A stretch of DNA of 64,000 bases from a bacterium (lineage in GTDB: Bacteria > Bdellovibrionota > Bacteriovoracia > Bacteriovoracales > Bacteriovoracaceae): the NCBI GenBank assembly GCA_030425045.1, contig JAUHVL010000004.1:1-64000 (forward strand), read 5' to 3'. Of the stretch, positions 1-64,000 are shown in pieces. The notes under the pieces were generated by a model. It did not search any database. It worked only from the letters and a program-made list of their open reading frames with translations, and was not told the DNA's origin. The translations under genes and the position numbers were made by a program. Within the stretch, counting starts at the first letter, position 1; each line of letters opens with the position of its first letter.

Positions 1-65
1 TAAACATCAGACTCCGACTTGCTCATTAACTAAGCTTTCTAGTTACGTCGGAATACAGACGTTTA
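1..65. other. Imperfect inverted-repeat structure at window edge
   Basis: Nested complementary arms are visible: 1-5 with 61-65, 12-17 with 47-52 (TCCGAC/GTCGGA) and 28-33 with 41-46 (TAACTA/TAGTTA). The segment could fold as one long interrupted stem-loop in RNA of either strand. It lies downstream of the tRNA on the minus strand, beyond that tRNA's terminator candidate. I do not recognise it; a leader or processing stem of an RNA operon to the left is one possibility, but the sequence ends here. Confidence 0.3.
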
Positions 66-94
66 AAACTTCTTCTATCTCTTCTCGTCTTAAA

Positions 95-112
95 TAAACC
101 CCGAAGGGTTTA
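95..112 (-). terminator. Hairpin downstream of tRNA-Ala, probable terminator
   Basis: Seven-base-pair stem (95-101 with 106-112). On the minus strand it has a TTCG tetraloop closed by C-G, an exceptionally stable loop, followed by TTTATTTAAG. The T-run after the stem is weak, so termination is inferred from position (about 60 nt after the tRNA 3' end) and stem stability. Confidence 0.45.
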
Positions 113-172
113 ATTCTTATACTTCTCTAAAATGTTAAAGATCTTTCGGTTACTCCCCAAGTCTCAAAAAAT

Positions 173-248
173 TGGTGGAGATGACAGGAGTTGAACCTGC
201 GACCCCCTGCGTGCAAAGCAGATGCTCTCCCAACTGAGCTACACCCCC
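173..248 (-). tRNA. tRNA-Ala (anticodon TGC)
   Basis: Read on the minus strand, the 76-nt sequence starts GGGGGTGTAGCTCAG and ends CTCCACCA, so CCA is encoded. The acceptor arm GGGGGTG pairs with CATCTCC (two G-U pairs), the D arm and the TTCAA T-loop are canonical, and the anticodon loop CTTTGCACG gives TGC, which reads GCN alanine codons. It has its own promoter and stands alone: no 16S rRNA or tRNA-Ile lies on its 5' side, so this is not the usual 16S-23S spacer copy, although a gene to the left of the window cannot be excluded. Confidence 0.96.
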
Positions 249-284
249 ACAAAACTTAAGTTCGCTTGTTCCCGAAGTTTATGA

Positions 285-313
285 AATTTAGTGGTTTTCT
301 AGATTGATGTCAA
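285..313 (-). promoter_or_regulatory. Sigma-70-type promoter of tRNA-Ala
   Basis: On the minus strand a perfect -35 TTGACA (308-313) is followed after 17 nt by TAAATT (285-290, five of six matches to TATAAT). Transcription would start near 278, about 30 nt before the mature tRNA 5' end. Confidence 0.75.
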
Positions 314-394
314 CGCCAAATTTAATTTTTTATTAAAAATTTTAGATATTTATGACTACAATAACTTTAGTTAAATTTAACAAGGTAAAACAAA

Positions 395-991
395 ATGACA
401 ACACAAGGCATAAAACAAATAATTTCAATAGTTAGCGTTTCAATACTTTTTTCTGGATGTTTCCAAAAAGAGAAAACGGAGGCTGCGACACCAAAGGCTC
501 AGACAAGTAGTGGAAAGACAATTCTTGCTTCCAATCTTCCCGTAGATTCAAACGGATTATCTAAAGCAAAAATAATCTTAAAAACAGTGCATGGTAATGT
601 TGAGTTTAAACTTTATCCAAAGCAAGCACCTAATACTATTACCAGAATTGTAGAATTAGTTAATAAAGGTTTTTATGATGGCTTGGTTTTTCATAGGGCC
701 ATAAAAAATTTTGTAGTTCAGTCGGGTGACCCGACGGCCACAGGGACAGGGGGATCTGGAAAGAACTTAAAAGCAGAATTCAATTCTATTCAACATATAA
801 AAGGGACTGTTGCCATGGCGAGAGCACAAGATCCTGATAGTGCTGACTCTCAATTCTATATCGCCCTTTCAACACTTCCCCATTTAGATAATAAGTACAC
901 CGTCTTTGGGCAAGTTATCAGCGATATGTCGATTCTCGATAAGATCAGACAAGGTGATAAGATTCTTTCGATGAGTTTTCAAGAGAACTAG
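395..991 (+). CDS. Cyclophilin-type peptidyl-prolyl isomerase, lipoprotein
   Basis: Predicted to isomerise Xaa-Pro bonds in envelope proteins. The N-terminus is a lipoprotein signal ending in FSGC with lipidated Cys22, so the enzyme should be membrane-anchored on the periplasmic side. From about residue 58 the protein is one cyclophilin domain: the core GFYDGLVFHR (catalytic Phe-His-Arg), VVQSGDPTATGTGGSG, AMARA, SQFYIAL and YTVFGQV are all present. At 198 aa it is normal for a single-domain bacterial cyclophilin plus signal. The stop codon overlaps that of the convergent methyltransferase by 4 nt. Family assignment is firm; substrates are unknown. Confidence 0.93.
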   Translation: MTTQGIKQIISIVSVSILFSGCFQKEKTEAATPKAQTSSGKTILASNLPVDSNGLSKAKIILKTVHGNVEFKLYPKQAPNTITRIVELVNKGFYDGLVFHRAIKNFVVQSGDPTATGTGGSGKNLKAEFNSIQHIKGTVAMARAQDPDSADSQFYIALSTLPHLDNKYTVFGQVISDMSILDKIRQGDKILSMSFQEN

Positions 992-2100
992 ATCGTTGCT
1001 TTTTTACCTATAATCATCACAGTATCTCCAAGTCTTAACTTGAGGTGATACTTAAGAGATTCTTCAAAAAACTTAGGAAGATTTACTTTCAAACCTAAAA
1101 TACTAAGGACTTTCTTTATGAAATAAGAAAACTGAACGTAGTATGGGTAGTGCAAGTGATCTTTTAAAACAAAGCCAGAGCGATGAAGAATATCGACATA
1201 ACCTCGATCAGAAAAATAATAGTAATGCATATCCATAAACCATGGCCACATGGGACCCATTGCTATTGAAAATGTCGATTCAATATTAATGGTGGAAAAA
1301 ATGACAACACCATCTTTATTTAAAAATTTATTTAATGTTTTAAGTGCGAGTACAGGACTCGGTATATGTTCAATCACATCCCATAAAACAATGGTATCAA
1401 ATTTTTTATCTGTAAAACTTGGATCATTTTCAAAACTATCAATTGTTGCGTTTACAATATTAACATTTTCGATCTTCTTTTTTACATACTCACAACCATG
1501 TCGAGATGGTTCAACACCGGTGTAATCACTGCATACTTTTACAACTTCGTTTGCAAAAGCTCCGTAATAGGATCCGATTTCTAAAACAGATTTGTCTTTA
1601 AAGTAATCAAGATGATCATTAATAATATTTCTATTTGTTATATAGCGAGCATCTAAATTTTTAATATATTCGTGATCTTCAACTTCGTGATAGAGCTGTA
1701 TTCCGTCTTCAACAAACTTTTCGTCATTTTGATCTAGTATATTTTTTAGAAACCCATTTTTACAATTTGGACAGTAATAAATATCCGGATACTGGCCATG
1801 ATCAAAAGAGCTACAAGCAAAACTACCTCTATTCGAATCTAGTTTTTTCTTTCTCGCGGGATAAAGTAAGGAGCAATGCCCAAAGCCACATAAGACACAA
1901 GATAAACCTGTTTCTTTTTTTAAATCAAAGTAATTTATTAATGAAGAAATAGAATATTGTATGAGGGTTAGGATTGACCAAAACGCAATAAAGTTAAAAA
2001 AAGAATAAGACAAGATACTAATTATAACAGCTGGAAAAAATGAAAAATAAAGAGATGATTTAACCGTTAATCTTCTGAAATAGCTGAGAACGTAAATCAT
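988..2100 (-). CDS. Membrane-anchored class I SAM methyltransferase with zinc knuckle
   Basis: The 370-aa protein has a hydrophobic N-terminus (about residues 16-56, one or two membrane segments), a four-cysteine zinc-binding segment (C68-x2-C71 and C110-x2-C113, the second within YYCPNCKNG), then a Rossmann methyltransferase domain with motif I VLEIGSYYGAF (172-182), the acidic residue in GVEPS and the post-motif FDTIVLWDVIEHI. This architecture is common among sugar or lipid methyltransferases of surface-polysaccharide pathways, but no such genes are nearby, so the substrate is unknown. It is convergent with the cyclophilin gene and probably separate from the respiratory operon upstream on the same strand. 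Confidence 0.85.
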   Translation of the reverse strand: MIYVLSYFRRLTVKSSLYFSFFPAVIISILSYSFFNFIAFWSILTLIQYSISSLINYFDLKKETGLSCVLCGFGHCSLLYPARKKKLDSNRGSFACSSFDHGQYPDIYYCPNCKNGFLKNILDQNDEKFVEDGIQLYHEVEDHEYIKNLDARYITNRNIINDHLDYFKDKSVLEIGSYYGAFANEVVKVCSDYTGVEPSRHGCEYVKKKIENVNIVNATIDSFENDPSFTDKKFDTIVLWDVIEHIPSPVLALKTLNKFLNKDGVVIFSTINIESTFSIAMGPMWPWFMDMHYYYFSDRGYVDILHRSGFVLKDHLHYPYYVQFSYFIKKVLSILGLKVNLPKFFEESLKYHLKLRLGDTVMIIGKKATI

Positions 2101-2178
2101 ATTTTCTTCCTAAAGTACAAGAGGCAATCATAGCTCTTGCTTAAAAAGTAATGAGAAGACGAGCAGTTTATTGAGGTC

Positions 2179-2346
2179 TTATTGGTTATGTCTTTTTGGA
2201 TCTTTAATGTAAATAAAGCCTTTAATAACAAAAAGTGCAATAAATAGAATTACGATCACTCCCCACGTGGGAACAGTGAATTGATCCATTTGTGCTTTTT
2301 TTACATATTGATTTACGATAGATGATTCTCTAATTGTATTTTGCAT
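2179..2346 (-). CDS. Small single-pass membrane protein at the end of the oxidase operon
   Basis: A 55-residue frame begins with ATG preceded by AGGAG at 6 nt spacing, the Shine-Dalgarno lying inside the last codons of the subunit IV gene. The sequence has a polar N-terminus rich in Gln, Lys and Asn, one hydrophobic segment (about residues 28-46, GVIVILFIALFVIKGFIYI) and a short basic tail ending DPKRHNQ. Position and topology resemble small accessory subunits of haem-copper oxidases, but I recognise no family. The coupling to the oxidase operon and the clear ribosome site make it likely real. Confidence 0.65.
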   Translation of the reverse strand: MQNTIRESSIVNQYVKKAQMDQFTVPTWGVIVILFIALFVIKGFIYIKDPKRHNQ

Positions 2347-2355
2347 TTTTTACTC

Positions 2356-2646
2356 CTATCGAAACATCGTTTCTAAGATCAGAACGACAGCATAAACTCC
2401 AGCCGAGATGGGGATAGCTGCAATAAACTTTAACCATGACGACTCTTCATTTAAGTGCATATACCAGTAAGCAACGGCAAAAGCCTTACCAATGGCCAAA
2501 ACAGTAAGCGAGATAACCTTAAACGTATAAGAGAATCCACCTTCTGCAGCAATCAGTTCAGCAATAGTAAGAACTGCTAGTAAGATAAATACACCTATAT
2601 AAAGTTTGGTGTGACCTTTGTATTCTGTCGTAGAATCGGCTGACAT
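2356..2646 (-). CDS. Cytochrome c oxidase subunit IV, prokaryotic type
   Basis: A 96-aa protein with three predicted membrane segments (about 16-32, 38-58 and 73-93) and the phrase AFAVAYWYMHLNEE typical of the COX4_pro family of small oxidase subunits. It supports assembly or stability of the oxidase rather than catalysis. It lies 8 nt after the SCO gene in the respiratory cluster, and its end contains the ribosome site of the following 55-aa membrane protein. Confidence 0.85.
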   Translation of the reverse strand: MSADSTTEYKGHTKLYIGVFILLAVLTIAELIAAEGGFSYTFKVISLTVLAIGKAFAVAYWYMHLNEESSWLKFIAAIPISAGVYAVVLILETMFR

Positions 2647-2654
2647 CTTGCCCC

Positions 2655-3356
2655 CTAAATTTCATATTCTTGATATTCTCTGTTTACCAACAGACCAACA
2701 TCAATCATCATTTTATTAATATCGTTTTTTCCAGTTTCGTAATAGCCACGAATTTTACCTTCAGCATCGACCAACACTAGCTTATCGGAATGATCGATGG
2801 TGTATAACTCAGGTACGTCTCCATCAAGAACAACTCCCTCAAGCTTTTTATACTGGCCCATCGGCACTTTAAATCCATCTACAAGTAACGTTCTAATTTT
2901 TTCCTCTTCTCCAGTTAAAAACTTCCAAACATGTGGATTCGTTTTAAGCTCTCTGGAGTATTTATAAAGAACGTTTTGAGTATCATTTTTGGGATCTACA
3001 GTTATCGATAGCATGGCAATATTTTGGCCAAGGCCACGTACTCTTTTTTGAATCTTTTTAAGCTGTGCCATTCGACTAGCAGAATCTGTGGGACATTTCG
3101 TGAAAAAGAAAGATGCAATATAAACCTTCCCCTTAAGATCTTTATTACTTAAAGATTCACCAAATTCCGTTTTTAAATTAAAAGCAGGAACTTCACCGTG
3201 TACTGGCAAGGGCGGAGGAAGAGTACGATAGACTGATCTTATAATTGGATAGCTGAAGACAAGCATAGTAAATGCTAGCCAAAAAATAGGCTTTCTAATA
3301 AGTCTTTCTAACTTATTGTCCTCTCTAATATAAATTTTTTGAACTTCAGTCACCAA
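2655..3356 (-). CDS. SCO1/SenC-family copper-site assembly protein, divergent metal motif
   Basis: SCO proteins are thioredoxin-fold, membrane-anchored proteins that deliver copper to the CuA site of oxidase subunit II. This 233-aa protein has an N-terminal anchor (about 24-42) and a thioredoxin-like domain. The conserved distal histidine is present (H189 in TIDHSDKLVLVD), but the CxxxC motif reads C88-P-T-D-S92: the second cysteine is serine. Two Cys and one His normally bind copper, so binding may be weak or the protein may act differently. The gene overlaps its operon neighbours tightly (1 nt after the cytochrome c gene), which supports a role in oxidase assembly. Confidence 0.85.
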   Translation of the reverse strand: MVTEVQKIYIREDNKLERLIRKPIFWLAFTMLVFSYPIIRSVYRTLPPPLPVHGEVPAFNLKTEFGESLSNKDLKGKVYIASFFFTKCPTDSASRMAQLKKIQKRVRGLGQNIAMLSITVDPKNDTQNVLYKYSRELKTNPHVWKFLTGEEEKIRTLLVDGFKVPMGQYKKLEGVVLDGDVPELYTIDHSDKLVLVDAEGKIRGYYETGKNDINKMMIDVGLLVNREYQEYEI

Positions 3357-3357
3357 T

Positions 3358-4251
3358 TTACTTACCTAACTTATTCATTAGTTTGGCTCTTTTTTCAGAG
3401 TCACTTTTCATATTCATAAGATGTTGAACATAATAAGAAACGGCCCAGATTTCACTTTCTTCGATCGTTCCTTTCCAGGCTGGCATCGATGTACCACCAA
3501 CTCCCGCAGCTAAGCGAAAGTAAATATCTTCAACACTATTATTATAAACACTTCTAGCATAGTGATAGGTAAAGTCTGGTGGGATAGTTAAATATCCATG
3601 CTCTGATTCTTGAGGCTTTAACTTGTAAAAGTCTTCATCTAGTTCATCTACATCTTCGTCATTAATTCTTTTAGCAATGTCCTTAAACTCATCAAGTGTT
3701 ACATAGCCTCTGTGACAAGACTGGCAATTAGCTGTGCCATGATAAACATCTCTACCAATTTCAATTGCTCTATCTCTATGGGCCAAACCATATGGGTCTT
3801 TTGTAACGGTAATTTTTTCGCCTAACTCATTTTCTTTTTTAAGCCAAACATCAGGAGCAAAAGTTTTAATATATTGCCAAACAGCAATCATCTGTCCCTC
3901 TTCAAGATCCCAAGGCAACATCGCTGTTCCATTAAGACCATGTTTTAAAAGCTTATAAACAGCATCATCATGAGTAAGTTCACCTGTTGTGACGTTACCA
4001 AATTTAATTAGACCAGTTTTAAAATTACGTGGTGGTGGATATAAACCTTTTGCAGCAACACCTTTGCCATCGCCATCTACTCCATGACAGGCCATACAGT
4101 ATTCTTTATATATCGCTTTACCAGTATTTAACGTTTCTGCTGAAACATATTTTCCACCAGCAACAACAACACCTTCTTTAAACTCTTGTTCTTTACAAGA
4201 AAAAACAGAAATAAGAGATAACACCAATAAAAAGTTTAAACTACTTTTCAT
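3358..4251 (-). CDS. Dihaem cytochrome c lipoprotein
   Basis: The 297-aa protein has a lipoprotein signal ending FSC (Cys19) and two c-type haem sites, CMACH (52-56) and CQSCH (176-180), each heading a cytochrome c domain; methionines in TAMLPW and TSMPAW are candidate distal ligands. It would sit on the outer face of the cytoplasmic membrane and carry electrons between the bc-type complex and the CuA site of the oxidase. It lies between the subunit III and SCO genes in the operon. Role is inferred from context; haem number is read directly. Confidence 0.88.
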   Translation of the reverse strand: MKSSLNFLLVLSLISVFSCKEQEFKEGVVVAGGKYVSAETLNTGKAIYKEYCMACHGVDGDGKGVAAKGLYPPPRNFKTGLIKFGNVTTGELTHDDAVYKLLKHGLNGTAMLPWDLEEGQMIAVWQYIKTFAPDVWLKKENELGEKITVTKDPYGLAHRDRAIEIGRDVYHGTANCQSCHRGYVTLDEFKDIAKRINDEDVDELDEDFYKLKPQESEHGYLTIPPDFTYHYARSVYNNSVEDIYFRLAAGVGGTSMPAWKGTIEESEIWAVSYYVQHLMNMKSDSEKRAKLMNKLGK

Positions 4252-4267
4252 AAATTCCTCATAAATA

Positions 4268-4852
4268 TCAAAGTACGAACAATAATGCGTACATCATCAA
4301 CCAGATAACTGCTAAGAAATGCCAAAAGCGTAATACGCTATTAGCTTTTTGCAATTTAATAGAGTCATCTAAAATCCAATTATTTTTAAATAATAAAAAA
4401 CCTAAATAAATAAATGCAATTAAACCCAAAACCATATGCGCAGTATGGATCCATGTAAAAGCATAAATCATCGAAGGATAAATTCCTGAGTTTGTAAAAA
4501 CTCCAATTGTTTTAAGCATATTCCAAAGATAAAACTGACAGACAACAAAACCGATCCCTGTAAAAAAAGAGATGAAGTAAAAAGACATACTCTTTCTTTC
4601 ATATCCTGATTTCTCTAGTATCCAAGCAAAAGCAGAGCTCACAAGAACAATGACAGTGCTAAGAGTGGGGATTGTTAATGGTATTCTGGCCATACCTGCT
4701 GGTGGCCACATATCTGATGTTAACCTAAATACAGAATAACCTAAAAAAAGAGTCGCAAACAACATTGAAAATGAAACTAACGCAACAATAAGAGCTACAG
4801 ATCCCTGCAGCTCAGCTTGATGATTAATTTTATTGTTTACGGCTGTTTCCAA
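4268..4852 (-). CDS. ctaE: Haem-copper oxidase subunit III (first of two)
   Basis: A 194-aa protein with five predicted membrane helices and subunit III features (TWIHTAHMVLGLIAF, FWHFLAVIWLMMYALLF near the end). Subunit III stabilises the catalytic core of proton-pumping oxidases. It directly follows subunit I with 1 nt between the genes. A second, longer subunit III is encoded at 9154-9786 in the same cluster; the two are clearly divergent, so they may be non-equivalent parts of one complex or serve two states of the oxidase. Confidence 0.88.
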   Translation of the reverse strand: METAVNNKINHQAELQGSVALIVALVSFSMLFATLFLGYSVFRLTSDMWPPAGMARIPLTIPTLSTVIVLVSSAFAWILEKSGYERKSMSFYFISFFTGIGFVVCQFYLWNMLKTIGVFTNSGIYPSMIYAFTWIHTAHMVLGLIAFIYLGFLLFKNNWILDDSIKLQKANSVLRFWHFLAVIWLMMYALLFVL

Positions 4853-4853
4853 T

Positions 4854-6587
4854 TTAACCTCTTGCTAACTCTTCAGTTTGATACTGAAAATCTCTTCCGT
4901 TTGTTAGTGCTGGGTTTCCTAACTCGTGAGGCCCACATTTAACAACAGGAATTTCTTTGAAGTTATAATTCGGAGCAGGAGATGGAATCGTCCACTCGAG
5001 AGTACCAACTTCCCACGGGTTGTCTGAAGCTTTCTCTTTCTTAAAGAAAACAGCATGAACAAAGTTAACAACAAAGATGATTTGAGCAAATCCCATAACA
5101 ATGGCACTGATAGTAGTAAACTCATTGATAGGAACAAGCTTATTTAAGAAATCATAAACGAATGGATTATAAAGTCTTCTGTGCATACCTGCATAACCCA
5201 TAAATAGCATTCCCATAAAAACACCATTCAATCCGAGCATGGTAATCCAAAAGTGAACCTTGGCCCAAAATTCACACATCATCGTTCCAAACATTTTTGG
5301 CATCCAGAAATAAACGGCAGCAAAACTTCCTAGAAGAACTGAAGCGGCCATCGTGTAGTGGAAGTGACCAACAACGAAATAGGTATCATGAAGGTAAAGG
5401 TCAGTCGTCACCGTTCCAAGATAAAGACCTGTAAGTCCACCTAGACCAAAAACAAAAACTACTCCCATTGAAAATAACATTGGTGAAGTAAATCTGATTG
5501 ATCCTTTCCAAATCGTTCCTAACCAGTTAGCAAAGAAGATTGCCGAAGGAATTGAAATCGTCATGGTAAGAGTCATAAATGTTTGTGTTAATAATGGACT
5601 CATCTGAGTTGTAAACATGTGGTGACCGTAAACCAATGTCGATAAAATCGTAATGGTTGTCATACTTAATGCTGTAGCCTTCGCACCGAATGCAGGCTTT
5701 CTAGCAAAGAAAGAAAGAAGGTCAGATACAACACCCCAAGCAGGAAGAATCAAAATATAAACTTCAGGGTGTCCAAAAATCCAAAAGACGTGTTGAAAGA
5801 GAACGGGATCTCCGGTTCCTGTTGTGGCAGCGGCACCGGCAAGAAAGAATGTTGTTCCAAAAACTCTATCAAAAATTAATAAAAGAACACCTGCACCTAG
5901 TACCGGTAAAAAGATTGCATTTAAAACAGCCGTTAAACCTAATCCCCAAACAGTTAGAGGCATATCAAAGTAACCCATACCTGGTGCACGTAATGTAATG
6001 ATTGTAGTGATATAGTTTATCGCACCCATTGTTGAACTTACACCTAAAACAAAAATGGCAAGAGACCAAAGTGTCTGTCCTGTACCTGGTGAACCGATCA
6101 AAGTTGAAAGAGTTGGATAAGATGTCCAGCCACCTGCAGCTGCACCGAGAGGAACGAAAAGAGAAGCTAATAAAATAAAGCCAGAAACTGCGGCGATATG
6201 AAATGAAAGCATATTAAGCAGAGGAAAGACCATATCCCTTGCTCCAATCATGAGAGGAATACAAAAGTTACCAAATGCTCCAATTAAAATCGGTGTAATC
6301 GCATAGAAAATCATGATCGTCCCATGCATTGTAAAAAGCATGGCATATGTATCAGGAGGAATAACTCCATTTGAAGTAGGAAAAAGGAACTGCCCAATTA
6401 CCGGAAATGGTTCACCAGGATATGCTAGCGCCCAACGAATCATTAAGGCCATTAAGCCACCAACTAGTAAAAAGAAGATTCCATACCAAAGAAACTGCTT
6501 ACCAATTACTTTATGGTCGTAACTGAAAATATACTTTGATAAAAAAGTTTTAGGGGGATGGTGAATATTTTGTTCAAAAAAAGCCAT
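4854..6587 (-). CDS. ctaD: Cytochrome c oxidase subunit I
   Basis: The catalytic haem-copper subunit, 577 aa with about 12 membrane helices. Haem and CuB ligands are visible: HGTIMIF (low-spin haem), GHPEVYILILP (CuB His cross-linked to Tyr, with the glutamate of the D channel in HPE), YGHHMFT (two CuB His) and HDTYFVVGHFHY (the haem a3 and a ligands). The HPEVY form places it in the A1 group of proton-pumping oxidases. It lies between subunits II and III as in caa3/aa3 operons, with haem O synthase encoded just upstream. Confidence 0.97.
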   Translation of the reverse strand: MAFFEQNIHHPPKTFLSKYIFSYDHKVIGKQFLWYGIFFLLVGGLMALMIRWALAYPGEPFPVIGQFLFPTSNGVIPPDTYAMLFTMHGTIMIFYAITPILIGAFGNFCIPLMIGARDMVFPLLNMLSFHIAAVSGFILLASLFVPLGAAAGGWTSYPTLSTLIGSPGTGQTLWSLAIFVLGVSSTMGAINYITTIITLRAPGMGYFDMPLTVWGLGLTAVLNAIFLPVLGAGVLLLIFDRVFGTTFFLAGAAATTGTGDPVLFQHVFWIFGHPEVYILILPAWGVVSDLLSFFARKPAFGAKATALSMTTITILSTLVYGHHMFTTQMSPLLTQTFMTLTMTISIPSAIFFANWLGTIWKGSIRFTSPMLFSMGVVFVFGLGGLTGLYLGTVTTDLYLHDTYFVVGHFHYTMAASVLLGSFAAVYFWMPKMFGTMMCEFWAKVHFWITMLGLNGVFMGMLFMGYAGMHRRLYNPFVYDFLNKLVPINEFTTISAIVMGFAQIIFVVNFVHAVFFKKEKASDNPWEVGTLEWTIPSPAPNYNFKEIPVVKCGPHELGNPALTNGRDFQYQTEELARG

Positions 6588-6626
6588 TGTTTACGAGCTC
6601 CTAATATTTTTCTTATTTAAGTTAAA

Positions 6627-7418
6627 TTACTTCCACTCCCAGCCCCAAAAGAGGTCTGGATTTTCAGTGTCGATAGTTGATTCAGCAATATATTGAGATT
6701 CTTCTAACCATCGCTGGTAGTCGTCTTCAGAGTAAGTCGTTAGCTTTGCTTGCATTCTGTAGTGATATGTTCCGCACATTTCAGCACATGCAATATCGTA
6801 AGTGCCAGTTTCGTTAAACTGCATCCACATTCTTGTAATTCTTCCAGGAATAGCATCGGTTTTTCTTCTTCCGTTAGGAAAGTAAAGAGAGTGAATGACA
6901 TCTTTTGATAAAATTTGGAAAACAACTTTTTTACCGACAGGAAGTCTTAAGTCGTTAAGAGTAACAACATCATCTTCAGTATTAAACTGCCCATCACGTC
7001 CAGCATATCTAAAATTCCAAGCCCATTGTTGAGCAAGAACTTCAACTCTTACAATATCCTCATCTTCTGAAGGCCAGTTCGTAAAAATTCCAATGTAGTC
7101 ATTATTAGACATTCTCGTGATATTCATGTCGATCGCAACAAAAACGGCAACACCAATAATTGTCGTAATCAAAACATGATTCTTTTTGTATCCATAAGTA
7201 TAATAAGGCTTCGGATTTCTCTTTGCTGAATAGAGATAAGAAAATCCAAATAGCCCAATACAAACAAGAGCAAAGAAAAAGATATTCATCGCTGTTGTGT
7301 AATTAAAAAGCCAATCGATTAAATGTCCGTTTTCAGAAATATCAATCGGAGCACTGATCATTTCCCAAAAACCCATTTCTTTTTTCGCAACTTCTGAAGC
7401 GGCCCAAACTGAAAACAT
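6627..7418 (-). CDS. ctaC: Cytochrome c oxidase subunit II
   Basis: Holds the binuclear CuA centre that accepts electrons from cytochrome c. The 263-aa sequence has two membrane segments (about 42-62 and 83-100), the aromatic QQWAWNFRYAG (130-140) that forms the electron entry path, and CuA ligands H176, C211, E213, C215, H219 and M222 in CAEMCGTYHYRM. There is no fused C-terminal cytochrome c domain, unlike true caa3 subunit II; free cytochromes in the operon may replace it. No clear cleavable signal is seen at the N-terminus. Confidence 0.96.
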   Translation of the reverse strand: MFSVWAASEVAKKEMGFWEMISAPIDISENGHLIDWLFNYTTAMNIFFFALVCIGLFGFSYLYSAKRNPKPYYTYGYKKNHVLITTIIGVAVFVAIDMNITRMSNNDYIGIFTNWPSEDEDIVRVEVLAQQWAWNFRYAGRDGQFNTEDDVVTLNDLRLPVGKKVVFQILSKDVIHSLYFPNGRRKTDAIPGRITRMWMQFNETGTYDIACAEMCGTYHYRMQAKLTTYSEDDYQRWLEESQYIAESTIDTENPDLFWGWEWK

Positions 7419-7494
7419 AAACCATTCCCTGAGTTCTAAATTTAAGATTAAATGTATAAATTAGCGTAATTATACGCTTAAAAACATATATTTA

Positions 7495-8385
7495 CTACAT
7501 AACTGTGTAGTGACAGATCATTATTATTGGTAAGTATAAGATTGTTGCTCTGAAATAAAGCTTAGACCAAATTTTTAAAACGACTTTATCTTTAAGATAA
7601 AACAATCCCACTAAAGCAATACCAATAAATAATATGTTTACCCCTGCTGCGAGGAATAAATTAAAAACCTTTGTTGGATCAACGGCAAATGGCAACATAG
7701 AAACGAGGGCCACGAGTATGGTGTAAACGGCTATCGCGATCACAGTTTTTCTTTCGCCAAAGCTCAGAGAGAAAACCTTAAAGCCTGCAGATTTAAAATC
7801 TTTTTCATGAATCAATGAAATGGCAAAAAAGTGAGGAATTTGCCAAACAAAAAGTAATGAGAAGAGTATCACGGGTACAAAGCTTAACTCATTTGTAACT
7901 GCCGTATATCCCATGACTGGGGGAATAGCCCCAGGTATGGCCCCGACGTAAACTGCAAAGTGACCATATTTTTTGAGTGGAGTGTACAACAATAGGTAAG
8001 TTATTGCTGCTATCAGTCCAAGCAAGAATGTTAAAATGTTAACCTGCCATAATAAAAGAAAAAGTGAGCCAAACATCATAGATAAACTAAACAACTTTGC
8101 CGACTGAGCAGTAATTCTTCCAGATGGAATTGCTCGATCTCTTGTTCTATCCATTTGAGCATCAAGATCCCTCTCCATATAACAATTAAATGCTGCGGCT
8201 CCACCGACAAGTGCTGAAATAATCAACATCGTTTTTATTAGCTCTAATCCAAACGTAGCCTCCGGTGCGACAACCCAACCTAAAAAAGAAGTAAAAACGA
8301 CTAGAAATGATAGTCTTGGCTTAGTTAATTCTAAGTAATCTGATAATACTATATTCACATTTTGACCGAGCACTTGCTGTAACAA
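7495..8385 (-). CDS. ctaB: Protohaem IX farnesyltransferase (haem O synthase)
   Basis: Transfers a farnesyl group to haem B to give haem O for the oxidase. The 296-aa UbiA-superfamily membrane protein has the first Asp-rich motif NCYMERDLDAQMDRTRDR (67-84) and the family phrase PSGRI, with about nine membrane helices, a second polar loop near IHEKDFKSAGFK and normal length. It lies between the DUF420 gene and subunit II. No haem A synthase (CtaA) gene is present in the window, so whether haem O or A is used cannot be decided here. Confidence 0.95.
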   Translation of the reverse strand: MLQQVLGQNVNIVLSDYLELTKPRLSFLVVFTSFLGWVVAPEATFGLELIKTMLIISALVGGAAAFNCYMERDLDAQMDRTRDRAIPSGRITAQSAKLFSLSMMFGSLFLLLWQVNILTFLLGLIAAITYLLLYTPLKKYGHFAVYVGAIPGAIPPVMGYTAVTNELSFVPVILFSLLFVWQIPHFFAISLIHEKDFKSAGFKVFSLSFGERKTVIAIAVYTILVALVSMLPFAVDPTKVFNLFLAAGVNILFIGIALVGLFYLKDKVVLKIWSKLYFRATILYLPIIMICHYTVM

Positions 8386-8436
8386 CGGTAATTCCTTATC
8401 TCTATAAACTGCGTTAGATGCTTATACATAAAATCT

Positions 8437-8961
8437 CTAAATATTGAAATACTTTAGGAATATGAAAACTAAGACACCTGTTACTGACACATAAAGCCAT
8501 ATCCAAAATGTCCAAGGAGCAATCTTCTTGTGAGCATTAAACTTTTGTGTAAAAGCAAAAAGCAAAGTCATTAAAATTAAAGGAACTTGTACAATTGAGA
8601 GAAGGATATGACTTATTAAAATAAAAAAGTATAAATAGCGAATTAACCCCTTGGCCAAGAACTTGGTATCACCTTGGAAGTAATGATAAACGAGATAACT
8701 TATTAAAAAACAAGCAGAAGTCGCAGTCGCTGCCAACATAAACTTCTTATGTTTTTCCTTATTGCCATTTTTGATAGCGAGATAGCCTAAGCATAATAAG
8801 GTCGCTGTAATTGTATTAAGAATAGCGTTTACAAGAGGAAGGTGTATTGTCCAAGTAAATGTTGATTGATTAACTTCTCGGAAATAAATCCACCAAAAGA
8901 GAAAAGCAATGACTATTGCTCCAAGAGCAAAAGAGAGTTTAACGACTCCCTTGATGCTCAT
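8437..8961 (-). CDS. DUF420 membrane protein
   Basis: A 174-aa protein with about five membrane helices and conserved histidines (HLPLVNAILN, KHKKFM, VYHYFQGDTKF, ISHILLS, HKKIAPWTFW) that mark the DUF420 (YozB/CtaM-like) family. Members are found near cytochrome oxidase genes and at least some are needed for oxidase maturation. The gene overlaps the upstream small CPAC-motif gene by 23 nt. Family assignment is good; molecular role unknown. Confidence 0.85.
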   Translation of the reverse strand: MSIKGVVKLSFALGAIVIAFLFWWIYFREVNQSTFTWTIHLPLVNAILNTITATLLCLGYLAIKNGNKEKHKKFMLAATATSACFLISYLVYHYFQGDTKFLAKGLIRYLYFFILISHILLSIVQVPLILMTLLFAFTQKFNAHKKIAPWTFWIWLYVSVTGVLVFIFLKYFNI

Positions 8962-9157
8962 TATTTACGTTCCGATTTTTGATAATTGTTGAATAAAGAA
9001 TATAGAAAGGAATATACGTCAAAAGGATAAAAACACCTAAGGCAACTACAATATACTTATCACTTTCATTTTGCATTGAGCCCGCACAAGCAGGGCAGGC
9101 CCATATAGAAAAGTTTATGAAGAATAATAGTATTAAAGTAGTTATCGCCTTCATCAT
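8939..9157 (-). CDS. Small secreted/membrane protein with CPAC motif
   Basis: About 72 residues. The frame is open further upstream, but the ATG at 9157 overlaps the TGA of the subunit III gene as ATGA, the usual translational coupling; the next codon is also ATG. The protein has a signal-like start, then WACPACAGS, then a single membrane segment (about residues 35-56) and a basic tail. A lone CxxC after the signal suggests a periplasmic redox or metal-handling site used in oxidase maturation; this is inference from position. I recognise no family. Confidence 0.7.
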   Translation of the reverse strand: MMKAITTLILLFFINFSIWACPACAGSMQNESDKYIVVALGVFILLTYIPFYILYSTIIKNRNVNNEHQGSR

Positions 9158-9786
9158 AATAAATAAACAAAGGTGAAAACGAGAATCCAAACTAAGTCGA
9201 CAAAGTGCCAGAAAAGACCGGCCATCTCAAGTAAGTGGTAATCACCGTTATCAAATCTCCCCTGAACTGCTAAGTAGAGCATATAGGCAAGATATAAAGT
9301 TCCTGAAAGAACGTGCAGACCATGAAATCCAGTAATGGAAAAGAAAGTTGCAGAGAACAAATCATTTCCATGGGCATATGTTGAAAATGTCATTCCAAGA
9401 TCGTTATACAAGTGAAGGTATTCATACACCTGCATAGCTAAGAATCCTGCTCCACCGATAACTGTAATCGTAAGCCAAGTTAACATCTTACTTCGATTTC
9501 TTTGTTTACATCCATCAATAGAAAAAACCATAGAAACAGAAGAACAAATAAGCCAAAAAGTCATAAAACCAGAAAGTCCAACTCCTCCAAGAGCCTCAGT
9601 TGGAACTGGCCAATCAACAGCGTGTATTCTGATCAAAGCGTAAGCTAATAAGAAACCACTAAAAGACATTCCATCAGCTGTAAGGAACAACCACATTCCA
9701 ATTTTTCCTGGATTCGCTCTTTTAAATTGAGGATCTTCAGGACAGTTTAATACTGGGCCATCATGGGCAATTACTGAGTTTTCCAT
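9154..9786 (-). CDS. Haem-copper oxidase subunit III (second of two)
   Basis: A 210-aa protein with about five membrane helices and strong subunit III features: KIGMWLFLTADGMSFSGF, FFSITGFHGLHVLSGTLYL and LFWHFVDLVWILVFTFVYLL. It lies between the octahaem cytochrome and the CPAC-motif gene, five genes upstream of the other subunit III. Its start overlaps the cytochrome stop by one base. Having two subunit III genes on either side of the haem O synthase and subunits I/II is unusual. Confidence 0.9.
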   Translation of the reverse strand: MENSVIAHDGPVLNCPEDPQFKRANPGKIGMWLFLTADGMSFSGFLLAYALIRIHAVDWPVPTEALGGVGLSGFMTFWLICSSVSMVFSIDGCKQRNRSKMLTWLTITVIGGAGFLAMQVYEYLHLYNDLGMTFSTYAHGNDLFSATFFSITGFHGLHVLSGTLYLAYMLYLAVQGRFDNGDYHLLEMAGLFWHFVDLVWILVFTFVYLL

Positions 9787-12626
9787 TAGTTTTTACTCCA
9801 ATACCTAGTTAGTTCATTAGGTAAATCGTCACTTCCTATTTCATAGATATATTTTACTAAGGCTTGAACTTGTTTATCTACATCCCCACCAAGAATTTCC
9901 GAGTTTTGAGCTTCTCCGTCTTCCCAGAAGTTAGGCATAGTTGTGTACGGTAAGAACGATTGAGGGTTTTTCAACCAGTCGTGAGTCCAAGAAGGTCTCA
10001 ACCTTCTTTTTGCTAAGTACAGGTTTGGAGCTTGAGCTTCATCGTTATTAAATCCAGAAGTGTGACAAGTGGCACATTCGTATTCTGCAAATAATTTTTT
10101 AGCTGCTTCTCTTTCACCAGGATTCCACTTAACAACGTCAACTAAGTTCTCAAATGTATCTTGAGAAGCTTTGTGCTGGAACATGGCCACAATCTTATTC
10201 TTTTCTTCATTAGTTAAGTTATATGAAGGCATTCTAACTTCTAACCATGGTCTAATTGGATAAACGTTATCAAGAAAGTGATGGAACCAATCAGCCTGAA
10301 CTCGTTGCCCTTGCTTAACTAACCAAGGAGGACCTGAATGATAATCTTCATCAAGCATTTTTGTAAGATCACCTCTCCAACCATCAACCTGGTGACAACC
10401 AATACAGTTATATTTGTTAATAACTTTCATCCCATCGTTAACAAATTTTTCTCTAGCATTTAATCTCTTCACACCTTTAAGAGGAACGTAGTCTCCAACT
10501 TGACCGAGAAGAGCTACCGTAATTGCTTCGGCTTCCTCTTCTGTCATATAGAAATTAGGCATTCTTAAAAGATCTTTAAAAGGTTTATCTGCTCCACGGT
10601 CCCATCTCTTTGGATTAAGTAGGTGTGCTTTAGTCCAACCACTTCTACTATGTTCTACATCGTGCTCATGACCAAAACCAAATTGAGTGAGAGGCTTTGA
10701 TCCAAACTTTGTTAATTCAGGACCAATCGGAGCTCTTCCCTCAAAGCCATCAATATTGTGACATGAGAAACATCCATACTTTCCTATAGAGCGATGACCT
10801 AGCTCAATTGTTCTTTCTCGGTCAGACATTTTACTCAGTCTATTTTTAGCGACTTCCATTGTGTCAAAAGCACTAAAGTAAGTGAGTAAGATTTCATCTC
10901 GAGCATTCTTATCCATTGAAGAGAATCTTAGCTTTTCGAATTTCTTATTTTTAAGAGATAATAAGTACGCTGCAATATCGTTCGCTTCTTTATTAGTTAG
11001 TCTGAACGAAGGCATAATTGTATCTTCTTGGTAATGATCTGGTTTAATTAACCAAGACACTAACCAGTCGGGATCAACCTTAGATCCTGTACCTGTAAGA
11101 TAAGGCCCAGCATAGGCACCAACCAATTCAGATTCTTTTTCATAACCTTCAACGCCGTGACAGCTCATACAACCAACACTTTTAATGAGCTCTTTACCTT
11201 TTTCTTTATTACCACCCTGGTATTTAGCCAGTGGTCTATAGGGTTTAGATTTTTCCCAGATAACCTCAGCCATTGCATTAACTTCGGCAATATTTTTAAT
11301 CATGAATTCTTTTTTGCTGTTATTATCTTGAGCAAAGAAAGATGGCATATTGGCATGAGCATTAAATGTTTTCGGATCCCAAACCCAGTTTTTGAAAAAC
11401 TCTTTTGTGATCTTACTTGAAACTTTATGAAGAGAAGGACCTGGCATTCTCTTTTCTTCTGTCCAACCTTCAATTTTGTGACAGCCGTAGCAACCGTACT
11501 GCTCAATTAATTTTCGACCTTCATTTAAAGCCGTTGCTTGTGGAATGAACTCAACATTATTGTGACATTTCACACAACCTGCTTCAGTGTTTTGAAGTTT
11601 AAACATAGGATGAGCAACCTTATGTGGCTCATGCCAGTGATACTTCTTTTCCCATTCCTTTTTTTGTTCATCATTTTGAGGAATGTGAGCAGCAGCATTA
11701 AAGTCATTAACTCTATGTCCCTCACCTCCGTGACAAGAAGTACAACCATAACTTTTCATCGGGTGATGAGATTTCGCACCAACCATTAAGTCTAGCTTGG
11801 GGTGAGTTTTATGTGGGTTTGGTTGATCTTCGTAACCAGGTTGATCAATAAACGTGTGACAAGTCATACAACGATCAACTTTTTTCACATGCTGAAAGTA
11901 ACGATCGTCTGTGATGTTATCCAGTACAACCTGTTTAATATTTAAAGTCGGATCTAAAAAGTCGATAAAGGGTAAGTTTCTTAAAACGAAAACAGGACTA
12001 ACAGAATTCGAATCAATTGCTTTTTGAACTAAATTCATTGTTGATGTCATGTCTTTAATTTTTTTAGAAGCATTAATCTCTTCTTTTCTTAACGCTTCGA
12101 CTTTCTTATTTAGAGATTTTTGCTGGGATTGATAGAGTTTCATTCTATCTTTCGACTCTGCAAAAAGTGCTTTATTTTTTCTTAATTGCTGAAAAAGATC
12201 TCCAGCGTTTGATGCATGTTTTGAATGAGCGACACCGTAATTAAATGCTAGTGCAGAAACTTTTGAATTAAGCTGACCATTAATAATTGTTTCGCCTTTA
12301 AGCTTAACTCCAACCTTATCAATTTCTTTTTTAACTTCAGCAATCTCTTGTCTGCGAGATTCAACGATTTCTCTGGCGGCTGCTAATTCTTTTTTAAGGT
12401 TATTCAATTTATCTTGATTAACTTCACCTTTGACTTCATCTAATTTTTCTTTCAATTTCTCTTGCTTGATCTTCATCGCCTCAAGTTGAACGAATTTCCA
12501 AGGACGAATATAGTCATCGAGGAAAACCCAAACAACTACAGCAAGAAAAAGTACAGATAAAAAAGCGAACACTACGTTCAGCTTTTTCATATCATAAGCC
12601 ATGCCTGGTTCATGTTTTTTTGACAT
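9786..12626 (-). CDS. Octahaem membrane-anchored cytochrome c with coiled coil
   Basis: The 946-aa protein has an N-terminal anchor (about 17-38), a long charged coiled coil (about 45-200), and eight CxxCH haem sites at about residues 253, 295, 351, 379, 486, 619, 741 and 851. The last five each head a repeated cytochrome c domain closed by an MPxF/Y methionine (near 428, 538, 690, 800 and 895), so they are probably His/Met mono-haem domains; the first three are spaced tightly and rich in His, likely bis-His. It sits directly after the cytochrome b genes, in the place of cytochrome c1, so it probably takes electrons from the Rieske protein and relays them to the oxidase. The haem count is seen; the relay role is inferred. 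Confidence 0.88.
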   Translation of the reverse strand: MSKKHEPGMAYDMKKLNVVFAFLSVLFLAVVVWVFLDDYIRPWKFVQLEAMKIKQEKLKEKLDEVKGEVNQDKLNNLKKELAAAREIVESRRQEIAEVKKEIDKVGVKLKGETIINGQLNSKVSALAFNYGVAHSKHASNAGDLFQQLRKNKALFAESKDRMKLYQSQQKSLNKKVEALRKEEINASKKIKDMTSTMNLVQKAIDSNSVSPVFVLRNLPFIDFLDPTLNIKQVVLDNITDDRYFQHVKKVDRCMTCHTFIDQPGYEDQPNPHKTHPKLDLMVGAKSHHPMKSYGCTSCHGGEGHRVNDFNAAAHIPQNDEQKKEWEKKYHWHEPHKVAHPMFKLQNTEAGCVKCHNNVEFIPQATALNEGRKLIEQYGCYGCHKIEGWTEEKRMPGPSLHKVSSKITKEFFKNWVWDPKTFNAHANMPSFFAQDNNSKKEFMIKNIAEVNAMAEVIWEKSKPYRPLAKYQGGNKEKGKELIKSVGCMSCHGVEGYEKESELVGAYAGPYLTGTGSKVDPDWLVSWLIKPDHYQEDTIMPSFRLTNKEANDIAAYLLSLKNKKFEKLRFSSMDKNARDEILLTYFSAFDTMEVAKNRLSKMSDRERTIELGHRSIGKYGCFSCHNIDGFEGRAPIGPELTKFGSKPLTQFGFGHEHDVEHSRSGWTKAHLLNPKRWDRGADKPFKDLLRMPNFYMTEEEAEAITVALLGQVGDYVPLKGVKRLNAREKFVNDGMKVINKYNCIGCHQVDGWRGDLTKMLDEDYHSGPPWLVKQGQRVQADWFHHFLDNVYPIRPWLEVRMPSYNLTNEEKNKIVAMFQHKASQDTFENLVDVVKWNPGEREAAKKLFAEYECATCHTSGFNNDEAQAPNLYLAKRRLRPSWTHDWLKNPQSFLPYTTMPNFWEDGEAQNSEILGGDVDKQVQALVKYIYEIGSDDLPNELTRYWSKN

Positions 12627-12644
12627 CAGTCGATCCTTTTATAA

Positions 12645-13721
12645 CTAGAGGTTCAGCTCCCACTCAGGAAGTGCCACGATATACTTTAAACTAAACGCCC
12701 ATCTCAAAACCATTTTGATAGGCAAACTAAACATTAATAAAAATAGAACTATCGTTATGTAGTAACGAATCATTCCAATCTTGCTTATCAGCTCTTTAAA
12801 GAAGCTCGTCTTTGCAAGAAGAGGTGGTAGACCAAACATGTAACCAAGAGATAGTACAATCCCTAAAGCTTCTCTTACGAGAATGTTACTAGGCATAGCC
12901 GTACCTAAGAACTTAATCCATAAGAATTCAGACAAGTTTACGTTGTACTCAGCAACAACTTTATGAAAGTCCCAATATTCGAAAGGACCATAGAAAGTCC
13001 AGTTCGGACCCCTTAAAAAAGTTCCCACAATGATGAGATAAAGCCAAAGAACTAACCAACCAAAAAGAAATGAGCTAATTGCAAACTTTCTATCATTAAA
13101 ACAAAAATAACCGTTTCCTTTAGGGTTTGTATCAATGTATGGAATTGCTATTAAACCAACAACAATAACACCAGGTAACACAACACCGGCCATCCAAGGG
13201 TCAAAATAAACTAACATTTCTTGTAGACCTAAAAAGTACCAAGGTGCTTTAGCGGGGTTAGGAGCCCATGTCGGGTTTGCAGGTTCTTCAAGAGGCGCCT
13301 TGAAAACGATTGCCCAAACAATAAGAAAAACTGTTCCTGCGATAATCGCAAACATTTCTGTATAAACAAGGTTTGGCCAACACCAAACTTTTTCTCTATT
13401 TTCCGGTGTAGCTTCTACAGGGACTTCCCCTTCTTCCTGACGGGTATCATTGATTGCAGCTTTATGAATCGAGTACCAAGTGAAAAAAGAAACGGCGACA
13501 ATAAGAATGGTAATCGGAATATTATCTGGCCACGTAATAATCAGGTAAAAGTTAGGGTCAGCCATCATAATGAGGAAGACCGGAATAGCGATAAGAGTGA
13601 CCGTCCATGCAAATTTCTTACTACCAAAAAACTTATAGTACTTCAGCATGTAGTAATAAAGTACACAAGTGATGGGAAAAGAATAAATTGGGTCAGCTAC
13701 AATGTTTACAAATTGCTTCAT
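12645..13721 (-). CDS. Cytochrome b C-terminal domain protein (subunit IV-like, extended)
   Basis: A 358-aa membrane protein. The middle carries the C-terminal cytochrome b signature (KAPWYFLGLQEMLVYFDPW), equivalent to the PEWY region of the quinol oxidation site in subunit IV. It is preceded by two or three extra hydrophobic segments and a charged linker rich in Glu (EEGEVPVEATPENREK), and followed by further helices, making it longer than b6f subunit IV. With the preceding gene it forms a split cytochrome b as in b6f-type complexes. Spacing to the N-terminal cytochrome b gene is 12 nt. Confidence 0.88.
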   Translation of the reverse strand: MKQFVNIVADPIYSFPITCVLYYYMLKYYKFFGSKKFAWTVTLIAIPVFLIMMADPNFYLIITWPDNIPITILIVAVSFFTWYSIHKAAINDTRQEEGEVPVEATPENREKVWCWPNLVYTEMFAIIAGTVFLIVWAIVFKAPLEEPANPTWAPNPAKAPWYFLGLQEMLVYFDPWMAGVVLPGVIVVGLIAIPYIDTNPKGNGYFCFNDRKFAISSFLFGWLVLWLYLIIVGTFLRGPNWTFYGPFEYWDFHKVVAEYNVNLSEFLWIKFLGTAMPSNILVREALGIVLSLGYMFGLPPLLAKTSFFKELISKIGMIRYYITIVLFLLMFSLPIKMVLRWAFSLKYIVALPEWELNL

Positions 13722-13733
13722 TAAATTACCTTC

Positions 13734-14516
13734 CTATAGCGGAGCTGAAATACCACCGTCTTTACGTACTCTCCAGAAGTGAATCGCGATTAAGACACCA
13801 ACAACTAATGGAATAAAGACACAATGAAGAATATAAAATCTCAATAGAGCAGGCTCACCAACAAATCGCCCAGCTAACAACTGAAACCTTACGTCGTTTT
13901 TATCAGAGACCATAACAAAGTCACCAATCTGCGCGAGAGCAGCACCAGGACCACCATGACCAAGAAATGGTGTTGCTTTTGCCATGTTTGAACCAACGGC
14001 GATGGCCCAAATTGCCAGCTGATCCCAAGGAAGTAGATATCCAGTAAATGAAAGTAATAATGTTAAAACGAGAAGAATAACACCCACACCCCAGTTGAAT
14101 TCTCTTGGCGGTTTATATGATCCCGTCATAAAAACTCTGAACATGTGAAGCCAAACTGTAATCACCATTAAGTGAGCACCCCATCTGTGAATTTCTCTCA
14201 TAATACCGAGAGGTACGTGCTCTCTTAATGCGATAATATCGTTAAAAGCATACTCAGCAGTTGGACGGTAATAGAACATCAAAAGAACACCCGTCACTGT
14301 TAGGGCTAAGAAAACAAAGAAACTCAATCCACCCATACACCAAGTGTATCCCAACTGGACACCTGACTTTTTAAGCTTAATTGGGTGAAGATGAAGAAAT
14401 ACGTTACCAGCAACAACAGCAGCTCTGTTTCTTGCATTATTAGGTGGACCGTGACGGAAAATTGATTTCCATACCTGCGTCTCTCTTACATAATCAGCAA
14501 TACCTTTTTTAGACAT
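13734..14516 (-). CDS. Cytochrome b N-terminal (b6-type) protein
   Basis: The 260-aa protein carries the four-helix haem-binding core of the quinol-oxidising bc complex. Haem ligands are visible in helix B (REIHRWGAHLMVITVWLHMFR, two His 14 apart) and helix D (LHCVFIPLVVGVLIAIHFW, two His 15 apart). The longer spacing in helix D is the b6-type pattern rather than the mitochondrial one, consistent with the split b protein. It lies 1 nt after the Rieske gene and begins with a soluble RxTxVWKSIFRHG-type segment of about 40 residues. Confidence 0.93.
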   Translation of the reverse strand: MSKKGIADYVRETQVWKSIFRHGPPNNARNRAAVVAGNVFLHLHPIKLKKSGVQLGYTWCMGGLSFFVFLALTVTGVLLMFYYRPTAEYAFNDIIALREHVPLGIMREIHRWGAHLMVITVWLHMFRVFMTGSYKPPREFNWGVGVILLVLTLLLSFTGYLLPWDQLAIWAIAVGSNMAKATPFLGHGGPGAALAQIGDFVMVSDKNDVRFQLLAGRFVGEPALLRFYILHCVFIPLVVGVLIAIHFWRVRKDGGISAPL

Positions 14517-14517
14517 A

Positions 14518-15018
14518 CTATACCTCTAGGAAAGAATCAGGGTGATCCCACTGTCCTTTCTCGTATCGATAAACTTTTGTTTTATCGACAACAATTTTTC
14601 CTTCTGTATTTAATGAAATTTTATAACGCTCTAATGGTCTAGGAGCTGGGCCTTCAAAGTTAATCCCATTCATATAAAAACCTGAACCATGACAAGGACA
14701 CTTAAACTTTAAGTCAGTAGGTTGCCAGTTTGGAATACAACCGAGGTGAGTACAAATATTTGAGAAGGCAACAAGCTTCCCTTCCTGTTTCACCATCCAA
14801 ACTCCAAAACCATTTTTCCATCTTTCGTCGACACCTTCTTCGTAGTCTTCTGGAAGGCCGGCAACAAAGTCCATTTCTGGCTCAAAGTTTACGTTGGGAT
14901 AAGAGAAACGAAACGCTAAACTTAGAAGACCTGCAGATGCTGCAGCAAAAGCAGCCCAACCAACAGTTAGCGCACTAAAAAATTCTCTACGATTCAAATG
15001 TTTTCTGACTTCACTCAC
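14518..15018 (-). CDS. Rieske iron-sulphur protein
   Basis: Takes the first electron from quinol and passes it to a c-type haem. The 166-aa protein has an N-terminal NRREFF followed by a hydrophobic helix (about 15-37), which looks like an uncleaved Tat-type anchor, and the two cluster-binding loops CTHLGC (89-94) and CPCHG (107-111) with the usual 2 Cys/2 His ligands. The two extra cysteines that form the disulphide of bc-type Rieske proteins are present. It heads the split bc complex genes. Confidence 0.95.
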   Translation of the reverse strand: MSEVRKHLNRREFFSALTVGWAAFAAASAGLLSLAFRFSYPNVNFEPEMDFVAGLPEDYEEGVDERWKNGFGVWMVKQEGKLVAFSNICTHLGCIPNWQPTDLKFKCPCHGSGFYMNGINFEGPAPRPLERYKISLNTEGKIVVDKTKVYRYEKGQWDHPDSFLEV

Positions 15019-15094
15019 GTTATGAATCCTATGATAAATTCCTGATGAAAATTACTTCACCTTATATATTTGTTATTCTTTTAAATTCAATACC

Positions 15095-15979
15095 TTATTT
15101 TTTATTCCTAAAACCATTATTTTTCAATATATTTAGGACTTCTCTTGCTTTCGCCGCCACTTTAACTTGTGCGTTCTGCGAAGCTAAAATTTCAATTTCT
15201 TCAGTTAAAACACTCCATTCGTTTCTAATTAACGCATCGAGAATATTAACTTTTAATGGCTCAAGTTGCTCTGTGCTCCAATCGCCCCCCCACTTTTCAG
15301 CAGTGGCCTCTAAAATTTCTTTAAGATGTGGAATAGATTCATCAGCCTTAAAGTTAATAAGACCGAGCGCAGCACTTATTCTAATTTTTTGATTATCATT
15401 TGCAAGAAATGCAACGAGAGGTGTTCTAGCAGCCTCTATACGATGAGAAGCTAGTGTAAGAATTGCTGCTTGCTTGAGTGTTTTGTCTTCTGAATTAATA
15501 AGGATATCAAGTAATTTTTGCTCAGGAATCGCTAAGCCAAGAGTGTTGTGATTACCCATAGCAGCAATAATATGGAATTTAATTTCGGCGTCTACCGAAT
15601 CCAATAATCCACCTAAAAACGAAAAGGACTGTTCAGATGGAAGTGATCCAAGTGCAATTACAATAAATTTTTTAGTCCTTATGTCCTGAGTTGACTGATA
15701 TAAATCAATTAAATTTTCGACAAGCCATGGCCTCTCAGCTTCAGGAATCTGCGATGTTGCAATTAGCTTAGACAGTTCATAAGCAGCAACCCACCTATTT
15801 CCAAAAGTCTTAGAATGCATTTCACGAACGAGGTCTTTATAACTTCTATCAGTAGATAAAATTTTGCTAACTCCAAAAATTAAAACACCTGCAACTAAAA
15901 TAATAGCGATAGGAACAATTAAGTTTCCTATAAAAGGGTTTTCTAGGAGTTTCTTAGAGCCAGTGCCCTTAGCAGTCAT
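15095..15979 (-). CDS. HEAT-repeat protein with N-terminal membrane anchor
   Basis: A 294-aa protein with one membrane segment (about 15-37) followed by alpha-helical repeats typical of HEAT/PBS-lyase repeat proteins (IVIALGSLPSEQSF, IIAAMGNHNTLG, AAILTLASHRIEAAR, ISAALGLINFKADESIPHLKEIL). Such repeats bind other proteins. It is 76 nt upstream of the Rieske gene on the same strand, so it may be the first gene of the respiratory operon and help assemble the bc complex; that is inference only. Confidence 0.75.
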   Translation of the reverse strand: MTAKGTGSKKLLENPFIGNLIVPIAIILVAGVLIFGVSKILSTDRSYKDLVREMHSKTFGNRWVAAYELSKLIATSQIPEAERPWLVENLIDLYQSTQDIRTKKFIVIALGSLPSEQSFSFLGGLLDSVDAEIKFHIIAAMGNHNTLGLAIPEQKLLDILINSEDKTLKQAAILTLASHRIEAARTPLVAFLANDNQKIRISAALGLINFKADESIPHLKEILEATAEKWGGDWSTEQLEPLKVNILDALIRNEWSVLTEEIEILASQNAQVKVAAKAREVLNILKNNGFRNKK

Positions 15980-16031
15980 TTTATTTCTTACCTTTTTATC
16001 TAAAAGAATACTTCACTCGAATGTATCCGAT

Positions 16032-16060
16032 GTGATAACAGAGTTAGGTAATATTGACAA
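16032..16060 (-). promoter_or_regulatory. Candidate sigma-70 promoter for the HEAT/respiratory operon
   Basis: On the minus strand TTGTCA (16055-16060, five of six to TTGACA) is followed after 17 nt by TATCAC (16032-16037, four of six to TATAAT). The distance to the HEAT gene start is about 50 nt. No other comparable match is apparent in this short divergent gap. Confidence 0.4.
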
Positions 16061-16078
16061 TTAAATTGGAACTGTCTT

Positions 16079-16624
16079 ATGGCCTATTTACTGAGAACAC
16101 TTATTTTATTGATGGTCTTATCAATTTTGCTCACAATATCAATTGCTCATGGGTTTGTTGACATCGGCTTTGGGCATATAAAAATTGCAATCATAAGCTA
16201 TTTATTTACTATTTTCGCTCAAGCCTTTGTGATGTTTTATTTTATTGGTGTAGCTAAACTTATTTTAAACATTTACCAAGCGCTTATTCATGAAACAAAT
16301 CTAGAAGAACTATTCGAGCAAGCGCCTGAAGACCTCACCCCTTATATAGATACAACAAAAAAAATGGTTATGGATACCAAACGTTGTAAAAGACAAACAA
16401 TCCCTTGGAGTATTCTTATCATCGTTATTGGTATGGTCGCTTTTTTATTAGGTGGTGCTCACGATACAAATATTGTGGAAAAAACAACACATTCAGGTGT
16501 TGCTTATGGATTTATCCTAGTAAGTTTTATTGGCTTTTTTAGACAGTGGCATTATCTAAAAGTAAGTCATATTACGCTGAGAAAAATAAAAGGCTTATTC
16601 GAAATTCCAGATGCACAAATGTAG
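16079..16624 (+). CDS. Four-helix membrane protein of unknown function
   Basis: A 181-aa protein with four hydrophobic segments (about 4-26, 35-64, 102-122, 138-156) and a soluble acidic loop (about 68-92, LEELFEQAPEDLTPYID) between helices two and three. I recognise no family. It is divergent from the HEAT/respiratory operon and its stop codon abuts that of the convergent 437-aa protein. The start ATG has no strong ribosome site. Confidence 0.7.
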   Translation: MAYLLRTLILLMVLSILLTISIAHGFVDIGFGHIKIAIISYLFTIFAQAFVMFYFIGVAKLILNIYQALIHETNLEELFEQAPEDLTPYIDTTKKMVMDTKRCKRQTIPWSILIIVIGMVAFLLGGAHDTNIVEKTTHSGVAYGFILVSFIGFFRQWHYLKVSHITLRKIKGLFEIPDAQM

Positions 16625-17938
16625 TTAAATACTTTTTACCCAAATAAAGACTTTGTTTTTTCCAGGAGGATTTCTACCGGCCCTGGTTCTCGACTCATAC
16701 AAAACGGCATTATCTGAATCTGTAACTTGAGCGATAAATTCTTTTAGATATTTTCTTGGCACAAAAAGATTATAATAAATTCCCCCAGGAACTTCTTTAC
16801 CTGGAGCTACATTATCTACCTGAGTAACATCATATCGTTGAAGAAGGTCATTAAGTTTGTCTTTTGAAGATGGTGTATCCTCTGACTTAAGAAGGATTCG
16901 ATAAACTTTGGTGTTACCATAGCGACTATCACGGTAACTTCTTTTTTTATTTTCTTCGTATTCAGATTGTTCTTGTTTTACACCCTCTAAATCCTTGGGA
17001 AGACTATCCCAAGACGTAAGGACAACTTCAGATTCAACATCATAGCGAACTTCATCATCTTCCCCAGCACCAATGTCTTTGAACTTGTCTTTGACTTCGT
17101 CGAGTGCATTTGCAGAGAGATCAAGCTCTGCCTTTGTGTCACTGCTTTCTACAGATCTAAAAGTTAAAACTTTGTTAAGCCACTTAAACTGAGGCTCATA
17201 AATACTTATTTGGTTAGCAAGGCTCTCTTCCCATTTCTTATTCAAATACTGAGTAGCAAATACCAGAAAAACGCCGACACTTGTTAGCACGACAACATCT
17301 CTGATAAACCGAAGCTGTCTGCTCCATATCCGAGCCGAGCTTAACGATTCGAACTTAAAATTCTTATGAAAGAATGCTTTTTTAATTTCAGCAGTAATAA
17401 GTTTCCACTCTGGATATAGAGTTACCTCGAGTGACTTCATAAGATCTTCACTATTAAGGTAAATCTTACTAATACCTATATCGTACATGCTCTTAACATC
17501 ACTGAGTCTGAGCTGCGCATTTTCATCAATATCACTTGATATTAAAAAGAGCTCACTCAGTTCATCATCTAAGTGAGCGTTATCAAGCATGAGCATATCT
17601 CTTATTAAAATACCAAGAGATCCAATATCAATCTTTCCCTGGTTCGAAAGATTTTCCAAAGTACAATCGAAATTAATATAGGTGTAACAAAGTAATCTTT
17701 CTTTTAACCATGAAAGCCAAACAACAAGTGGGCCAGAACTCATTTTTCCAGCAACAAATTCAAACCGATCTGCTAATTGATAAAGTGATAAACCTTCGAC
17801 AAAAAATGTGTTCCAAAAATCATCAAACTCATCTTGATAACGGCCTTGCCAAGTAAGAGAGTCCATATTGAGAGCTACCCATCTTTTGAAGCTCTCTATA
17901 TCTTCCCTTTTAAATATCAGATCTTTTTTCTCAGACAA
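16625..17938 (-). CDS. Hypothetical protein with one membrane segment
   Basis: A 437-aa protein of unknown function. The N-terminal 200 residues are soluble and acidic; a single membrane helix follows (about 212-232, RDVVVLTSVGVFLVFATQYL); then an acidic low-complexity linker (about 260-340) and a compact C-terminal domain (about 340-437) ending KNKVFIWVKSI. With this topology the N-terminal half would be cytoplasmic and the C-terminal domain periplasmic, the layout of a transmembrane signalling or anti-sigma-like protein, but there is no recognised motif to prove it. Confidence 0.7.
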   Translation of the reverse strand: MSEKKDLIFKREDIESFKRWVALNMDSLTWQGRYQDEFDDFWNTFFVEGLSLYQLADRFEFVAGKMSSGPLVVWLSWLKERLLCYTYINFDCTLENLSNQGKIDIGSLGILIRDMLMLDNAHLDDELSELFLISSDIDENAQLRLSDVKSMYDIGISKIYLNSEDLMKSLEVTLYPEWKLITAEIKKAFFHKNFKFESLSSARIWSRQLRFIRDVVVLTSVGVFLVFATQYLNKKWEESLANQISIYEPQFKWLNKVLTFRSVESSDTKAELDLSANALDEVKDKFKDIGAGEDDEVRYDVESEVVLTSWDSLPKDLEGVKQEQSEYEENKKRSYRDSRYGNTKVYRILLKSEDTPSSKDKLNDLLQRYDVTQVDNVAPGKEVPGGIYYNLFVPRKYLKEFIAQVTDSDNAVLYESRTRAGRNPPGKNKVFIWVKSI

Positions 17939-18083
17939 TCGAGGTTTTCTCTTTTTTAATTTGTTAAATATTAAAGTAACTCAAAGTAGCACAGATTTTC
18001 AAACCTTTATGATGGCAAACAACAGGTATTGTTTTCCTAGTTGAAACAAGTCCTCAGTAGTCGGTAATCTAATATAAGTATCC

Positions 18084-18101
18084 CTCCTAAATAACTAGGA
18101 G
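18084..18101 (+). other. Small hairpin in the leader of the coiled-coil gene
   Basis: CTCCTA (18084-18089) pairs with TAGGAG (18096-18101) around a 6-nt loop, 18 nt before the start codon. The 3' arm contains the only GGAG in the region, so the hairpin could hide a ribosome-binding sequence, but the spacing to the start is long. Confidence 0.25.
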
Positions 18102-18119
18102 TGAAAACGGATTTTCTGA

Positions 18120-18548
18120 ATGAACAATATTGATCAAATTAAGGCACAACGCTTCCAAGAGTCAGAAAATAAGCGATACAATATGCAAATGCGAAAGCTA
18201 CGTGCTGAGCATGATAAGTCATATAAAAAAGAAGTTGATAAAAATAAAACTCATATGGAGCAATTAAAAAGCGAAAATATCGCTAAGATTGAACTCCTCG
18301 AAACAGAGCTAGAAAAAAAGCTTATTGAACAACGTGAAAAGCATTCAAGACTTCTCAACATGGAGAAGAAAAGACTAAATCAAGAACTGGTAACACTTAA
18401 AGCTTCACATGAAGGAAAAGTTTCAGAATTACGAATGAGTAACCAAGGTGAAATTGACGAACTTGTTGAGTACCACCAAAAAACTCTAGATAATGCCCGC
18501 CAAAAATATATGAAAGAAAAAGCAAAGTGGGATGCCAAAGAAGCCTAA
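18120..18548 (+). CDS. Coiled-coil protein, first gene of FliG-like pair
   Basis: A 142-aa highly charged protein, almost all Lys/Glu/Gln/Arg with heptad-like Leu/Met spacing from about residue 20 to 135 (MEQLKSENIAKIELLETELEKK), predicted to be one long coiled coil. No signal peptide or membrane segment. It lies 18 nt upstream of the FliG-C-like gene and is probably cotranscribed, so it may be a rod-like partner of that protein. Function unknown. Confidence 0.75.
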   Translation: MNNIDQIKAQRFQESENKRYNMQMRKLRAEHDKSYKKEVDKNKTHMEQLKSENIAKIELLETELEKKLIEQREKHSRLLNMEKKRLNQELVTLKASHEGKVSELRMSNQGEIDELVEYHQKTLDNARQKYMKEKAKWDAKEA

Positions 18549-18566
18549 GGCTAAGAAGGATTTATC

Positions 18567-18998
18567 ATGGACAATAATAATCAAAACACCGGAGTCTTCA
18601 TCAACGGTAAAGCTCAAATTGCTGAGATGCTGCCTCTTTTAACTCCTGAAGAAAGATCGCGACTTCTTAATAATATTCGTATGAGAAATAAAGAGTTGGC
18701 CGATGAATTACAAGCGGAATCAATTACGATTTTCTCTATGATGGATTTAGAGGATAATGACCTCAAAACAATTATGAAATATATAAATGCACCTGTTTTC
18801 GGAATTGCTCTTAAACCTTTTTCTTATATGGAAAAAAAGAGAATTTTAAGCATTGCTGATCGCTCTTATGCTGAAGAAACTTTTCGGGCCATGACAGCAA
18901 CTCTGACTGACGAAGAAAAAGCTATTAAAAGCGCAGGAGAGAGGCTTAAAAGAGTTCTTGTTTCTTTAGCAAGAAAAAGAATGATCGATCTCCAATAA
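18567..18998 (+). CDS. FliG C-terminal-domain-like protein, stand-alone
   Basis: FliG is the flagellar rotor protein that contacts the stator. This 143-aa protein aligns by eye with the FliG middle/C-terminal region: an LTPEERSRLLNNI start like the FliG middle domain, then TIFSMMDLEDNDLKTIMKYI (like the FliG FEDLVRLDD segment), FGIALKPFSYMEKKRIL and a closing helix LKRVLVSLARKRMI. It is about 40% of full FliG length and has no N-terminal FliF-binding domain. No other flagellar motor genes are adjacent. It may be a rotor-like protein for another machine or a regulator. Similarity is judged without a search. Confidence 0.65.
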   Translation: MDNNNQNTGVFINGKAQIAEMLPLLTPEERSRLLNNIRMRNKELADELQAESITIFSMMDLEDNDLKTIMKYINAPVFGIALKPFSYMEKKRILSIADRSYAEETFRAMTATLTDEEKAIKSAGERLKRVLVSLARKRMIDLQ

Positions 18999-19445
18999 TT
19001 AAGAATTTGATTTAATCGCTTCAGAAAAAGAGCGAAGTTGTTCGGCTGATAACTGATAGTTTTCTATCTCCTCACTTACAATTTTATGTTCATCTAAAGC
19101 AGCTCTACTCGCTTTAAGCCGATCTGTAATGAGAGATAATATATTTCCTAACCAATCCGGGCATTTTTCTAATACGTAGTCTATTTCATCCACTTTTACA
19201 CAAGAGACTGTCACCGATGTAATCGCAATCGCAATGGGAGCTAATCTCTTTTCAGTAAATAAAGAATCATCTCCAATGATATCACCTTGTCGTTTAACAT
19301 CTTTTAAATAGAGCTGCTCTTTCTCTCTGGAGAATATTCCAACCTCACCTTCTTCAATTAAAAAAATATTTCTAAGCTTATCCTCATTTGTACAAATGAT
19401 TTCTCCAGAAGAGAACTCTAAGCGATTTCCTGTTGCTTCTGTCAC
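18999..19445 (-). CDS. Cyclic-nucleotide-binding-domain protein
   Basis: A 148-aa protein consisting mainly of one cNMP-binding beta-roll: FSSGEIICTNEDKLRNIFLIEEGEVGIFS, GDIIGDDSLF and LAPIAIAITSVTVSCVKVDEIDYVL follow the family pattern, but the phosphate-binding-cassette arginine and glutamate are poorly conserved (FTEKRLAPIAI), so nucleotide binding is uncertain. A helical tail follows and there is no DNA-binding domain. Its start overlaps the end of the Ppx/GppA gene by 4 nt, so both are coupled in translation. Confidence 0.8.
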   Translation of the reverse strand: MTEATGNRLEFSSGEIICTNEDKLRNIFLIEEGEVGIFSREKEQLYLKDVKRQGDIIGDDSLFTEKRLAPIAIAITSVTVSCVKVDEIDYVLEKCPDWLGNILSLITDRLKASRAALDEHKIVSEEIENYQLSAEQLRSFSEAIKSNS

Positions 19446-20311
19446 TCTTTCTCCATATCAATCGTTCCATACCTTAATCCACGAGATGAGACGAAGAAAT
19501 TATCGAAGCTCATCTTTTGCAAGATAGACTCTGCCAACAACAGACCAGACATTATCGTGAACCTTCTTTTTTCCAAAAAGGGGTATTGATGATCTAAATC
19601 GGATTCTGTTAATGATGCTATTTTATTTTTTAATTCATTAAGAGACTCAAGAGAGAACTTAGAGTCATGAACTTTTGAATCGTTATATTCTGATAAATTT
19701 AGCATCATTGCGGCGAGGCTGGTCATGGTTCCCGCAGTGCTTATCATGAGTTCTCCACGATAATCATTCAAATCGTAATCTTTCAGTATTGACTCTATAT
19801 ATTCTTCCTTATCACGTGAGTCATTTATTCTCACTGCCCCAATAGGCATACTCACAAAATTAAGAATTTTAAATGGATTTAATTGTACTTTAACTAACTC
19901 CGTAGAGGCTCCGCCAATATCCATAATCGAAACAATCTCATTTGAGTAACCAGAGCTCAGCACACCCATTGTAGAATAGTAAGCTTCCTGCTCACCAGAA
20001 ATGATTATAATTTCTAGCCCCAACTCATTGAGGATTTTTGCAAAAAACTCTTTCGCATTTTTTACAACTCTTGAGGCTTCAGTTGCTGTGACAACTACGT
20101 TTTGAGGTTCAATTTTATGTTCTAGGATAAGGTTTTTGTAGCTCTCTAGAACTTTATAAGTTTCATCCATAGATTCTTGGGCAAAAAGACCTGTCTTATC
20201 TATGTTTTTTCCTAAAGCTGTAACGTTTGCTTTATTTTCAAGGATCTTGTCTCCATCTTTTACAAGCAATAAAACAGAGTTGGAGCCAATATCTATCGAT
20301 GCTTTAATCAT
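19442..20311 (-). CDS. Ppx/GppA-family phosphatase, short form
   Basis: Ppx/GppA enzymes hydrolyse polyphosphate or pppGpp. The 289-aa protein has the actin-like ATPase fold motifs: IDIGSNSVLLLV near the N-terminus, the catalytic Glu segment SGEQEAYYSTMGV, and MDIGGASTELVKV (phosphate 2). It ends after the core, lacking the C-terminal HD-like domain of long exopolyphosphatases. It overlaps MtnA upstream by 8 nt and the cNMP-binding gene downstream by 4 nt, suggesting one operon. Substrate cannot be told from sequence. Confidence 0.88.
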   Translation of the reverse strand: MIKASIDIGSNSVLLLVKDGDKILENKANVTALGKNIDKTGLFAQESMDETYKVLESYKNLILEHKIEPQNVVVTATEASRVVKNAKEFFAKILNELGLEIIIISGEQEAYYSTMGVLSSGYSNEIVSIMDIGGASTELVKVQLNPFKILNFVSMPIGAVRINDSRDKEEYIESILKDYDLNDYRGELMISTAGTMTSLAAMMLNLSEYNDSKVHDSKFSLESLNELKNKIASLTESDLDHQYPFLEKRRFTIMSGLLLAESILQKMSFDNFFVSSRGLRYGTIDMEKE

Positions 20312-21368
20312 GGTGAGCTGTTCTCATCTTTGCTAGTGTTTCTTTATTTACAGGTTTAGCAATACCATTTTCAGAGAATATACCAGTGATGATGGAGTTT
20401 TCAGTAATATCAAAACTAGGATTCCAAGCTTGTGACTCATGAGGAGCAATTCTAACATCCTGACAACTAAGAACCTCTTCCTCTGGTCGAAGCTCAATCT
20501 CAATTTCATCACCTTTTTCTAAATCAAAATCAAATGAACAGAGAGGTGCTACAACATAAAAAGGAATCCCATAATGCTTAGCCGTTATAGCAAGAGTACT
20601 TGAACCTATTTTATTTGCGGTATCTCCATTTGAAACAATTCGGTCCGCACCAATAAAGATCGCATCCACCAAGTTTTTTCTCATTAAATACGACATGGCC
20701 CCCTCAACAACGACAGAGTGAGGAATATTTTGTTTCACCATTTCATAGGCAGTTAATCGACTCCCCTGCAAGTAAGGTCTTGTTTCACAAGCATAAGCAT
20801 GTTCAAGTTTACTCTTTTCATTCATATGAGCTATTACACCAAGGGCCGTCCCCATAGGACCACAAGCAAGGTAACCCGTATTACAAAGAGTCATTAATCT
20901 TAACTTTTTATTTCCATATAGTTTTTCTAACTCTTGCTCAGCAGCTTCCGCCATTTTCTGGTTTTTGACCGCTATTTTTTCCATCTGCAGATTTGAGTAA
21001 TCTTCTGCTAATGCTGCAAAACCCTTCAAACTACCTGTCTCAGCAATATATCTCTTTGCTTCTTTTAGTATTGATCTTGACTCAAACTCAAGATTAACGG
21101 CAGTTGGCCTGGCCGTGATTAGGTATTCAACAGCTTTCTCCAAATCATCTAAAGACTTATCTTCATTAGATTGAAGCCAAAGAGTTAGACCATATAAGGC
21201 AGTAAAGCCGATCAAAGGAGCACCTCTTACAACCATAACTTTTATTGCTTCGTGAGTTTCTTCTAGCGTTTTAACTTCGACAAATGTTTCTGTATGGGGA
21301 AGTTTTCTCTGATCGATTAATAACATTTTATTTTTTTGCCACTGTAGCGGCGGTATTACATTTGACAT
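20304..21368 (-). CDS. mtnA: S-methyl-5-thioribose-1-phosphate isomerase
   Basis: Converts 5-methylthioribose-1-phosphate to 5-methylthioribulose-1-phosphate in methionine salvage. The 354-aa protein has the eIF2B-like fold with VRGAPLIGFTALYG near residue 50, TLCNTGYLACGPMGTALG (catalytic Cys) and GADRIVSNGDTANKIGSSTLA (catalytic Asp). Length is typical. No other methionine-salvage gene is near. The ATG overlaps the AsmA-like gene's stop (TAATG), so the two are translationally coupled despite unrelated functions. Confidence 0.95.
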   Translation of the reverse strand: MSNVIPPLQWQKNKMLLIDQRKLPHTETFVEVKTLEETHEAIKVMVVRGAPLIGFTALYGLTLWLQSNEDKSLDDLEKAVEYLITARPTAVNLEFESRSILKEAKRYIAETGSLKGFAALAEDYSNLQMEKIAVKNQKMAEAAEQELEKLYGNKKLRLMTLCNTGYLACGPMGTALGVIAHMNEKSKLEHAYACETRPYLQGSRLTAYEMVKQNIPHSVVVEGAMSYLMRKNLVDAIFIGADRIVSNGDTANKIGSSTLAITAKHYGIPFYVVAPLCSFDFDLEKGDEIEIELRPEEEVLSCQDVRIAPHESQAWNPSFDITENSIITGIFSENGIAKPVNKETLAKMRTAHHD

Positions 21369-23719
21369 TAAAAAAGTCCTTTAAGTAGTTTATCTATTTT
21401 TTTATTTTCTTTACCCTTGAAGATTTTATCTAAGCCTTTTTTAATTTCTTCTTTAGCTTTTTTCTTTACCTTCTTCTTTACCTTGCTTTTATTTTTCTTG
21501 ATTACTCTATTCGTAAGTTTTTTAACGGTATACTGATAATCTGCATTTAAAGCCACACCTTGTCCCTTAAAGAGAACAGGTATTGTTCTGGTGCCAGCAT
21601 AAGCCTCAACGTAATTACTTAAATATTTATTCTCAACGATATCAGCATAAACCTTTGCTTCTTTTTTCGTTTCTGGATAAATATTACCGTTTGCTTTAGC
21701 CTCAATTAAATTATCAAGACCAATAAATTCCGATGAACGAATCAGATAATGATTTGGTTTAAACTGGCCTGAAAGATTAAAAACTTTGAAATCCCCGGTG
21801 TAATCTATCTTTTTGTTTGGATCGACTTTTTTATCTAAGCCAGGAATTTTTTTGGCCAAACTATATACTTTTTCGAGATAAGGCTTAAGGTCAATTCCTT
21901 TCAACTCACCATTGGATGCATTTAGTTTTACTTTCACATCATAATTGAGTTTTTTACCTGTACTAGCATTACCTGAAATGTTTCCTGAGAAGAGTCCTTT
22001 TGACCCTGAGAACTGATTGGGTATAACGCCATCAAAACTTGAAATATTAATATTTTTCATACCAATATCAAATTTTGTTTTTGTGATATTTTTAAACATT
22101 TTTAAATTTGTTTTGACGTTTGCTTCACCTCTTTCAAGCATAAACTTTAAGTTTTTTATATCAACACTATTTCCTTTAGTAGAAATACTTCCATTAGCTC
22201 CCATGTTTTTACCACCAAGATTAATACTTTTGGCCTTAATATTAATCACACCACTGGGAAGTAATGGGACAGTACCAGACGCTTCTTTTTTATTTAGTGC
22301 TGCTTTTTTCTGAGGACTACTTTGGGATTTCACATCTTTTCTCTTAACTTCTTCTTTTTGGGGAGGATAAAGAGTTTTCTGCAAGAAGGACTTTTCAAAT
22401 TTCAAATTATTTAGGTCTAAATTAAAAACATAAGATTTCAACTTCTTTTGAAAGTCCGTTTCCTTATCATTTAAATTATAATTCGCTGTTAGTGAGGCAT
22501 CGACAGCCCCTCCAAATAAATTTGTATTACTAACTGAAGTGAGACGTGACTCTGTGACTCTTCCGCTACTTGATAAGTCGAGGGCCATATCTGGTAAGTT
22601 AACCCTCACTTTATCACTTAGTTTATATGAAAGATCTGGGTAAATTTTCTCCCCTTTAAGTCTAACGACTCCAGATAACTGAGCAACCGATTTTCCCGGC
22701 GAAAGCGTCGCCATTTGTGCTGGCATCATATTTTTCAAGTCCATCAACATAAGATTAATTAGAATATTTTCTATACTGATATTCTCATTAGTCATGTTCA
22801 CTTCAACTTTGTAATTACTTCTTTCAAATTCTCCTGCTAAATTAAGCGAGACATCCCCCTGTTTGCTTACTTTTAAGTCAATATCGTTTCTAAACTCGGG
22901 AATACTTCCTTCAAAATTAGCAACATTAATATCTGACAAGGTCAATACTGCCTTTGAACTAATCTCACCATTGTCTAAAAAGTTTTTAAAATTAAACTCT
23001 CCGATCAAAAGCGTTTTTAAGGAAGTTTGCTTCCCATCATTTTCAGCTAGCATAACTTTTGAATTAATCTCGTATGCTGCATCTTTTTTTAATCCAAGGT
23101 TTTTAACCATAAATTTATTGATATCTATCTTGCCAGCAGTTTTTCCGACTTCACCATATTCTAGTTTAATATCGTTGAAAGAAAGGTTTAAGCTACTATT
23201 CGCAGCGAAGGAAGGAACCGAAAGCGTATTATTTTCTGCGCTTTCAGGACGAGAGGTTTCTTTTTTATTTTTTGAACTTTTACTTTGAGTTGGCTTACTC
23301 TCTCCTTTCTTTTTATCCCCCATGGCCATTTGCCAAAGATTAGACTTCCCATAACTCAAATATTTGACTTCTGGTTTATCAACGATCAAATCAACAGCAC
23401 CGCCACCCATTAAAATTGTCCAAACAGGGATCTTTGCAGATAAGTAATTAACCTTAAAGATATCAATTTTTTCTTTTTTAAGTGGATATCGAATAATAAA
23501 CTTTTCTGCATCAAGTTTAATACTTGCCCCAATGCCTAAATCAATTTTCCCTAACTCAATCTCAGCATTTGGAAAAACCTTACTAAGCTCAGTTAGAGTA
23601 AGTTTTCTAATCTCTTCAGGTTTAATTTTTGTACTAACAACATACCAAAGTGCACCGCCAGCAACTAAACCGAGTAATAAAAATATTGATAATACTATTT
23701 TAAGTTTTGAACTTTTCAT
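21368..23719 (-). CDS. AsmA-like membrane-anchored protein
   Basis: A 783-aa protein with one N-terminal membrane anchor (about 6-28) and a long beta-rich periplasmic region with repeated AsmA-type phrases (IKLDAEKFIIRYPL, FNDIKLEYG, DIGMKNINISSFDGVIPNQFSG) and a C-terminal AsmA_2-like section with KLNASNGELKGIDLKPYLEKV. Two Lys/Ser-rich low-complexity spacers occur (about 135-165 and 450-480), and the tail is strongly basic. AsmA-family proteins are thought to bridge the envelope and move phospholipid towards the outer membrane. The family is recognised by pattern only. Confidence 0.8.
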   Translation of the reverse strand: MKSSKLKIVLSIFLLLGLVAGGALWYVVSTKIKPEEIRKLTLTELSKVFPNAEIELGKIDLGIGASIKLDAEKFIIRYPLKKEKIDIFKVNYLSAKIPVWTILMGGGAVDLIVDKPEVKYLSYGKSNLWQMAMGDKKKGESKPTQSKSSKNKKETSRPESAENNTLSVPSFAANSSLNLSFNDIKLEYGEVGKTAGKIDINKFMVKNLGLKKDAAYEINSKVMLAENDGKQTSLKTLLIGEFNFKNFLDNGEISSKAVLTLSDINVANFEGSIPEFRNDIDLKVSKQGDVSLNLAGEFERSNYKVEVNMTNENISIENILINLMLMDLKNMMPAQMATLSPGKSVAQLSGVVRLKGEKIYPDLSYKLSDKVRVNLPDMALDLSSSGRVTESRLTSVSNTNLFGGAVDASLTANYNLNDKETDFQKKLKSYVFNLDLNNLKFEKSFLQKTLYPPQKEEVKRKDVKSQSSPQKKAALNKKEASGTVPLLPSGVINIKAKSINLGGKNMGANGSISTKGNSVDIKNLKFMLERGEANVKTNLKMFKNITKTKFDIGMKNINISSFDGVIPNQFSGSKGLFSGNISGNASTGKKLNYDVKVKLNASNGELKGIDLKPYLEKVYSLAKKIPGLDKKVDPNKKIDYTGDFKVFNLSGQFKPNHYLIRSSEFIGLDNLIEAKANGNIYPETKKEAKVYADIVENKYLSNYVEAYAGTRTIPVLFKGQGVALNADYQYTVKKLTNRVIKKNKSKVKKKVKKKAKEEIKKGLDKIFKGKENKKIDKLLKGLF

Positions 23720-23728
23720 AAGGCCTCA

Positions 23729-25963
23729 TTAATTTAAACTAACAATTGGTGCAAACCGAACCAGAAATTTTTTCTTTTCCCCACCACTAAATTTGATAAC
23801 AACTTTTTCATCTGGGCCGATACCTGAAGTATCAACAACTTTTCCTTCACCGTACAGAGAGTGAACAACTTTTGAACCAGTAGGAAATTTAGGAGGTATC
23901 ACTTTATTCTTTTTTTGGTTTACCTGATAAACAGTACTTCCATCATCGTCATATGTTTCATCGACAAGGTCGAATTCATCATTGGATTCTACAGAAGGGG
24001 TACCCGCCAATCTTGTCCATTCATAATATTTGTTCGGGATTTCATGTAGGAATCTACTTGGTCCATTAAATCTTAACTGACCAAAAAGCATCCGTGACTG
24101 AGAGAATGTTATATATAACTTTTTCATTGCTCTTGTCATTGCAACATAAAAAAGTCTTCTCTCCTCCTCTTCTGCATTTTCTCCTTCCTCTAAACTTTTA
24201 AAACTTGGAAATAAGTTTTCTTCGACACCTGCAACAAACACATGACTAAACTCAAGCCCTTTAGCTCCATGAACAGTCATAAGAGAAATTTCTCCCTCCG
24301 CATGATAATCGACATCGTCATTTTGAGAGTCGAGAGTAATCGTTTCTAAAAAACCTTCGAGAGAAGCATCTTTCACGCTGGTTTCATATTGTTGAAAGGC
24401 AGAACTTAGTTCTTCTAAGTTCTCCATTCTCGCCATTGATTCATAATCACGAGAAAGCTTTAACATTTCCCAGTATCCAGATTCTTTTAAGAGCTTTTCA
24501 TAAATAGCTGAAGGCTTTTCACCAATTTCGATACAGTGCCGGCACTCTTCAATTAAATAAACAAAGGAAGAGATTGATGATTTTATTTTATTACTCAATC
24601 TCAAGGAAGAGTAATGAGCAGGGTTTTGATCTATCTCTCTTAAGAGCTCATAAAGTGATAAGTTTTCTTGTATTGCCTGAACCTCTAACTTTCTTAACGT
24701 GACAGTCCCAATTCCTCGAGTAGGCAAATTAATTATTCGAGATAAAGCGAGTGAGTCTTTCTCATTCACTAATAAGCGAACATAAGCCAAAAGATCTTTT
24801 ATTTCTTTTCTTTCATAGAACTTTATTCCACCAATTATTTTATATGGAATTTGATTTGCTCTCAGTTGATCTTCAATCACACGTGACTGAGCATTTGTTC
24901 TATAGAAAACAGCTATTTCATTTAACGATACACTTTCTTCTTTCCATAACCTCTTAACCGTTTGAGAGATATACTCCGCTTCAGATTTCTCATTATGTGA
25001 CTCAATAATGAGAATCTCCTCTCCGGCAGGATTCTCGGTCCACATTTTCTTTCCTTTTCGCAAAGTATTTCTATCAATGACAAATGAGGCGGCTTCGATG
25101 ATATTTTTAGAAGATCTATAATTTTGTTCTAACTTCATCACTGTTGCGTCAGGATATATTTCTTCAAAATCTAAAATATTTCTTATATCAGCACCTCTCC
25201 AACTATAGATAGACTGATCTTCATCCCCTACTACGCAAATATTATTTTGAGGCTTCGATAGTTTTTCCAACAGCTGAAACTGGGCCCTATTGGTATCCTG
25301 ATACTCGTCAACCAATAAATATTGAAAACGCTGTTGATAGCGCTCTAATACTTCAGGGAAGTTTTGAAAGAGATTGAGGGTTCCTGTTATCAGGCCACCG
25401 AAATCGACGGCATTATTTCTACTTAACTCAGATTCATATTCTTCAAAGTATCCATAGTACTCGTGATTTAAATCGACATACTCATCACCAAAGTTTGTAG
25501 GTCCTCCAATATAATAACCTAAGTTTTTTAACTCATCGATATAATGAAGTATTTCAAATGGAGAAAGCTCTTTAGTGCTAATTCCTCTTTTAGACAAAAG
25601 CGACTTTACAACAGATTTAGATTCAGAAGTATCGTATATGGTAAAACTTCTACTCAACCCTAAATAGTGAGACTCTGACCTTAAAAGCCTGGCACAAAAA
25701 GCGTGAAACGTGGTTATCTGCAAAGCACCAATATCAAACTCAACATCTCTTCCAACTCGATGTCTCATCTCTTTTGCAGCTTTATTAGAAAAGGTAAGTG
25801 CGAGTAACTGATAGGGTGATACCTTTTTTTCATTTAATAAATAAGATATCTTACTTACTAGAGTCTTTGTTTTTCCTGATCCTGCACCAGCGAGAATCAT
25901 AATTGGTCCGTCGCAGTTTACGACAGCTGACCTTTGTTGTTTATTCAATCCACTTAAGTCCAT
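23729..25963 (-). CDS. pcrA: UvrD/PcrA-type DNA helicase
   Basis: A superfamily 1A 3'-5' helicase used in nucleotide excision repair and removal of proteins from DNA. Motifs are clear: Q motif LNKQQRSAV, Walker A ILAGAGSGKTKTL, motif II DEYQDTNRAQF, motif III GDEDQSIYSWRGAD, motif IV EQNYRSS, motif V TVHGAKGLEFSHVF and motif VI VAMTRA. The C-terminus (KKFLVRFAPI with VVHSLYGEGKVV) is the Tudor-like RNA-polymerase-binding domain of PcrA/UvrD. The frame is open upstream, but this ATG gives the family start MDLSGLN and lies 4 nt after the glmS stop; the longer form would overlap glmS by 98 nt. About 744 aa. Confidence 0.95.
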   Translation of the reverse strand: MDLSGLNKQQRSAVVNCDGPIMILAGAGSGKTKTLVSKISYLLNEKKVSPYQLLALTFSNKAAKEMRHRVGRDVEFDIGALQITTFHAFCARLLRSESHYLGLSRSFTIYDTSESKSVVKSLLSKRGISTKELSPFEILHYIDELKNLGYYIGGPTNFGDEYVDLNHEYYGYFEEYESELSRNNAVDFGGLITGTLNLFQNFPEVLERYQQRFQYLLVDEYQDTNRAQFQLLEKLSKPQNNICVVGDEDQSIYSWRGADIRNILDFEEIYPDATVMKLEQNYRSSKNIIEAASFVIDRNTLRKGKKMWTENPAGEEILIIESHNEKSEAEYISQTVKRLWKEESVSLNEIAVFYRTNAQSRVIEDQLRANQIPYKIIGGIKFYERKEIKDLLAYVRLLVNEKDSLALSRIINLPTRGIGTVTLRKLEVQAIQENLSLYELLREIDQNPAHYSSLRLSNKIKSSISSFVYLIEECRHCIEIGEKPSAIYEKLLKESGYWEMLKLSRDYESMARMENLEELSSAFQQYETSVKDASLEGFLETITLDSQNDDVDYHAEGEISLMTVHGAKGLEFSHVFVAGVEENLFPSFKSLEEGENAEEEERRLFYVAMTRAMKKLYITFSQSRMLFGQLRFNGPSRFLHEIPNKYYEWTRLAGTPSVESNDEFDLVDETYDDDGSTVYQVNQKKNKVIPPKFPTGSKVVHSLYGEGKVVDTSGIGPDEKVVIKFSGGEKKKFLVRFAPIVSLN

Positions 25964-25967
25964 TTTT

Positions 25968-27788
25968 CTATTCGACGGTAACGGATTTTGCGAGGTTTCG
26001 AGGTTGATCAATATCATTTCCTTTAAATTTTGCCATATAGTAAGAAAGCAGCTGATGAACGACATTTACATAAATGGGAGAAAGCTCATCGAGTCCATTG
26101 AAGTTCAGCGGAATATAATAATCACTTATCTTCATCAGCTCTTTATTATTTTCGGGACCAATTGTTACGATGATTCCCTTTCTGGCCTTTACTTCTTGAA
26201 TATTTGAAATCGTTTTTTCTAATAACTCAGGACCAGCGACAGCAATATTAACCATCTCCTCATCAATAAGAGCGATGGGGCCATGTTTTAACTCGCCTGA
26301 GGCGTATCCTTCAGCATGAACATAAGCGATTTCTTTGAGCTTTAATGCTCCTTCTAAAGCAACCGGATAATAAATTCCCCTACCGGTAAAGAGGTAACCT
26401 TTTTTATTGTAAAGAGACTCTGCGATCTCTTTAATTTTTTCAACTCCAGAAATTAAATCATTAATTCTTTCTGATAAGAGCAGAAACTTCTTTTCAAGGT
26501 TTTTCTTTTTACTTTCGTCATCAAGCTCTCCTCCTAAGGAGGCGGCCATAAGTCTTCCGGTTAATGCCATTTGCGTAAATGCTTTAGTACTAGCAACTCC
26601 AATTTCTGTCCCCGCCTTGATTAATAAATTTTGATCACATAAGCGGTAAAGAGTAGAGCCGCGAACATTCACAAGTGAATAGATGGGGATATTATTTTCC
26701 TTCACCAACTCTGCAGCGGCGAGAGTGTCAGCCGTTTCACCGGATTGGCTTATAAATAGTGCGGCATCATTTTTTTGAAATAGAGGATTACGATATCGAA
26801 ACTCACTCGATAAATAAGCTGACGCTTGAATTTTGTTAATAAGCTCTAAGTAATCGACCACAAGTAAGCCTGCATAATAAGCGGTACCACAAGCATTAAT
26901 TAAGAATCGATCAATTTCTTTTGATTTTACTTTTGCCAGATGTCTTGCTGCTTTACCATGAATATAATCTTGAACGAGTTCCTGTATTAACTTTGGCTGC
27001 TCATAGATTTCTTTAAGCATATAATGTTCAAACTCCCCTTTATCTGTTGAAGAGCTTGAAGTATCTGCTTTTTGATGTTGAAACTTTTCAGATTCTTTTA
27101 AGTTTAAATCATAAAATTTTATTATTTTTTCATCGTGAGAAAGGTGGCAGAGAACTTCATCATCTGGAAAATAAATTTCACTTGCATACCCAACGAGTGC
27201 ATAAGGGTCAGAAGAAACAAACTTATCATTATTTTTTGGATTTAAGCCGCAGGCCAAAGGTGCAGATCTTTTAATCGCAACAATTTCTTTTGTTTCTGCA
27301 TTCATGGCAACGAAGGCAGAGTTTCCTTTGACATGTTTAAAAGCTTCAGCGACGGCTTCTTTAAAAGAACTCGATTGAGAATTATATTTAGAGACAAGCG
27401 CTAAAAAAACCTCACTGTCTGTTTCCGACTTAAATTCAAAATCTTTATCTACAACTTCAGACTTTAATTCATCAGCATTTTCAATAATTCCATTGTGAAC
27501 GATTGAAATATTACCATGTCTATGAGGATGAGAGTTTTGGTCAGTCACTCCTCCATGTGTTGCCCAACGAGTATGACCAATACACAGGTTACTCGTCGTT
27601 TCGACATCCTTTAAAACCTCTAAAAGATTTTCGAGTTTTCCTGTTTTTTTATAGAGCTGAAGTCCATTTTTATTTGAAAGAAAGCTGATTCCTGCAGAAT
27701 CATAACCTCTGTATTCTAATCTTTTTAAACCTTCTAAAACGACATCTGATGAAATATCACTGCCAATATGACCAACAATTCCGCACAT
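25968..27788 (-). CDS. glmS: Glutamine-fructose-6-phosphate aminotransferase
   Basis: Makes glucosamine-6-phosphate, the first step to UDP-GlcNAc for peptidoglycan and LPS. The 606-aa protein begins MCGIVGHIG, leaving the catalytic Cys as residue 1 after Met removal, with the class II amidotransferase motifs GHTRWATHGG and HNGIIEN; two SIS domains follow (SQSGETADTLAA) and the C-terminus ends LAKSVTVE as is usual. It lies 67 nt downstream of glmU, so two consecutive UDP-GlcNAc pathway genes are together. The short gap contains no glmS ribozyme. Confidence 0.97.
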   Translation of the reverse strand: MCGIVGHIGSDISSDVVLEGLKRLEYRGYDSAGISFLSNKNGLQLYKKTGKLENLLEVLKDVETTSNLCIGHTRWATHGGVTDQNSHPHRHGNISIVHNGIIENADELKSEVVDKDFEFKSETDSEVFLALVSKYNSQSSSFKEAVAEAFKHVKGNSAFVAMNAETKEIVAIKRSAPLACGLNPKNNDKFVSSDPYALVGYASEIYFPDDEVLCHLSHDEKIIKFYDLNLKESEKFQHQKADTSSSSTDKGEFEHYMLKEIYEQPKLIQELVQDYIHGKAARHLAKVKSKEIDRFLINACGTAYYAGLLVVDYLELINKIQASAYLSSEFRYRNPLFQKNDAALFISQSGETADTLAAAELVKENNIPIYSLVNVRGSTLYRLCDQNLLIKAGTEIGVASTKAFTQMALTGRLMAASLGGELDDESKKKNLEKKFLLLSERINDLISGVEKIKEIAESLYNKKGYLFTGRGIYYPVALEGALKLKEIAYVHAEGYASGELKHGPIALIDEEMVNIAVAGPELLEKTISNIQEVKARKGIIVTIGPENNKELMKISDYYIPLNFNGLDELSPIYVNVVHQLLSYYMAKFKGNDIDQPRNLAKSVTVE

Positions 27789-27855
27789 AAAATCCCCAAA
27801 ATAATAGCAACAATAAAGATAGCACTTTGAAAGGGTTTACTCTAGGGTTTGAAGG

Positions 27856-29256
27856 CTATTTATCGACTTTCCACTTTCCACGTAAGAAGCGATGTGCCAA
27901 GTTTTCTTTAATTTCCTGACGCCCTCTAGCAATAGAAAAGGCTTTGTCCGGAACATCCCTACTTACCGTGGACCCACTTCCGATAAAACTATTGTCACCA
28001 ATCTTGATGGGAGCGATGGTTTGAGTGTCTGAGCCTATAAAAGAACGCTTTCCAATGATTGTTTTATGCTTTTGCTCTCCGTCATAATTACATGTAATAA
28101 AGCCGCATCCAATATTGGTCTCTTCTCCAATTTCAGCATCACCAACATAGGATAAGTGTGAAACGGCAACACCTTTATCTAATTTTGAGTTTTTTGTTTC
28201 AACAAAGTTACCAATTTTTGTCTTTTCACCAAGCTCTGTACCCGGGCGCAGTCTAGCATAGGGGCCAACAGCACAATTCTTTTCAACGATGACATTTTCT
28301 AAATGTGAATAGGCTTTTAAAGAAACTCCTTCCCCAATCGTGGAGTTTTTTACGATACAACCAGGCTCAACAACAGTCTTGGTAGCGATTGTCGTTTTTC
28401 CCATTAAAAACGTATTTGGGTAAAGAGTAACTTCTGCAGCAACCTCTACTTCATCATCAACATACACAGTATCCGGATCAATGACGATTACGCCATTATT
28501 TAAGAGATTGTTAACTTTATTTTTGTTTAGAATTTTTCGTGCCTGCTCAAGCTGAACTAATGTATTAACGCCAAGAAAAAGATCTTTATTTTCAAAACAA
28601 AAAGCTTTCACATTCGCTTCTTTTTGAAAAACATCCGTTAAATAAAATTCGCCGGCTTTATTGTCTGAGTCGACTCCCTCAAGAGCAGATAAAATATAGT
28701 CCGTTTTAAAAAGATATAAACCTGAGTTAACTTCTTGGATGCTTCGCAGTTCATCGGTAGCATCTTTTTCTTCAACTATATTAAAACCTTTATCGCCTCT
28801 AACAATCCTTCCATAACCATAGGGATTGTTTTCTTTAAACGTCGCCGCAACTCCGTCTAACTGGTTTTCTTTTAACTCTTTATATAGGCAACTTAAAACT
28901 TCATCATTCAAAAGAGGTGTATCTGCACAGAGAACCAGTGTTAATGAACAATCCTTCGAAAAAGAAGTATTATTAAAATAACTTCTTAAAGCATCAGCTG
29001 TTCCTAGTTGTTGCTCTTGAACTGGAAACTCAATACCTTTATTTTCTAAATGAGAAATAACCATTTCTCTTTTGTGTCCAACAACCACAGCAACTTTTGA
29101 TTCAAGGGAGTTTTCCTTTGTAAATTTCTCTGCGGCCTTTAGAGGGTAGTCGATTAACTTTTTATTGTTTAGAGGAGCTAGTGGTTTTGGGACTGACAGT
29201 TTTAGTCGCTTACCTTCTCCAGCTGCTAAAAGTACAATACCTATTTTATCAGACAT
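27856..29256 (-). CDS. glmU: Bifunctional UDP-GlcNAc pyrophosphorylase / GlcN-1-P acetyltransferase
   Basis: Performs the last two steps to UDP-GlcNAc. The N-terminal uridyltransferase half starts IVLLAAGEGKRL with the downstream PKPLAPL; the C-terminal half is a left-handed beta helix with hexapeptide repeats (TKIGNFVETKNS, GEETNIGCGFITCNYDGEQK, the catalytic His in HLSYVGDAEIG). The start chosen gives MSDKIG and has AGGGG 7-8 nt upstream; a longer frame would add 15 residues without support. About 466 aa, normal for the family. Divergent from lon. Confidence 0.96.
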   Translation of the reverse strand: MSDKIGIVLLAAGEGKRLKLSVPKPLAPLNNKKLIDYPLKAAEKFTKENSLESKVAVVVGHKREMVISHLENKGIEFPVQEQQLGTADALRSYFNNTSFSKDCSLTLVLCADTPLLNDEVLSCLYKELKENQLDGVAATFKENNPYGYGRIVRGDKGFNIVEEKDATDELRSIQEVNSGLYLFKTDYILSALEGVDSDNKAGEFYLTDVFQKEANVKAFCFENKDLFLGVNTLVQLEQARKILNKNKVNNLLNNGVIVIDPDTVYVDDEVEVAAEVTLYPNTFLMGKTTIATKTVVEPGCIVKNSTIGEGVSLKAYSHLENVIVEKNCAVGPYARLRPGTELGEKTKIGNFVETKNSKLDKGVAVSHLSYVGDAEIGEETNIGCGFITCNYDGEQKHKTIIGKRSFIGSDTQTIAPIKIGDNSFIGSGSTVSRDVPDKAFSIARGRQEIKENLAHRFLRGKWKVDK

Positions 29257-29439
29257 TATTTTTCCCCTATAAGTTTTCAAGTAGTTTGCATGATTATCCA
29301 CTTTTTTAACAGAGTAACATAATCAGAAACCAAGAAAAAACATGAATTTATCACAAAAAAGCTTAAAGAGTTGCAAGTTTTTCCCCGTTACATAGAGGAG
29401 TGATTTTAATAAAACGTGCTAATGCTGGAGGATACCCCT

Positions 29440-31914
29440 ATGGTCACGAATTACGAGGGCGATAATATAGAGTTTAAGGAAAACCTCCCCTTGCTCCCTA
29501 TAAGAGACATCGTAGTGTACCCGTTCATGATTTTACCCCTTTTCGTTGGAAGAGAGTCTTCAATTCAAGCGGTGGAACATGCAATCAACAACACGGATCG
29601 TTTGATTCTACTTGCTAGTCAAAAAGACATCACAGCAGAACATCCTGATCCAGAAGAAATTTATGATATTGGTACTGTTGCCATGATCATGAGAATGAGA
29701 AAACTTCCTGACGGAAGAGTAAAAATTCTTGTGCAAGGGTTAAACAAAGCACGTATTTTAAACTTCGATCAAAAAGAGCCTTACTTTGTAACGAAGCTTG
29801 CAAAAGTAGAAGATATAAAAGTAGAAGAGAATAATGAAGTTGCGATCAACGCACTAATGAGAAACATTCATACTCAATTAGACAAGATCATTACTCAAGG
29901 GAAAGTTTTAAGCCCAGATATTCTTACCGTTCTTGAAGATATTAATGAGCCAGGAAGACTTGCTGATCTTGTTGCCTCTAATTTAAATCTTCATGTTTCT
30001 GAAGCACAAATTATTTTAGAAACATTAGACCCTATAGAACGTCTTCATAGAATAAGCGATATTCTCAATAGAGAACTCGAAATTCTGAATATGCAAAATA
30101 AAATTCAGGATAATGCGAGAACTGAGATTACTAAAACTCAAAAAGAGTATTTTCTTAGAGAGCAAATTAAAGCGATCAAGTCGGAACTCGGAGAAGAGTC
30201 TACTGACATGGGAGACAATGAGTTTTCTGAGATCAAAGAAAAACTTATTGCGGCCAATATGCCTGAAGAAGTTGAAAAAGAAGCATTCAAGCAACTATCA
30301 AGACTTGAAAAAATGCATCCCGACTCTTCAGAATCAACAATTATCAGAACATACCTAGAATGTTTGTATGAACTTCCTTGGGCCGTATCAAGTGATGAAC
30401 ATATCGACCTCGATAATGCTTTAAAAATTTTAAACAACGATCATTTTGAACTAAAGAAAGTTAAAGAAAGAATCTTAGAGTATTTAGCAGTCAAGAGTTT
30501 AAAAGGTGGAGAAATGAGAGGGCCAATCCTTTGTTTCTCGGGGCCTCCTGGTGTAGGTAAAACATCTCTTGGTAAATCCATCGCTAAAGCGTGTGGTCGA
30601 GAGTTTGTTCGAATAAGTCTTGGTGGTGTTAAAGATGAAGCTGAAATTCGTGGTCACAGGAGAACTTATGTTGGTTCAATGCCAGGTAGGATTATTCAAG
30701 CCATTAAGCAAGTAGGAACAAACAATCCTGTAATCTTATTTGATGAGATTGATAAACTTGGATCCGATTATAAAGGTGATCCGTCGAGTGCTTTATTAGA
30801 AGTACTAGACCCAGAACAAAATAAGAACTTTAGAGATCATTATCTAAACGTTCCTTTTGATATTTCTAACGTCATGTTTATCGCAACTTCTAACGTACTT
30901 GAAAATATCCCTGCTCCTCTTAGAGACAGAATGGAGATCATCAATCTCTCTGGATATACTCAAGAAGAAAAAGTAGCGATTAGTAAGAAATATCTAGTCC
31001 CCAAGCAATTAGATGAGAATGGAATTAACGATGATCATGTTGAGTTTACTGACGAAGGTCTTCAAGGTCTCATTAAACATTATACATCTGAAGCAGGACT
31101 GAGAACTCTTGAGAGAAAGATTGGAGCACTTTGCAGAAAAGTCGCCATGAAAATTGCTCAAGGTGAAGCAGAAAAAACGCATATCCTTTACGATACTGTT
31201 TTTGAACTTCTCGGACCGCCGATTTTTACCAAAGAGGATGAGAAAGAAGTTGATGAAGTAGGTGTTGCTACAGGGTTAGCGTGGACAGCTGCAGGTGGTG
31301 AAATTCTTTACATCGAAGCCAGTAAAATGAAAGGTTCAGGACTCACCCTAACCGGACAACTTGGCGATGTAATGAAAGAGTCCGCTCAAACTGCGATCGG
31401 ATACATTCGAAGCAGAGTAGAAGCTCTTGGAATTGACGAAACAATTTTTGAATCAAATGAAATTCATATTCATGTACCAGCAGGCGCTACACCAAAAGAT
31501 GGGCCATCTGCCGGTATAACTCTTGCGACAACAATCATTTCTCTTTTAACAGGGACACCGATTGATAAGTCTGTGGCGATGACTGGAGAAATTACTCTAA
31601 CAGGAAAAGTATTACCTGTTGGTGGAATTAAAGAGAAAGCTCTTGCGGCCATGAGAATGAATATTGATACCGTCATCATTCCTTATAAGAATAAGAAAGA
31701 TCTTGAGGATATACCTGATGAATTCCGTCAAAAACTTCAATTTATTCCTGTGAAAACAATTGATGAAGTTCTTGATATCGCCCTTATTGACTGGGCAGAG
31801 AAGAAAAAGAAGGTTCGTACCTCAGGTGGTGGCAACGGTGGCAATAATGGCAAAAAGCCAGCTTCTAATAAGAAGAAAAAAGGTGTTGGTAACAACACTC
31901 CAATGGCAGCCTAA
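29440..31914 (+). CDS. lon: ATP-dependent Lon protease
   Basis: Hexameric AAA+ protease degrading misfolded and regulatory proteins. The 824-aa protein has the N-terminal LAN domain (LPLLPIRDIVVYPFM), Walker A GPPGVGKTS at about residue 368, Walker B PVILFDEIDKL, and the Lon protease domain with Ser690 in PKDGPSAGIT and Lys733 in GGIKEKA as the catalytic dyad. A Gly/Asn/Lys-rich tail (about 790-824) ends the protein. The start ATG has GGAGG at 8 nt spacing; an upstream GTG would add eight residues but places the ribosome site inside the gene. No CIRCE or clear sigma-32 site is seen upstream. Confidence 0.97.
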   Translation: MVTNYEGDNIEFKENLPLLPIRDIVVYPFMILPLFVGRESSIQAVEHAINNTDRLILLASQKDITAEHPDPEEIYDIGTVAMIMRMRKLPDGRVKILVQGLNKARILNFDQKEPYFVTKLAKVEDIKVEENNEVAINALMRNIHTQLDKIITQGKVLSPDILTVLEDINEPGRLADLVASNLNLHVSEAQIILETLDPIERLHRISDILNRELEILNMQNKIQDNARTEITKTQKEYFLREQIKAIKSELGEESTDMGDNEFSEIKEKLIAANMPEEVEKEAFKQLSRLEKMHPDSSESTIIRTYLECLYELPWAVSSDEHIDLDNALKILNNDHFELKKVKERILEYLAVKSLKGGEMRGPILCFSGPPGVGKTSLGKSIAKACGREFVRISLGGVKDEAEIRGHRRTYVGSMPGRIIQAIKQVGTNNPVILFDEIDKLGSDYKGDPSSALLEVLDPEQNKNFRDHYLNVPFDISNVMFIATSNVLENIPAPLRDRMEIINLSGYTQEEKVAISKKYLVPKQLDENGINDDHVEFTDEGLQGLIKHYTSEAGLRTLERKIGALCRKVAMKIAQGEAEKTHILYDTVFELLGPPIFTKEDEKEVDEVGVATGLAWTAAGGEILYIEASKMKGSGLTLTGQLGDVMKESAQTAIGYIRSRVEALGIDETIFESNEIHIHVPAGATPKDGPSAGITLATTIISLLTGTPIDKSVAMTGEITLTGKVLPVGGIKEKALAAMRMNIDTVIIPYKNKKDLEDIPDEFRQKLQFIPVKTIDEVLDIALIDWAEKKKKVRTSGGGNGGNNGKKPASNKKKKGVGNNTPMAA

Positions 31915-31989
31915 GAGCTAAAACCATCCTTTTTACTCTGGTAAGAAATTTATATTGGTGACAATCTTCACTTCGTTTAAAATCTTCTT

Positions 31990-32463
31990 ATGTCAGAAGA
32001 AAATAACGAACAAAAAGAAGAAACGAAAAGTGATGAAACGTCATCATCAAACTCCAATAAAAAAATAAACGAAGAACGTTATGAGAATTTAAGAATTGTT
32101 GTCGTTGATGACTCCGAATTCTCACGCCGTAGTATTGTCGATATTTTAGAAAATGAAGGGTTCAATATTGTTGGACAAGCCAGCAGTGCCGAAGAAGGGG
32201 TTCAACTCTCAACGTCTACAGATGCTAATCTTTTTTTGATCGATGTTGTTATGCCAGAAAGAAGTGGCCTAGAGCTTGCTTCAATTCTTACGGAAAATCT
32301 TTCGGGTATCTACATCATCATGATGTCTTCACTAAATTTAGAGCAAATTGTACTTGAGTCTATATCCAGTGGTGCCGTCGACTTTTTACCAAAGCCGTTT
32401 GACCCCTTAGATTTAATTAAGGCCGTTGAAAAAATAGAAACAGAGATCGAGAAGGATCAATAA
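31990..32463 (+). CDS. Single-domain response regulator (CheY-like receiver)
   Basis: A 157-aa protein with a polar, Glu/Ser-rich N-terminal tail of about 32 residues and one receiver domain: acidic pair in VVVDDSE (D40, D41), phospho-acceptor D85 in LFLIDVVMPERSG, the switch serine in MMSS and Lys135 in DFLPKPFDP. No output domain. It should act by protein-protein contact, as CheY or Spo0F do. No histidine kinase or chemotaxis gene is adjacent, so its partner is unknown. Probably cotranscribed with the following small gene. Confidence 0.9.
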   Translation: MSEENNEQKEETKSDETSSSNSNKKINEERYENLRIVVVDDSEFSRRSIVDILENEGFNIVGQASSAEEGVQLSTSTDANLFLIDVVMPERSGLELASILTENLSGIYIIMMSSLNLEQIVLESISSGAVDFLPKPFDPLDLIKAVEKIETEIEKDQ

Positions 32464-32465
32464 CT

Positions 32466-32786
32466 ATGTTCTTTTTTATAAAGTTTTGTTTGTATTTCAC
32501 TATGAGTTTTTTTATTTTAAGTGTTCCACTAAATAATCAAACTATCTTTGGGTATCTCCATAATATTTCAAAGCCCTACACGTCTAAAGTTTTCAATGTT
32601 GTTTTTGATACCTCTAAGGAAGTGGCCAAAGATACTAGTTCTTGGACTAAAAAGCTCTTCACTAATTCTAAACCTCGTATTGATCAAATCTCTACCAAGC
32701 AGTCCTCGACAGTTAAAGAGGAGATATTACATGAAAGTTATACTGCCGAGGAAAAAGAGCTTCTTTTAAAAATTCTTAAAGATTAA
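32466..32786 (+). CDS. Small protein with N-terminal hydrophobic segment
   Basis: A 106-aa protein with a hydrophobic stretch (about residues 1-25) that may be a signal or anchor, then a polar, Lys/Ser/Thr-rich region ending in a helical EEKELLLKILKD. It starts 2 nt after the receiver-domain gene, so it is probably in that operon, and its last 4 nt overlap the convergent small secreted-protein gene. No family recognised. Confidence 0.6.
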   Translation: MFFFIKFCLYFTMSFFILSVPLNNQTIFGYLHNISKPYTSKVFNVVFDTSKEVAKDTSSWTKKLFTNSKPRIDQISTKQSSTVKEEILHESYTAEEKELLLKILKD

Positions 32787-32995
32787 GTCGTAATTGATCC
32801 TGGTGTTCCACCTTCATCATCACCTAACTCAAGTTCTTCTTGCCCTCTAACGGCGCCCATATCGGTACGGTCACAATCAACATGTTCTTGTGGTCCTAAT
32901 CTGGTTGTTCCCTCATCATCGAGAGATAAATCTCCGACTGCATAAGATGCATTCATCATTAAACATAAACCAATAATAGTAAGAAGCTTTTTCAT
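32783..32995 (-). CDS. Small acidic secreted protein, paralogue 1
   Basis: A 70-aa precursor with a clear signal peptide cleaved after SYA (about residue 19) and a mature acidic chain of about 50 residues rich in Asp, Glu and Gly with one Cys in the motif GPQEHVDCD and the C-terminus TPGSITT. A strong GGAGGG ribosome site precedes the ATG by 3-5 nt. Paralogue 3 (33632-33841) shares GPQ-x3/4-VDCD and TPxSIxx; paralogue 2 (33193-33399) shares the signal end SYAV and an SI-x-x end. It has its own promoter region with a sigma-54-like core. Function unknown; see the finding on a hit-like locus. Confidence 0.8.
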   Translation of the reverse strand: MKKLLTIIGLCLMMNASYAVGDLSLDDEGTTRLGPQEHVDCDRTDMGAVRGQEELELGDDEGGTPGSITT

Positions 32996-33026
32996 ATACC
33001 CTCCAATTGTTTTTCTTATTAATTAG

Positions 33027-33050
33027 AGATGCATAAGAGATGCCAAAAGT
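33027..33050 (-). promoter_or_regulatory. Sigma-54-like promoter of small secreted gene 1
   Basis: On the minus strand TTGGCATCTCTTATGCAT carries the invariant GG (33043-33044) and GC (33031-33032) exactly 10 nt apart, as RpoN promoters require; the -24 side TGGCA matches the consensus fully and the -12 side reads ATGC instead of TTGC. Transcription would start near 33020, about 25 nt before the start codon. The same 20-nt block precedes gene 2. Confidence 0.5.
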
Positions 33051-33126
33051 AGTGACCTTTAATCAGATAGTTAGTGCGATAAATATGTGTAGAAAATATA
33101 TAGGTGTAAAAGGTATGGACGATTTT

Positions 33127-33177
33127 AAAAAAAGTTAAGGGAAGCGAGCGAGTCTATTTTTTCAGCTGGCTCCCCTT
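33127..33177 (-). terminator. Terminator after small secreted gene 2
   Basis: On the minus strand AAGGGGAGC (33169-33177) pairs with GCTTCCCTT (33137-33145) with one G-U pair across a 23-nt loop, and AACTTTTTTT follows. It ends the transcript of gene 2 before the promoter region of gene 1, so the two genes are separate units. Confidence 0.5.
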
Positions 33178-33192
33178 GGGGGGTATTTTTTA

Positions 33193-33399
33193 TTAAGCGT
33201 CTATTGATGAAACATCATTTGTTTCAACAGTTGCATCCTCAGCTTCTGCCTCAATGTATCTTGCTCCACAATGAGTTGCAGTTGTGCTGGCCGCACCGTC
33301 ATGCATTCCTACACCTGTAGCATCTACTGATGCAGGCTCAACAGCGTAAGAAACGTTTACTGCTAAAATAATCATCATAAATACTGCTAGTGTTTTCAT
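33193..33399 (-). CDS. Small acidic secreted protein, paralogue 2
   Basis: A 68-aa precursor: signal peptide ending SYA (about residue 20), then an acidic, Ala/Thr/Glu-rich mature chain of about 48 residues with a single Cys (THCGARY) and the C-terminus VSSIDA. GGAGG lies 5 nt before the ATG. The gene stands between two terminators and has its own sigma-54-like promoter. The mature part has almost no sequence in common with paralogues 1 and 3 except the end, which suggests rapid divergence. Probably exported and disordered. Confidence 0.78.
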   Translation of the reverse strand: MKTLAVFMMIILAVNVSYAVEPASVDATGVGMHDGAASTTATHCGARYIEAEAEDATVETNDVSSIDA

Positions 33400-33442
33400 A
33401 AGTCCTCCAAAAGTTACTTATTTAATTTTAATACTATTTATA

Positions 33443-33463
33443 GATGCATAACTCATGCCAATG
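33443..33463 (-). promoter_or_regulatory. Sigma-54-like promoter of small secreted gene 2
   Basis: The minus strand reads TTGGCATGAGTTATGCAT with GG (33458-33459) and GC (33446-33447) 10 nt apart. It matches the block before gene 1 as TTGGCAT-N3-TTATGCATCT. A further shared box, CTACACA-x-ATTTA followed by CTAACT and CTGA, lies about 25-50 nt further upstream in both copies. Confidence 0.5.
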
Positions 33464-33580
33464 GTGCAAAAGCTATTTCAGTGAGTTAGGGAGTGTAAAT
33501 TTGTGTAGTAATTTTTTAGACGGCTAAAGTTTTGACAGTTTCTTGAATAAGTTCTTGTTTTAATTAAATGGCAAAAAAAA

Positions 33581-33602
33581 GCCCTCTTATTTATAAGAGG
33601 GC
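33581..33602 (-). terminator. Strong terminator after small secreted gene 3
   Basis: GCCCTCTTAT pairs perfectly with ATAAGAGGGC (10 bp, 2-nt loop as drawn) and on the minus strand is followed by TTTTTTTT (33573-33580). A textbook rho-independent terminator located 30 nt after the stop of gene 3. Confidence 0.9.
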
Positions 33603-33631
33603 ATTAAGTAAAATATAATTTCTACTTTTGA

Positions 33632-33841
33632 CTAGTTATTTATCGATGTAGGTGTCTCACCATCAGCACATGCTCTTGGAGAGCCATTTTCGTCAACACA
33701 AGTAGCAACATCTGTTTCAGCTGCCGTCTCTGTATTAATATGATCACAATCGACGTCAGCATCGCTTTGTGGACCTACGTTATCAGCATACACTGAAGTA
33801 ACCAATAACATCGCAAGAAATAATTTTTTTAAATTCTTCAT
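33632..33841 (-). CDS. Small acidic secreted protein, paralogue 3
   Basis: About 69 aa from the ATG at 33841, which has GGAGAAAG just upstream; an ATG 12 nt earlier overlaps that ribosome site and is less likely. Signal peptide ends SVYA (about residue 19). The mature chain is acidic with three Cys (VDCDHIN, ATCVDEN, RACADGE) and the C-terminus TPTSINN. GPQSDADVDCD matches GPQEHVDCD of paralogue 1. It lies 127 nt downstream of the YD-repeat gene; no sigma-54-like core precedes it, so it may be read through from that gene. Confidence 0.78.
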   Translation of the reverse strand: MKNLKKLFLAMLLVTSVYADNVGPQSDADVDCDHINTETAAETDVATCVDENGSPRACADGETPTSINN

Positions 33842-33968
33842 ATCTTTCTCCATTCTCTCTTTTATATACTTAAGTTTACTCCAGTCCCTTTTTTCAACCT
33901 AATTTAAACCCTAGTATCACCTAACTTCTTATAAACCCGTTAGGAGGGATGCCAACTAAACTTGGCAA

Positions 33969-35600
33969 TTACATGTTTAAGTTCACACCTGCTGGCTTAA
34001 CAATCGAAAGTAGTGATTGAAAGGCCTGAGTAACTTGTAATGCCATTTTATGACCTGCTTTTGATTCTACCTTTTTGATTTCACCATAGTTATCGTAGGC
34101 AACGTTAATTTTACCAACTCTTTCCATTGTGATCTCAACAGGCTTTCCAAGAGCATTATATTTAAAAGTTAAAACACGGTTCTTAGCTTTCTTTTTTCCA
34201 CCCTTATCAATCATCTTAAGGATTCTTCCTTTTGAATCATAAATAAGAAGTACTTTTTGGCCTTTGAAGTTTTCTGCACGACTTAAGTTTCCTCTTTTGT
34301 CATACTCAAACTTTGTCCAACCTTTATTGTTAACAACTTTAGTAATTTTATTAAACTTCTTATGGTAATCGAGTTCAACATACTCACCCTTAGTCGATGT
34401 TTTCTTTGTTAACAACCCTTTTTTGTTGTATTCAAAAGTTGTTACGTGCTTACCTCTGGTAATCTTAAGCGGTAGAGAACAACATTCACTATAAATTGTT
34501 TCAGTCCCTACTCCATTAACTGTTGTAACAATTCTGTAGGTGTACTGTGATCCATCAGGACGAGTTTTAATTTCATACTCGTACTTGTTTTCTGACTTCT
34601 TCCCAGACTTTGACACTTTCTTTACTGTTGTCCAATAGTGATACTCAGGGTTCTTTGGATTAGATCCATAGATATACTGTGTTTTCTCACCATTTCTTCC
34701 AACAATTTCCTTAGTGAAGTATGTTTTTGGCTCATAAGAAATTTGCATTTTTGTCTTATCACTATAAGTGATAGACGTCATATTATGTTTGGCATCGTAA
34801 CCGAAATCAAAAGCGTTTCCAGCGACGTCGATCGAGTAAATGAGGTCATCACCCTTATATTTGTAATGTGCTTTCTTTTTCTTATCTTTACCCCAAACAT
34901 ACTTTAATTTACCGTCAGCATACCAATCAAAGAATAGCTGTTTTGCTTGAGAGTCTTTAATCGAAACAAGACGATTGGTCTTGTAGTTTAGATCTACATA
35001 GTAACCATTCTTATGCTTAATTTTTGTGAGCTTTCCGTTTTTATCAAAAAACTCATTCTTTCCATCATTATATTTTCTAGTATAACCATCTTTCGTTACG
35101 TGAACTTCTTGAAGGCCTCTCGTATTTGAATAAAGAACTGTACCTTTAGCAAGATTTGCTTTTACATTAAATCTCTTGGCATAAGCTTGTCTTAATTCAG
35201 CATCATTTTTTAACTTATTAATGAGATCATTAGCTGCTTTTTCACTGATCGTACTTTTCTTTCTCATCTTAGAAACAATCTTCTTAGCAGCAGAGGCAGC
35301 ATCAACAGCCGTTTTTGGCGTAAACCTTGTTAAAGCTCCAGCACCGTTTTCATGAATGATAACTGAGCCATCGGCACCAACCACAAGAAAAGTTTCGTAA
35401 TCACTTCCCCAGCCAAAGCCAAACCAGCCTTTTTTAGTTGATCTCGAGTTAAATGTTCTTGTTATTTCAAGATCATTTCCTCCACCTGGAACAACGATAT
35501 CTGTATAAGAGATATAAAAGTTACCATTTTTTAAGTTCACCCCAGCAAAAACAGAGGCACTGAAAAGAAATAGTAATAGAATTTTTGTCATGGCTTTCAT
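33969..35600 (-). CDS. YD/RHS-repeat secreted protein, WapA-like
   Basis: The 543-aa protein has a signal peptide (about 1-19, ending VFA), an N-terminal RHS-type domain (DUF6531 pattern: NGNFYISYTDIVVPGGG, EITRTFNSRS, GFGWGSDYE) and about ten YD repeats (LTKIKHKNGYYVDLNY, KLKYVWGKDK, FEYDKRGNLSRAENFKGQ, LIYDSKGRILKMIDKGG). It ends soon after the repeats without the RHS core motif or a variable toxin domain. It is 91 nt downstream of the Tad-pilus TadB/C gene. A beta-cage surface or periplasmic protein working with the pilus is plausible; Bd0109 of the Bdellovibrio hit locus is a likely counterpart. Confidence 0.85.
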   Translation of the reverse strand: MKAMTKILLLFLFSASVFAGVNLKNGNFYISYTDIVVPGGGNDLEITRTFNSRSTKKGWFGFGWGSDYETFLVVGADGSVIIHENGAGALTRFTPKTAVDAASAAKKIVSKMRKKSTISEKAANDLINKLKNDAELRQAYAKRFNVKANLAKGTVLYSNTRGLQEVHVTKDGYTRKYNDGKNEFFDKNGKLTKIKHKNGYYVDLNYKTNRLVSIKDSQAKQLFFDWYADGKLKYVWGKDKKKKAHYKYKGDDLIYSIDVAGNAFDFGYDAKHNMTSITYSDKTKMQISYEPKTYFTKEIVGRNGEKTQYIYGSNPKNPEYHYWTTVKKVSKSGKKSENKYEYEIKTRPDGSQYTYRIVTTVNGVGTETIYSECCSLPLKITRGKHVTTFEYNKKGLLTKKTSTKGEYVELDYHKKFNKITKVVNNKGWTKFEYDKRGNLSRAENFKGQKVLLIYDSKGRILKMIDKGGKKKAKNRVLTFKYNALGKPVEITMERVGKINVAYDNYGEIKKVESKAGHKMALQVTQAFQSLLSIVKPAGVNLNM

Positions 35601-35691
35601 ATTTGTTACCTTTATCCCAAATATAGTTCTTATCTACTTTACGGAATTTTATTAAATCACTTTAATAGTTTATTACCCTTTATTATTTTCT

Positions 35692-36588
35692 CTAAATCTT
35701 TATTTTTACGACCTTTTTAATGATTAAGAAGCCTACGGCATCAAGGCCTATCGCTACAAAAAGCATAACAATTCCAAGGGGATGCGAAAAAACACGGGCC
35801 ATCGAGTCCGGATCGTTAGCTGAGTAAACAAGTCCGATTAAAAGTGGCATCAAAGCAATTGTCACACCTTGGAACATCCCTTGAGCTGTAAATGTATCGA
35901 TTTTTTGTTGAAGTCTTATACGTTCACGAATAACCAAAACAATGGTGTCAAAGACTTCTGCAAGGTTACCACCACTTTCTCTTAGAATATTCACACTAGA
36001 AACAAACATATCATTATCTTCTGTCGGTATCCTTTTGCATAAATTATCAAAACATTCTTCAAGTGGGACACCAATTCTATTTTGCTGAAGAATAATATTA
36101 AATTCTTCACTTAAAGGAGCAGGCATTTCGCCAACAACCATGCCTAATGCTTGGGGAACGGATAGACCTGCCCTGATTCCATTTGATAATAATTGAAGAC
36201 CATCAACCATTTGAGACTGATACTTCTGAATTCTCTTTTCTACAAAATAATCGATGACAACTTTCGGAAGTCTAAAGCTAAAAAAGCCAAAGACGAGCCC
36301 CATAATAAAGCCCACGGTCCAATTTAATAAAAGCCCCATAGTGATAACAGTTAAGCCAAGAACAATCAGAGAAAAGGAAGTTAACCACAATGTAATTTTA
36401 TCGGGATCAACAGTAATCATAAGAAACTCAAGTTTCTCCATTAAATATGTTCTCGTTCCTAAAGTTTGATTTTCAATCCATTCAAAAATTAGTTTTGAAT
36501 AGCGAAAGACAAAAATGAAAATAACTAATCCGATGATCGCTGTTAGTGCTGGTCTTCCAATTAGTCCAAATTCACCAATAAAAGTCAT
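35692..36588 (-). CDS. Tad pilus inner-membrane platform protein (TadB/TadC, GspF family)
   Basis: The platform protein couples the ATPase to pilin assembly. The 298-aa sequence has membrane segments near 13-30, 60-95 and 235-295 and the T2SSF domain (QMVDGLQLLSNGIRAGLSVPQALGMV, LRESGGNLAEVFDTI). Classical Tad loci have two such genes (tadB and tadC); only one is in this cluster, so a homodimer or a second gene elsewhere is implied. The start lies 3 nt after the stop of the fused ATPase gene. Confidence 0.9.
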   Translation of the reverse strand: MTFIGEFGLIGRPALTAIIGLVIFIFVFRYSKLIFEWIENQTLGTRTYLMEKLEFLMITVDPDKITLWLTSFSLIVLGLTVITMGLLLNWTVGFIMGLVFGFFSFRLPKVVIDYFVEKRIQKYQSQMVDGLQLLSNGIRAGLSVPQALGMVVGEMPAPLSEEFNIILQQNRIGVPLEECFDNLCKRIPTEDNDMFVSSVNILRESGGNLAEVFDTIVLVIRERIRLQQKIDTFTAQGMFQGVTIALMPLLIGLVYSANDPDSMARVFSHPLGIVMLFVAIGLDAVGFLIIKKVVKIKI

Positions 36589-36591
36589 TAC

Positions 36592-38820
36592 CTAGGCCTT
36601 TCTCTTTTTCTGAACTTGTCCGGGTTTCTTTTGATTAGGGGGTGGTTTTTTTCCAGGAGGCCCAGAAGGTTTATTCCCTGCTGGTGGTGGAGCCGCTGGC
36701 GCCTTAACTTGTCTCGGGTCTGAATTCGTAAACAACCCTCTTGGCACGTTATAACCTTTCTTCTCTAGCGTTTCGATAAATTTAGGGATAAAACCTGTTG
36801 CTTGAAATTCACCTTCAATTTTTCCCGTTTTTCCTATACCTTTTTGTTGAAATAAAAAGATATCCTGTAACACAACAACATCACCTTGCATTCCACCAAG
36901 CTCAGTGATGTGAGTAATTTTTCTTGATCCATCATCTAATCTCGATTGCTGAACAATTAGATGAACTGCTGCTGCAATCATTTCACGAATGGCCTTCGGA
37001 CTTAAACCAGCACCGGCATACTGAACAAGGGTTTCAACACGGCCGATACACTCTCTTGGATTATTAGAGTGAATTGTTGTCATAGAGCCATCATGCCCCG
37101 TACCCATGGCCTGTAACATATCAAGAGTCTCTCCACCACGACACTCACCTACAACAATTCTGTCTGGTCTCATTCTCAGAGTTTGCTTAACGAGTAACCT
37201 AATATCTATTTCTCCATCTCCTTCAAGAGATGGCGGTCTGGTCTCAAGCCTCACAACGTGATCTTGAGGAAAGTTTAGTTCTGCGGAGTCTTCACAAGTA
37301 ATGATTCTTTCATTCGCTTGAATAAAGCCACCCAAAATATTAATCAGAGTTGTTTTACCAGAACCCGTACCACCACTAACAATAATATTTCGATGGGCCT
37401 CAACGGCAATTCTTAAGAAGTCGGCCATATTCTGAGTACAAGAGCCAAACTTAATAAGATCTTTATACGTAAGTCTGTTTTCTGGAAATTTACGAATGGT
37501 GATTGTTGAACCATCTAAGGCACAAGGTGGAATAATCGCATGAACCCTCGATCCATCGGCAAGGCGAGCATCCACATAGGGAGTTTTTTCATCAATACGT
37601 CTTCCGATCGGGGCCACAATTCGTTCGATCACATTTAGAACTTGTCGATCATTTGTAAAAGTAATGGTCGACTTTTTAATTTTTCCACTTAGTTCATAGT
37701 AGATTTTATCTGGGCCAACTACCATAATCTCACTACATTCTTTGTTAGCGAGAAGATCCTCAAGAGGCCCTAGCCCTAATGCTTCATCGATAATCTCTTT
37801 AACAATTTGATTCATGTCATCGCGATTATTGATAATTCCCTTGGTATCTTCTTTATTTAGGAGATCAACGACAGTCTTTTTAGTTTGCTCTTTTAGAATG
37901 ACTTGCGCTTTTGGATCATTATCATCTTGTTTTTTAAAATCCATTTCCTCAACAAGTGCTTTGTGAATTCTATCCTTCAGATCTTTCCAGCCAGCCGCTT
38001 TATTAGAAGCAGCGGCCTTATCTTCACTCTTTCTTGCACCTGAAGTATCAACATTCTTTTTAAGCTTCTCAAGATTTTTAAGCATTCCCTTTTGAATAAT
38101 TTTTCTTGAGAGATCAGTTAATCCCTTTGAGAATGCAGCATTATTATTAAGTTTAAAAACGGCCCTCTTTTTATTTAAGGCCATGATACAGTTTTGATCA
38201 TCTCTTGGAATAATTGAAAAGATTGGCCTACCTAGTGCTTTGGTCATAACATCAGTAGTGATGGGATGACCTTTTTGATACTGATTAGCTACAAAGAAAA
38301 TCATCTCTTTTGGAAACATCATTGTAATTAAATCAGAGTACAATTTCTTCGTTTGATTGATGGCCAAAATATCTGGAACGACAACAATAAAAATTGCCGT
38401 AGTAAACTCTAATGCCTTGGTCGCCAGAGGATTAAGCTCACTTCCTGCATCTATTATCGTCGTGGGATAAATATTAGGAATAGCTTTTAAACTTTTTCCC
38501 AACCCTTCTGCATTGATTTGTTCGGAAACGACGGGATCATTTGGCATACCAATAAAACTCACACCAGATGTATCGGTCGTCACAAAGGACATCATTGATC
38601 GTGGATCAATGGCACCAGGAAAATCCCCTAATTCTTTAATCGTCTTTTTAGAATTGAGACCCGTAATATAGTTTTGGTCTCCACTTGCCTTTTGATCAAA
38701 GTCCATCAAAAGCACTTTGGAGCGAGACTCGGCCGCGTAGGCATATGACAAGTTAGCAGCGACCTGAGATTTTCCCACACCACCTTTTCCACCAATAATG
38801 GTAATGATATGACCGGCCAC
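36592..38820 (-). CDS. tadA: Fused TadZ-like (ParA/MinD) and TadA (CpaF) ATPase
   Basis: One 742-aa reading frame joins two ATPases normally made from separate genes. Residues 1-250 are a ParA/MinD-like domain (GGKGGVGKSQVAANLS, LLMDFDQKASGD), as in TadZ/CpaE, which places Tad machines in the cell; no receiver domain precedes it. After a charged linker (about 250-300), residues 300-690 are the CpaF/TadA secretion ATPase with Walker A SGGTGSGKTTLINIL near 480, Asp box ITCEDSAEL, Walker B RPDRIVVGECRGGE and His box GHDGSMTTIHSNN. A Pro/Lys-rich tail (about 700-742) ends it. The start is GTG overlapping the secretin stop (TAGTG). Confidence 0.92.
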   Translation of the reverse strand: MAGHIITIIGGKGGVGKSQVAANLSYAYAAESRSKVLLMDFDQKASGDQNYITGLNSKKTIKELGDFPGAIDPRSMMSFVTTDTSGVSFIGMPNDPVVSEQINAEGLGKSLKAIPNIYPTTIIDAGSELNPLATKALEFTTAIFIVVVPDILAINQTKKLYSDLITMMFPKEMIFFVANQYQKGHPITTDVMTKALGRPIFSIIPRDDQNCIMALNKKRAVFKLNNNAAFSKGLTDLSRKIIQKGMLKNLEKLKKNVDTSGARKSEDKAAASNKAAGWKDLKDRIHKALVEEMDFKKQDDNDPKAQVILKEQTKKTVVDLLNKEDTKGIINNRDDMNQIVKEIIDEALGLGPLEDLLANKECSEIMVVGPDKIYYELSGKIKKSTITFTNDRQVLNVIERIVAPIGRRIDEKTPYVDARLADGSRVHAIIPPCALDGSTITIRKFPENRLTYKDLIKFGSCTQNMADFLRIAVEAHRNIIVSGGTGSGKTTLINILGGFIQANERIITCEDSAELNFPQDHVVRLETRPPSLEGDGEIDIRLLVKQTLRMRPDRIVVGECRGGETLDMLQAMGTGHDGSMTTIHSNNPRECIGRVETLVQYAGAGLSPKAIREMIAAAVHLIVQQSRLDDGSRKITHITELGGMQGDVVVLQDIFLFQQKGIGKTGKIEGEFQATGFIPKFIETLEKKGYNVPRGLFTNSDPRQVKAPAAPPPAGNKPSGPPGKKPPPNQKKPGQVQKKRKA

Positions 38821-40310
38821 TAACGTCTTCTCCTTCTAAACTTTCTTTTAATCTCATCCGTCCCTTGTGAAGCAGACTCAACAATCTCTGGTGTTACAAA
38901 AACGACAAACTGTGATTTCGAAGTCGTTCGCGCTTTAGATCTAACAAAAGAAAATAACTCACTAGTTGTTTCATCCGTTTCCTGAACACCACCCGGAGGA
39001 TCTTTATCAAAAGCGGTAGCATTTTTGTTCACAACAATACCGCCGACAACTGCGGACTCTTTTGATTTAACAATAATAGCTGTACTAACATCATTTTTTT
39101 GAACCGTAGGTGGATTACCAGTGTTTGCGGAAACACTAATCCCCATAGACAAGTCAATCTTCTCTTCTTGTAAAATTTCTGGCGTGACATCGAGAGTAAA
39201 TCCTGAAGTTGCTTTTTCACCTCGAGTGAACTCTCCCGTACCTAATTCAAAGGGAACCTCATCTTGCTTATTGATTCTAGCTTTAACCTTATCTTTAGTA
39301 ATAACCACACCTGATTGGATAACTCTCGCAAAGCCAGCTGATTTTGCTGAAGTTAATTTAGGAATTAAATTACTAATCACACCTGAGAGGGTCCCACTAG
39401 AACTTGTCGAAAGACCATCATTTGTTGTTCGTCCAAATCTGATGGCCCCTTGTCCTTCACTCAAAAGAGGCTGCCACTTAAAACCAAAAATCTTCTTATA
39501 ATCTTTTGTTAATTCAACAAACTGAGCAGTCACTTTAACGAGTTTTGGAATTGGCTTTGGCTGTTGTTTAGCATTAACCTGAATAAAGTTTTGAATGGGT
39601 GCTTTTTTAACTGTTCGCACAGAGTCTGTTCTCTCGGCAAGACTAGGAATTTGATCCGGGAAAAATGCTGTCGCAATTAGTTCCGCTCTTTGTTTTTCGG
39701 CATCTGATCCAACGATTCCTTCAAGCCAAAACAAATTATTAACCACTCTAACGGTTACATCACGAAGTTGGTTTTTTTGTATTTCTTCTTGCATTTTCTC
39801 TGCAATCAATTTTTGAGTTTGTGGAGAAATCTCTACCAGAAATAAAACTTCTGAGAACTTATCTTGCCTTAATAACGTGACCACTTTTCCGATATCAGCA
39901 GGAACAACAATCTGCCCTCCGACATAAACCGTTTCACCCTTTACACCGATATCCAATCCTTCGACATCACCAAGAAAGTCTTTTAATTCTTTTACAATTT
40001 TAGATTGATCATTTTCTGTAACGATAACAAGGTATCTCGATTTAATATCGCCAACTTTATTTCGAATGATCACAGATGTTCGACCAGGGCGAAGACCAAC
40101 AAACGTCAATTCTGGATTTTTCTTTAAGACCGGATCTATTCTTAAAACTTGAGGATTCCCAATTTGGAACCTTTTATCAGGATCGTAATCAAGAGGAACA
40201 ATTTTATCGATCCCCAAAACGACTTCGATATTTTCTTCAACGACTTTGTCTGCATCTTGAGCAAACGAGATAAAATTAAAACATATAAATAATAAGGCGA
40301 TATATCTCAA
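38820..40310 (-). CDS. cpaC: Tad pilus outer-membrane secretin (CpaC/RcpA)
   Basis: Forms the outer-membrane ring for the pilus. The 496-aa protein has a signal peptide (about 1-17), an N-terminal pilus-formation domain (NPQVLRIDPVLKKNPELTFVGLRPGRTSVII), BON/N-type modules and the secretin domain (VKVTAQFVELTKDYKKIFG, DEVPFELGTG, SGFTLDVTPEI, FVVFVTPEIVE). The start codon is TTG within TTGA, overlapping the cpaB stop; GGAAGG stands 4 nt upstream. Adjacent to CpaB as in other Tad loci. Confidence 0.92.
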   Translation of the reverse strand: MRYIALLFICFNFISFAQDADKVVEENIEVVLGIDKIVPLDYDPDKRFQIGNPQVLRIDPVLKKNPELTFVGLRPGRTSVIIRNKVGDIKSRYLVIVTENDQSKIVKELKDFLGDVEGLDIGVKGETVYVGGQIVVPADIGKVVTLLRQDKFSEVLFLVEISPQTQKLIAEKMQEEIQKNQLRDVTVRVVNNLFWLEGIVGSDAEKQRAELIATAFFPDQIPSLAERTDSVRTVKKAPIQNFIQVNAKQQPKPIPKLVKVTAQFVELTKDYKKIFGFKWQPLLSEGQGAIRFGRTTNDGLSTSSSGTLSGVISNLIPKLTSAKSAGFARVIQSGVVITKDKVKARINKQDEVPFELGTGEFTRGEKATSGFTLDVTPEILQEEKIDLSMGISVSANTGNPPTVQKNDVSTAIIVKSKESAVVGGIVVNKNATAFDKDPPGGVQETDETTSELFSFVRSKARTTSKSQFVVFVTPEIVESASQGTDEIKRKFRRRRR

Positions 40311-41116
40311 TTAGCCTTCCTTTGTGTTGAGAAGAAAGATTTCGCTTCACTAACTTCATCTTCACTTAAAGTGTCATAAACATCTGATGATTTAATTCGT
40401 ACTCGTTTTTGATCATTATTATTTCTAAGAGAGAGATAAGGTCTAAAACCATAAAACTGCTTAAAGAAAATTACTTTTTGAATTTCATAAGGAGTTAATT
40501 CAAGAGTAACAGTATTGTATCGCTCGTAAACAGTGGCCTTCATCGCCTTAATTTCTTTAGGTGTTTTCACTCCATAAATGGGAATAGAATTTGTCATATT
40601 TTTTCCAGTGGAAAGAACGAGTACATCCTGTAAGATAGTTTTTACTTTTCTAAATTCCATCTTTCCCTGGCTATAATCCATCGGACTGACCACATCTATT
40701 CGATCACCAGGTTTTATGAGCTTCCCAACAGCTTGCTGTTCTGTAATATTTATCGAAAACGCTCTTTTCCCGGGACTAACTTGTCTCGATAAACCAGTCT
40801 TTGCTCCGGGGTAGGTCACTCTTGGTTTTGTAATTTGCTCGCCCTTAATAATCGGAACTGTCGTCATTGTATTTTCTAATGCTTTAATATCTTTAAATGA
40901 TCCCGGTTGAATAAATTTTTCTGGAACAGTTACCTGCATAAGTTTTGTTTCATCTAAGAGCTCTAACTCTTTAATATCTCTCTTCGCAACGATAACTGTT
41001 CTTTGAATTCCATAGTTCTTAACGATGACACTTTTTTGATCTTCGATATATGTGTGAACCATAAACATGGCGATACCTGCAATAATTAAGGCAAGAGTAA
41101 ATGCTCTAGTATTCAT
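40307..41116 (-). CDS. cpaB: Tad pilus assembly protein CpaB (RcpC)
   Basis: A 269-aa periplasmic protein with N-terminal anchor (about 5-22), an SAF domain (VIVAKRDIKELELLDETKLMQVTVPEKFI, KGEQITKPRVTYPG) and the C-terminal CpaB domain (SPGKRAFSINITEQQAVGKL, GDRIDVVSPMDYS). It links secretin and inner-membrane parts or controls glycan interaction of the machine. A GGAG ribosome site precedes the ATG. Confidence 0.9.
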   Translation of the reverse strand: MNTRAFTLALIIAGIAMFMVHTYIEDQKSVIVKNYGIQRTVIVAKRDIKELELLDETKLMQVTVPEKFIQPGSFKDIKALENTMTTVPIIKGEQITKPRVTYPGAKTGLSRQVSPGKRAFSINITEQQAVGKLIKPGDRIDVVSPMDYSQGKMEFRKVKTILQDVLVLSTGKNMTNSIPIYGVKTPKEIKAMKATVYERYNTVTLELTPYEIQKVIFFKQFYGFRPYLSLRNNNDQKRVRIKSSDVYDTLSEDEVSEAKSFFSTQRKAN

Positions 41117-41215
41117 AAGGCTCCAATGTCCTGATTTCTTTACAGTTTATTTTATCAAGAGAGTTGATTTGATTTTCCCAAGGGGAACTTTTGACCGTTT
41201 GCTAAATATAGCTGA

Positions 41216-41773
41216 CTAACTTCCTCCGTTACCGAAAGTACAAATGGTATTAGAATGCATTTGCGCCTCAAGTCCCGGAACATATCGATAGGTAGAGTAA
41301 TAGTTTCCAGGACCAGCAGCAAAATAGGTTTCACCACAAAGACCATAAAAATTATAAACTCTGATAAAATTACTTGTGCTTTCCCCTGCTTCTGGCTCGT
41401 CACAGGTTTCTCCGCTATCTCCACCAGCAGTAAAAAATGTTGAGATTTTGTAACAGGGAGCGAAGGAGAAGTTACCACCGTTGGTTGCTTTCTCTCTAAA
41501 TCCAAATGAATACAAACCTGCAACTCGATGACCTTCATCCATCCAGGGATCAAGTGAATTTCTCAAGGGTATCATTGAATTATTTTTAACCGTATACATG
41601 AAGTATCGTCGAGTAAACTTCTGCTGATTGATAGAGCTGTTAATAGCGTTACCAACTTTAATCATAATAGTGAAAAAGAAAATTAAAAAAGGAAGAAAGA
41701 CAATTAGCTCAAATATCGCCTGTCCCTTTTCTCCCTTAACACCCGTTATCGAATAAGGTCGCGTGTACCTCAC
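41216..41773 (-). CDS. TadE-like pseudopilin (third of three)
   Basis: About 185 aa from a GTG that has GAGGAG 6 nt upstream; the frame can be extended to a TTG at 41794 but that ribosome site supports GTG. The N-terminus GEKGQAIFELIVFLPFLIFFF has the G|Q-x3-E prepilin-peptidase motif and a hydrophobic core, and the rest is a soluble domain with several Cys (CYKIST, TCDEPE, GLCGETY, TICTFGNGG). It overlaps the preceding pseudopilin by 38 nt. A minor pilin of the Tad system by position and motif. Confidence 0.8.
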   Translation of the reverse strand: MRYTRPYSITGVKGEKGQAIFELIVFLPFLIFFFTIMIKVGNAINSSINQQKFTRRYFMYTVKNNSMIPLRNSLDPWMDEGHRVAGLYSFGFREKATNGGNFSFAPCYKISTFFTAGGDSGETCDEPEAGESTSNFIRVYNFYGLCGETYFAAGPGNYYSTYRYVPGLEAQMHSNTICTFGNGGS

Positions 41774-42272
41774 AATAATCTCCTCTTCCGGCAACAGGCC
41801 CCATTGCTCGACAAATTCTCAAAAAACATTCCGAACGCATAGGCTCTCGTCCAAGATAAGCATCAGATCTCATCGATAAATCTTGCTTATTACCAAAAAT
41901 TGGCGTTAAAAGAACATCTTCATATTCGGCGAACACTCCAATATAAAGTGCATTTTCTGGTGTATTAAAAGCAGACGGATCGTTGACCTCTAACCTTCCA
42001 TCAAAATCATGTAACAGCTCTGTTAAGTTAAACTTTTGGAAAACAGCTTGTGCTTTTTGTCTTGCAGGTTGATCAATAAAAGCGGGGTCTGAAGCATTAT
42101 TATCGAAGACCATATAACTTCTGCCCGCCATAAAAGTTGCGTAATGAACTAAGTAACCATTGGTATATAAAATTGCAATTTTATAAAACGAAAAGACAAA
42201 GCCTACTGTAATAGCAAAACTTAAAATAAATTCGATAGTTGATTGGCCTTTTTTATTCCGAAGGATAAGCAT
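41736..42272 (-). CDS. TadE-like pseudopilin (second of three)
   Basis: About 178 aa from ATG at 42272 (AGGGAG just upstream); a TTG 39 nt earlier is also open. Class III-type signal NKKGQSTIEFILSFAI, with Gly at -1 and Glu at +5, then an 18-residue hydrophobic helix and a soluble region with paired Cys near the end (ECFLRICRAMG, DYCEVHA). It overlaps its neighbours on both sides. Probably a minor pilin processed by the TadV peptidase encoded in this operon. Confidence 0.8.
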   Translation of the reverse strand: MLILRNKKGQSTIEFILSFAITVGFVFSFYKIAILYTNGYLVHYATFMAGRSYMVFDNNASDPAFIDQPARQKAQAVFQKFNLTELLHDFDGRLEVNDPSAFNTPENALYIGVFAEYEDVLLTPIFGNKQDLSMRSDAYLGREPMRSECFLRICRAMGPVAGRGDYCEVHATLFDNGC

Positions 42273-42528
42273 CTCTCCCTGAAAAAAACCTCGAATTATC
42301 CGGGGAAACAAAAAACCCTGAATGAGGATTATCTTTTGGATCTTCTATATTTAAACCAAAGCGGTAATTGACTTCAATACTTCTCGCGATAGCTGTGAAA
42401 AACGAGGAGTCTTTTCCAAAAAAATCTTGAAAGGCCCTACTTCTAAAAACCCCCATCGCGATGGCAACCACAACCGCAAGGAGTAAAATATACTCTACAA
42501 CAGATTGTCCCTTCCTATCGAGCTTCAA
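42253..42528 (-). CDS. Flp/TadE-like pseudopilin (first of three)
   Basis: About 91 aa. The start chosen is TTG at 42528, forming TTGA with the stop of tadV and preceded by GGAG at 6 nt; a TTG 45 nt upstream lacks a ribosome site. The N-terminus MKLDRKGQSVVEYILLLAVVV has the prepilin G|Q-x3-EY cleavage motif of Flp pilins; the soluble part is about 60 residues (FGKDSSFFTAIARSIEVNY). The extended tail makes it longer than major Flp pilins, so it is likely a minor component. Confidence 0.75.
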   Translation of the reverse strand: MKLDRKGQSVVEYILLLAVVVAIAMGVFRSRAFQDFFGKDSSFFTAIARSIEVNYRFGLNIEDPKDNPHSGFFVSPDNSRFFSGRDAYPSE

Positions 42529-43028
42529 GAATTTCTCCAAATCACAACTCCCATCACGATCCAACTGACACAAATAACGGGAGTATAAGCAAATTTTTTT
42601 CCATAAACAGTTTTAATTAGCTGAACGTTTTTTAAAATTAATGCACTTTTAATTTTATTGAAGTTCATGAAAGTATTGTAAGCAAACAAAATTACCCCGA
42701 CAACAAGGGTTGAATAAGCTAATTGAATAAAGACGAGGTCTTGAGACTCTAGCGGAACGAGGACAAAAAACGATGATAAATACTTCGTGTCACCTGCTCC
42801 CATAATTTTTAAAACAAATAAAAGAAAGCCCACCAAAATAAAAACGGCTGGGTAAATGAATACTTCCCATGTAAGTTTGTAAACATCAGGCAACAAAAGT
42901 AAACAGACTATAAACATCAGGTAATTAACAATAGGCCAAATATTAGAGATCTTTCTGGTTTTAATATCCACGTATGAAATGAACAATAATTGCAAAAGAA
43001 TGATGATATAAATTGAAAGAGGAACCAC
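42525..43028 (-). CDS. tadV: Prepilin peptidase of the Tad system (A24, TadV/CpaA)
   Basis: Cleaves the leader of Flp and pseudopilins at the G|Q site. The 167-aa membrane protein has the two catalytic aspartates: YVDIKTRKISN (first Asp) and MGAGDTKYL (GxGD motif), with about five helices and no methylase domain. The start is GTG with GAGGA upstream, 3 nt after the stop of the second Flp-like gene, whose stop it follows closely. Confidence 0.92.
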   Translation of the reverse strand: MVPLSIYIIILLQLLFISYVDIKTRKISNIWPIVNYLMFIVCLLLLPDVYKLTWEVFIYPAVFILVGFLLFVLKIMGAGDTKYLSSFFVLVPLESQDLVFIQLAYSTLVVGVILFAYNTFMNFNKIKSALILKNVQLIKTVYGKKFAYTPVICVSWIVMGVVIWRNS

Positions 43029-43031
43029 CTA

Positions 43032-43253
43032 TTATTCCTCTGTCTTTACAAAGTTTACATACTGATTTCCCATACAGGCTTTATTGCAAACACCTGTGGA
43101 AAGCTCTTGAGTTAAAAAGAAGTTTAGACTTCCCATACTATTACTGAAAGATTGCCCAAAACCTCTCATCATCGTAACAGCAACAAAGCCAATAAATGCC
43201 AAGATGAATATGTATTCAATTAAAGCTTGCGCTTTATAAGAACTAAGAAACAT
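43032..43253 (-). CDS. Second Flp-like pilin, Ala at -1 of the cleavage site
   Basis: A 73-aa protein with a short N-terminus, then YKAQALIEYIFILAFIGFVAV: the prepilin motif with Q+1 and E+5 but Ala instead of Gly at -1. The hydrophobic helix is followed by a 40-residue tail with two Cys (GVCNKACMG), which may form a disulphide. Shares the fold and size of Flp pilins and is located between flp and tadV. Whether TadV cuts after Ala is unknown; Ala is tolerated by some prepilin peptidases. Confidence 0.78.
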   Translation of the reverse strand: MFLSSYKAQALIEYIFILAFIGFVAVTMMRGFGQSFSNSMGSLNFFLTQELSTGVCNKACMGNQYVNFVKTEE

Positions 43254-43358
43254 GTATTAATTCTATAATACGGCAGGATGCAATGCCACAGAAATATTGT
43301 GGTTACACTTAAGATCTAAATTTTAAGACAGCACTATAATCAAATAATGACGAGAGTA

Positions 43359-43553
43359 TTATTGCCCGTTATTAATCTGATCTACCCATCCTTCAGCACC
43401 ACTGAACACACTGTTCGTAATGTCCGTTAGCTTCTGATCTGCTGTTTTCTTAAACTTAAAAACAATTAAAGCTACAACAGCAACCAGTAGGATGTACTCT
43501 GTAGAAGTCTGTCCTTCTTCGTCCTTTAAATAGGCAAGAATTAAATTTTTCAT
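43359..43553 (-). CDS. flp: Flp-type major pilin
   Basis: About 64 aa from ATG at 43553, with GGAGAAGG immediately upstream (an ATG 12 nt earlier overlaps this site). The precursor has a short leader, cleavage motif EEGQTSTEYILLVAVVALIVF (Gly -1, Glu +5, Tyr +6) and a short polar tail. This is the classic major subunit of Tad (Flp) pili. It heads the cluster, with its own promoter and a structured leader. Confidence 0.93.
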   Translation of the reverse strand: MKNLILAYLKDEEGQTSTEYILLVAVVALIVFKFKKTADQKLTDITNSVFSGAEGWVDQINNGQ

Positions 43554-43586
43554 TACCTTCTCCATTCCAACATTATTAATTCTTGT

Positions 43587-43648
43587 CGGCTTAAGTCTGG
43601 TAAAACTTGAGCCGTTTCACACGAACAAACGTACTTTTTTTACCTGAC
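43587..43648 (-). promoter_or_regulatory. Structured flp leader with alternative pairing
   Basis: In the flp 5' leader CGGCTCAAG (43606-43614, minus strand) pairs with CTTAAGCCG (43587-43595), a 9-bp stem with one G-U pair. Its 10-nt loop contains TTTTACC, which is complementary to GGTAAAA (43638-43644) at the transcript start; on DNA the full repeat is 10 of 11 matching between 43595-43605 and 43638-43648. The leader could form a pseudoknot or two exclusive folds. It lacks the conserved features of c-di-GMP-I riboswitches. Alternatively the repeat is a protein operator over the start site. Confidence 0.45.
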
Positions 43649-43651
43649 TAA

Positions 43652-43680
43652 ATTATACCGCGATTCGAGATGCGGCGCAA
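43652..43680 (-). promoter_or_regulatory. Sigma-70-type promoter of flp
   Basis: On the minus strand a perfect -10 TATAAT (43652-43657) lies 17 nt from TTGCGC (43675-43680, three of six to TTGACA). Transcription would start near 43645, giving a leader of about 90 nt before the flp start codon. Confidence 0.6.
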
Positions 43681-43760
43681 CAAAATACCCCTAAGTCTTA
43701 GAAATTACGAAAAATGGCAATATTTTCGCTTACCACATATACAGTTTTAACACTATAAGC

Positions 43761-43766
43761 TATAAT
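43761..43766 (+). promoter_or_regulatory. -10 element of the 6S RNA gene
   Basis: TATAAT at 43761-43766 is 6 nt before the predicted 5' end of 6S RNA at 43773. No strong -35 hexamer is seen at the usual distance. Confidence 0.6.
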
Positions 43767-43772
43767 GATTTT

Positions 43773-43929
43773 GGGTCTTGGATAAAGTGTTTCGCCCTAC
43801 AATCTATGTATCGGAAGCGGTCCCTGACTACGGTGAGCAAGCTCATGCTTCGGCAACTGAGAAGCCTAAAGTGGTTAATAACTGCGTCCACCTGACAAAC
43901 GTCGGGCGGAATCGATAAATCCAAGGCCC
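43773..43929 (+). ncRNA. ssrS: 6S RNA
   Basis: 6S RNA binds the housekeeping RNA polymerase holoenzyme and restrains it in stationary phase. The ends pair as GGGTCTTGGAT (43773-43783) with ATCCAAGGCCC (43919-43929), 11 bp, and TTTCGCCC (43790-43797) pairs with GGGCGGAA (43904-43911), 8 bp, to give the closing stem. Between them the segment CGGTGAGCAAGCTC ... GAGAAGCCTAAA ... ACTGCG follows the conserved 6S apical stem and central-bubble sequences. Size about 157 nt, slightly short. It stands divergent from the flp promoter and 60 nt before a gene of unknown function. Confidence 0.9.
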
Positions 43930-43991
43930 TTATCTTACTCTAAGTATTCCAAATAATTGACATCCCACCCTAAAACACTCATCATTTTTAT

Positions 43992-44528
43992 ATGGAACAA
44001 ATGAATACAACATCTGAAACAATCTCTACTACTTGGATTGAAAACCTCGCCATTGAAGAAATTAATATGGATGAAAGTGGGATTGTAAATCTAGACGACC
44101 ACCTCAATCCTATTCATCTCTTAGAAGAATCTTCTATCGAGTTTATGAATAAACTGAGAGATCGTTTTGAAATTTATGTTGATAAATTTAATGAATATAG
44201 AGGAACACCTCAAAGTGGTGCTCAAATAAAAATTTTTAAAATTTCAAATACCATTAATGACTTTATGTTGTTTAGAAATGCTTTAAGACTCATCATCGCA
44301 AGAAAAGCAAATGATCTTATTAGCATTGGTTTTATTTCAAATGGCCAAGAGGTTTTTTCAGCAAGACTTAAACCAAATGACTCCTCAGGAGAAATGGGTA
44401 CTCACAATATCAAAGCTCATATTGGTCCTTTCAATAAAATACAATGGCTTTTTGAAAATCAAGAAGTCGAAGTAGACTCTCTTGTTAGACATTATTTATC
44501 AGAGTTTATTAAGCAGTCTGCTCGTTAA
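43992..44528 (+). CDS. Conserved-looking protein of unknown function
   Basis: A 178-aa soluble protein, acidic in the first 60 residues, followed by an alpha/beta segment (RFEIYVDKFNEYRGTP, KIFKISNTINDFMLFRNALRLII) and HIGPFNKIQWLFENQEVEVDSLVRHYL near the end. I recognise no family. It lies just after 6S RNA on the same strand and its stop overlaps the end of the convergent reductase gene by 4 nt. Confidence 0.7.
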   Translation: MEQMNTTSETISTTWIENLAIEEINMDESGIVNLDDHLNPIHLLEESSIEFMNKLRDRFEIYVDKFNEYRGTPQSGAQIKIFKISNTINDFMLFRNALRLIIARKANDLISIGFISNGQEVFSARLKPNDSSGEMGTHNIKAHIGPFNKIQWLFENQEVEVDSLVRHYLSEFIKQSAR

Positions 44529-45526
44529 ATAAAAGTAACACTATCACCAGTATTAGAACCCCTGATGGCTGATCTTTGGCCGTGCAATCTTTTGAACGTA
44601 AACTCCAATGATTCCTCTACCGTTGGCATTTTAATATTTAAAAAACCACCAAGGTTTCCCACATCCATTTTAAAATAAAGATCATCACCAATCATATCTG
44701 TTGTAGAGTGAGTCATCGACTTGGGAAACTTCCACTTTGACTTACTTACCAAGTCTCCACTTTCTTGAAAGACTTGAGCGTACTTTTTTGTAAATTCATA
44801 GAGAGTGCAAGAGTCACTTGTCGATACTTGAAACAAACGATTCGTCACCTCGTTATCGATACACATCTTCATAATCAGAGCGAGATAATAGATATCAAGG
44901 AAGCCATTTCTTACATAATCATCACAATCAAAGCTTGAGTTTTTCTTAAACTTTCGTTGTAAATTATCAAACCACGATGGGTTCATAAAATTTAAACTTC
45001 TTCCATACAAGCGACAGCATCTAAAAATAGCATAATTAAGTGACGTTTTTTGAATATAGAATTCAGCTGCCGCCTGAGTTTTCCCATAAATATTAATCGA
45101 ATCGGGAATATCCATTTCAAGATAATTTTTATCTTCGCCGGCAAAGACAAAACAACTAGAGATATAAATTACTTTCGCCTTATAACGAGCACTATATTCC
45201 GTAACATTAAAAAGCCCACTTGTATTAAGAGCATCTGCTAATTCTTGATACTTGTGACAATCGTAGATCGAAGACATACCAACAGCATAGATTGTTACAT
45301 CTGGCTTAAAAGCATAAATAACAAGTTGAACTTCTTCTTTTACAAGTACATCACAAGGAACAGTCAGCACTCCAGGAATATTCACCTGACATTTATTATA
45401 AGTTCCAACAACTTTATAATGTTTTTTAAAAAACTCAGCTAGATTTGAACCGACAAATGAAGTGATCCCAAAGATTAAGATCGTCTTTCTTTTATCGCCT
45501 TCAATGTCATCATCGTACTCTTCCAT
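44525..45526 (-). CDS. NAD(P)-dependent epimerase/reductase (RmlD-like SDR)
   Basis: The 333-aa protein has an extended SDR fold: a Rossmann GITSFVGSN near residue 22, VIYISSCFVFAG (like the SS-x-VF strand of RmlD/epimerases) and the catalytic YGKTQAAAE (Tyr-x3-Lys). It is closest in pattern to dTDP-4-dehydrorhamnose reductase (RmlD), but no other rml gene is near, so a different deoxysugar or cofactor-linked substrate is possible. The N-terminal 12 residues are acidic and probably disordered. Confidence 0.85.
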   Translation of the reverse strand: MEEYDDDIEGDKRKTILIFGITSFVGSNLAEFFKKHYKVVGTYNKCQVNIPGVLTVPCDVLVKEEVQLVIYAFKPDVTIYAVGMSSIYDCHKYQELADALNTSGLFNVTEYSARYKAKVIYISSCFVFAGEDKNYLEMDIPDSINIYGKTQAAAEFYIQKTSLNYAIFRCCRLYGRSLNFMNPSWFDNLQRKFKKNSSFDCDDYVRNGFLDIYYLALIMKMCIDNEVTNRLFQVSTSDSCTLYEFTKKYAQVFQESGDLVSKSKWKFPKSMTHSTTDMIGDDLYFKMDVGNLGGFLNIKMPTVEESLEFTFKRLHGQRSAIRGSNTGDSVTFI

Positions 45527-45655
45527 AAGAACTTTTATTGTAATTCAATACTTAATTTTTGTAGAGAGACTTTAAGTTTAACCGACAATTCGACTCAAAC
45601 TCATTACTTATAATAACACTATAAGCTTTTGATTTTATTAATATCCCACTTTAAG

Positions 45656-45674
45656 TTCAGTAAAATTTACTGAA
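45656..45674. promoter_or_regulatory. Perfect 19-nt palindrome, operator-like
   Basis: TTCAGTAAA-A-TTTACTGAA has 9-bp arms around one central base and lies in the divergent gap between the RmlD-like gene and the small secreted Lys-rich gene. Its symmetry is that of a homodimeric regulator site; regulator unknown. Confidence 0.35.
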
Positions 45675-45737
45675 GAGCTACTATTTCAATCCAACCAGTT
45701 ATATGTAGGATAACAAAGCAAATTATGCGGAGAATAC

Positions 45738-46178
45738 ATGAAGACAATTTTTACTTTAATTTTATCATTATTTTTTATGAACTCGTTTGCTGCCAAAGCT
45801 CCTTCAATTGAGTCATGTCTTAAAATGCAAGACGAGCTCGACAGAGAATATTGTCAGAAAAAAAGAATGAGAACATTAAATAAAAACTTCAACAAAAAAT
45901 ATGAGACTTGGAAAAAGACTCAAATGACAAGAAACCAAAGAACAGGAATTATCAACTCACTAAAAAGTGACAAAGATATGAAGAAAAAAATGATCGAGTT
46001 ACTAAATAATGAAATTAAACTTCTCGATAATCAGGTTGATAAGGTTAGCAAGCTAAGAACAGCTGAAGACCAGCAAGATGAAGAAAAAAGAAAAAGAGAA
46101 GAAGAAGATAGAAGAAAAAGAGAAAAGAAAGACAAACAAAAAAGAAAAGTTAAAAAATTTTTAAAGAAAATATTTTAA
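45738..46178 (+). CDS. Small secreted Lys-rich protein
   Basis: A 146-aa protein with signal peptide (about 1-18, ending SFAA), then two Cys in SIESCLKMQ and REYCQKK, a central helical region and a C-terminal third of alternating Lys/Arg/Glu (about 110-140). The mature protein is strongly basic, highly charged and probably a helix or coiled coil. GCGGAGA precedes the ATG by a few bases. Ends 26 nt before a strong terminator. No family recognised. Confidence 0.7.
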   Translation: MKTIFTLILSLFFMNSFAAKAPSIESCLKMQDELDREYCQKKRMRTLNKNFNKKYETWKKTQMTRNQRTGIINSLKSDKDMKKKMIELLNNEIKLLDNQVDKVSKLRTAEDQQDEEKRKREEEDRRKREKKDKQKRKVKKFLKKIF

Positions 46179-46204
46179 TTAGTTTCTTAAAAGAGATAAA
46201 AAAG

Positions 46205-46223
46205 AAGGGCCCGAACGGCCCTT
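46205..46223. terminator. Bidirectional terminator
   Basis: AAGGGCC (46205-46211) pairs with GGCCCTT (46217-46223) around CGAAC. On the plus strand TTTTTTATTTT follows; on the minus strand TTCTTTTTTATC follows, so it can stop both the Lys-rich gene and the convergent OmpA gene. Confidence 0.9.
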
Positions 46224-46230
46224 TTTTATT

Positions 46231-46914
46231 TTATAAAATTTCTGCTTCCACTCTCCGATTTAACTTTCTTCCATTACGAGTGGTATTATCAGCAATCGGC
46301 TTTTCTTCACCAAACCCAGCAGTCTTTAATTGATCTTTTTTAATTTCAAAGTTTTCTAGCAAATATCTGGCGACGGCCTCAGAACGACTCTCTGAAAGTT
46401 TTTTATTAAATGATGCTTTTCCTGTAGTATCGGTATGCCCACCAATCATGATTCTTAATTCAGGATCTTCTGACAGTACTTTACCTATTTTATTAATATC
46501 ATCGAGATAGTTTTGTTTAAGTACGGCCCTGTTTAATTCAAACTTAACATCAATTCTCATTTTTTTCTTAACACAGCCAAAAACATTTACCTTGCTACCA
46601 GCGACTGTGTTTGGACATCTATCTTTCGAATCAATAACTCCATCTCTGTCAGAATCAAGTGGAGCAGCAACAACTTTTTCTTTCACTACTTTTTCAACGT
46701 GTACTTGCTTTTTTGCTACAGGAGTCGCTTTCCAATATGCACGACCATGTTCATGCCAAATTTTTTCTCCGGGATAAACATCGTATGAGTACTCTTTTCT
46801 TTCATTTATATTTTGAAAACCGTTGTTTTCTCTTTCAGGTATTTTAGTTTCTGCCATTAATGGCAAAGTAAATAAAATCGCTATAGGGACAATGATTCTT
46901 TTGATATTTTTCAA
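46231..46914 (-). CDS. OmpA-family outer-membrane protein with calcium-binding repeat
   Basis: The 227-aa protein has a signal peptide (about 1-21), a polar, Lys-rich segment, a thrombospondin type 3-like Asp-rich repeat (DSDRDGVIDSKDRCPNT, about 92-108, with a second Cys in VFGCV) and a C-terminal OmpA peptidoglycan-binding domain (about 118-227: IDVKFELNRAVLKQNYLDDI, IGGHTDTTGKASFN, LSESRSEAVARYLLEN, GFGEEKPIADN, NRRVEAEI). It should anchor the outer envelope to the wall. No beta-barrel domain precedes it. Confidence 0.9.
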   Translation of the reverse strand: MKNIKRIIVPIAILFTLPLMAETKIPERENNGFQNINERKEYSYDVYPGEKIWHEHGRAYWKATPVAKKQVHVEKVVKEKVVAAPLDSDRDGVIDSKDRCPNTVAGSKVNVFGCVKKKMRIDVKFELNRAVLKQNYLDDINKIGKVLSEDPELRIMIGGHTDTTGKASFNKKLSESRSEAVARYLLENFEIKKDQLKTAGFGEEKPIADNTTRNGRKLNRRVEAEIL

Positions 46915-46990
46915 GCCTATCTCCTTTTAGATGTTCAGATAAACTTTAAAATAAATTTGTGGAATTGATAAGGGAATACCATCGTTGAAA

Positions 46991-47027
46991 TAAAAAATGC
47001 CCTGGCTTTATTCAAAGCCTAGGGCAT
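46991..47027 (-). terminator. Terminator of flagellin gene 1
   Basis: TGCCCT-GGCTTT pairs with AAAGCC-T-AGGGCA (one bulge) around a 4-nt loop (46998-47026); on the minus strand TTTTTTATTTC follows. It is 22 nt after the flagellin stop codon. Confidence 0.9.
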
Positions 47028-47048
47028 CAAAAAAGAATAAGTTTAAAA

Positions 47049-47885
47049 TCATCCACCGATTAGCTTGAGGGCTATGTTCGGATACTGGTTTGCCTGCGAG
47101 AGTACCGAAGTACCTGCTTGCATAAGGATGTTGTTTTTTGCCAGATCGGCAGTCTCTTCAGCAACATCAACATCTCTAATTCGCGACTTTGCAGCACTAA
47201 GGTTTTCATCCGAGATCGACAAATTGTTAATCGTCGATGAGAGCCTATTTTGTGTTGCACCCAGTTCCGCACGGACTCCGTTGACCTGGACCAAGGCATT
47301 ATCAAGCTTTGAAAGCGTGAGTTGTGCCCCCTCTTTTGATCCCACGGATTCCCCAAGGAGTCCCAAAGCAGCCAAGGTTGTGTTGGCCTTGGTGCCGTCG
47401 TAGCGCAGACGATCGAGTACTGGATCGTTATGAACTCCAACCTGGAATTCAAGAAAACCACTGGTTCCATCGAGAATTTGGATTCCATTGAATTCAGCCG
47501 ATCTTGATATTCGATCAATCTCGTTTTTAAGTTCCTGAAATTCAATATCCGAAAATCCACGTTCCGTATCTCCAATAGTATCAGATGCAGACTGGACCGC
47601 CAGTTCTCTAAGCCTAATGATGATATTTGATATCTCATTTAATCCACCTTCTGCTGTCTGTATAAGAGAAATTGCATCATTTGCGTTTCTCTTTGCTTGC
47701 CGATTCCCTCGAATCTGCGCTTTTAAATTTTCACTAATTGCTAATCCCGCTGCATCGTCACTGGCCGTAGTGATCCGCTGTCCGGACGACAACTTTCTCA
47801 AGTTATCATTTAAGTCCCGAGTCGTTCCACCTAAAGACCTTTGCGCCGCCAATGATGACACGTTGGTGTTTATTCTTAGTCCCAT
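47049..47885 (-). CDS. fliC: Flagellin 1
   Basis: A 278-aa flagellin with conserved D0/D1 ends (MGLRINTNVSSLAAQRSLGG; C-terminal AGTSVLSQANQYPNIALKLI) and a very short variable centre, as in compact delta-type and predator flagellins. Secreted through the flagellar export channel and polymerised into the filament. GAGGAG precedes the ATG. Parts of the gene, notably about 47220-47420, are clearly richer in G and C than its neighbour flagellin and the rest of the window, with a long second open frame in the same stretch. Confidence 0.95.
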   Translation of the reverse strand: MGLRINTNVSSLAAQRSLGGTTRDLNDNLRKLSSGQRITTASDDAAGLAISENLKAQIRGNRQAKRNANDAISLIQTAEGGLNEISNIIIRLRELAVQSASDTIGDTERGFSDIEFQELKNEIDRISRSAEFNGIQILDGTSGFLEFQVGVHNDPVLDRLRYDGTKANTTLAALGLLGESVGSKEGAQLTLSKLDNALVQVNGVRAELGATQNRLSSTINNLSISDENLSAAKSRIRDVDVAEETADLAKNNILMQAGTSVLSQANQYPNIALKLIGG

Positions 47886-47942
47886 GTTTAATCTCCTCTA
47901 TGCACTTACAACCTCCCTGTTTGCATAATTAGACGTCCTGTC

Positions 47943-47959
47943 TAACAAATAATTTGTTA
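47943..47959. promoter_or_regulatory. 17-nt palindrome upstream of flagellin 1
   Basis: TAACAAAT-A-ATTTGTTA has 8-bp arms and lies 58-74 nt upstream of the flagellin 1 start. It may be a regulator site in the promoter region, or a small hairpin in the leader. No clear sigma-28 match accompanies it. Confidence 0.3.
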
Positions 47960-48139
47960 AACTCAATTTTTAATTTCGGACGAAGATAAACCCTCTTTTT
48001 TTCAAGTTATCTGTTAATGGCAATTAAGACTTGCAGGTTACTCAATTGCATTTATAACTATCCGTAAAAACCTTCTATAGTTCTCATAAGAGCCTCCGTT
48101 TTTTTAAAACTGTTTCAATTAACTTAACTAAACTTTTAA

Positions 48140-48988
48140 TTACGTTTGTGAAGCGGCATTGATCAGACTTAATGCACTCTTTGTTGAAGAGTTGGCCTGA
48201 GACAATACTGACACACCAGCATTCATTAAAATGTTTTGTCTTGTTAGTTCCGCAGTTTCGGCAGCAACGTCGGTATCTCGAACCCTAGAATTTGCAGCAG
48301 ATAAATTCTCAACACTCACGGCAATGTTATTAATCGTCGATTGTAATCGGTTCTGGAGAGCACCAAAGTCAGCTCTAATACCAGATACAGAAATAATCGC
48401 CTGATCAATAGATGATAGTGAGTTCTGAGCAGAAATCTTATCCGCAACAGAAGCAAGGTTTAGACCCAAAGCAGCCACGTTAACGTCAGCACTTGAAGCA
48501 TCAAATGTTAACCTGTCACTAATAGGATCGTTTCTTGTACCAATTTGAATATCAAATACGGCACCAGTTCCGTTCAGTAGCGGTACACGGTTAAATTCAG
48601 TTGAGTTGGCAATTCTATCCATCTCTGAAGTTAACTGCTCGAATTCCACGTTTAGGAATTTCCGCTCTGTAGCTCCGATCGTGTCTGAAGCAGCTTGTAC
48701 TGCTAGCTCACGAAGCCTAATTAAAATACTCGAAACCTCTGAAAGTGCACCTTCAGCAATTTGAACTAATGAAACCCCATCCTCGGCGTTTCGCTCAGCT
48801 TGTTTCAAACCACGAATTTGTGCTTTTAAGTTTTCAGAAATAGCGAGTCCTGCAGCGTCGTCACCAGCTCGGTTGATTCTTTGTCCTGAAGACAATTTCT
48901 CAAGCGACTTGTTCATCGACAACCGCGTCCCTCTCAAATTTCTTTGGGCATTGAGGGATGCCACGTTCGTATTAATCCGAAGTCCCAT
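48140..48988 (-). CDS. fliC: Flagellin 2
   Basis: A 282-aa flagellin closely related to flagellin 1 (same ends: MGLRINTNVASLNAQRNLRG; AGVSVLSQANSSTKSALSLI) with a slightly different short centre and tail. AAGGAGG lies 6 nt before the ATG. It has a good sigma-28 promoter and is upstream of flagellin 1; the 254-nt gap and separate terminator suggest flagellin 1 has its own start. Predatory bacteria of this group often carry several flagellin genes. Confidence 0.95.
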   Translation of the reverse strand: MGLRINTNVASLNAQRNLRGTRLSMNKSLEKLSSGQRINRAGDDAAGLAISENLKAQIRGLKQAERNAEDGVSLVQIAEGALSEVSSILIRLRELAVQAASDTIGATERKFLNVEFEQLTSEMDRIANSTEFNRVPLLNGTGAVFDIQIGTRNDPISDRLTFDASSADVNVAALGLNLASVADKISAQNSLSSIDQAIISVSGIRADFGALQNRLQSTINNIAVSVENLSAANSRVRDTDVAAETAELTRQNILMNAGVSVLSQANSSTKSALSLINAASQT

Positions 48989-49085
48989 TACATCCTCCTT
49001 GATCTGGGTTCCAGCAACATCCTTGTCACTGGTGAATCCCGACTAATCTACATTGGTACAATAGTCCAAGATTCCTTCATGTTCC

Positions 49086-49112
49086 TGATCGCCTGTGTGT
49101 AAAGAAACTTTA
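49086..49112 (-). promoter_or_regulatory. Sigma-28 (FliA) promoter of flagellin 2
   Basis: On the minus strand TAAAGTTT (49105-49112, exact match to the -35 consensus) is followed after 11 nt by GGCGATCA (49086-49093, six of eight to GCCGATAA). Spacing is the canonical 11 nt. Start of transcription is near 49080, about 90 nt before the flagellin 2 ATG. Confidence 0.8.
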
Positions 49113-49236
49113 GAAAAAAACTGCAAAAAGTTTGGACAGGACATATTTGCAAACTACTGAAATTAAAGAGATTTGTAAAAAGATTAAAAAAAAGTGCAAA
49201 TTTTTTTTTCAGTTTCTCAGTTATAATTAACTTAAG

Positions 49237-50229
49237 ATGTCTCAAAAAATGACAAATTTAGAGGAATCCCCTCACTTTCTTGGACAATCAATTGAGCTAA
49301 TTGAACGGTCTTTTGGCTACGATAAAAAATACTCATATAAAGATGACTTTTGCATCCTTTATCAAAAGGAGAATTTAAAGAATTGTTTTTTATTAGTAGA
49401 GAGCGACAAAGTACTCGCGACAGCTTGCCTTATACCAAGAAAGCTATCAGATGGTCTCTTTGAAACTCCTGTTTGTTTTATAGGTGGACTATGTTCACAT
49501 GAAGACATTCGTGGTCAGGGAGTTTTTAAAAATTTTTTCCAATCAGTATTAGATAATCACACCAAGGAGTACTCTCTGATCATGCTTTGGTCAGAGCTTA
49601 GCGACTTTTATCGTAAATTTGACTTCTTCGAAGCAGGTTCTCTTTATGAATACACTAAAGACTCAATTGATCATAAAGAGAGTGATCATTATACATTGGC
49701 CAAACACTTAACTAACCAAGATATCACTCAACTAAAAAGACTCTATAAAAAGACTTACCAAAACTGCTTTACACCATTAAGAAGTGATCACGATTGGGAT
49801 GTCTTAATACATCATCAAAGTATCGACCTTTATATCGAAAAAGATGATAGCAAAATTGTTAACTATTTTTTTGCGAACAAGGGAATGGATTTAAAAAATA
49901 TTATTCATGAGTCAACGGAGCTTGTGCTGCCAAAAAACATCGATTTTAAACTTTGGTCACCCAACCCCTCTGTTAAAGCTATCAAAAAATACTTAGCCTT
50001 TATTAAGTTAAATGATAACTCTGCTGCCAAAGATCTTATCTCTGTCTTGAGTAATAATGAGATGGAATTAATTGCTCAAAAAGATAACCACATTTCTTTT
50101 TTATTTAAAAATGAAGAATTCACTCTTTCATTATCTGAATTCATTACAGGAATTTTTGGACCGGACAATTTTAAAGAATTTAGTGATTTCAACACTAGTA
50201 TTTGGATACCGGGGTATGAAAGTGTTTAA
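49237..50229 (+). CDS. GNAT-family acetyltransferase
   Basis: The 330-aa protein begins with a GNAT domain (about 1-140): DKVLATACLIPRK, then the acetyl-CoA loop VCFIGGLCSHEDIRGQGVFKNFF (R/Q-x2-G-x-G/A in RGQGVF) and FYRKFDFFEAGSLYEY. The C-terminal half is a second domain with no clear motif, giving an Eis-like or two-domain layout. Substrate unknown. A 43-codon frame overlapping its stop follows, which I do not count as a gene. Confidence 0.85.
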   Translation: MSQKMTNLEESPHFLGQSIELIERSFGYDKKYSYKDDFCILYQKENLKNCFLLVESDKVLATACLIPRKLSDGLFETPVCFIGGLCSHEDIRGQGVFKNFFQSVLDNHTKEYSLIMLWSELSDFYRKFDFFEAGSLYEYTKDSIDHKESDHYTLAKHLTNQDITQLKRLYKKTYQNCFTPLRSDHDWDVLIHHQSIDLYIEKDDSKIVNYFFANKGMDLKNIIHESTELVLPKNIDFKLWSPNPSVKAIKKYLAFIKLNDNSAAKDLISVLSNNEMELIAQKDNHISFLFKNEEFTLSLSEFITGIFGPDNFKEFSDFNTSIWIPGYESV

Positions 50230-50392
50230 TTATGAAAATCGCCTCAAAAGTTTGGCAGGTGAAAAACCACCTACTCATTATAACTATTCAAAACTTCAAT
50301 TAAAACCAGTTTACCTTAATAAATACTCAATTAATAAACTAAAATAGACGATATACCACAGAGAAGTAGTTCTAAAAAATTAAGGATGTAAT

Positions 50393-50866
50393 TTGAAAAG
50401 AATTTTTTCAATTTTCATAATCTTTTTTTGTAGCCTTTTAGGCGCAAAAACAAATAGCTATAGCTTAAATCTCGTGCAAGTTCAAACTCCGCAATCTTGG
50501 AAAACTTCTAAGACACTTATGACTAGTTTAAATGGATATTATCTCCATTCTACTATTAACAAGAAAAAACATCGCTTTTTTATCCACTCACATAAACCAT
50601 CGGCGGCGGCAACGAAGTCTGGCAGCGAAAGATTTTTCAAAGAATATATTAAAACAAGAGATAAAAATGCAGATTATTCATGTGAAAAAAACAAGGAATA
50701 TATGAGCTATCATTGCGTTTCCATTTATAAAAAAAATAACAAATGGTCATTCGATATGATGTTCTGGTTTCAAAATAAAGAGCGATTATTCTTAAGTTTG
50801 AATAATCTCTCTTCAAAAGGGGAAGCACAAGAAATTTTTAGACAACTAAAGGTTAGTGTCCCATGA
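50393..50866 (+). CDS. Secreted protein of unknown function
   Basis: A 157-aa protein starting at TTG, with AAGGA 7 nt upstream. A signal peptide (about 1-18, ending GAKT) is followed by a soluble domain with two Cys (DYSCEKNK, SYHCVSIY) that may pair. The stop overlaps the start of the next lipoprotein gene (ATGA), so the pair is translationally coupled. Family unknown. Confidence 0.7.
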   Translation: MKRIFSIFIIFFCSLLGAKTNSYSLNLVQVQTPQSWKTSKTLMTSLNGYYLHSTINKKKHRFFIHSHKPSAAATKSGSERFFKEYIKTRDKNADYSCEKNKEYMSYHCVSIYKKNNKWSFDMMFWFQNKERLFLSLNNLSSKGEAQEIFRQLKVSVP

Positions 50867-52719
50867 AGAGTATTATTTTTATCATCATTTCTCTTATCTT
50901 TTTTTCAAGTTGTCGTGAAGGTGGTCAAGAGTCTGCATTAAATGCGATGGGAGAGCTTGCTGGAACTCCAGGTACTTCTTTAAACCAATCTTGCTCACTA
51001 TCAAGAAGTCCACTTTTAAGAGAGACACTGCAGATAAATAGCCAATTACAACAATTAGCCCAAAACGCAGAAGTTCCCTGTCAAACAGCTATCGCTCAAC
51101 TAGAAAGTGGGCCAGGAGCAGGAGCAATTCAAGAGATAAACGGTTACTCTTTCAGTGCAAGTGACTATGCTGAGCAAGTTAGAGACTATGATCAAGAATT
51201 AGCCTATCTGAGAGCAAATAATTCTGATGGTATTTATGATAGACAAATAGAATCACTAACAACACTCAGAGAACAAGCAGCAGATCGAATGAGGTCAGAA
51301 CAATCCAATATCGATAACTCACAACTAACGAGAAGGCGTCAGCTTCTATTTGAGATAGGACAACTGACAACAAACTACCAGAATGCTCTTAACGCCTGCA
51401 GTGGAGAAAACCCTCAACTCGTTTCAGCGATGGCCAATAATGCACTCAATATTTCAAGCTTTGTAGGAGGCTATGCCGGCACAGCAAGCATTGCTGTAGG
51501 CGTACTCATGAACCTAGGCCAAGCTTTAAGTAATTCAATTGAAACAATGAATGAACGTATCGCAAGCAACTTACACGATGCCAACCTACCGACAATATTA
51601 ATTTGCTCTGTTGAGGCCATAACAAAAAACTATTGTGAGATTGTCAGACAGCAAAGCCTTTTAGAATTAGAGCAAGTGAATAACCAATTCAATAGCTGTG
51701 ACTTAAATGAAGGTGTTAGATCGTTTGAAGAAATTTCTAGCCTCATGCCACTTTTAAGAGAATTATTTCCAGAGCAAGTAACGACTGGAGGTATAGTTCA
51801 AGACCCAAACCAAACACGAACAGCACCACCGCCGGGGCCTCCTCCAGCAGGACAATCAGGAATTCCAGTTCAAGGCCCACAACAACCTCCAACTCAGGTA
51901 CCACCAAGCCTTACTCAAGCGGAGGCAAGAGAAAATCTTATTACACTTGATACTCACCTCGATCAGCTAACCGCCTATACAAACTCTCTCTCAGAACTAA
52001 CAACTCCTCACGAAGGTGATCAGAGAAGTGTTGCTGGTAGCCGCAATGAACTGGCAAGAATCGTTGAAGAGTTAAACACCGCAATTGGTAATGCGTCAGG
52101 AGAGATTTCAAACGAATTACCTGAGGTTGCAGACCCAGTAGCTTTTTTTTCCAACCCAGCAAATGACTTTATTGAACTGCTAAGTAGAGCAGCTGTAGAG
52201 CACAGAAATATCTTAAGGCAAGAATTAGAAAATAGTGAAACTGATGATAATTCAGCCTTAATTGATTATAATTTCTCAGTTCTAGCAGATGCATCCGCTC
52301 AAATAAGTGGTATCAACCTGGTTTCAGATGGAGTGAACGGTCCAAATGATAGAGCGACAGCACTAAGTGAAACAGCTGCAACGTTAAATAATGCTCGTGT
52401 TGTTGCGACTGCAAACATGGTTAACTTTTCTAATTTCGTAACAGAAAATAACGTCAGTTTTAATGCGGCCTTTGATCAAGTCGAGGCAAGTTTAAATAAC
52501 GAAAGCTCTAACGATCAAGAAAGAAGAACGGCCAATGCTGTTCAACAACAACTATGTGGGATAAGCCTTTCTATTTATCGGCAGGGAATTCCAGACTCTT
52601 TGAGAGAGCGATGTCGAAACTTTAATTTAGTTCCAGGTAAAACCTATAATGAGTTAGCTGACATGCTTTGGGCAGACCGTGCCTGTATCCCCGTTGAGTC
52701 GGGGATTATGGGTGAATAG
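50863..52719 (+). CDS. Large lipoprotein with Pro-rich linker
   Basis: A 618-aa lipoprotein: lipobox FFSSC (Cys17), then a helical N-terminal half with several Cys (SCSLSRS, VPCQTA, NACSGE, ILICSVE, KNYCEIV, NSCDLN), a Gly-rich hydrophobic stretch (about 196-225, SSFVGGYAGTASIAVGVLM), a Pro/Gln-rich linker (about 321-347, PPPGPPPAGQSGIPV) and a helical C-terminal half. It is coupled to the preceding secreted protein. Function unknown; a coiled, envelope-facing structural role is plausible but not shown. Confidence 0.72.
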   Translation: MKSIIFIIISLIFFSSCREGGQESALNAMGELAGTPGTSLNQSCSLSRSPLLRETLQINSQLQQLAQNAEVPCQTAIAQLESGPGAGAIQEINGYSFSASDYAEQVRDYDQELAYLRANNSDGIYDRQIESLTTLREQAADRMRSEQSNIDNSQLTRRRQLLFEIGQLTTNYQNALNACSGENPQLVSAMANNALNISSFVGGYAGTASIAVGVLMNLGQALSNSIETMNERIASNLHDANLPTILICSVEAITKNYCEIVRQQSLLELEQVNNQFNSCDLNEGVRSFEEISSLMPLLRELFPEQVTTGGIVQDPNQTRTAPPPGPPPAGQSGIPVQGPQQPPTQVPPSLTQAEARENLITLDTHLDQLTAYTNSLSELTTPHEGDQRSVAGSRNELARIVEELNTAIGNASGEISNELPEVADPVAFFSNPANDFIELLSRAAVEHRNILRQELENSETDDNSALIDYNFSVLADASAQISGINLVSDGVNGPNDRATALSETAATLNNARVVATANMVNFSNFVTENNVSFNAAFDQVEASLNNESSNDQERRTANAVQQQLCGISLSIYRQGIPDSLRERCRNFNLVPGKTYNELADMLWADRACIPVESGIMGE

Positions 52720-52720
52720 T

Positions 52721-53182
52721 CTAACGACAATAACGTGGTAAATTTTCTGGATTAACTCTAATCAGCTGATTGCCTTTCGTTAACTTAAAGTAGCGATTGG
52801 TCGTCGTTTCCCGAACCGTTGCCTCACAAAGATCTGAAACATTATGAGCTAACAACTTCGGTCTTAAGGTATTTTCGTCAATTACAAAAAGCCTCTTTGT
52901 TTGGTCAACATAATAGGGATATTCCACTTCCTCTACATTATAACTCAAGGGGAGATAATGTACTTTCAACAAATTGTTTTCCATAAAAGCAACCTTAAGT
53001 TGTCGATTACTCAACACAAGAAACCCGTATATATTGTTTTCAAAGTCAATATCAACAAATTCTACTCCTGCAATACCAGCATATCGACCATCATCAAAAA
53101 ATAGTCTCTTAAAATCATCTGTATAAAATGAATACGTTTTTAGGTGGATAATAAAACAAAGAAGAAATGATATTATTTTCAT
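52721..53182 (-). CDS. Secreted protein of unknown function
   Basis: A 153-aa protein with a hydrophobic signal-like N-terminus (about 1-18), then a beta-rich domain (GVEFVDIDFENNIYGFLVLS, LKVAFMENNLLKVHYLPLS) and two Cys near the end (SDLCEATV, PRYCR). It converges tail to tail with the large lipoprotein gene, 1 nt between the stops. Family unknown. Confidence 0.65.
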   Translation of the reverse strand: MKIISFLLCFIIHLKTYSFYTDDFKRLFFDDGRYAGIAGVEFVDIDFENNIYGFLVLSNRQLKVAFMENNLLKVHYLPLSYNVEEVEYPYYVDQTKRLFVIDENTLRPKLLAHNVSDLCEATVRETTTNRYFKLTKGNQLIRVNPENLPRYCR

Positions 53183-53320
53183 ATATAGCTTATATCATTC
53201 ATAAATACTCTAAACCACAAACTTTCTTATCCAATGAATAATTACACTATTGTGTAAAAAAATTGAACAAAATAAACGATTCGCTATAACAACAAGGGTA
53301 AGAATCTCATTACACTCAAA

Positions 53321-55045
53321 TTAAGAACTTTTTCTAATATTAATCACAGATAAAACAATTGATATAAGCCCAAAAAGCCAAAAGATGATCACAACAGGTG
53401 GAAGCTCCGAGAAAGAAAGGATTGGAGCTTCCGGTAAGAGAATTGTTCCACAAGCAATAAATACACTTCCCAAGATGATAAAACCTAAGAACTTCAATGA
53501 TTGATTAATATTATTCAGGTGAGATTCGTGACCTGAAAGAATCAACTTATGAGCATAGCCATTTCGAGACCAGTCTTTTAAATACCATTTGATATGACGA
53601 GGAAGGGCGCGGCTAAAAGTTAGAAAGTCTCTTGCTGTCCAAAGACCCTCTTCAATAAGTTCCTCTTTATTAAACGATTCTTGCATCACCTGATAGATAT
53701 CTTCTTCGAGCATAGAAAAGACATCGAAGTCAAAGCCAAGGGCCCGACCTAAACCATCTAAAGTTATAAAAGATCTAAAAATCGTATACCAGTCTCTTGG
53801 TAAATAGATTTCGTGTTTTCTTAACGTTGTTAACGTAATTTTTAGAACTTCACTAAAATCTGTTTGCTGTGCTGTTAACCCAACATAGGGATTAAGAGCG
53901 ACTCGAACATCATGAACGAGATGATCAATATCGGGGATCGTATCGTACTCAGCGACATCTAAAAATTCGTATACTAAATTTTCATAGTTAAAATTAATAA
54001 TCGCATAAACTATGGCCACAAAATTAACTCGGCTTCTGCGACTTAATGTTCCCATCAATCCAAAATCGATCAAGCCAATTTTATTATCATCTAAAAGAAA
54101 AATATTCCCCGCATGTAAGTCAGCATGAAAAAAGCCATCTTTTAAAAATGCTTTTAAAAAAATTTGTAAATCTTCAGCTAGAATCTCGGCAAGGTTTTCA
54201 CATTTCTCTTTGACTTCAATATTATTAGTAAACGGCGTTCCCTCGAAGTATTCCATGACCAATAATGATGAACTAGAGAACTCTTTATATATTTTAGGAA
54301 ATACAATTGATTTCTTTTTGTCGTATTTCTGAATAATCTTTTCAAAGCGCTCACAATTAAGCGCCTCAATATTAAAGTTTAATTCATTAACTAAACTCGA
54401 ACCAAGATCATCGACAATTCGACTAATTCCCAAGAAACGTAATTCTTCGCTAACCTTCTCCATTTGTGAGGCAAGAAAACTAAGAATCGAAAAATCTGTC
54501 TCAACTAATTTTTTTATGCCAGGCCTACGAACTTTTATAACAACACTTTCACCGCTTTTCAGTTTCCCTTTAAACACAATTCCAATGGAGGCCATTCCAA
54601 TTGGCCCTGGTTCTACTTCAGAAAAAACCTCATCTAACTTTTTTCCTAAAGACTTCTCCATCTCATCTTTTAGCTCATCAAAAGTAAGAGGCTTTACCTT
54701 ATCTCTTAGAGATTTCATTTCATCGATAAATGATTGTTCAAAGAGATCTTCTCTCGAAGAAAGCAGTTGTCCAAACTTAATAAAAGAAGGACCAAGCTCT
54801 TCAAAACAAAACTTTAATCTTCGACCAATGATTTGATTCCAATCACGTATTTGATTTTCTTCAAGCTCTGATCGAATTCCTCTTGTAGACTTAGGAAGAA
54901 CAAAACCAGGTATTAACGAGGTAACATTTTTTGTTATAAACTCATCAAACCCGTGCTTAGCAAAGACGATCACAATTTCTCTTAGTCGAGAAACATTCCT
55001 GATCGTTTTACTTAAACCAATTCCTGTTCTTACAATATCAACCAT
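53321..55045 (-). CDS. ABC1/UbiB-family atypical kinase
   Basis: The 574-aa protein has the family marks: KxGQ (SFIKFGQLLSSR), the ATP-binding A-rich loop substitute GMASIGIVFKG, catalytic loop FHADLHAGNIFLL and metal-binding DFGLMG. Two membrane segments lie at the C-terminus (about 518-570), the typical UbiB topology. UbiB/COQ8-like proteins support ubiquinone or other isoprenoid quinone synthesis or lipid handling; the lipid substrate cannot be inferred here. Confidence 0.92.
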   Translation of the reverse strand: MVDIVRTGIGLSKTIRNVSRLREIVIVFAKHGFDEFITKNVTSLIPGFVLPKSTRGIRSELEENQIRDWNQIIGRRLKFCFEELGPSFIKFGQLLSSREDLFEQSFIDEMKSLRDKVKPLTFDELKDEMEKSLGKKLDEVFSEVEPGPIGMASIGIVFKGKLKSGESVVIKVRRPGIKKLVETDFSILSFLASQMEKVSEELRFLGISRIVDDLGSSLVNELNFNIEALNCERFEKIIQKYDKKKSIVFPKIYKEFSSSSLLVMEYFEGTPFTNNIEVKEKCENLAEILAEDLQIFLKAFLKDGFFHADLHAGNIFLLDDNKIGLIDFGLMGTLSRRSRVNFVAIVYAIINFNYENLVYEFLDVAEYDTIPDIDHLVHDVRVALNPYVGLTAQQTDFSEVLKITLTTLRKHEIYLPRDWYTIFRSFITLDGLGRALGFDFDVFSMLEEDIYQVMQESFNKEELIEEGLWTARDFLTFSRALPRHIKWYLKDWSRNGYAHKLILSGHESHLNNINQSLKFLGFIILGSVFIACGTILLPEAPILSFSELPPVVIIFWLFGLISIVLSVINIRKSS

Positions 55046-55120
55046 TAACGCACCAATCTAATGTTTCAGAGTATCCACTTTTTTGATATCCTTATCGTCT
55101 ATAATACATGAACGGAGTTC

Positions 55121-55621
55121 GTGATAAGAACTATAATTTGCTTTTTCTTTTTATTAAATTCTGTGGCGATGGCCAATGAGACCTGTAGCCGAGTTGCGAC
55201 TATTAATTACCAAGAAGTTTTAGTTGATAGTAGTTCGACCAAAAAGGGAGAAGGTCTTCGCTTTTATTTAGAAAAAGACCCTGTCGCCAAGCAGCATTTA
55301 GAACTTTATCAAAAAGAAACCGGTATTCGTTGGCAAAATGCTGCTCTTGGCACCGCTGGAACCGGATTAATATTGTCTACCGCTTTCATGGACGATAAAA
55401 ACTCCAATAGAGAAGTCTTTTTGTTAAGTGGTCTAACATTGTTAACGGTTAACTTTTTACTTGCTGCAACAATGGATTATTACAACGAGAGAAACCTACA
55501 TAAGGCGATCGAAGAGTATAACAAGAGGAATCTTCCAAAGATTAACTTTAATCACTCAAGGCCCGTTAAAGGAAGAAAGGCCAAGTATGATGTGTCAGTG
55601 CAAAAGCAATGGGGATTTTAA
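55121..55621 (+). CDS. Envelope protein of unknown function, first gene of the greA-recG operon
   Basis: A 166-aa protein starting at GTG with GGAG just upstream. A signal peptide (about 1-18, ending AMA) is followed by a Cys (TCSRV), a soluble part and a membrane segment (about 98-117, VFLLSGLTLLTVNFLLAATM), then a basic tail. No family. The stop overlaps the next start as TAATG. Confidence 0.65.
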   Translation: MIRTIICFFFLLNSVAMANETCSRVATINYQEVLVDSSSTKKGEGLRFYLEKDPVAKQHLELYQKETGIRWQNAALGTAGTGLILSTAFMDDKNSNREVFLLSGLTLLTVNFLLAATMDYYNERNLHKAIEEYNKRNLPKINFNHSRPVKGRKAKYDVSVQKQWGF

Positions 55622-55932
55622 TGGATACTAACGAAATAAAAAAAGATGCCATTCATTGTTATAAATGTGATCACGTTTTAGACCTCTCTGAAGAAACAAA
55701 AATTTATCGTCAAGACGAGTGTGATAAGTGTAGTGCCTATATCCACTGTTGCAAAATGTGTGTCTACTACGACGAGCATTCCTATAATGAGTGCAGAGAA
55801 CCTATTGCCCAAAGAATTGTCGATAAAGAGAAAGCAAATTTTTGCGATAATTATAAACTAAGACCTGGCGGAGACCCCAAGCAAAAACTAGACAATCAAT
55901 TATCTGCCGCCAACGCTCTATTTAAAGATTAA
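55621..55932 (+). CDS. Small Cys-rich probable zinc protein
   Basis: About 103 aa, start at ATG overlapping the previous stop (TAATG) with GGGG upstream; an upstream in-frame ATG is less likely. Three Cys pairs (CYKCDHV, CDKCSAY, CCKMCVYY) plus ECREP and NFCDNY suggest two zinc knuckles. The C-terminal tail is polar. Such short Cys-rich proteins are found beside greA/recG in relatives, but no function is known. Confidence 0.72.
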   Translation: MDTNEIKKDAIHCYKCDHVLDLSEETKIYRQDECDKCSAYIHCCKMCVYYDEHSYNECREPIAQRIVDKEKANFCDNYKLRPGGDPKQKLDNQLSAANALFKD

Positions 55933-55941
55933 GGAATTGAA

Positions 55942-56418
55942 ATGAAACAAAATAATCCTATTACCAAAATTGGTTTTGAAAAATTACAACAAGAACTTGA
56001 ACACCTCATAAAAGTTGAAAGAGAAGAGTTGAAAGTTGCCATTAATGAAGCTCGCGAACTAGGTGACTTAAAAGAAAATGCTGAATATCACTCGGCGAAA
56101 GAAAAGCAAGCTCTTGTAGAAGGACGAATTGCTCAACTCCAAGCAATTGTCGCTAATGCCCAGGTTATTGACCCTTCAACAATTGAAAATGAAAGAGTTG
56201 TCTTTGGAGCAACTGTAAAACTTTTTGATGTCGAAAAAGATGAATCCGTAGAATATAAAATCGTAGGCCAAGATGAATCAGACTTTAGCAAAGGTCTCAT
56301 TTCCTTTAGTAGTCCTCTTGGGAAAGCTCTCATTGGCAAAGAGGAAGGTGACAATGTCATCGTTAAAGCTCCGAAAGGTGATGTAGAATACGAGATTGAA
56401 AATATTGAATACAAATAA
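55942..56418 (+). CDS. greA: Transcription elongation factor GreA
   Basis: Rescues backtracked RNA polymerase by stimulating cleavage of the nascent RNA. The 158-aa protein has the N-terminal coiled coil with tip acidic residues (EARELGDLKENAEYHSAKEKQ, the conserved D-x-x-E-N-A-E) and the FKBP-like C-terminal domain (SSPLGKALIGKEEGD). Length and order are normal. AAGGAAT precedes the ATG. It overlaps recG by 23 nt if the first recG start is used. Confidence 0.97.
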   Translation: MKQNNPITKIGFEKLQQELEHLIKVEREELKVAINEARELGDLKENAEYHSAKEKQALVEGRIAQLQAIVANAQVIDPSTIENERVVFGATVKLFDVEKDESVEYKIVGQDESDFSKGLISFSSPLGKALIGKEEGDNVIVKAPKGDVEYEIENIEYK

Positions 56419-58495
56419 TCTTTCTTGGGATAGCAATATCTCCAAACTCAAGTCACGAAAAAATAAAAATCTCGATACTCTTGCTCAGTCAGGTTACTCA
56501 ACTCTCTATGATTTACTATGGATTATTCCAAGAAAAATTGAAGAGATTCCAGGAGTAAGGCCTTTTTCTGAAGCGATCGAGGGAAACGTTTTTAAAGGCA
56601 TTGGAAAAATCATGCAAGTTCAAAGCAAGATGAACTTCTATGCCAAAGGAAAGGGAAAAGTACCTCTGTATAATATAACCGTGACAGTTAAAGATCTTAA
56701 TAGCGAGAGCGTCCTCTCTCTTAAATGGTTTAATTGCTATCCAAACGTACAAAAGAAATTAAAAAGTCTCGATGAAATTCTTTTCTATGGAAAAGTAACA
56801 AGCTATGCCGGCATGAGACAGATCGCCAACCCAAATTATGACGAGTATGATCCAGAATCTCCTCCTGCAGAGGATGAATTAGAAGTCACTTACCCAACAA
56901 TAAATAAAGTAAACGGTACTTATATATCTGATCTCATTTCGAAAATTCCAATGGAGCTTTGGGATTCTATCGAGGAATCATTGCCTGAGGATATTATTAC
57001 ATCGAGAGAACTCTTTCCTTTAAAAGATGCTTTAAAAACTATTCATGGAATTACTGAGTACGATGAGTCTCTTTACAAAAAGGCGAAGACCAGACTTATT
57101 TATGAAGAATTTTTTCAAGATCAAATTAAAATTAATATTAGAAAACAATTTTTAACGATGGAGGGTGGGAAGAAACACTCTATTGATGATGAATCGGTAA
57201 AAAATATTTTTAAGTTTTTCCCCTATCAACTAACATCCGACCAAATCAACACCATCGAGCAGATCAAGTCTGACTTAAACTCAGGTTTAAAAATGATGAG
57301 ACTTGTTCAGGGTGATGTCGGATGTGGGAAAACATCTGTCGCATTAAGCTCTGCCCTCATGAGTATTGAATCTGGATTTCAAGTTGCGATGATGGCCCCA
57401 ACAGAATCTCTCGCTCTACAGCATTTCCTTAATTTTAGAGAACTTCTTAAAAAAACTGATATTAGAATAGAAATTATTCTGGGGGGAACAAAGAAGTCTG
57501 AAAAAGAAAAAATATACAACCAACTTATAAGTGGTGATATTAATTTTATCATTGGCACTCACTCTCTGATACAAGACAAAGTTGAGTTTAAAAATCTTGG
57601 TCTCGCTATTATCGATGAGCAACATAAGTTTGGTGTCAACCAAAGGATTAAACTTACATCAAAAAACCAAGGGGTTCATTGTTTGATCATGTCAGCAACT
57701 CCTATCCCGAGGTCTTTAAGTCTTACTCAATATGGTGATCTCGAGATAAGTACGATTAAAACTATTCCTTCTAATAGGAAAGGAACAAAAACAAAGATTG
57801 TTACTCCAGAAAATTTTGAAAAATTCTTAACTTTTTTAAACACGCGACTAGGCATGAATGAACAGGCCTACCTTGTGGTTCCGGCCATTGAAGAAAATGA
57901 AGAAACGGGACTTGTTAATCTCGAAAGAGTTGAAAAACAGTTTCATTCATTTTTCCCAAACCGAAATATTGAAGTGATACACGGTAAGTTTAGCTCTGAA
58001 GAAAAAGAGGACGTTTTTCATAAATTTAAAAATCAAGAAATCGATATTTTGATTTCAACAAGTGTTATAGAAGTAGGTATCGATGTTGCCAATGCAACAG
58101 TCATGGCCATTTTTGGTCCAGAAAGATTTGGACTCTCCTCTTTACATCAATTAAGAGGAAGAGTTGGTAGAGGCGAAAAGCCTGGTTTTTGTTTTTTAAT
58201 TACTGAAAAGAAAATTGCTCCTGACTCGATGGCACGACTTGAAGTAATTGAAAAGAGTAATGACGGATTTGAGATAGCAGAGAAAGATTTAGAGCTTAGA
58301 GGTGAAGGAAATATTTTTGGCCCAGAACAATCAGGAAACGAAAAAACCAAAATATTAGCAAATATTATTACCCATCACGAATATCTTGAAATGGCACGGA
58401 ATGATGTCTTAAAATTAGAGTCTGATGGTCCCGAATTTATAAAAAAATATAAAGAACATTATATTGATGACCATTACTTCACTCAAACAATCTAG
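56396..58495 (+). CDS. recG: ATP-dependent DNA helicase RecG
   Basis: Remodels stalled replication forks. The 699-aa protein has the OB-fold wedge domain (about 20-160), Walker A GDVGCGKTSVAL, IIDEQHKFG (DEQH), SATPIPRSLSL, IIEVGIDVA-type motif V (SVIEVGIDVAN) and motif VI LHQLRGRVGRG, plus the C-terminal TRG region with ELRGEGNIFG. Length matches RecG. The start is a TTG inside greA; a second TTG three codons later is equally possible and there is no ATG nearby. Confidence 0.95.
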   Translation: MKILNTNNLSWDSNISKLKSRKNKNLDTLAQSGYSTLYDLLWIIPRKIEEIPGVRPFSEAIEGNVFKGIGKIMQVQSKMNFYAKGKGKVPLYNITVTVKDLNSESVLSLKWFNCYPNVQKKLKSLDEILFYGKVTSYAGMRQIANPNYDEYDPESPPAEDELEVTYPTINKVNGTYISDLISKIPMELWDSIEESLPEDIITSRELFPLKDALKTIHGITEYDESLYKKAKTRLIYEEFFQDQIKINIRKQFLTMEGGKKHSIDDESVKNIFKFFPYQLTSDQINTIEQIKSDLNSGLKMMRLVQGDVGCGKTSVALSSALMSIESGFQVAMMAPTESLALQHFLNFRELLKKTDIRIEIILGGTKKSEKEKIYNQLISGDINFIIGTHSLIQDKVEFKNLGLAIIDEQHKFGVNQRIKLTSKNQGVHCLIMSATPIPRSLSLTQYGDLEISTIKTIPSNRKGTKTKIVTPENFEKFLTFLNTRLGMNEQAYLVVPAIEENEETGLVNLERVEKQFHSFFPNRNIEVIHGKFSSEEKEDVFHKFKNQEIDILISTSVIEVGIDVANATVMAIFGPERFGLSSLHQLRGRVGRGEKPGFCFLITEKKIAPDSMARLEVIEKSNDGFEIAEKDLELRGEGNIFGPEQSGNEKTKILANIITHHEYLEMARNDVLKLESDGPEFIKKYKEHYIDDHYFTQTI

Positions 58496-58503
58496 GAGTT
58501 GTT

Positions 58504-58917
58504 TTGTTAAAGATTAAGATTGAAACTTGTCCAGACAACGATTTAATCGGAGAGCATACGTCTTTTTTTGAAGATATAAATTTTGGCAGTCATAAAAAAA
58601 ATGATTTTATCATCAAAGCTAATGGCGTCCCTGACAAAGCTATTTCTTTTCACTGTGACCCCAAAGGCGTATTTGTTAGGACAGAACAAATTGATCATTT
58701 CTTAAGTAATGGAAAAAAAGTTAAAGGGGAAAAAATACATAAGCCAGGTGATAAAGTTGAGTTTATGGGGACAATTATTGAAATTAAAGAGTACGACAAC
58801 AAAAGAGTTAACCAAAAAACCTCGAGGATGAGCTTGATTAAAAATATTGAAAACCTTGAAGGTCCGGCTGCAGAAGTAGCAAAAGATATTAAAAAACTCT
58901 TAGATGAAAATGATTAA
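58504..58917 (+). CDS. FHA-like protein, degenerate
   Basis: A 137-aa protein starting at TTG with AGGAG at 6 nt spacing. The beta-sandwich pattern (FGSHKKNDFII, KAISFHCDPKGVFV, FLSNGKKVKGEKIHKPGDKVEF) resembles a forkhead-associated domain, where SxxH in the recognition loop appears as ISFH, but the Gly-Arg-x4 start is Gly-Ser. A helical tail follows. Phosphothreonine binding is uncertain. It is 8 nt after recG in the operon. Confidence 0.6.
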   Translation: MLKIKIETCPDNDLIGEHTSFFEDINFGSHKKNDFIIKANGVPDKAISFHCDPKGVFVRTEQIDHFLSNGKKVKGEKIHKPGDKVEFMGTIIEIKEYDNKRVNQKTSRMSLIKNIENLEGPAAEVAKDIKKLLDEND

Positions 58918-59814
58918 ATGACTTACTTCAAAGATGAACATCGCTTCTTTTTACATGTTAACGAAAACACTCGTATTTTCGTTATAACAAATTTCAAGCC
59001 AGGTAAAAGATTAACAAAAAAGACACCTGTTATCTTCTTTAACTACGGGCTAGTTTGTAATTTTAATCACTATAAATACCAGATCCCTTTTTTCGACAAA
59101 CTTGGTTATCATATTATTCTTCATGACTATCGTCATCACTTTCAAAGTGCCAGCAACGAACCAATCGAAACGTTAACTTTTAAAAATATCGTAAGCGATA
59201 TGAGGGCCATTTATGATGAGCTAAAGGTTAAACAAAGTATTATGCTTGGGCACAGCATGGGAGTTAATGTCTCACTAGAGTTTGCTAGGACTTATCCTAA
59301 GCTTACAAATAAAATGATTCTTATATCGGGTACTGTTCTTCCTCCTCAAGATATTATGTTTGATACTAATCTTGTTGAAGTTCTTCTTCCCTTTATTAAA
59401 AGTTTATCTAAGGATTACCCCTCAGCATTTAAGTTCATTTGGAAAAACTCCTATTTCAATCCACTCGTCCAACATGTCATCCACAAAGGTGGATTTAATA
59501 CTGAAAAAGTGGATATGAAGTTTGTTGAATTCTACCTTAAAAGAATTTCTGAGCTTACTCCTGAATTATTTTTGCAATTATTTGAAGAAATGAAACATCA
59601 TGATGTCTTGAAAGACTTAGAGAAGATAGAAGTTGAAACGTTAATAATCGGTGGGGCCGAAGATCAGGTCATTCCCAACTATTATCAAAATATATTAAAA
59701 GAAAAGCTACCAAATAGCTGTTTTCACGAGATTGAGGCTGGAAGCCATGTACCTCAAGTAGACTTTCCTGAGACCATAAACCATATGATTCAAGACTTTC
59801 TTATTCAAGAGTAA
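58918..59814 (+). CDS. Alpha/beta-hydrolase
   Basis: The 298-aa protein has the fold and triad: nucleophile GHSMGVNVS (Ser in GxSxG), acid in LIIGGAEDQVIP and catalytic His in AGSHVPQVD. The oxyanion strand VIFFNYGLVCNF and a cap domain are present. Substrate unknown (esterase/lipase-type). The ATG follows the previous stop with no gap, so it is coupled to the FHA-like gene. No signal peptide. Confidence 0.9.
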   Translation: MTYFKDEHRFFLHVNENTRIFVITNFKPGKRLTKKTPVIFFNYGLVCNFNHYKYQIPFFDKLGYHIILHDYRHHFQSASNEPIETLTFKNIVSDMRAIYDELKVKQSIMLGHSMGVNVSLEFARTYPKLTNKMILISGTVLPPQDIMFDTNLVEVLLPFIKSLSKDYPSAFKFIWKNSYFNPLVQHVIHKGGFNTEKVDMKFVEFYLKRISELTPELFLQLFEEMKHHDVLKDLEKIEVETLIIGGAEDQVIPNYYQNILKEKLPNSCFHEIEAGSHVPQVDFPETINHMIQDFLIQE

Positions 59815-59975
59815 GATTTATTCAAGCAGTAAACTAGCACCGTCCTAACACAAAACAAATATTCTCTTTTTTTTCAAAGACTTAAGCATGAAATTTATAT
59901 AGGGTTTTTGTCCAAATCCCCCATTACTCCCCATTTTTTAGTATGAAAGAAATAGGATTTTCAGGACAGGGGAAG

Positions 59976-61076
59976 ATGAGTTTCAAGGTATTATTTTTAA
60001 CACTTATTTTTTGTGTTTTTTCACAAATTTCATCTGCCCAAAAATATGATGTCAAAACTTGGTGGCGCCTTGGTGCGGAAAATGTCCGTGAAAAAGATAT
60101 TAACTCTCGCGGTGATGATACTTATTTTCGTGGAAATTTAACCTTTACGCGATTTATACAAGATTGGTCGAAGATCGTTTTTCAGCCTGGATTTAAATTT
60201 GCGACGGGTAACGGACAAGGTGTTATTCACGATAGACGAGCTCGAAATTCTCTGTATATCAACCAAGCTATTTTTCAAACAACTCACGATATCTTTCAAG
60301 TAACAGCAGGTGCAATTAGTCAGTCTCATCTTTACGCACGAGATGTTGTGAATCCCTTTATTTCTTTTCCCGGCATGATGGGAGAATTATTCTTTTTTAA
60401 AAACGCAAAAACAAAACTTTCAGGACGAGGACAGATTGCTGTTCCTTCCGCTTATACTTTTGGATCAAACTCTACTCAGGTAGAAAGCACTCCAAGACTT
60501 TATACGGCAACTGCAGAATTTGCTCACGAATTTTGGAACGACTCAGATTATCGATTTGTCGCGACCTACTTTTCCTATCAACAACTTCCACAAGTCATCG
60601 CTGTTGATAGTGCGACTCAAGGGAACTCTGTTAACTTAACTAGTACAACCACGGGTCAATTTATTTATAACTTTGAAGGCTTCACGCTCCATCAAAGAAT
60701 GGAGTTAGAGTTTTTTGGTCCAATTGCTTTCGTCAGCCAACTTGCCTTCGCTAAAAACAATAGCGCTGTTACCGGTCGGAATGAAGCTAAAACAGCATGG
60801 ACTGGCCTAAGATTTGATTATAATTCTGAAAATCGTTTTTATCTATTGGGACTTTACTCTAGGAGAGAGTCTGATGTCGGTCCCGCAGAGTTGGCCTATG
60901 GTACTTCTTTTAACAATAGACTTACTTACGGAGCCAGACTTTATTACGAACTACCAAAAGAAAAACTAAAATTTGTAGCGGGGTACGAAGAGGCAGACCC
61001 CATTTATAAAACAGCAATACAAGGGAATAGAAAATTATTTTTCATCAGAGTTGAGGGGCACGATGATATCTTTTAA
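59976..61076 (+). CDS. Outer-membrane beta-barrel candidate
   Basis: About 366 aa from ATG at 59976, where AGGAC and AGGGG lie upstream; an ATG 33 nt earlier (59943) has no ribosome site. A signal peptide (about 1-21, ending SSAQ) is followed by alternating amphipathic strands (KVFQ-, TYFRGNLTFTRF, FVATYFSYQQLP, FRFDYN-type) and ends in Phe, typical of outer-membrane barrels. Similar in style to alginate-export or porin-like proteins, but no exact family is recognised. The next gene begins 14 nt before its stop. Confidence 0.7.
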   Translation: MSFKVLFLTLIFCVFSQISSAQKYDVKTWWRLGAENVREKDINSRGDDTYFRGNLTFTRFIQDWSKIVFQPGFKFATGNGQGVIHDRRARNSLYINQAIFQTTHDIFQVTAGAISQSHLYARDVVNPFISFPGMMGELFFFKNAKTKLSGRGQIAVPSAYTFGSNSTQVESTPRLYTATAEFAHEFWNDSDYRFVATYFSYQQLPQVIAVDSATQGNSVNLTSTTTGQFIYNFEGFTLHQRMELEFFGPIAFVSQLAFAKNNSAVTGRNEAKTAWTGLRFDYNSENRFYLLGLYSRRESDVGPAELAYGTSFNNRLTYGARLYYELPKEKLKFVAGYEEADPIYKTAIQGNRKLFFIRVEGHDDIF

Positions 61077-64000
61077 AAATAAATTATTCGCTTTAGTTCT
61101 CATTCTTACTATCAGTTGTGACAATAGTAAAAATATTGATGCACCTGAAAATGAGCAACGAAGTACTTTTGTCATTTCTAAGATTTCAGGAGAATCAGAA
61201 ATCTCTGAATTAAATCAATTTGAGGTTCCGACGAAGAGACTTTACAATTTTGAAGCCTGTCTTCGAGACAATCTTCACAATAAAAACATTAACAACCAAA
61301 AATTCTCTATTCACGGTGAAAACGGAGAAATCACACAAAGAATGTCCAATGAAAGTGGATGTATCTATTGGTCTGAAGAAATTACATTTAACTTTTTTGA
61401 AGACTCTAGATACTTAAAGCTTAATCGCTCACTTCGATCAGAAGGTATCCACAAAGGAAGCTACTCTGTTCCCCTCGCTGTTAACCCTTGGCTTCATGGA
61501 GAACGGTTAGATGAGGTTGTGGATCTTCGAAAAGGCAGTGTGGTCGTCCTTCTCGATGAACGTAACACTCGCGAAGTTCTAACAAGAGAAACTACTGACT
61601 CTTCTAAACCAATTTATGTCTCTGATCTTTCCTTAAAGCTAACAGAAGCTAAGTATCAAAAAGATATGCTTTTTTATCAAGTGGAGCTAACCACATCTCC
61701 AAAAGTATTACTCAACAATACAAAAGGACAACTTGTAGAAGTCGATATTAAAGGTGGAGAATATAATTTAGAATTTTTTCTCATCCATGAAACAATAAAA
61801 GACCAAACAAGAAGTAGATCTGTTCTCAGTGATCCTGTAAAGTTCAGTGCTAAAAACTTTCAAGGTAAAATTGAAGGAAAATTTCTTTTTGGTATGGATA
61901 AAATCCCAACAGATGGATTTTATCGAGCACTTCTTAAAATTACTCCCATCGACGGTGAAAATGACGGACTTGTTTCGGGAGAAGTTGTTTTTGACCTTGG
62001 AGAAGCAGGAGCAATTACAGGAAGTAAGTCTGGAAAACTGTTAGCCGAGGTTGTTGAGGCGAGAGGAAACTATAAAGCGCTTAACTTTATTGACGTCAAC
62101 CAAAAAAATACGGCTCATTTTGACGAAGGCTTTTTACCTACTGGTATTTATGTAAAAGAAAATCTCAAACTTTCTTTTAAGAAGTTTGATAACGAAACAA
62201 CCACTGAAAGAGATGTTATTTTTGATGTAACAGCATGTCTTGGAAGAAAAGATGGTAAATCAATAGGCCTTAGGAATATTGAAGTTCATAAGATTAGAAG
62301 AGAACTTGATCAAAACACAGGACGTCTTCCTCTTGTTGATAGTGAGCAATTTACGAGAAGTGAACGAGTTACAACGAAAATCAATCTCCAAACATCACAA
62401 TGTCTCACTTGGGAAGATAGTTTTCGCCACAAATACTTTGTACCCGAAAGAAAGGCCATCGTTAGCTTTATTTTAAAAAATGAAGATATAGGTCTCAATG
62501 AAGAAGTCGATGTCATGATCAACCCGTGGGACTTTGGTTGGACCTTTGGGAGAGACGCTCGAATTCAAGAAGAAGAAGCCAAGTTAAGAGAATCAGAAGA
62601 AACCAGACCCGCTTCAAAATTCTTCCTTCGTAATTATCGCTTTATAGAACAAGGTACATCATACAAGATTGATAAATTTATGAACCTTCATCAAGTGGCG
62701 CACATGAGGTTTTCTCTTGATCCAAAAGTGGAGAGGCCAAGTTCTCAAACGAAAGGGATTAATCAAGTTGAAGATCTTCGTAAAGGTCCCTACTTGCTAA
62801 GAATATTAATCCGAAGAAATGATGTTGAAGATCAAGATGCTGTTCACGAATATATTGCCCATGCACAAACGATTGCGACTGTTACCAAAGGTAGTATGAC
62901 GGCGGACTTAGATCTTGTTTTAAGCGAACAAGAACTTTTTAGATCACGTAATAGAATTCTTATCGAATTTGCCACTGTAGATGAGAATAAAATTGAACCT
63001 ATTAATGCAACTCACTTCAAACCTAAAGACGGCGAAACTTATGAAAGTGTAATCGACTATTCCTCGGGATTAAAGCCTGCCATATTTGAAGGACCCGTAA
63101 TCCTGTCTAGTTCCTCAGGTGCTAATAGGGTTGAGCCCTTTACAATAAAAAATCTTTCAAGACTCAAAGAAACAATGAACCGTCGTTTTAATCCGACCTT
63201 TCCTGATAATTATGTCGAGAAGCTTATTGATAATGTCTCAGATGAGTATGTAACGTTAAAGTCACTTATTGATTTAGGTGAAGTAAAAAAAGCTGCTGAT
63301 CGTGAGTTCCACCAAAGACTTGTAAATGACTATGTTAAGTTTAATAATTACCAACCAATCTATCTTGAGAATCAGGATGTTAGGTCAGACTTTTTGACGA
63401 CATTAAGAGACTTAGAAAGAAAATATCCCTATAAATCAACCAGAGCGAGAGAACATCAAAACGATATTCTTGATAAGTTTTTAGATGATCCTCATGGACA
63501 ATCCAAGTTCCAAGAGTCTCTTTGTTATTATTTTTTAAATGAGATGATCTACAACCACGAGTATGAAGGAAAAAGACTTGGGGATATTTTAGGAAGAAGT
63601 AGACGATCTTCTTTTATGATGAATTGTATCAACTGGACAAAAGCTCCCCTCTTTGATCGATGGATGCATAATGATGAGGGAATTAACGATACACCTATTT
63701 TAAAGCGACTCGGATCTATCATTAAACCTAGCTTTAATTTTACAAGAATTTATATGCCAGATCATGTGGAACAAATTCATCACGAAGGTGGCATCCCCTA
63801 CAGTTATGGTATTAAAACAGGTTATTCACTCAGTAGATCCTATGGCTGGAAAACAAGCTTCAGTTTTGGGGGAAAAAGTCCAACAATTGGCGGTATCTTC
63901 GGTCTCTCTGGCGGAACGGGACCTGGATGGGGATGGTCTCGAGGATCATCAACAGGAACAGGTTTTGGACTTAGTCTTGATATTGAAGAAAATATTGAAC
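61063..64000 (+). CDS. Very large lipoprotein with internal duplication (cut by window end)
   Basis: An open frame of 979 codons runs to the window end from an ATG with GAGGGG just upstream. The signal ends LTISC (lipid Cys18 region). Two related modules are visible: ACL (65-67) - C-x-YW - NPW (141-143) - DLRKG (154-158), and ACL (391-393) - C-x-TW - NPW (487-489) - DLRKG (571-575). The C-terminal part seen is Gly/Ser-rich (GGKSPTIGGIFG and following). It overlaps the barrel gene by 14 nt, so the pair is coupled and may form one outer-membrane complex. No family recognised. Confidence 0.82.
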   Translation, partial: MISFKNKLFALVLILTISCDNSKNIDAPENEQRSTFVISKISGESEISELNQFEVPTKRLYNFEACLRDNLHNKNINNQKFSIHGENGEITQRMSNESGCIYWSEEITFNFFEDSRYLKLNRSLRSEGIHKGSYSVPLAVNPWLHGERLDEVVDLRKGSVVVLLDERNTREVLTRETTDSSKPIYVSDLSLKLTEAKYQKDMLFYQVELTTSPKVLLNNTKGQLVEVDIKGGEYNLEFFLIHETIKDQTRSRSVLSDPVKFSAKNFQGKIEGKFLFGMDKIPTDGFYRALLKITPIDGENDGLVSGEVVFDLGEAGAITGSKSGKLLAEVVEARGNYKALNFIDVNQKNTAHFDEGFLPTGIYVKENLKLSFKKFDNETTTERDVIFDVTACLGRKDGKSIGLRNIEVHKIRRELDQNTGRLPLVDSEQFTRSERVTTKINLQTSQCLTWEDSFRHKYFVPERKAIVSFILKNEDIGLNEEVDVMINPWDFGWTFGRDARIQEEEAKLRESEETRPASKFFLRNYRFIEQGTSYKIDKFMNLHQVAHMRFSLDPKVERPSSQTKGINQVEDLRKGPYLLRILIRRNDVEDQDAVHEYIAHAQTIATVTKGSMTADLDLVLSEQELFRSRNRILIEFATVDENKIEPINATHFKPKDGETYESVIDYSSGLKPAIFEGPVILSSSSGANRVEPFTIKNLSRLKETMNRRFNPTFPDNYVEKLIDNVSDEYVTLKSLIDLGEVKKAADREFHQRLVNDYVKFNNYQPIYLENQDVRSDFLTTLRDLERKYPYKSTRAREHQNDILDKFLDDPHGQSKFQESLCYYFLNEMIYNHEYEGKRLGDILGRSRRSSFMMNCINWTKAPLFDRWMHNDEGINDTPILKRLGSIIKPSFNFTRIYMPDHVEQIHHEGGIPYSYGIKTGYSLSRSYGWKTSFSFGGKSPTIGGIFGLSGGTGPGWGWSRGSSTGTGFGLSLDIEENIE

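Follow-up and report, generated by a model that had tools for sequence, protein, structure and literature searches.

Organization of the locus

The window, i.e., the whole 64,000-nucleotide stretch of Bacteriovoracaceae DNA analyzed here (positions 1 to 64,000 of contig JAUHVL010000004.1), carries on its minus strand a group of Tad pilus genes, followed by the gene for a YD-repeat protein (YD) and three small exported open reading frames, S1, S2, and S3 (Table 1). From first to last, the Tad genes encode Flp pilins, TadV, three minor pilins, CpaB/RcpC, RcpA, a fused TadZ-TadA, and TadB, after which YD begins. The long form of TadZ-TadA is found in 64 of 66 relatives. The order of Tad operon, YD protein, and three small exported proteins on one strand, as described in the initial annotation, is real. 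An operon is indeed present, but to call it complete was slightly generous because its single T2SSF gene leaves it without a separate TadC.

Table 1. Features of the hit-type locus, with positions in the window
Feature	Position	Strand	Remarks
Flp pilin, 64 aa	43359..43553	-	Pfam Flp_Fap E 3.5e-4 (below gathering score); class III signal, EGQTSTEYILL
Second Flp-like pilin	43071..43253	-	From translation; coordinates are the first 61 codons, ORF extends slightly to TAA
TadV prepilin peptidase	42525..43028	-	Pfam Peptidase_A24 E 5e-7
Minor pilin 1	42253..42573	-	Weak Flp1_like/TadE; present in 64/80 relatives
Minor pilin 2 (TadE-like by position)	41736..42311	-	Present in 65/80 relatives
Minor pilin 3 (TadE/G-like by position)	41216..41794	-	Present in 66/80 relatives
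CpaB/RcpC	40307..41116	-	Pfam RcpC E 1e-21
RcpA/CpaC secretin	38820..40310	-	Pfam Secretin E 5e-15
Fused TadZ (MinD/ParA)-TadA (T2SSE ATPase)	36592..38820	-	Pfam CbiA E 7e-16 and T2SSE E 3e-59
TadB (T2SSF)	35692..36588	-	Pfam T2SSF E 4e-16
YD/Rhs-repeat exported protein	33969..35600	-	Pfam RHS_repeat E 6e-19, DUF6531
S1 small exported protein, 73 aa	33632..33853	-	Positional counterpart of Bd0108
Intrinsic terminator 3′ of S1	33581..33602	-
Possible degenerate enhancer site upstream of S2	33521..33537	-	TGTCAAAACTTTAGCCG; 7/10, weak
Sigma-54 -24/-12 site of S2	33445..33461	-	TTGGCATGAGTTATGCA; 1 of 7 strict sites in genome, control 0
S2 small exported one-Cys protein, 68 aa	33193..33399	-
Sigma-54 -24/-12 site of S3	33030..33046	-	TTGGCATCTCTTATGCA
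S3 second small exported one-Cys protein, 70 aa	32783..32995	-

Relation to the Bdellovibrio hit locus

In the Bacteriovoracales, this locus corresponds to the hit locus of Bdellovibrio and is referred to here as hit-type; to our knowledge, hit-locus mutations that change dependence on prey are known for Bdellovibrio only. Both the window and B. bacteriovorus HD100 carry flp/Tad genes directly upstream of YD on the same strand (HD100 order: PMC5430801), and the B. bacteriovorus locus (bd0108-bd0119; PMC3818213, PMC4267844, PMC5430801) likewise runs Flp…TadA-TadB-YD-small exported protein on one strand, with an orthologous YD protein and, downstream, a sigma-54-driven S2 gene that has gone unrecognized in HD100. 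The two loci differ in that S1 of the window is shorter than Bd0108 and only marginally similar to it in sequence, in the number of S2-type genes (two in the window, one in B. bacteriovorus), and in TadV, which is present here and absent from Bdellovibrio according to PMC5430801.

On sequence grounds, YD is the orthologue of Bd0109, the type to which the initial annotation had assigned it (37–38% identity to Bdellovibrio over ~535 residues, E ~1e-94). The Bdellovibrio genome compared was recognized as HD100 from the primers of Capeness et al., from agreement with published coordinates, and from Bd0108 residues 73–101. It is present in 344 of the 369 genomes of the phylum, nearly always as a single copy, and synteny comparison finds the Tad-YD-small-gene order kept in other predators. 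The AF2 model (pLDDT 87) predicts an Rhs-shell fold. YD shares the β-strand YD-repeat shell of T6SS Rhs effectors, TcC, and teneurins, but it is about half their size, has a DUF6531-like N-terminal part, and carries no C-terminal toxin domain.

A precedent is found in H. marinus SJ, where a Bd0109 homologue has two small signal-peptide neighbors (BMS_0182/0183/0184); S1 and S2 are arranged in the same way in Halobacteriovorax loci (L015, L135). Since these two neighbors were already noted in 2014 (PMC4267844), the suggestion that the expanded locus is undescribed was too strong. That study saw no relationship between them and Bd0108, and it mentions neither promoters nor shared tails nor a counterpart in Bdellovibrio. 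Three findings appear to be new: regulation by sigma-54, the shared tail, and the fact that the published non-coding RNA is coding.

Small exported proteins

A small exported gene directly follows YD in 59 of 60 Bacteriovoracales, 28 of 30 Bdellovibrionaceae, and 17 of 30 other loci. S1, which occupies this position in the window, is probably transcribed together with the pilus operon, and disorder is predicted from composition in 59 of 76 S1 proteins, that of the window included. HHalign comparison of the mature parts of window S1 and Bd0108 is marginal (probability 2%, E 0.025, score above all 120 of 120 column shuffles) and does not establish direct homology; that between S1 and S2 is marginal as well (probability 17%). 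In Bd0108, residues 24–66 bind Bd0109, and residues 85–101 are highly mobile (PMC4267844). Host-independent frameshifts and a 42-bp deletion remove or alter the residues after ~70.

S2-type proteins are exported and ~60 aa long; each has a single cysteine and ends in four residues that match the tail of S1 from its own genome. The initial annotation regarded all three small proteins as an expanded Bd0108; this view holds by position for S1, while S2 and S3 are a separate sigma-54-controlled family that also occurs, unrecognized, in Bdellovibrio. S2 resembles the C-terminal half of Bd0108, with an HHalign score of 18.8 where the best of 120 shuffles reached 11.2. The paralogues S2 and S3 are nearly identical in some genomes (L008). 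Besides signal-peptide matches, no extra copies of the small genes were found elsewhere in the window's own genome.

In loci of this type, S1 is followed by a terminator and then by one or more S2-type genes, each under a sigma-54 promoter of its own and usually a palindromic enhancer site. The promoters of S2 and S3 contain a -24/-12 element with GG-N10-GC spacing. Strict sites of this kind precede 97 of 144 S2-type ORF calls and none of 76 S1 genes, number 111 in 1.44 Mb versus 11 in the reversed control, and total seven in the window's own genome (control, zero). All 13 genomes tested encode rpoN. Transcription of S2 and S3 would be sigma-54-dependent in vivo. Sigma-54-driven small exported genes were recognized at 45 of 60 Bacteriovoracales, 21 of 30 Bdellovibrionaceae, and 7 of 30 other loci. 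About a quarter of the Bacteriovoracales and Bdellovibrionaceae loci have no recognized gene of this type. The palindromic, enhancer-like sequence TGTCT-N7-AGACA occurs in 73 of 99 Bacteriovoracales promoters (6.7 in shuffles); spacings of 6 and 8 give only 4 and 3 occurrences. No linked sigma-54 activator gene lies in the window or in the flanks examined, and a literature search on rpoN and the hit locus gave nothing pertinent among the titles listed.

Shared C-terminal tails

The last four residues of S1, S2, and S3 are alike within a genome and differ between genomes, with a loose consensus overall. With one genome per genus (38 genera), the S1-S2 tail match has a z of 8.3 (0 of 2000), and there is nothing at positions -5 to -20. 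Tails change together in sister pairs by 19:4 (p=0.0013); the corresponding S2-S3 test is not significant (p=0.07), the effect within Bdellovibrionaceae is modest (z=2.3), and the tails of the window (SINN, SIDA, and SITT) have only two residues in common.

A tail partner was sought inside the locus, and none was found: the C-termini of the 11 Tad/YD proteins do not track the tail. Partial Mantel tests reveal no coevolution of YD with the tail (partial r -0.008) and none that is convincing for the other Tad proteins. TadZ-TadA alone gave a signal (partial r -0.21, permutation p 0.002), as one of eleven proteins tested and one predicted to be cytosolic.

The HD100 transcript

Capeness et al. 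(2013, PMC3818213) described a 261-bp small non-coding RNA of B. bacteriovorus HD100 (96455-96716) that is raised in bd0108 mutants and for which a role in the growth switch was proposed. This is the same transcript as that of the HD100 S2 gene: the 66-aa ORF (96683-96483) lies inside the published coordinates, the RT-PCR primers of that study fall inside the ORF, and the predicted sigma-54 transcription start is at 96732. Its reading frame is conserved across the phylum and is under strong purifying selection in two Bdellovibrio pairs (pN/pS 0.00–0.02; 15:0 and 12:1), and a Shine-Dalgarno sequence precedes 23 of 27 Bdellovibrionaceae S2-type genes (background, 8%). Read from its sequence, the transcript is a messenger whose reading frame is conserved, and a non-coding function, if it has one, is not its only one. 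The induction of S2 upon loss of Bd0108 is based on one published study (PMC3818213), which is also the only one that a literature search for bd0108 together with the sRNA returned.

Proposed mechanism and alternative explanations

The best explanation of the whole, to which we give an even chance, is that S2 and S3 are feedback-induced proteins encoded beside S1 in a hit-type locus. S1 would be made together with the pilus machine, and its N-terminal part would weakly hold the YD shell, leaving the C-terminal half, with its cysteine and tail, free to be read by a further putative partner. If S1 were missing or the state of the pilus changed, a sigma-54 activator would switch on S2 and S3. Because these carry the cysteine and tail and, in Bdellovibrio S2, have no YD-binding N-terminal part, they could take the place of the Bd0108-type S1, or compete with it, at the partner that reads the C-terminus.

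How the loss of Bd0108 releases Bdellovibrio from prey is a long-standing question. The sole transcript tied to this loss, previously taken for a regulatory RNA, is here that of a conserved exported-peptide gene preceded by an enhancer-like site and a promoter of the sigma-54 type, and the arrangement reaches across the phylum, including predators with no recognized Bd0108. As a peptide gene, S2 would open the switch to simple genetics.

The tails may instead be a secreted, genome-specific peptide signal, processed or displayed, that a receptor of the same lineage reads as self/non-self or as predator density. The export signals, the unstructured sequences, and the tail turnover between close relatives, matched in S1, S2, and S3, fit such a signal; it is nonetheless unlikely, as neither a receptor nor a processing site was found, Bd0108 is periplasmic in E. 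coli, and the loose tail consensus across genomes is what a common reader would produce. A bolder and similarly doubtful proposal holds that the small proteins of hit loci serve genome-specific peptide recognition, in which a single receptor reads one changing C-terminal tag common to S1 and the sigma-54-induced S2 and S3, and growth is predatory or prey-independent according to the feedback-set ratio of S1 to S2; the proposed switch sRNA would then be the messenger of the second ligand. There is a comparably small chance that S2 and S3 belong to the Tad pilus itself, whether as accessory subunits, as chaperones, or as cargo, with the tail as a sorting mark. They always lie beside the Tad operon, and the window's own genome has no further S2-family copy, but they carry a Sec-type signal in place of a pilin-type leader, are under separate sigma-54 control, and find no tail correspondence or convincing coevolution among the pilins and export proteins.

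That the transcript downstream of bd0108 is a regulatory small RNA, as published with a proposed role in the growth switch (PMC3818213), and that its ORF is incidental or secondary, is quite improbable given the selection on the frame, the signal peptide and Shine-Dalgarno sequence, the recurrence of the gene across the phylum, and the lack of an Rfam match at the gathering threshold in the three loci searched (L032, L001, L135); the RNA may nonetheless have a dual function, both coding and regulatory. The paralogy of S2 and S3, near identity in some genomes included, could mean that tail likeness is a functionally meaningless product of gene conversion or recent duplication. Such an origin is very improbable, and gene conversion is rejected because of codon use: codons of the shared tail residues agree in 45 of 90 cases (38.2±4.5 expected), near chance and about as codon bias predicts. 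The 3′ flanks are 31% identical, and in the one-per-genus test the likeness of S1 and S2 is confined to their final four residues, with none at -5 to -20. A toxin-immunity system, with YD as an Rhs toxin and the small proteins as its immunity partners, might be suggested by the fold of YD and the small genes downstream but is rejected as scarcely credible: these small proteins lack structure and are exported, YD is nearly single copy across the phylum, and it ends in a conserved helix and a GVNL-type tail instead of a variable toxin domain.

Gene order of the locus

The locus is of a kind already known, and its newly recognised component is the S2-type small gene. The window has the gene order of the Bdellovibrio hit locus: a Tad pilus operon, an exported YD/Rhs-repeat protein (YD) and small exported ORFs (S1, directly after YD, then S2 and S3). 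The initial annotation's view that the order here fits the hit locus stands, and the order is conserved in other predators. TAD loci are syntenic between Bdellovibrio and Bacteriovorax (PMC5430801), and two small signal-peptide neighbours are described in H. marinus, for which homology to Bd0108 was not found (PMC4267844). In the literature searched, sigma-54 control, the enhancer-like site, S2 in Bdellovibrio, and shared tails were not found.

The Tad operon encodes two Flp pilins, TadV, three minor pilins, CpaB/RcpC, the secretin RcpA, a fused TadZ-TadA, and a single T2SSF protein. The locus had been correctly placed and described from the start, save that the operon was called complete, which its single T2SSF gene does not quite bear out. 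One ORF combines TadZ (MinD/ParA-like) and TadA (T2SSE ATPase), with a counterpart of at least 650 residues, enough for the fusion, in 64 of 66 relatives. A trio convergent towards S3 is also downstream in those relatives examined.

Features of the locus, its relatives and the window's own genome (contigs, C; relatives' loci, L)
Feature	Position	Strand	Remark
Tad pilus operon	window 43553 down to 35692	-	
TadZ-TadA ORF	window 36592-38820	-	
YD	window 33969-35600	-	3' of Tad operon
S1	window 33632-33853	-	73 aa; after YD
S2	window 33193-33399	-	68 aa
S3	window 32783-32995	-	70 aa
Lon protease, CheY-like response regulator, 106-aa membrane protein	window 29416-32786		convergent towards S3
459-478 aa ORF	~770-2260 bases after YD		L125, L126, L129, L134, L135, L139, L197
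6S RNA, Halobacteriovorax marinus	L135:1582-1777	-	~8 kb upstream of YD gene
Other strict sigma-54 sites, own genome	C2:91292, C7:1252, C72:141375, C72:211683, C82:32700		
Published small RNA, HD100	96455-96716		261 bp (PMC3818213)
S2 ORF, HD100	96683-96483		
Predicted start from sigma-54 element, HD100	96732		

The YD protein

YD is nearly single-copy and occurs in 344 of 369 genomes of the phylum (E ≤ 1e-10); one genome of the genus Bdellovibrio has five matches, mostly partial, while most genomes have one. One relative can be identified as B. bacteriovorus HD100 because its locus contains the primers of Capeness et al., the C-terminal end of its small protein is published Bd0108 residues 73-101, and its positions match published HD100 coordinates. 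Given this identity and a best Bdellovibrio match of 37-38% identity over ~535 residues (E~1e-94), YD is the orthologue of Bd0109. Its AlphaFold2 model has a confident YD-repeat fold (mean pLDDT 87) that matches Rhs shells and teneurins. YD has no variable C-terminal toxin domain and ends in a conserved helix with final residues of GVNL type.

Two kinds of small genes

Across 120 loci from the phylum and 80 named genomes, the predicted small genes fall into two kinds, S1 and S2/S3. S1 directly follows YD in 59/60 Bacteriovoracales, 28/30 Bdellovibrionaceae, and 17/30 other loci, and the HD100 ORF at this position is Bd0108. Past S1 come one or more additional small exported ORFs, most with a sigma-54 -24/-12 element. 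S2 proteins have exactly one cysteine (62/62 of one set) and are predicted to be mostly disordered. Bdellovibrio S2 aligns to the C-terminal half of Bd0108, beating 120/120 column shuffles with low HHalign probability. S2 and S3 are not always adjacent; in several Halobacteriovorax-type genomes a putative aldehyde dehydrogenase-like ORF, so judged by eye, lies between them.

Sigma-54 promoters and the enhancer-like site

The element lies a few tens of bases 5' of the S2/S3 start codon. A strict form precedes 97 of 144 S2-type ORF calls, a count that takes in some spurious ORFs, and 0/76 S1. These loci hold 111 strict sites in 1.44 Mb on both strands (reversed control, 11), and bases left free in the search also fit the consensus, with T before TGGC in 84%. 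In four loci from other families of the phylum (L095, L103, L104, L106), a site precedes the first small gene after YD. In the window, S1 and the S2 promoter have a terminator between them. The window's own genome contains the strict pattern seven times (reversed control, 0), and the S2 and S3 promoters account for two. Four of the other five sites sit before exported-looking proteins and the C7 site before a membrane enzyme, which suggests that sigma-54 governs a set of cell-surface genes.

Upstream of S2-type promoters, the palindrome TGTCTAAA-N-TTTAGACA occurs in 73 of 99 Bacteriovoracales cases (shuffled sequence, 6.7). Its spacing there is strictly seven; six gives 4 and eight gives 3. 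The Bdellovibrionaceae counterpart is TGTCTCA-N3-TGAGACA, with outer architecture unchanged, and the window's own site is a weak match (7/10). From this shared palindrome, S2-type promoters would seem to be served by a single class of sigma-54 activator. rpoN was found in every genome tested. The genome has about ten sigma-54 activator genes, none of them linked to the locus in the window and the flanks covered.

The HD100 small RNA

On sequence grounds, Bdellovibrio has S2, which entered the literature as a non-coding RNA. Capeness et al. (2013; PMC3818213) found a small non-coding RNA to be strongly up in bd0108 mutants. It was raised neither in wild type nor in a host-independent strain whose bd0108 was intact, and they suggested that the growth switch might run through an sRNA pathway. 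The HD100 S2 ORF lies within this RNA, and both RT-PCR primers fall inside the ORF. Its coding nature is indicated by an excess of synonymous over nonsynonymous changes between close Bdellovibrio species (15:0 in one pair, 12:1 in another) and by a Shine-Dalgarno in 23/27 Bdellovibrionaceae S2-type genes (background, 8%); by these signatures the ORF is protein-coding. Rfam has no entry for the transcript region at gathering threshold. A dual function, as mRNA and as RNA, is possible.

Shared C-terminal tails and proposed working

Within a genome, S1 and S2 tend to end alike: their last four positions agree far better than those of different genomes (BLOSUM mean 4.5 vs -0.8 between genomes, z=8.3; one locus per genus, 0/2000 shuffles), and agreement is absent at positions -5 to -20 in this test. 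In the named set, not thinned by genus, z-scores are 9.9 (S1-S2), 8.2 (S1-S3), and 11.6 (S2-S3), and 11 Tad and YD proteins show no tail agreement, with values within about 2.4. Independent sister pairs give 19:4 for S1-S2 (p=0.0013), 11:3 for S1-S3 (p=0.03), and just 9:3 for S2-S3 (p=0.07). The window's tails, SINN, SIDA, and SITT, agree at two positions only. Gene conversion could make tails alike, yet shared residues use the same codon in 45/90 cases, little above the 38.2±4.5 that codon bias predicts, so it is an unlikely cause.

Bd0108 binds Bd0109 weakly through residues 24-66, and mobility is very high in its residues 85-101 (PMC4267844); residues past ~70 are lost or altered in host-independent mutants (PMC3818213). 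Together with the tail matching, this leads us to infer another, putative partner that reads the C-terminal half of S1; a coevolution search among locus proteins found no tail partner. S2/S3, which would be induced via sigma-54 upon S1 loss, would either take the place of S1 at this partner or compete with it there. Bdellovibrio S2/S3-type proteins are without the YD-binding part.
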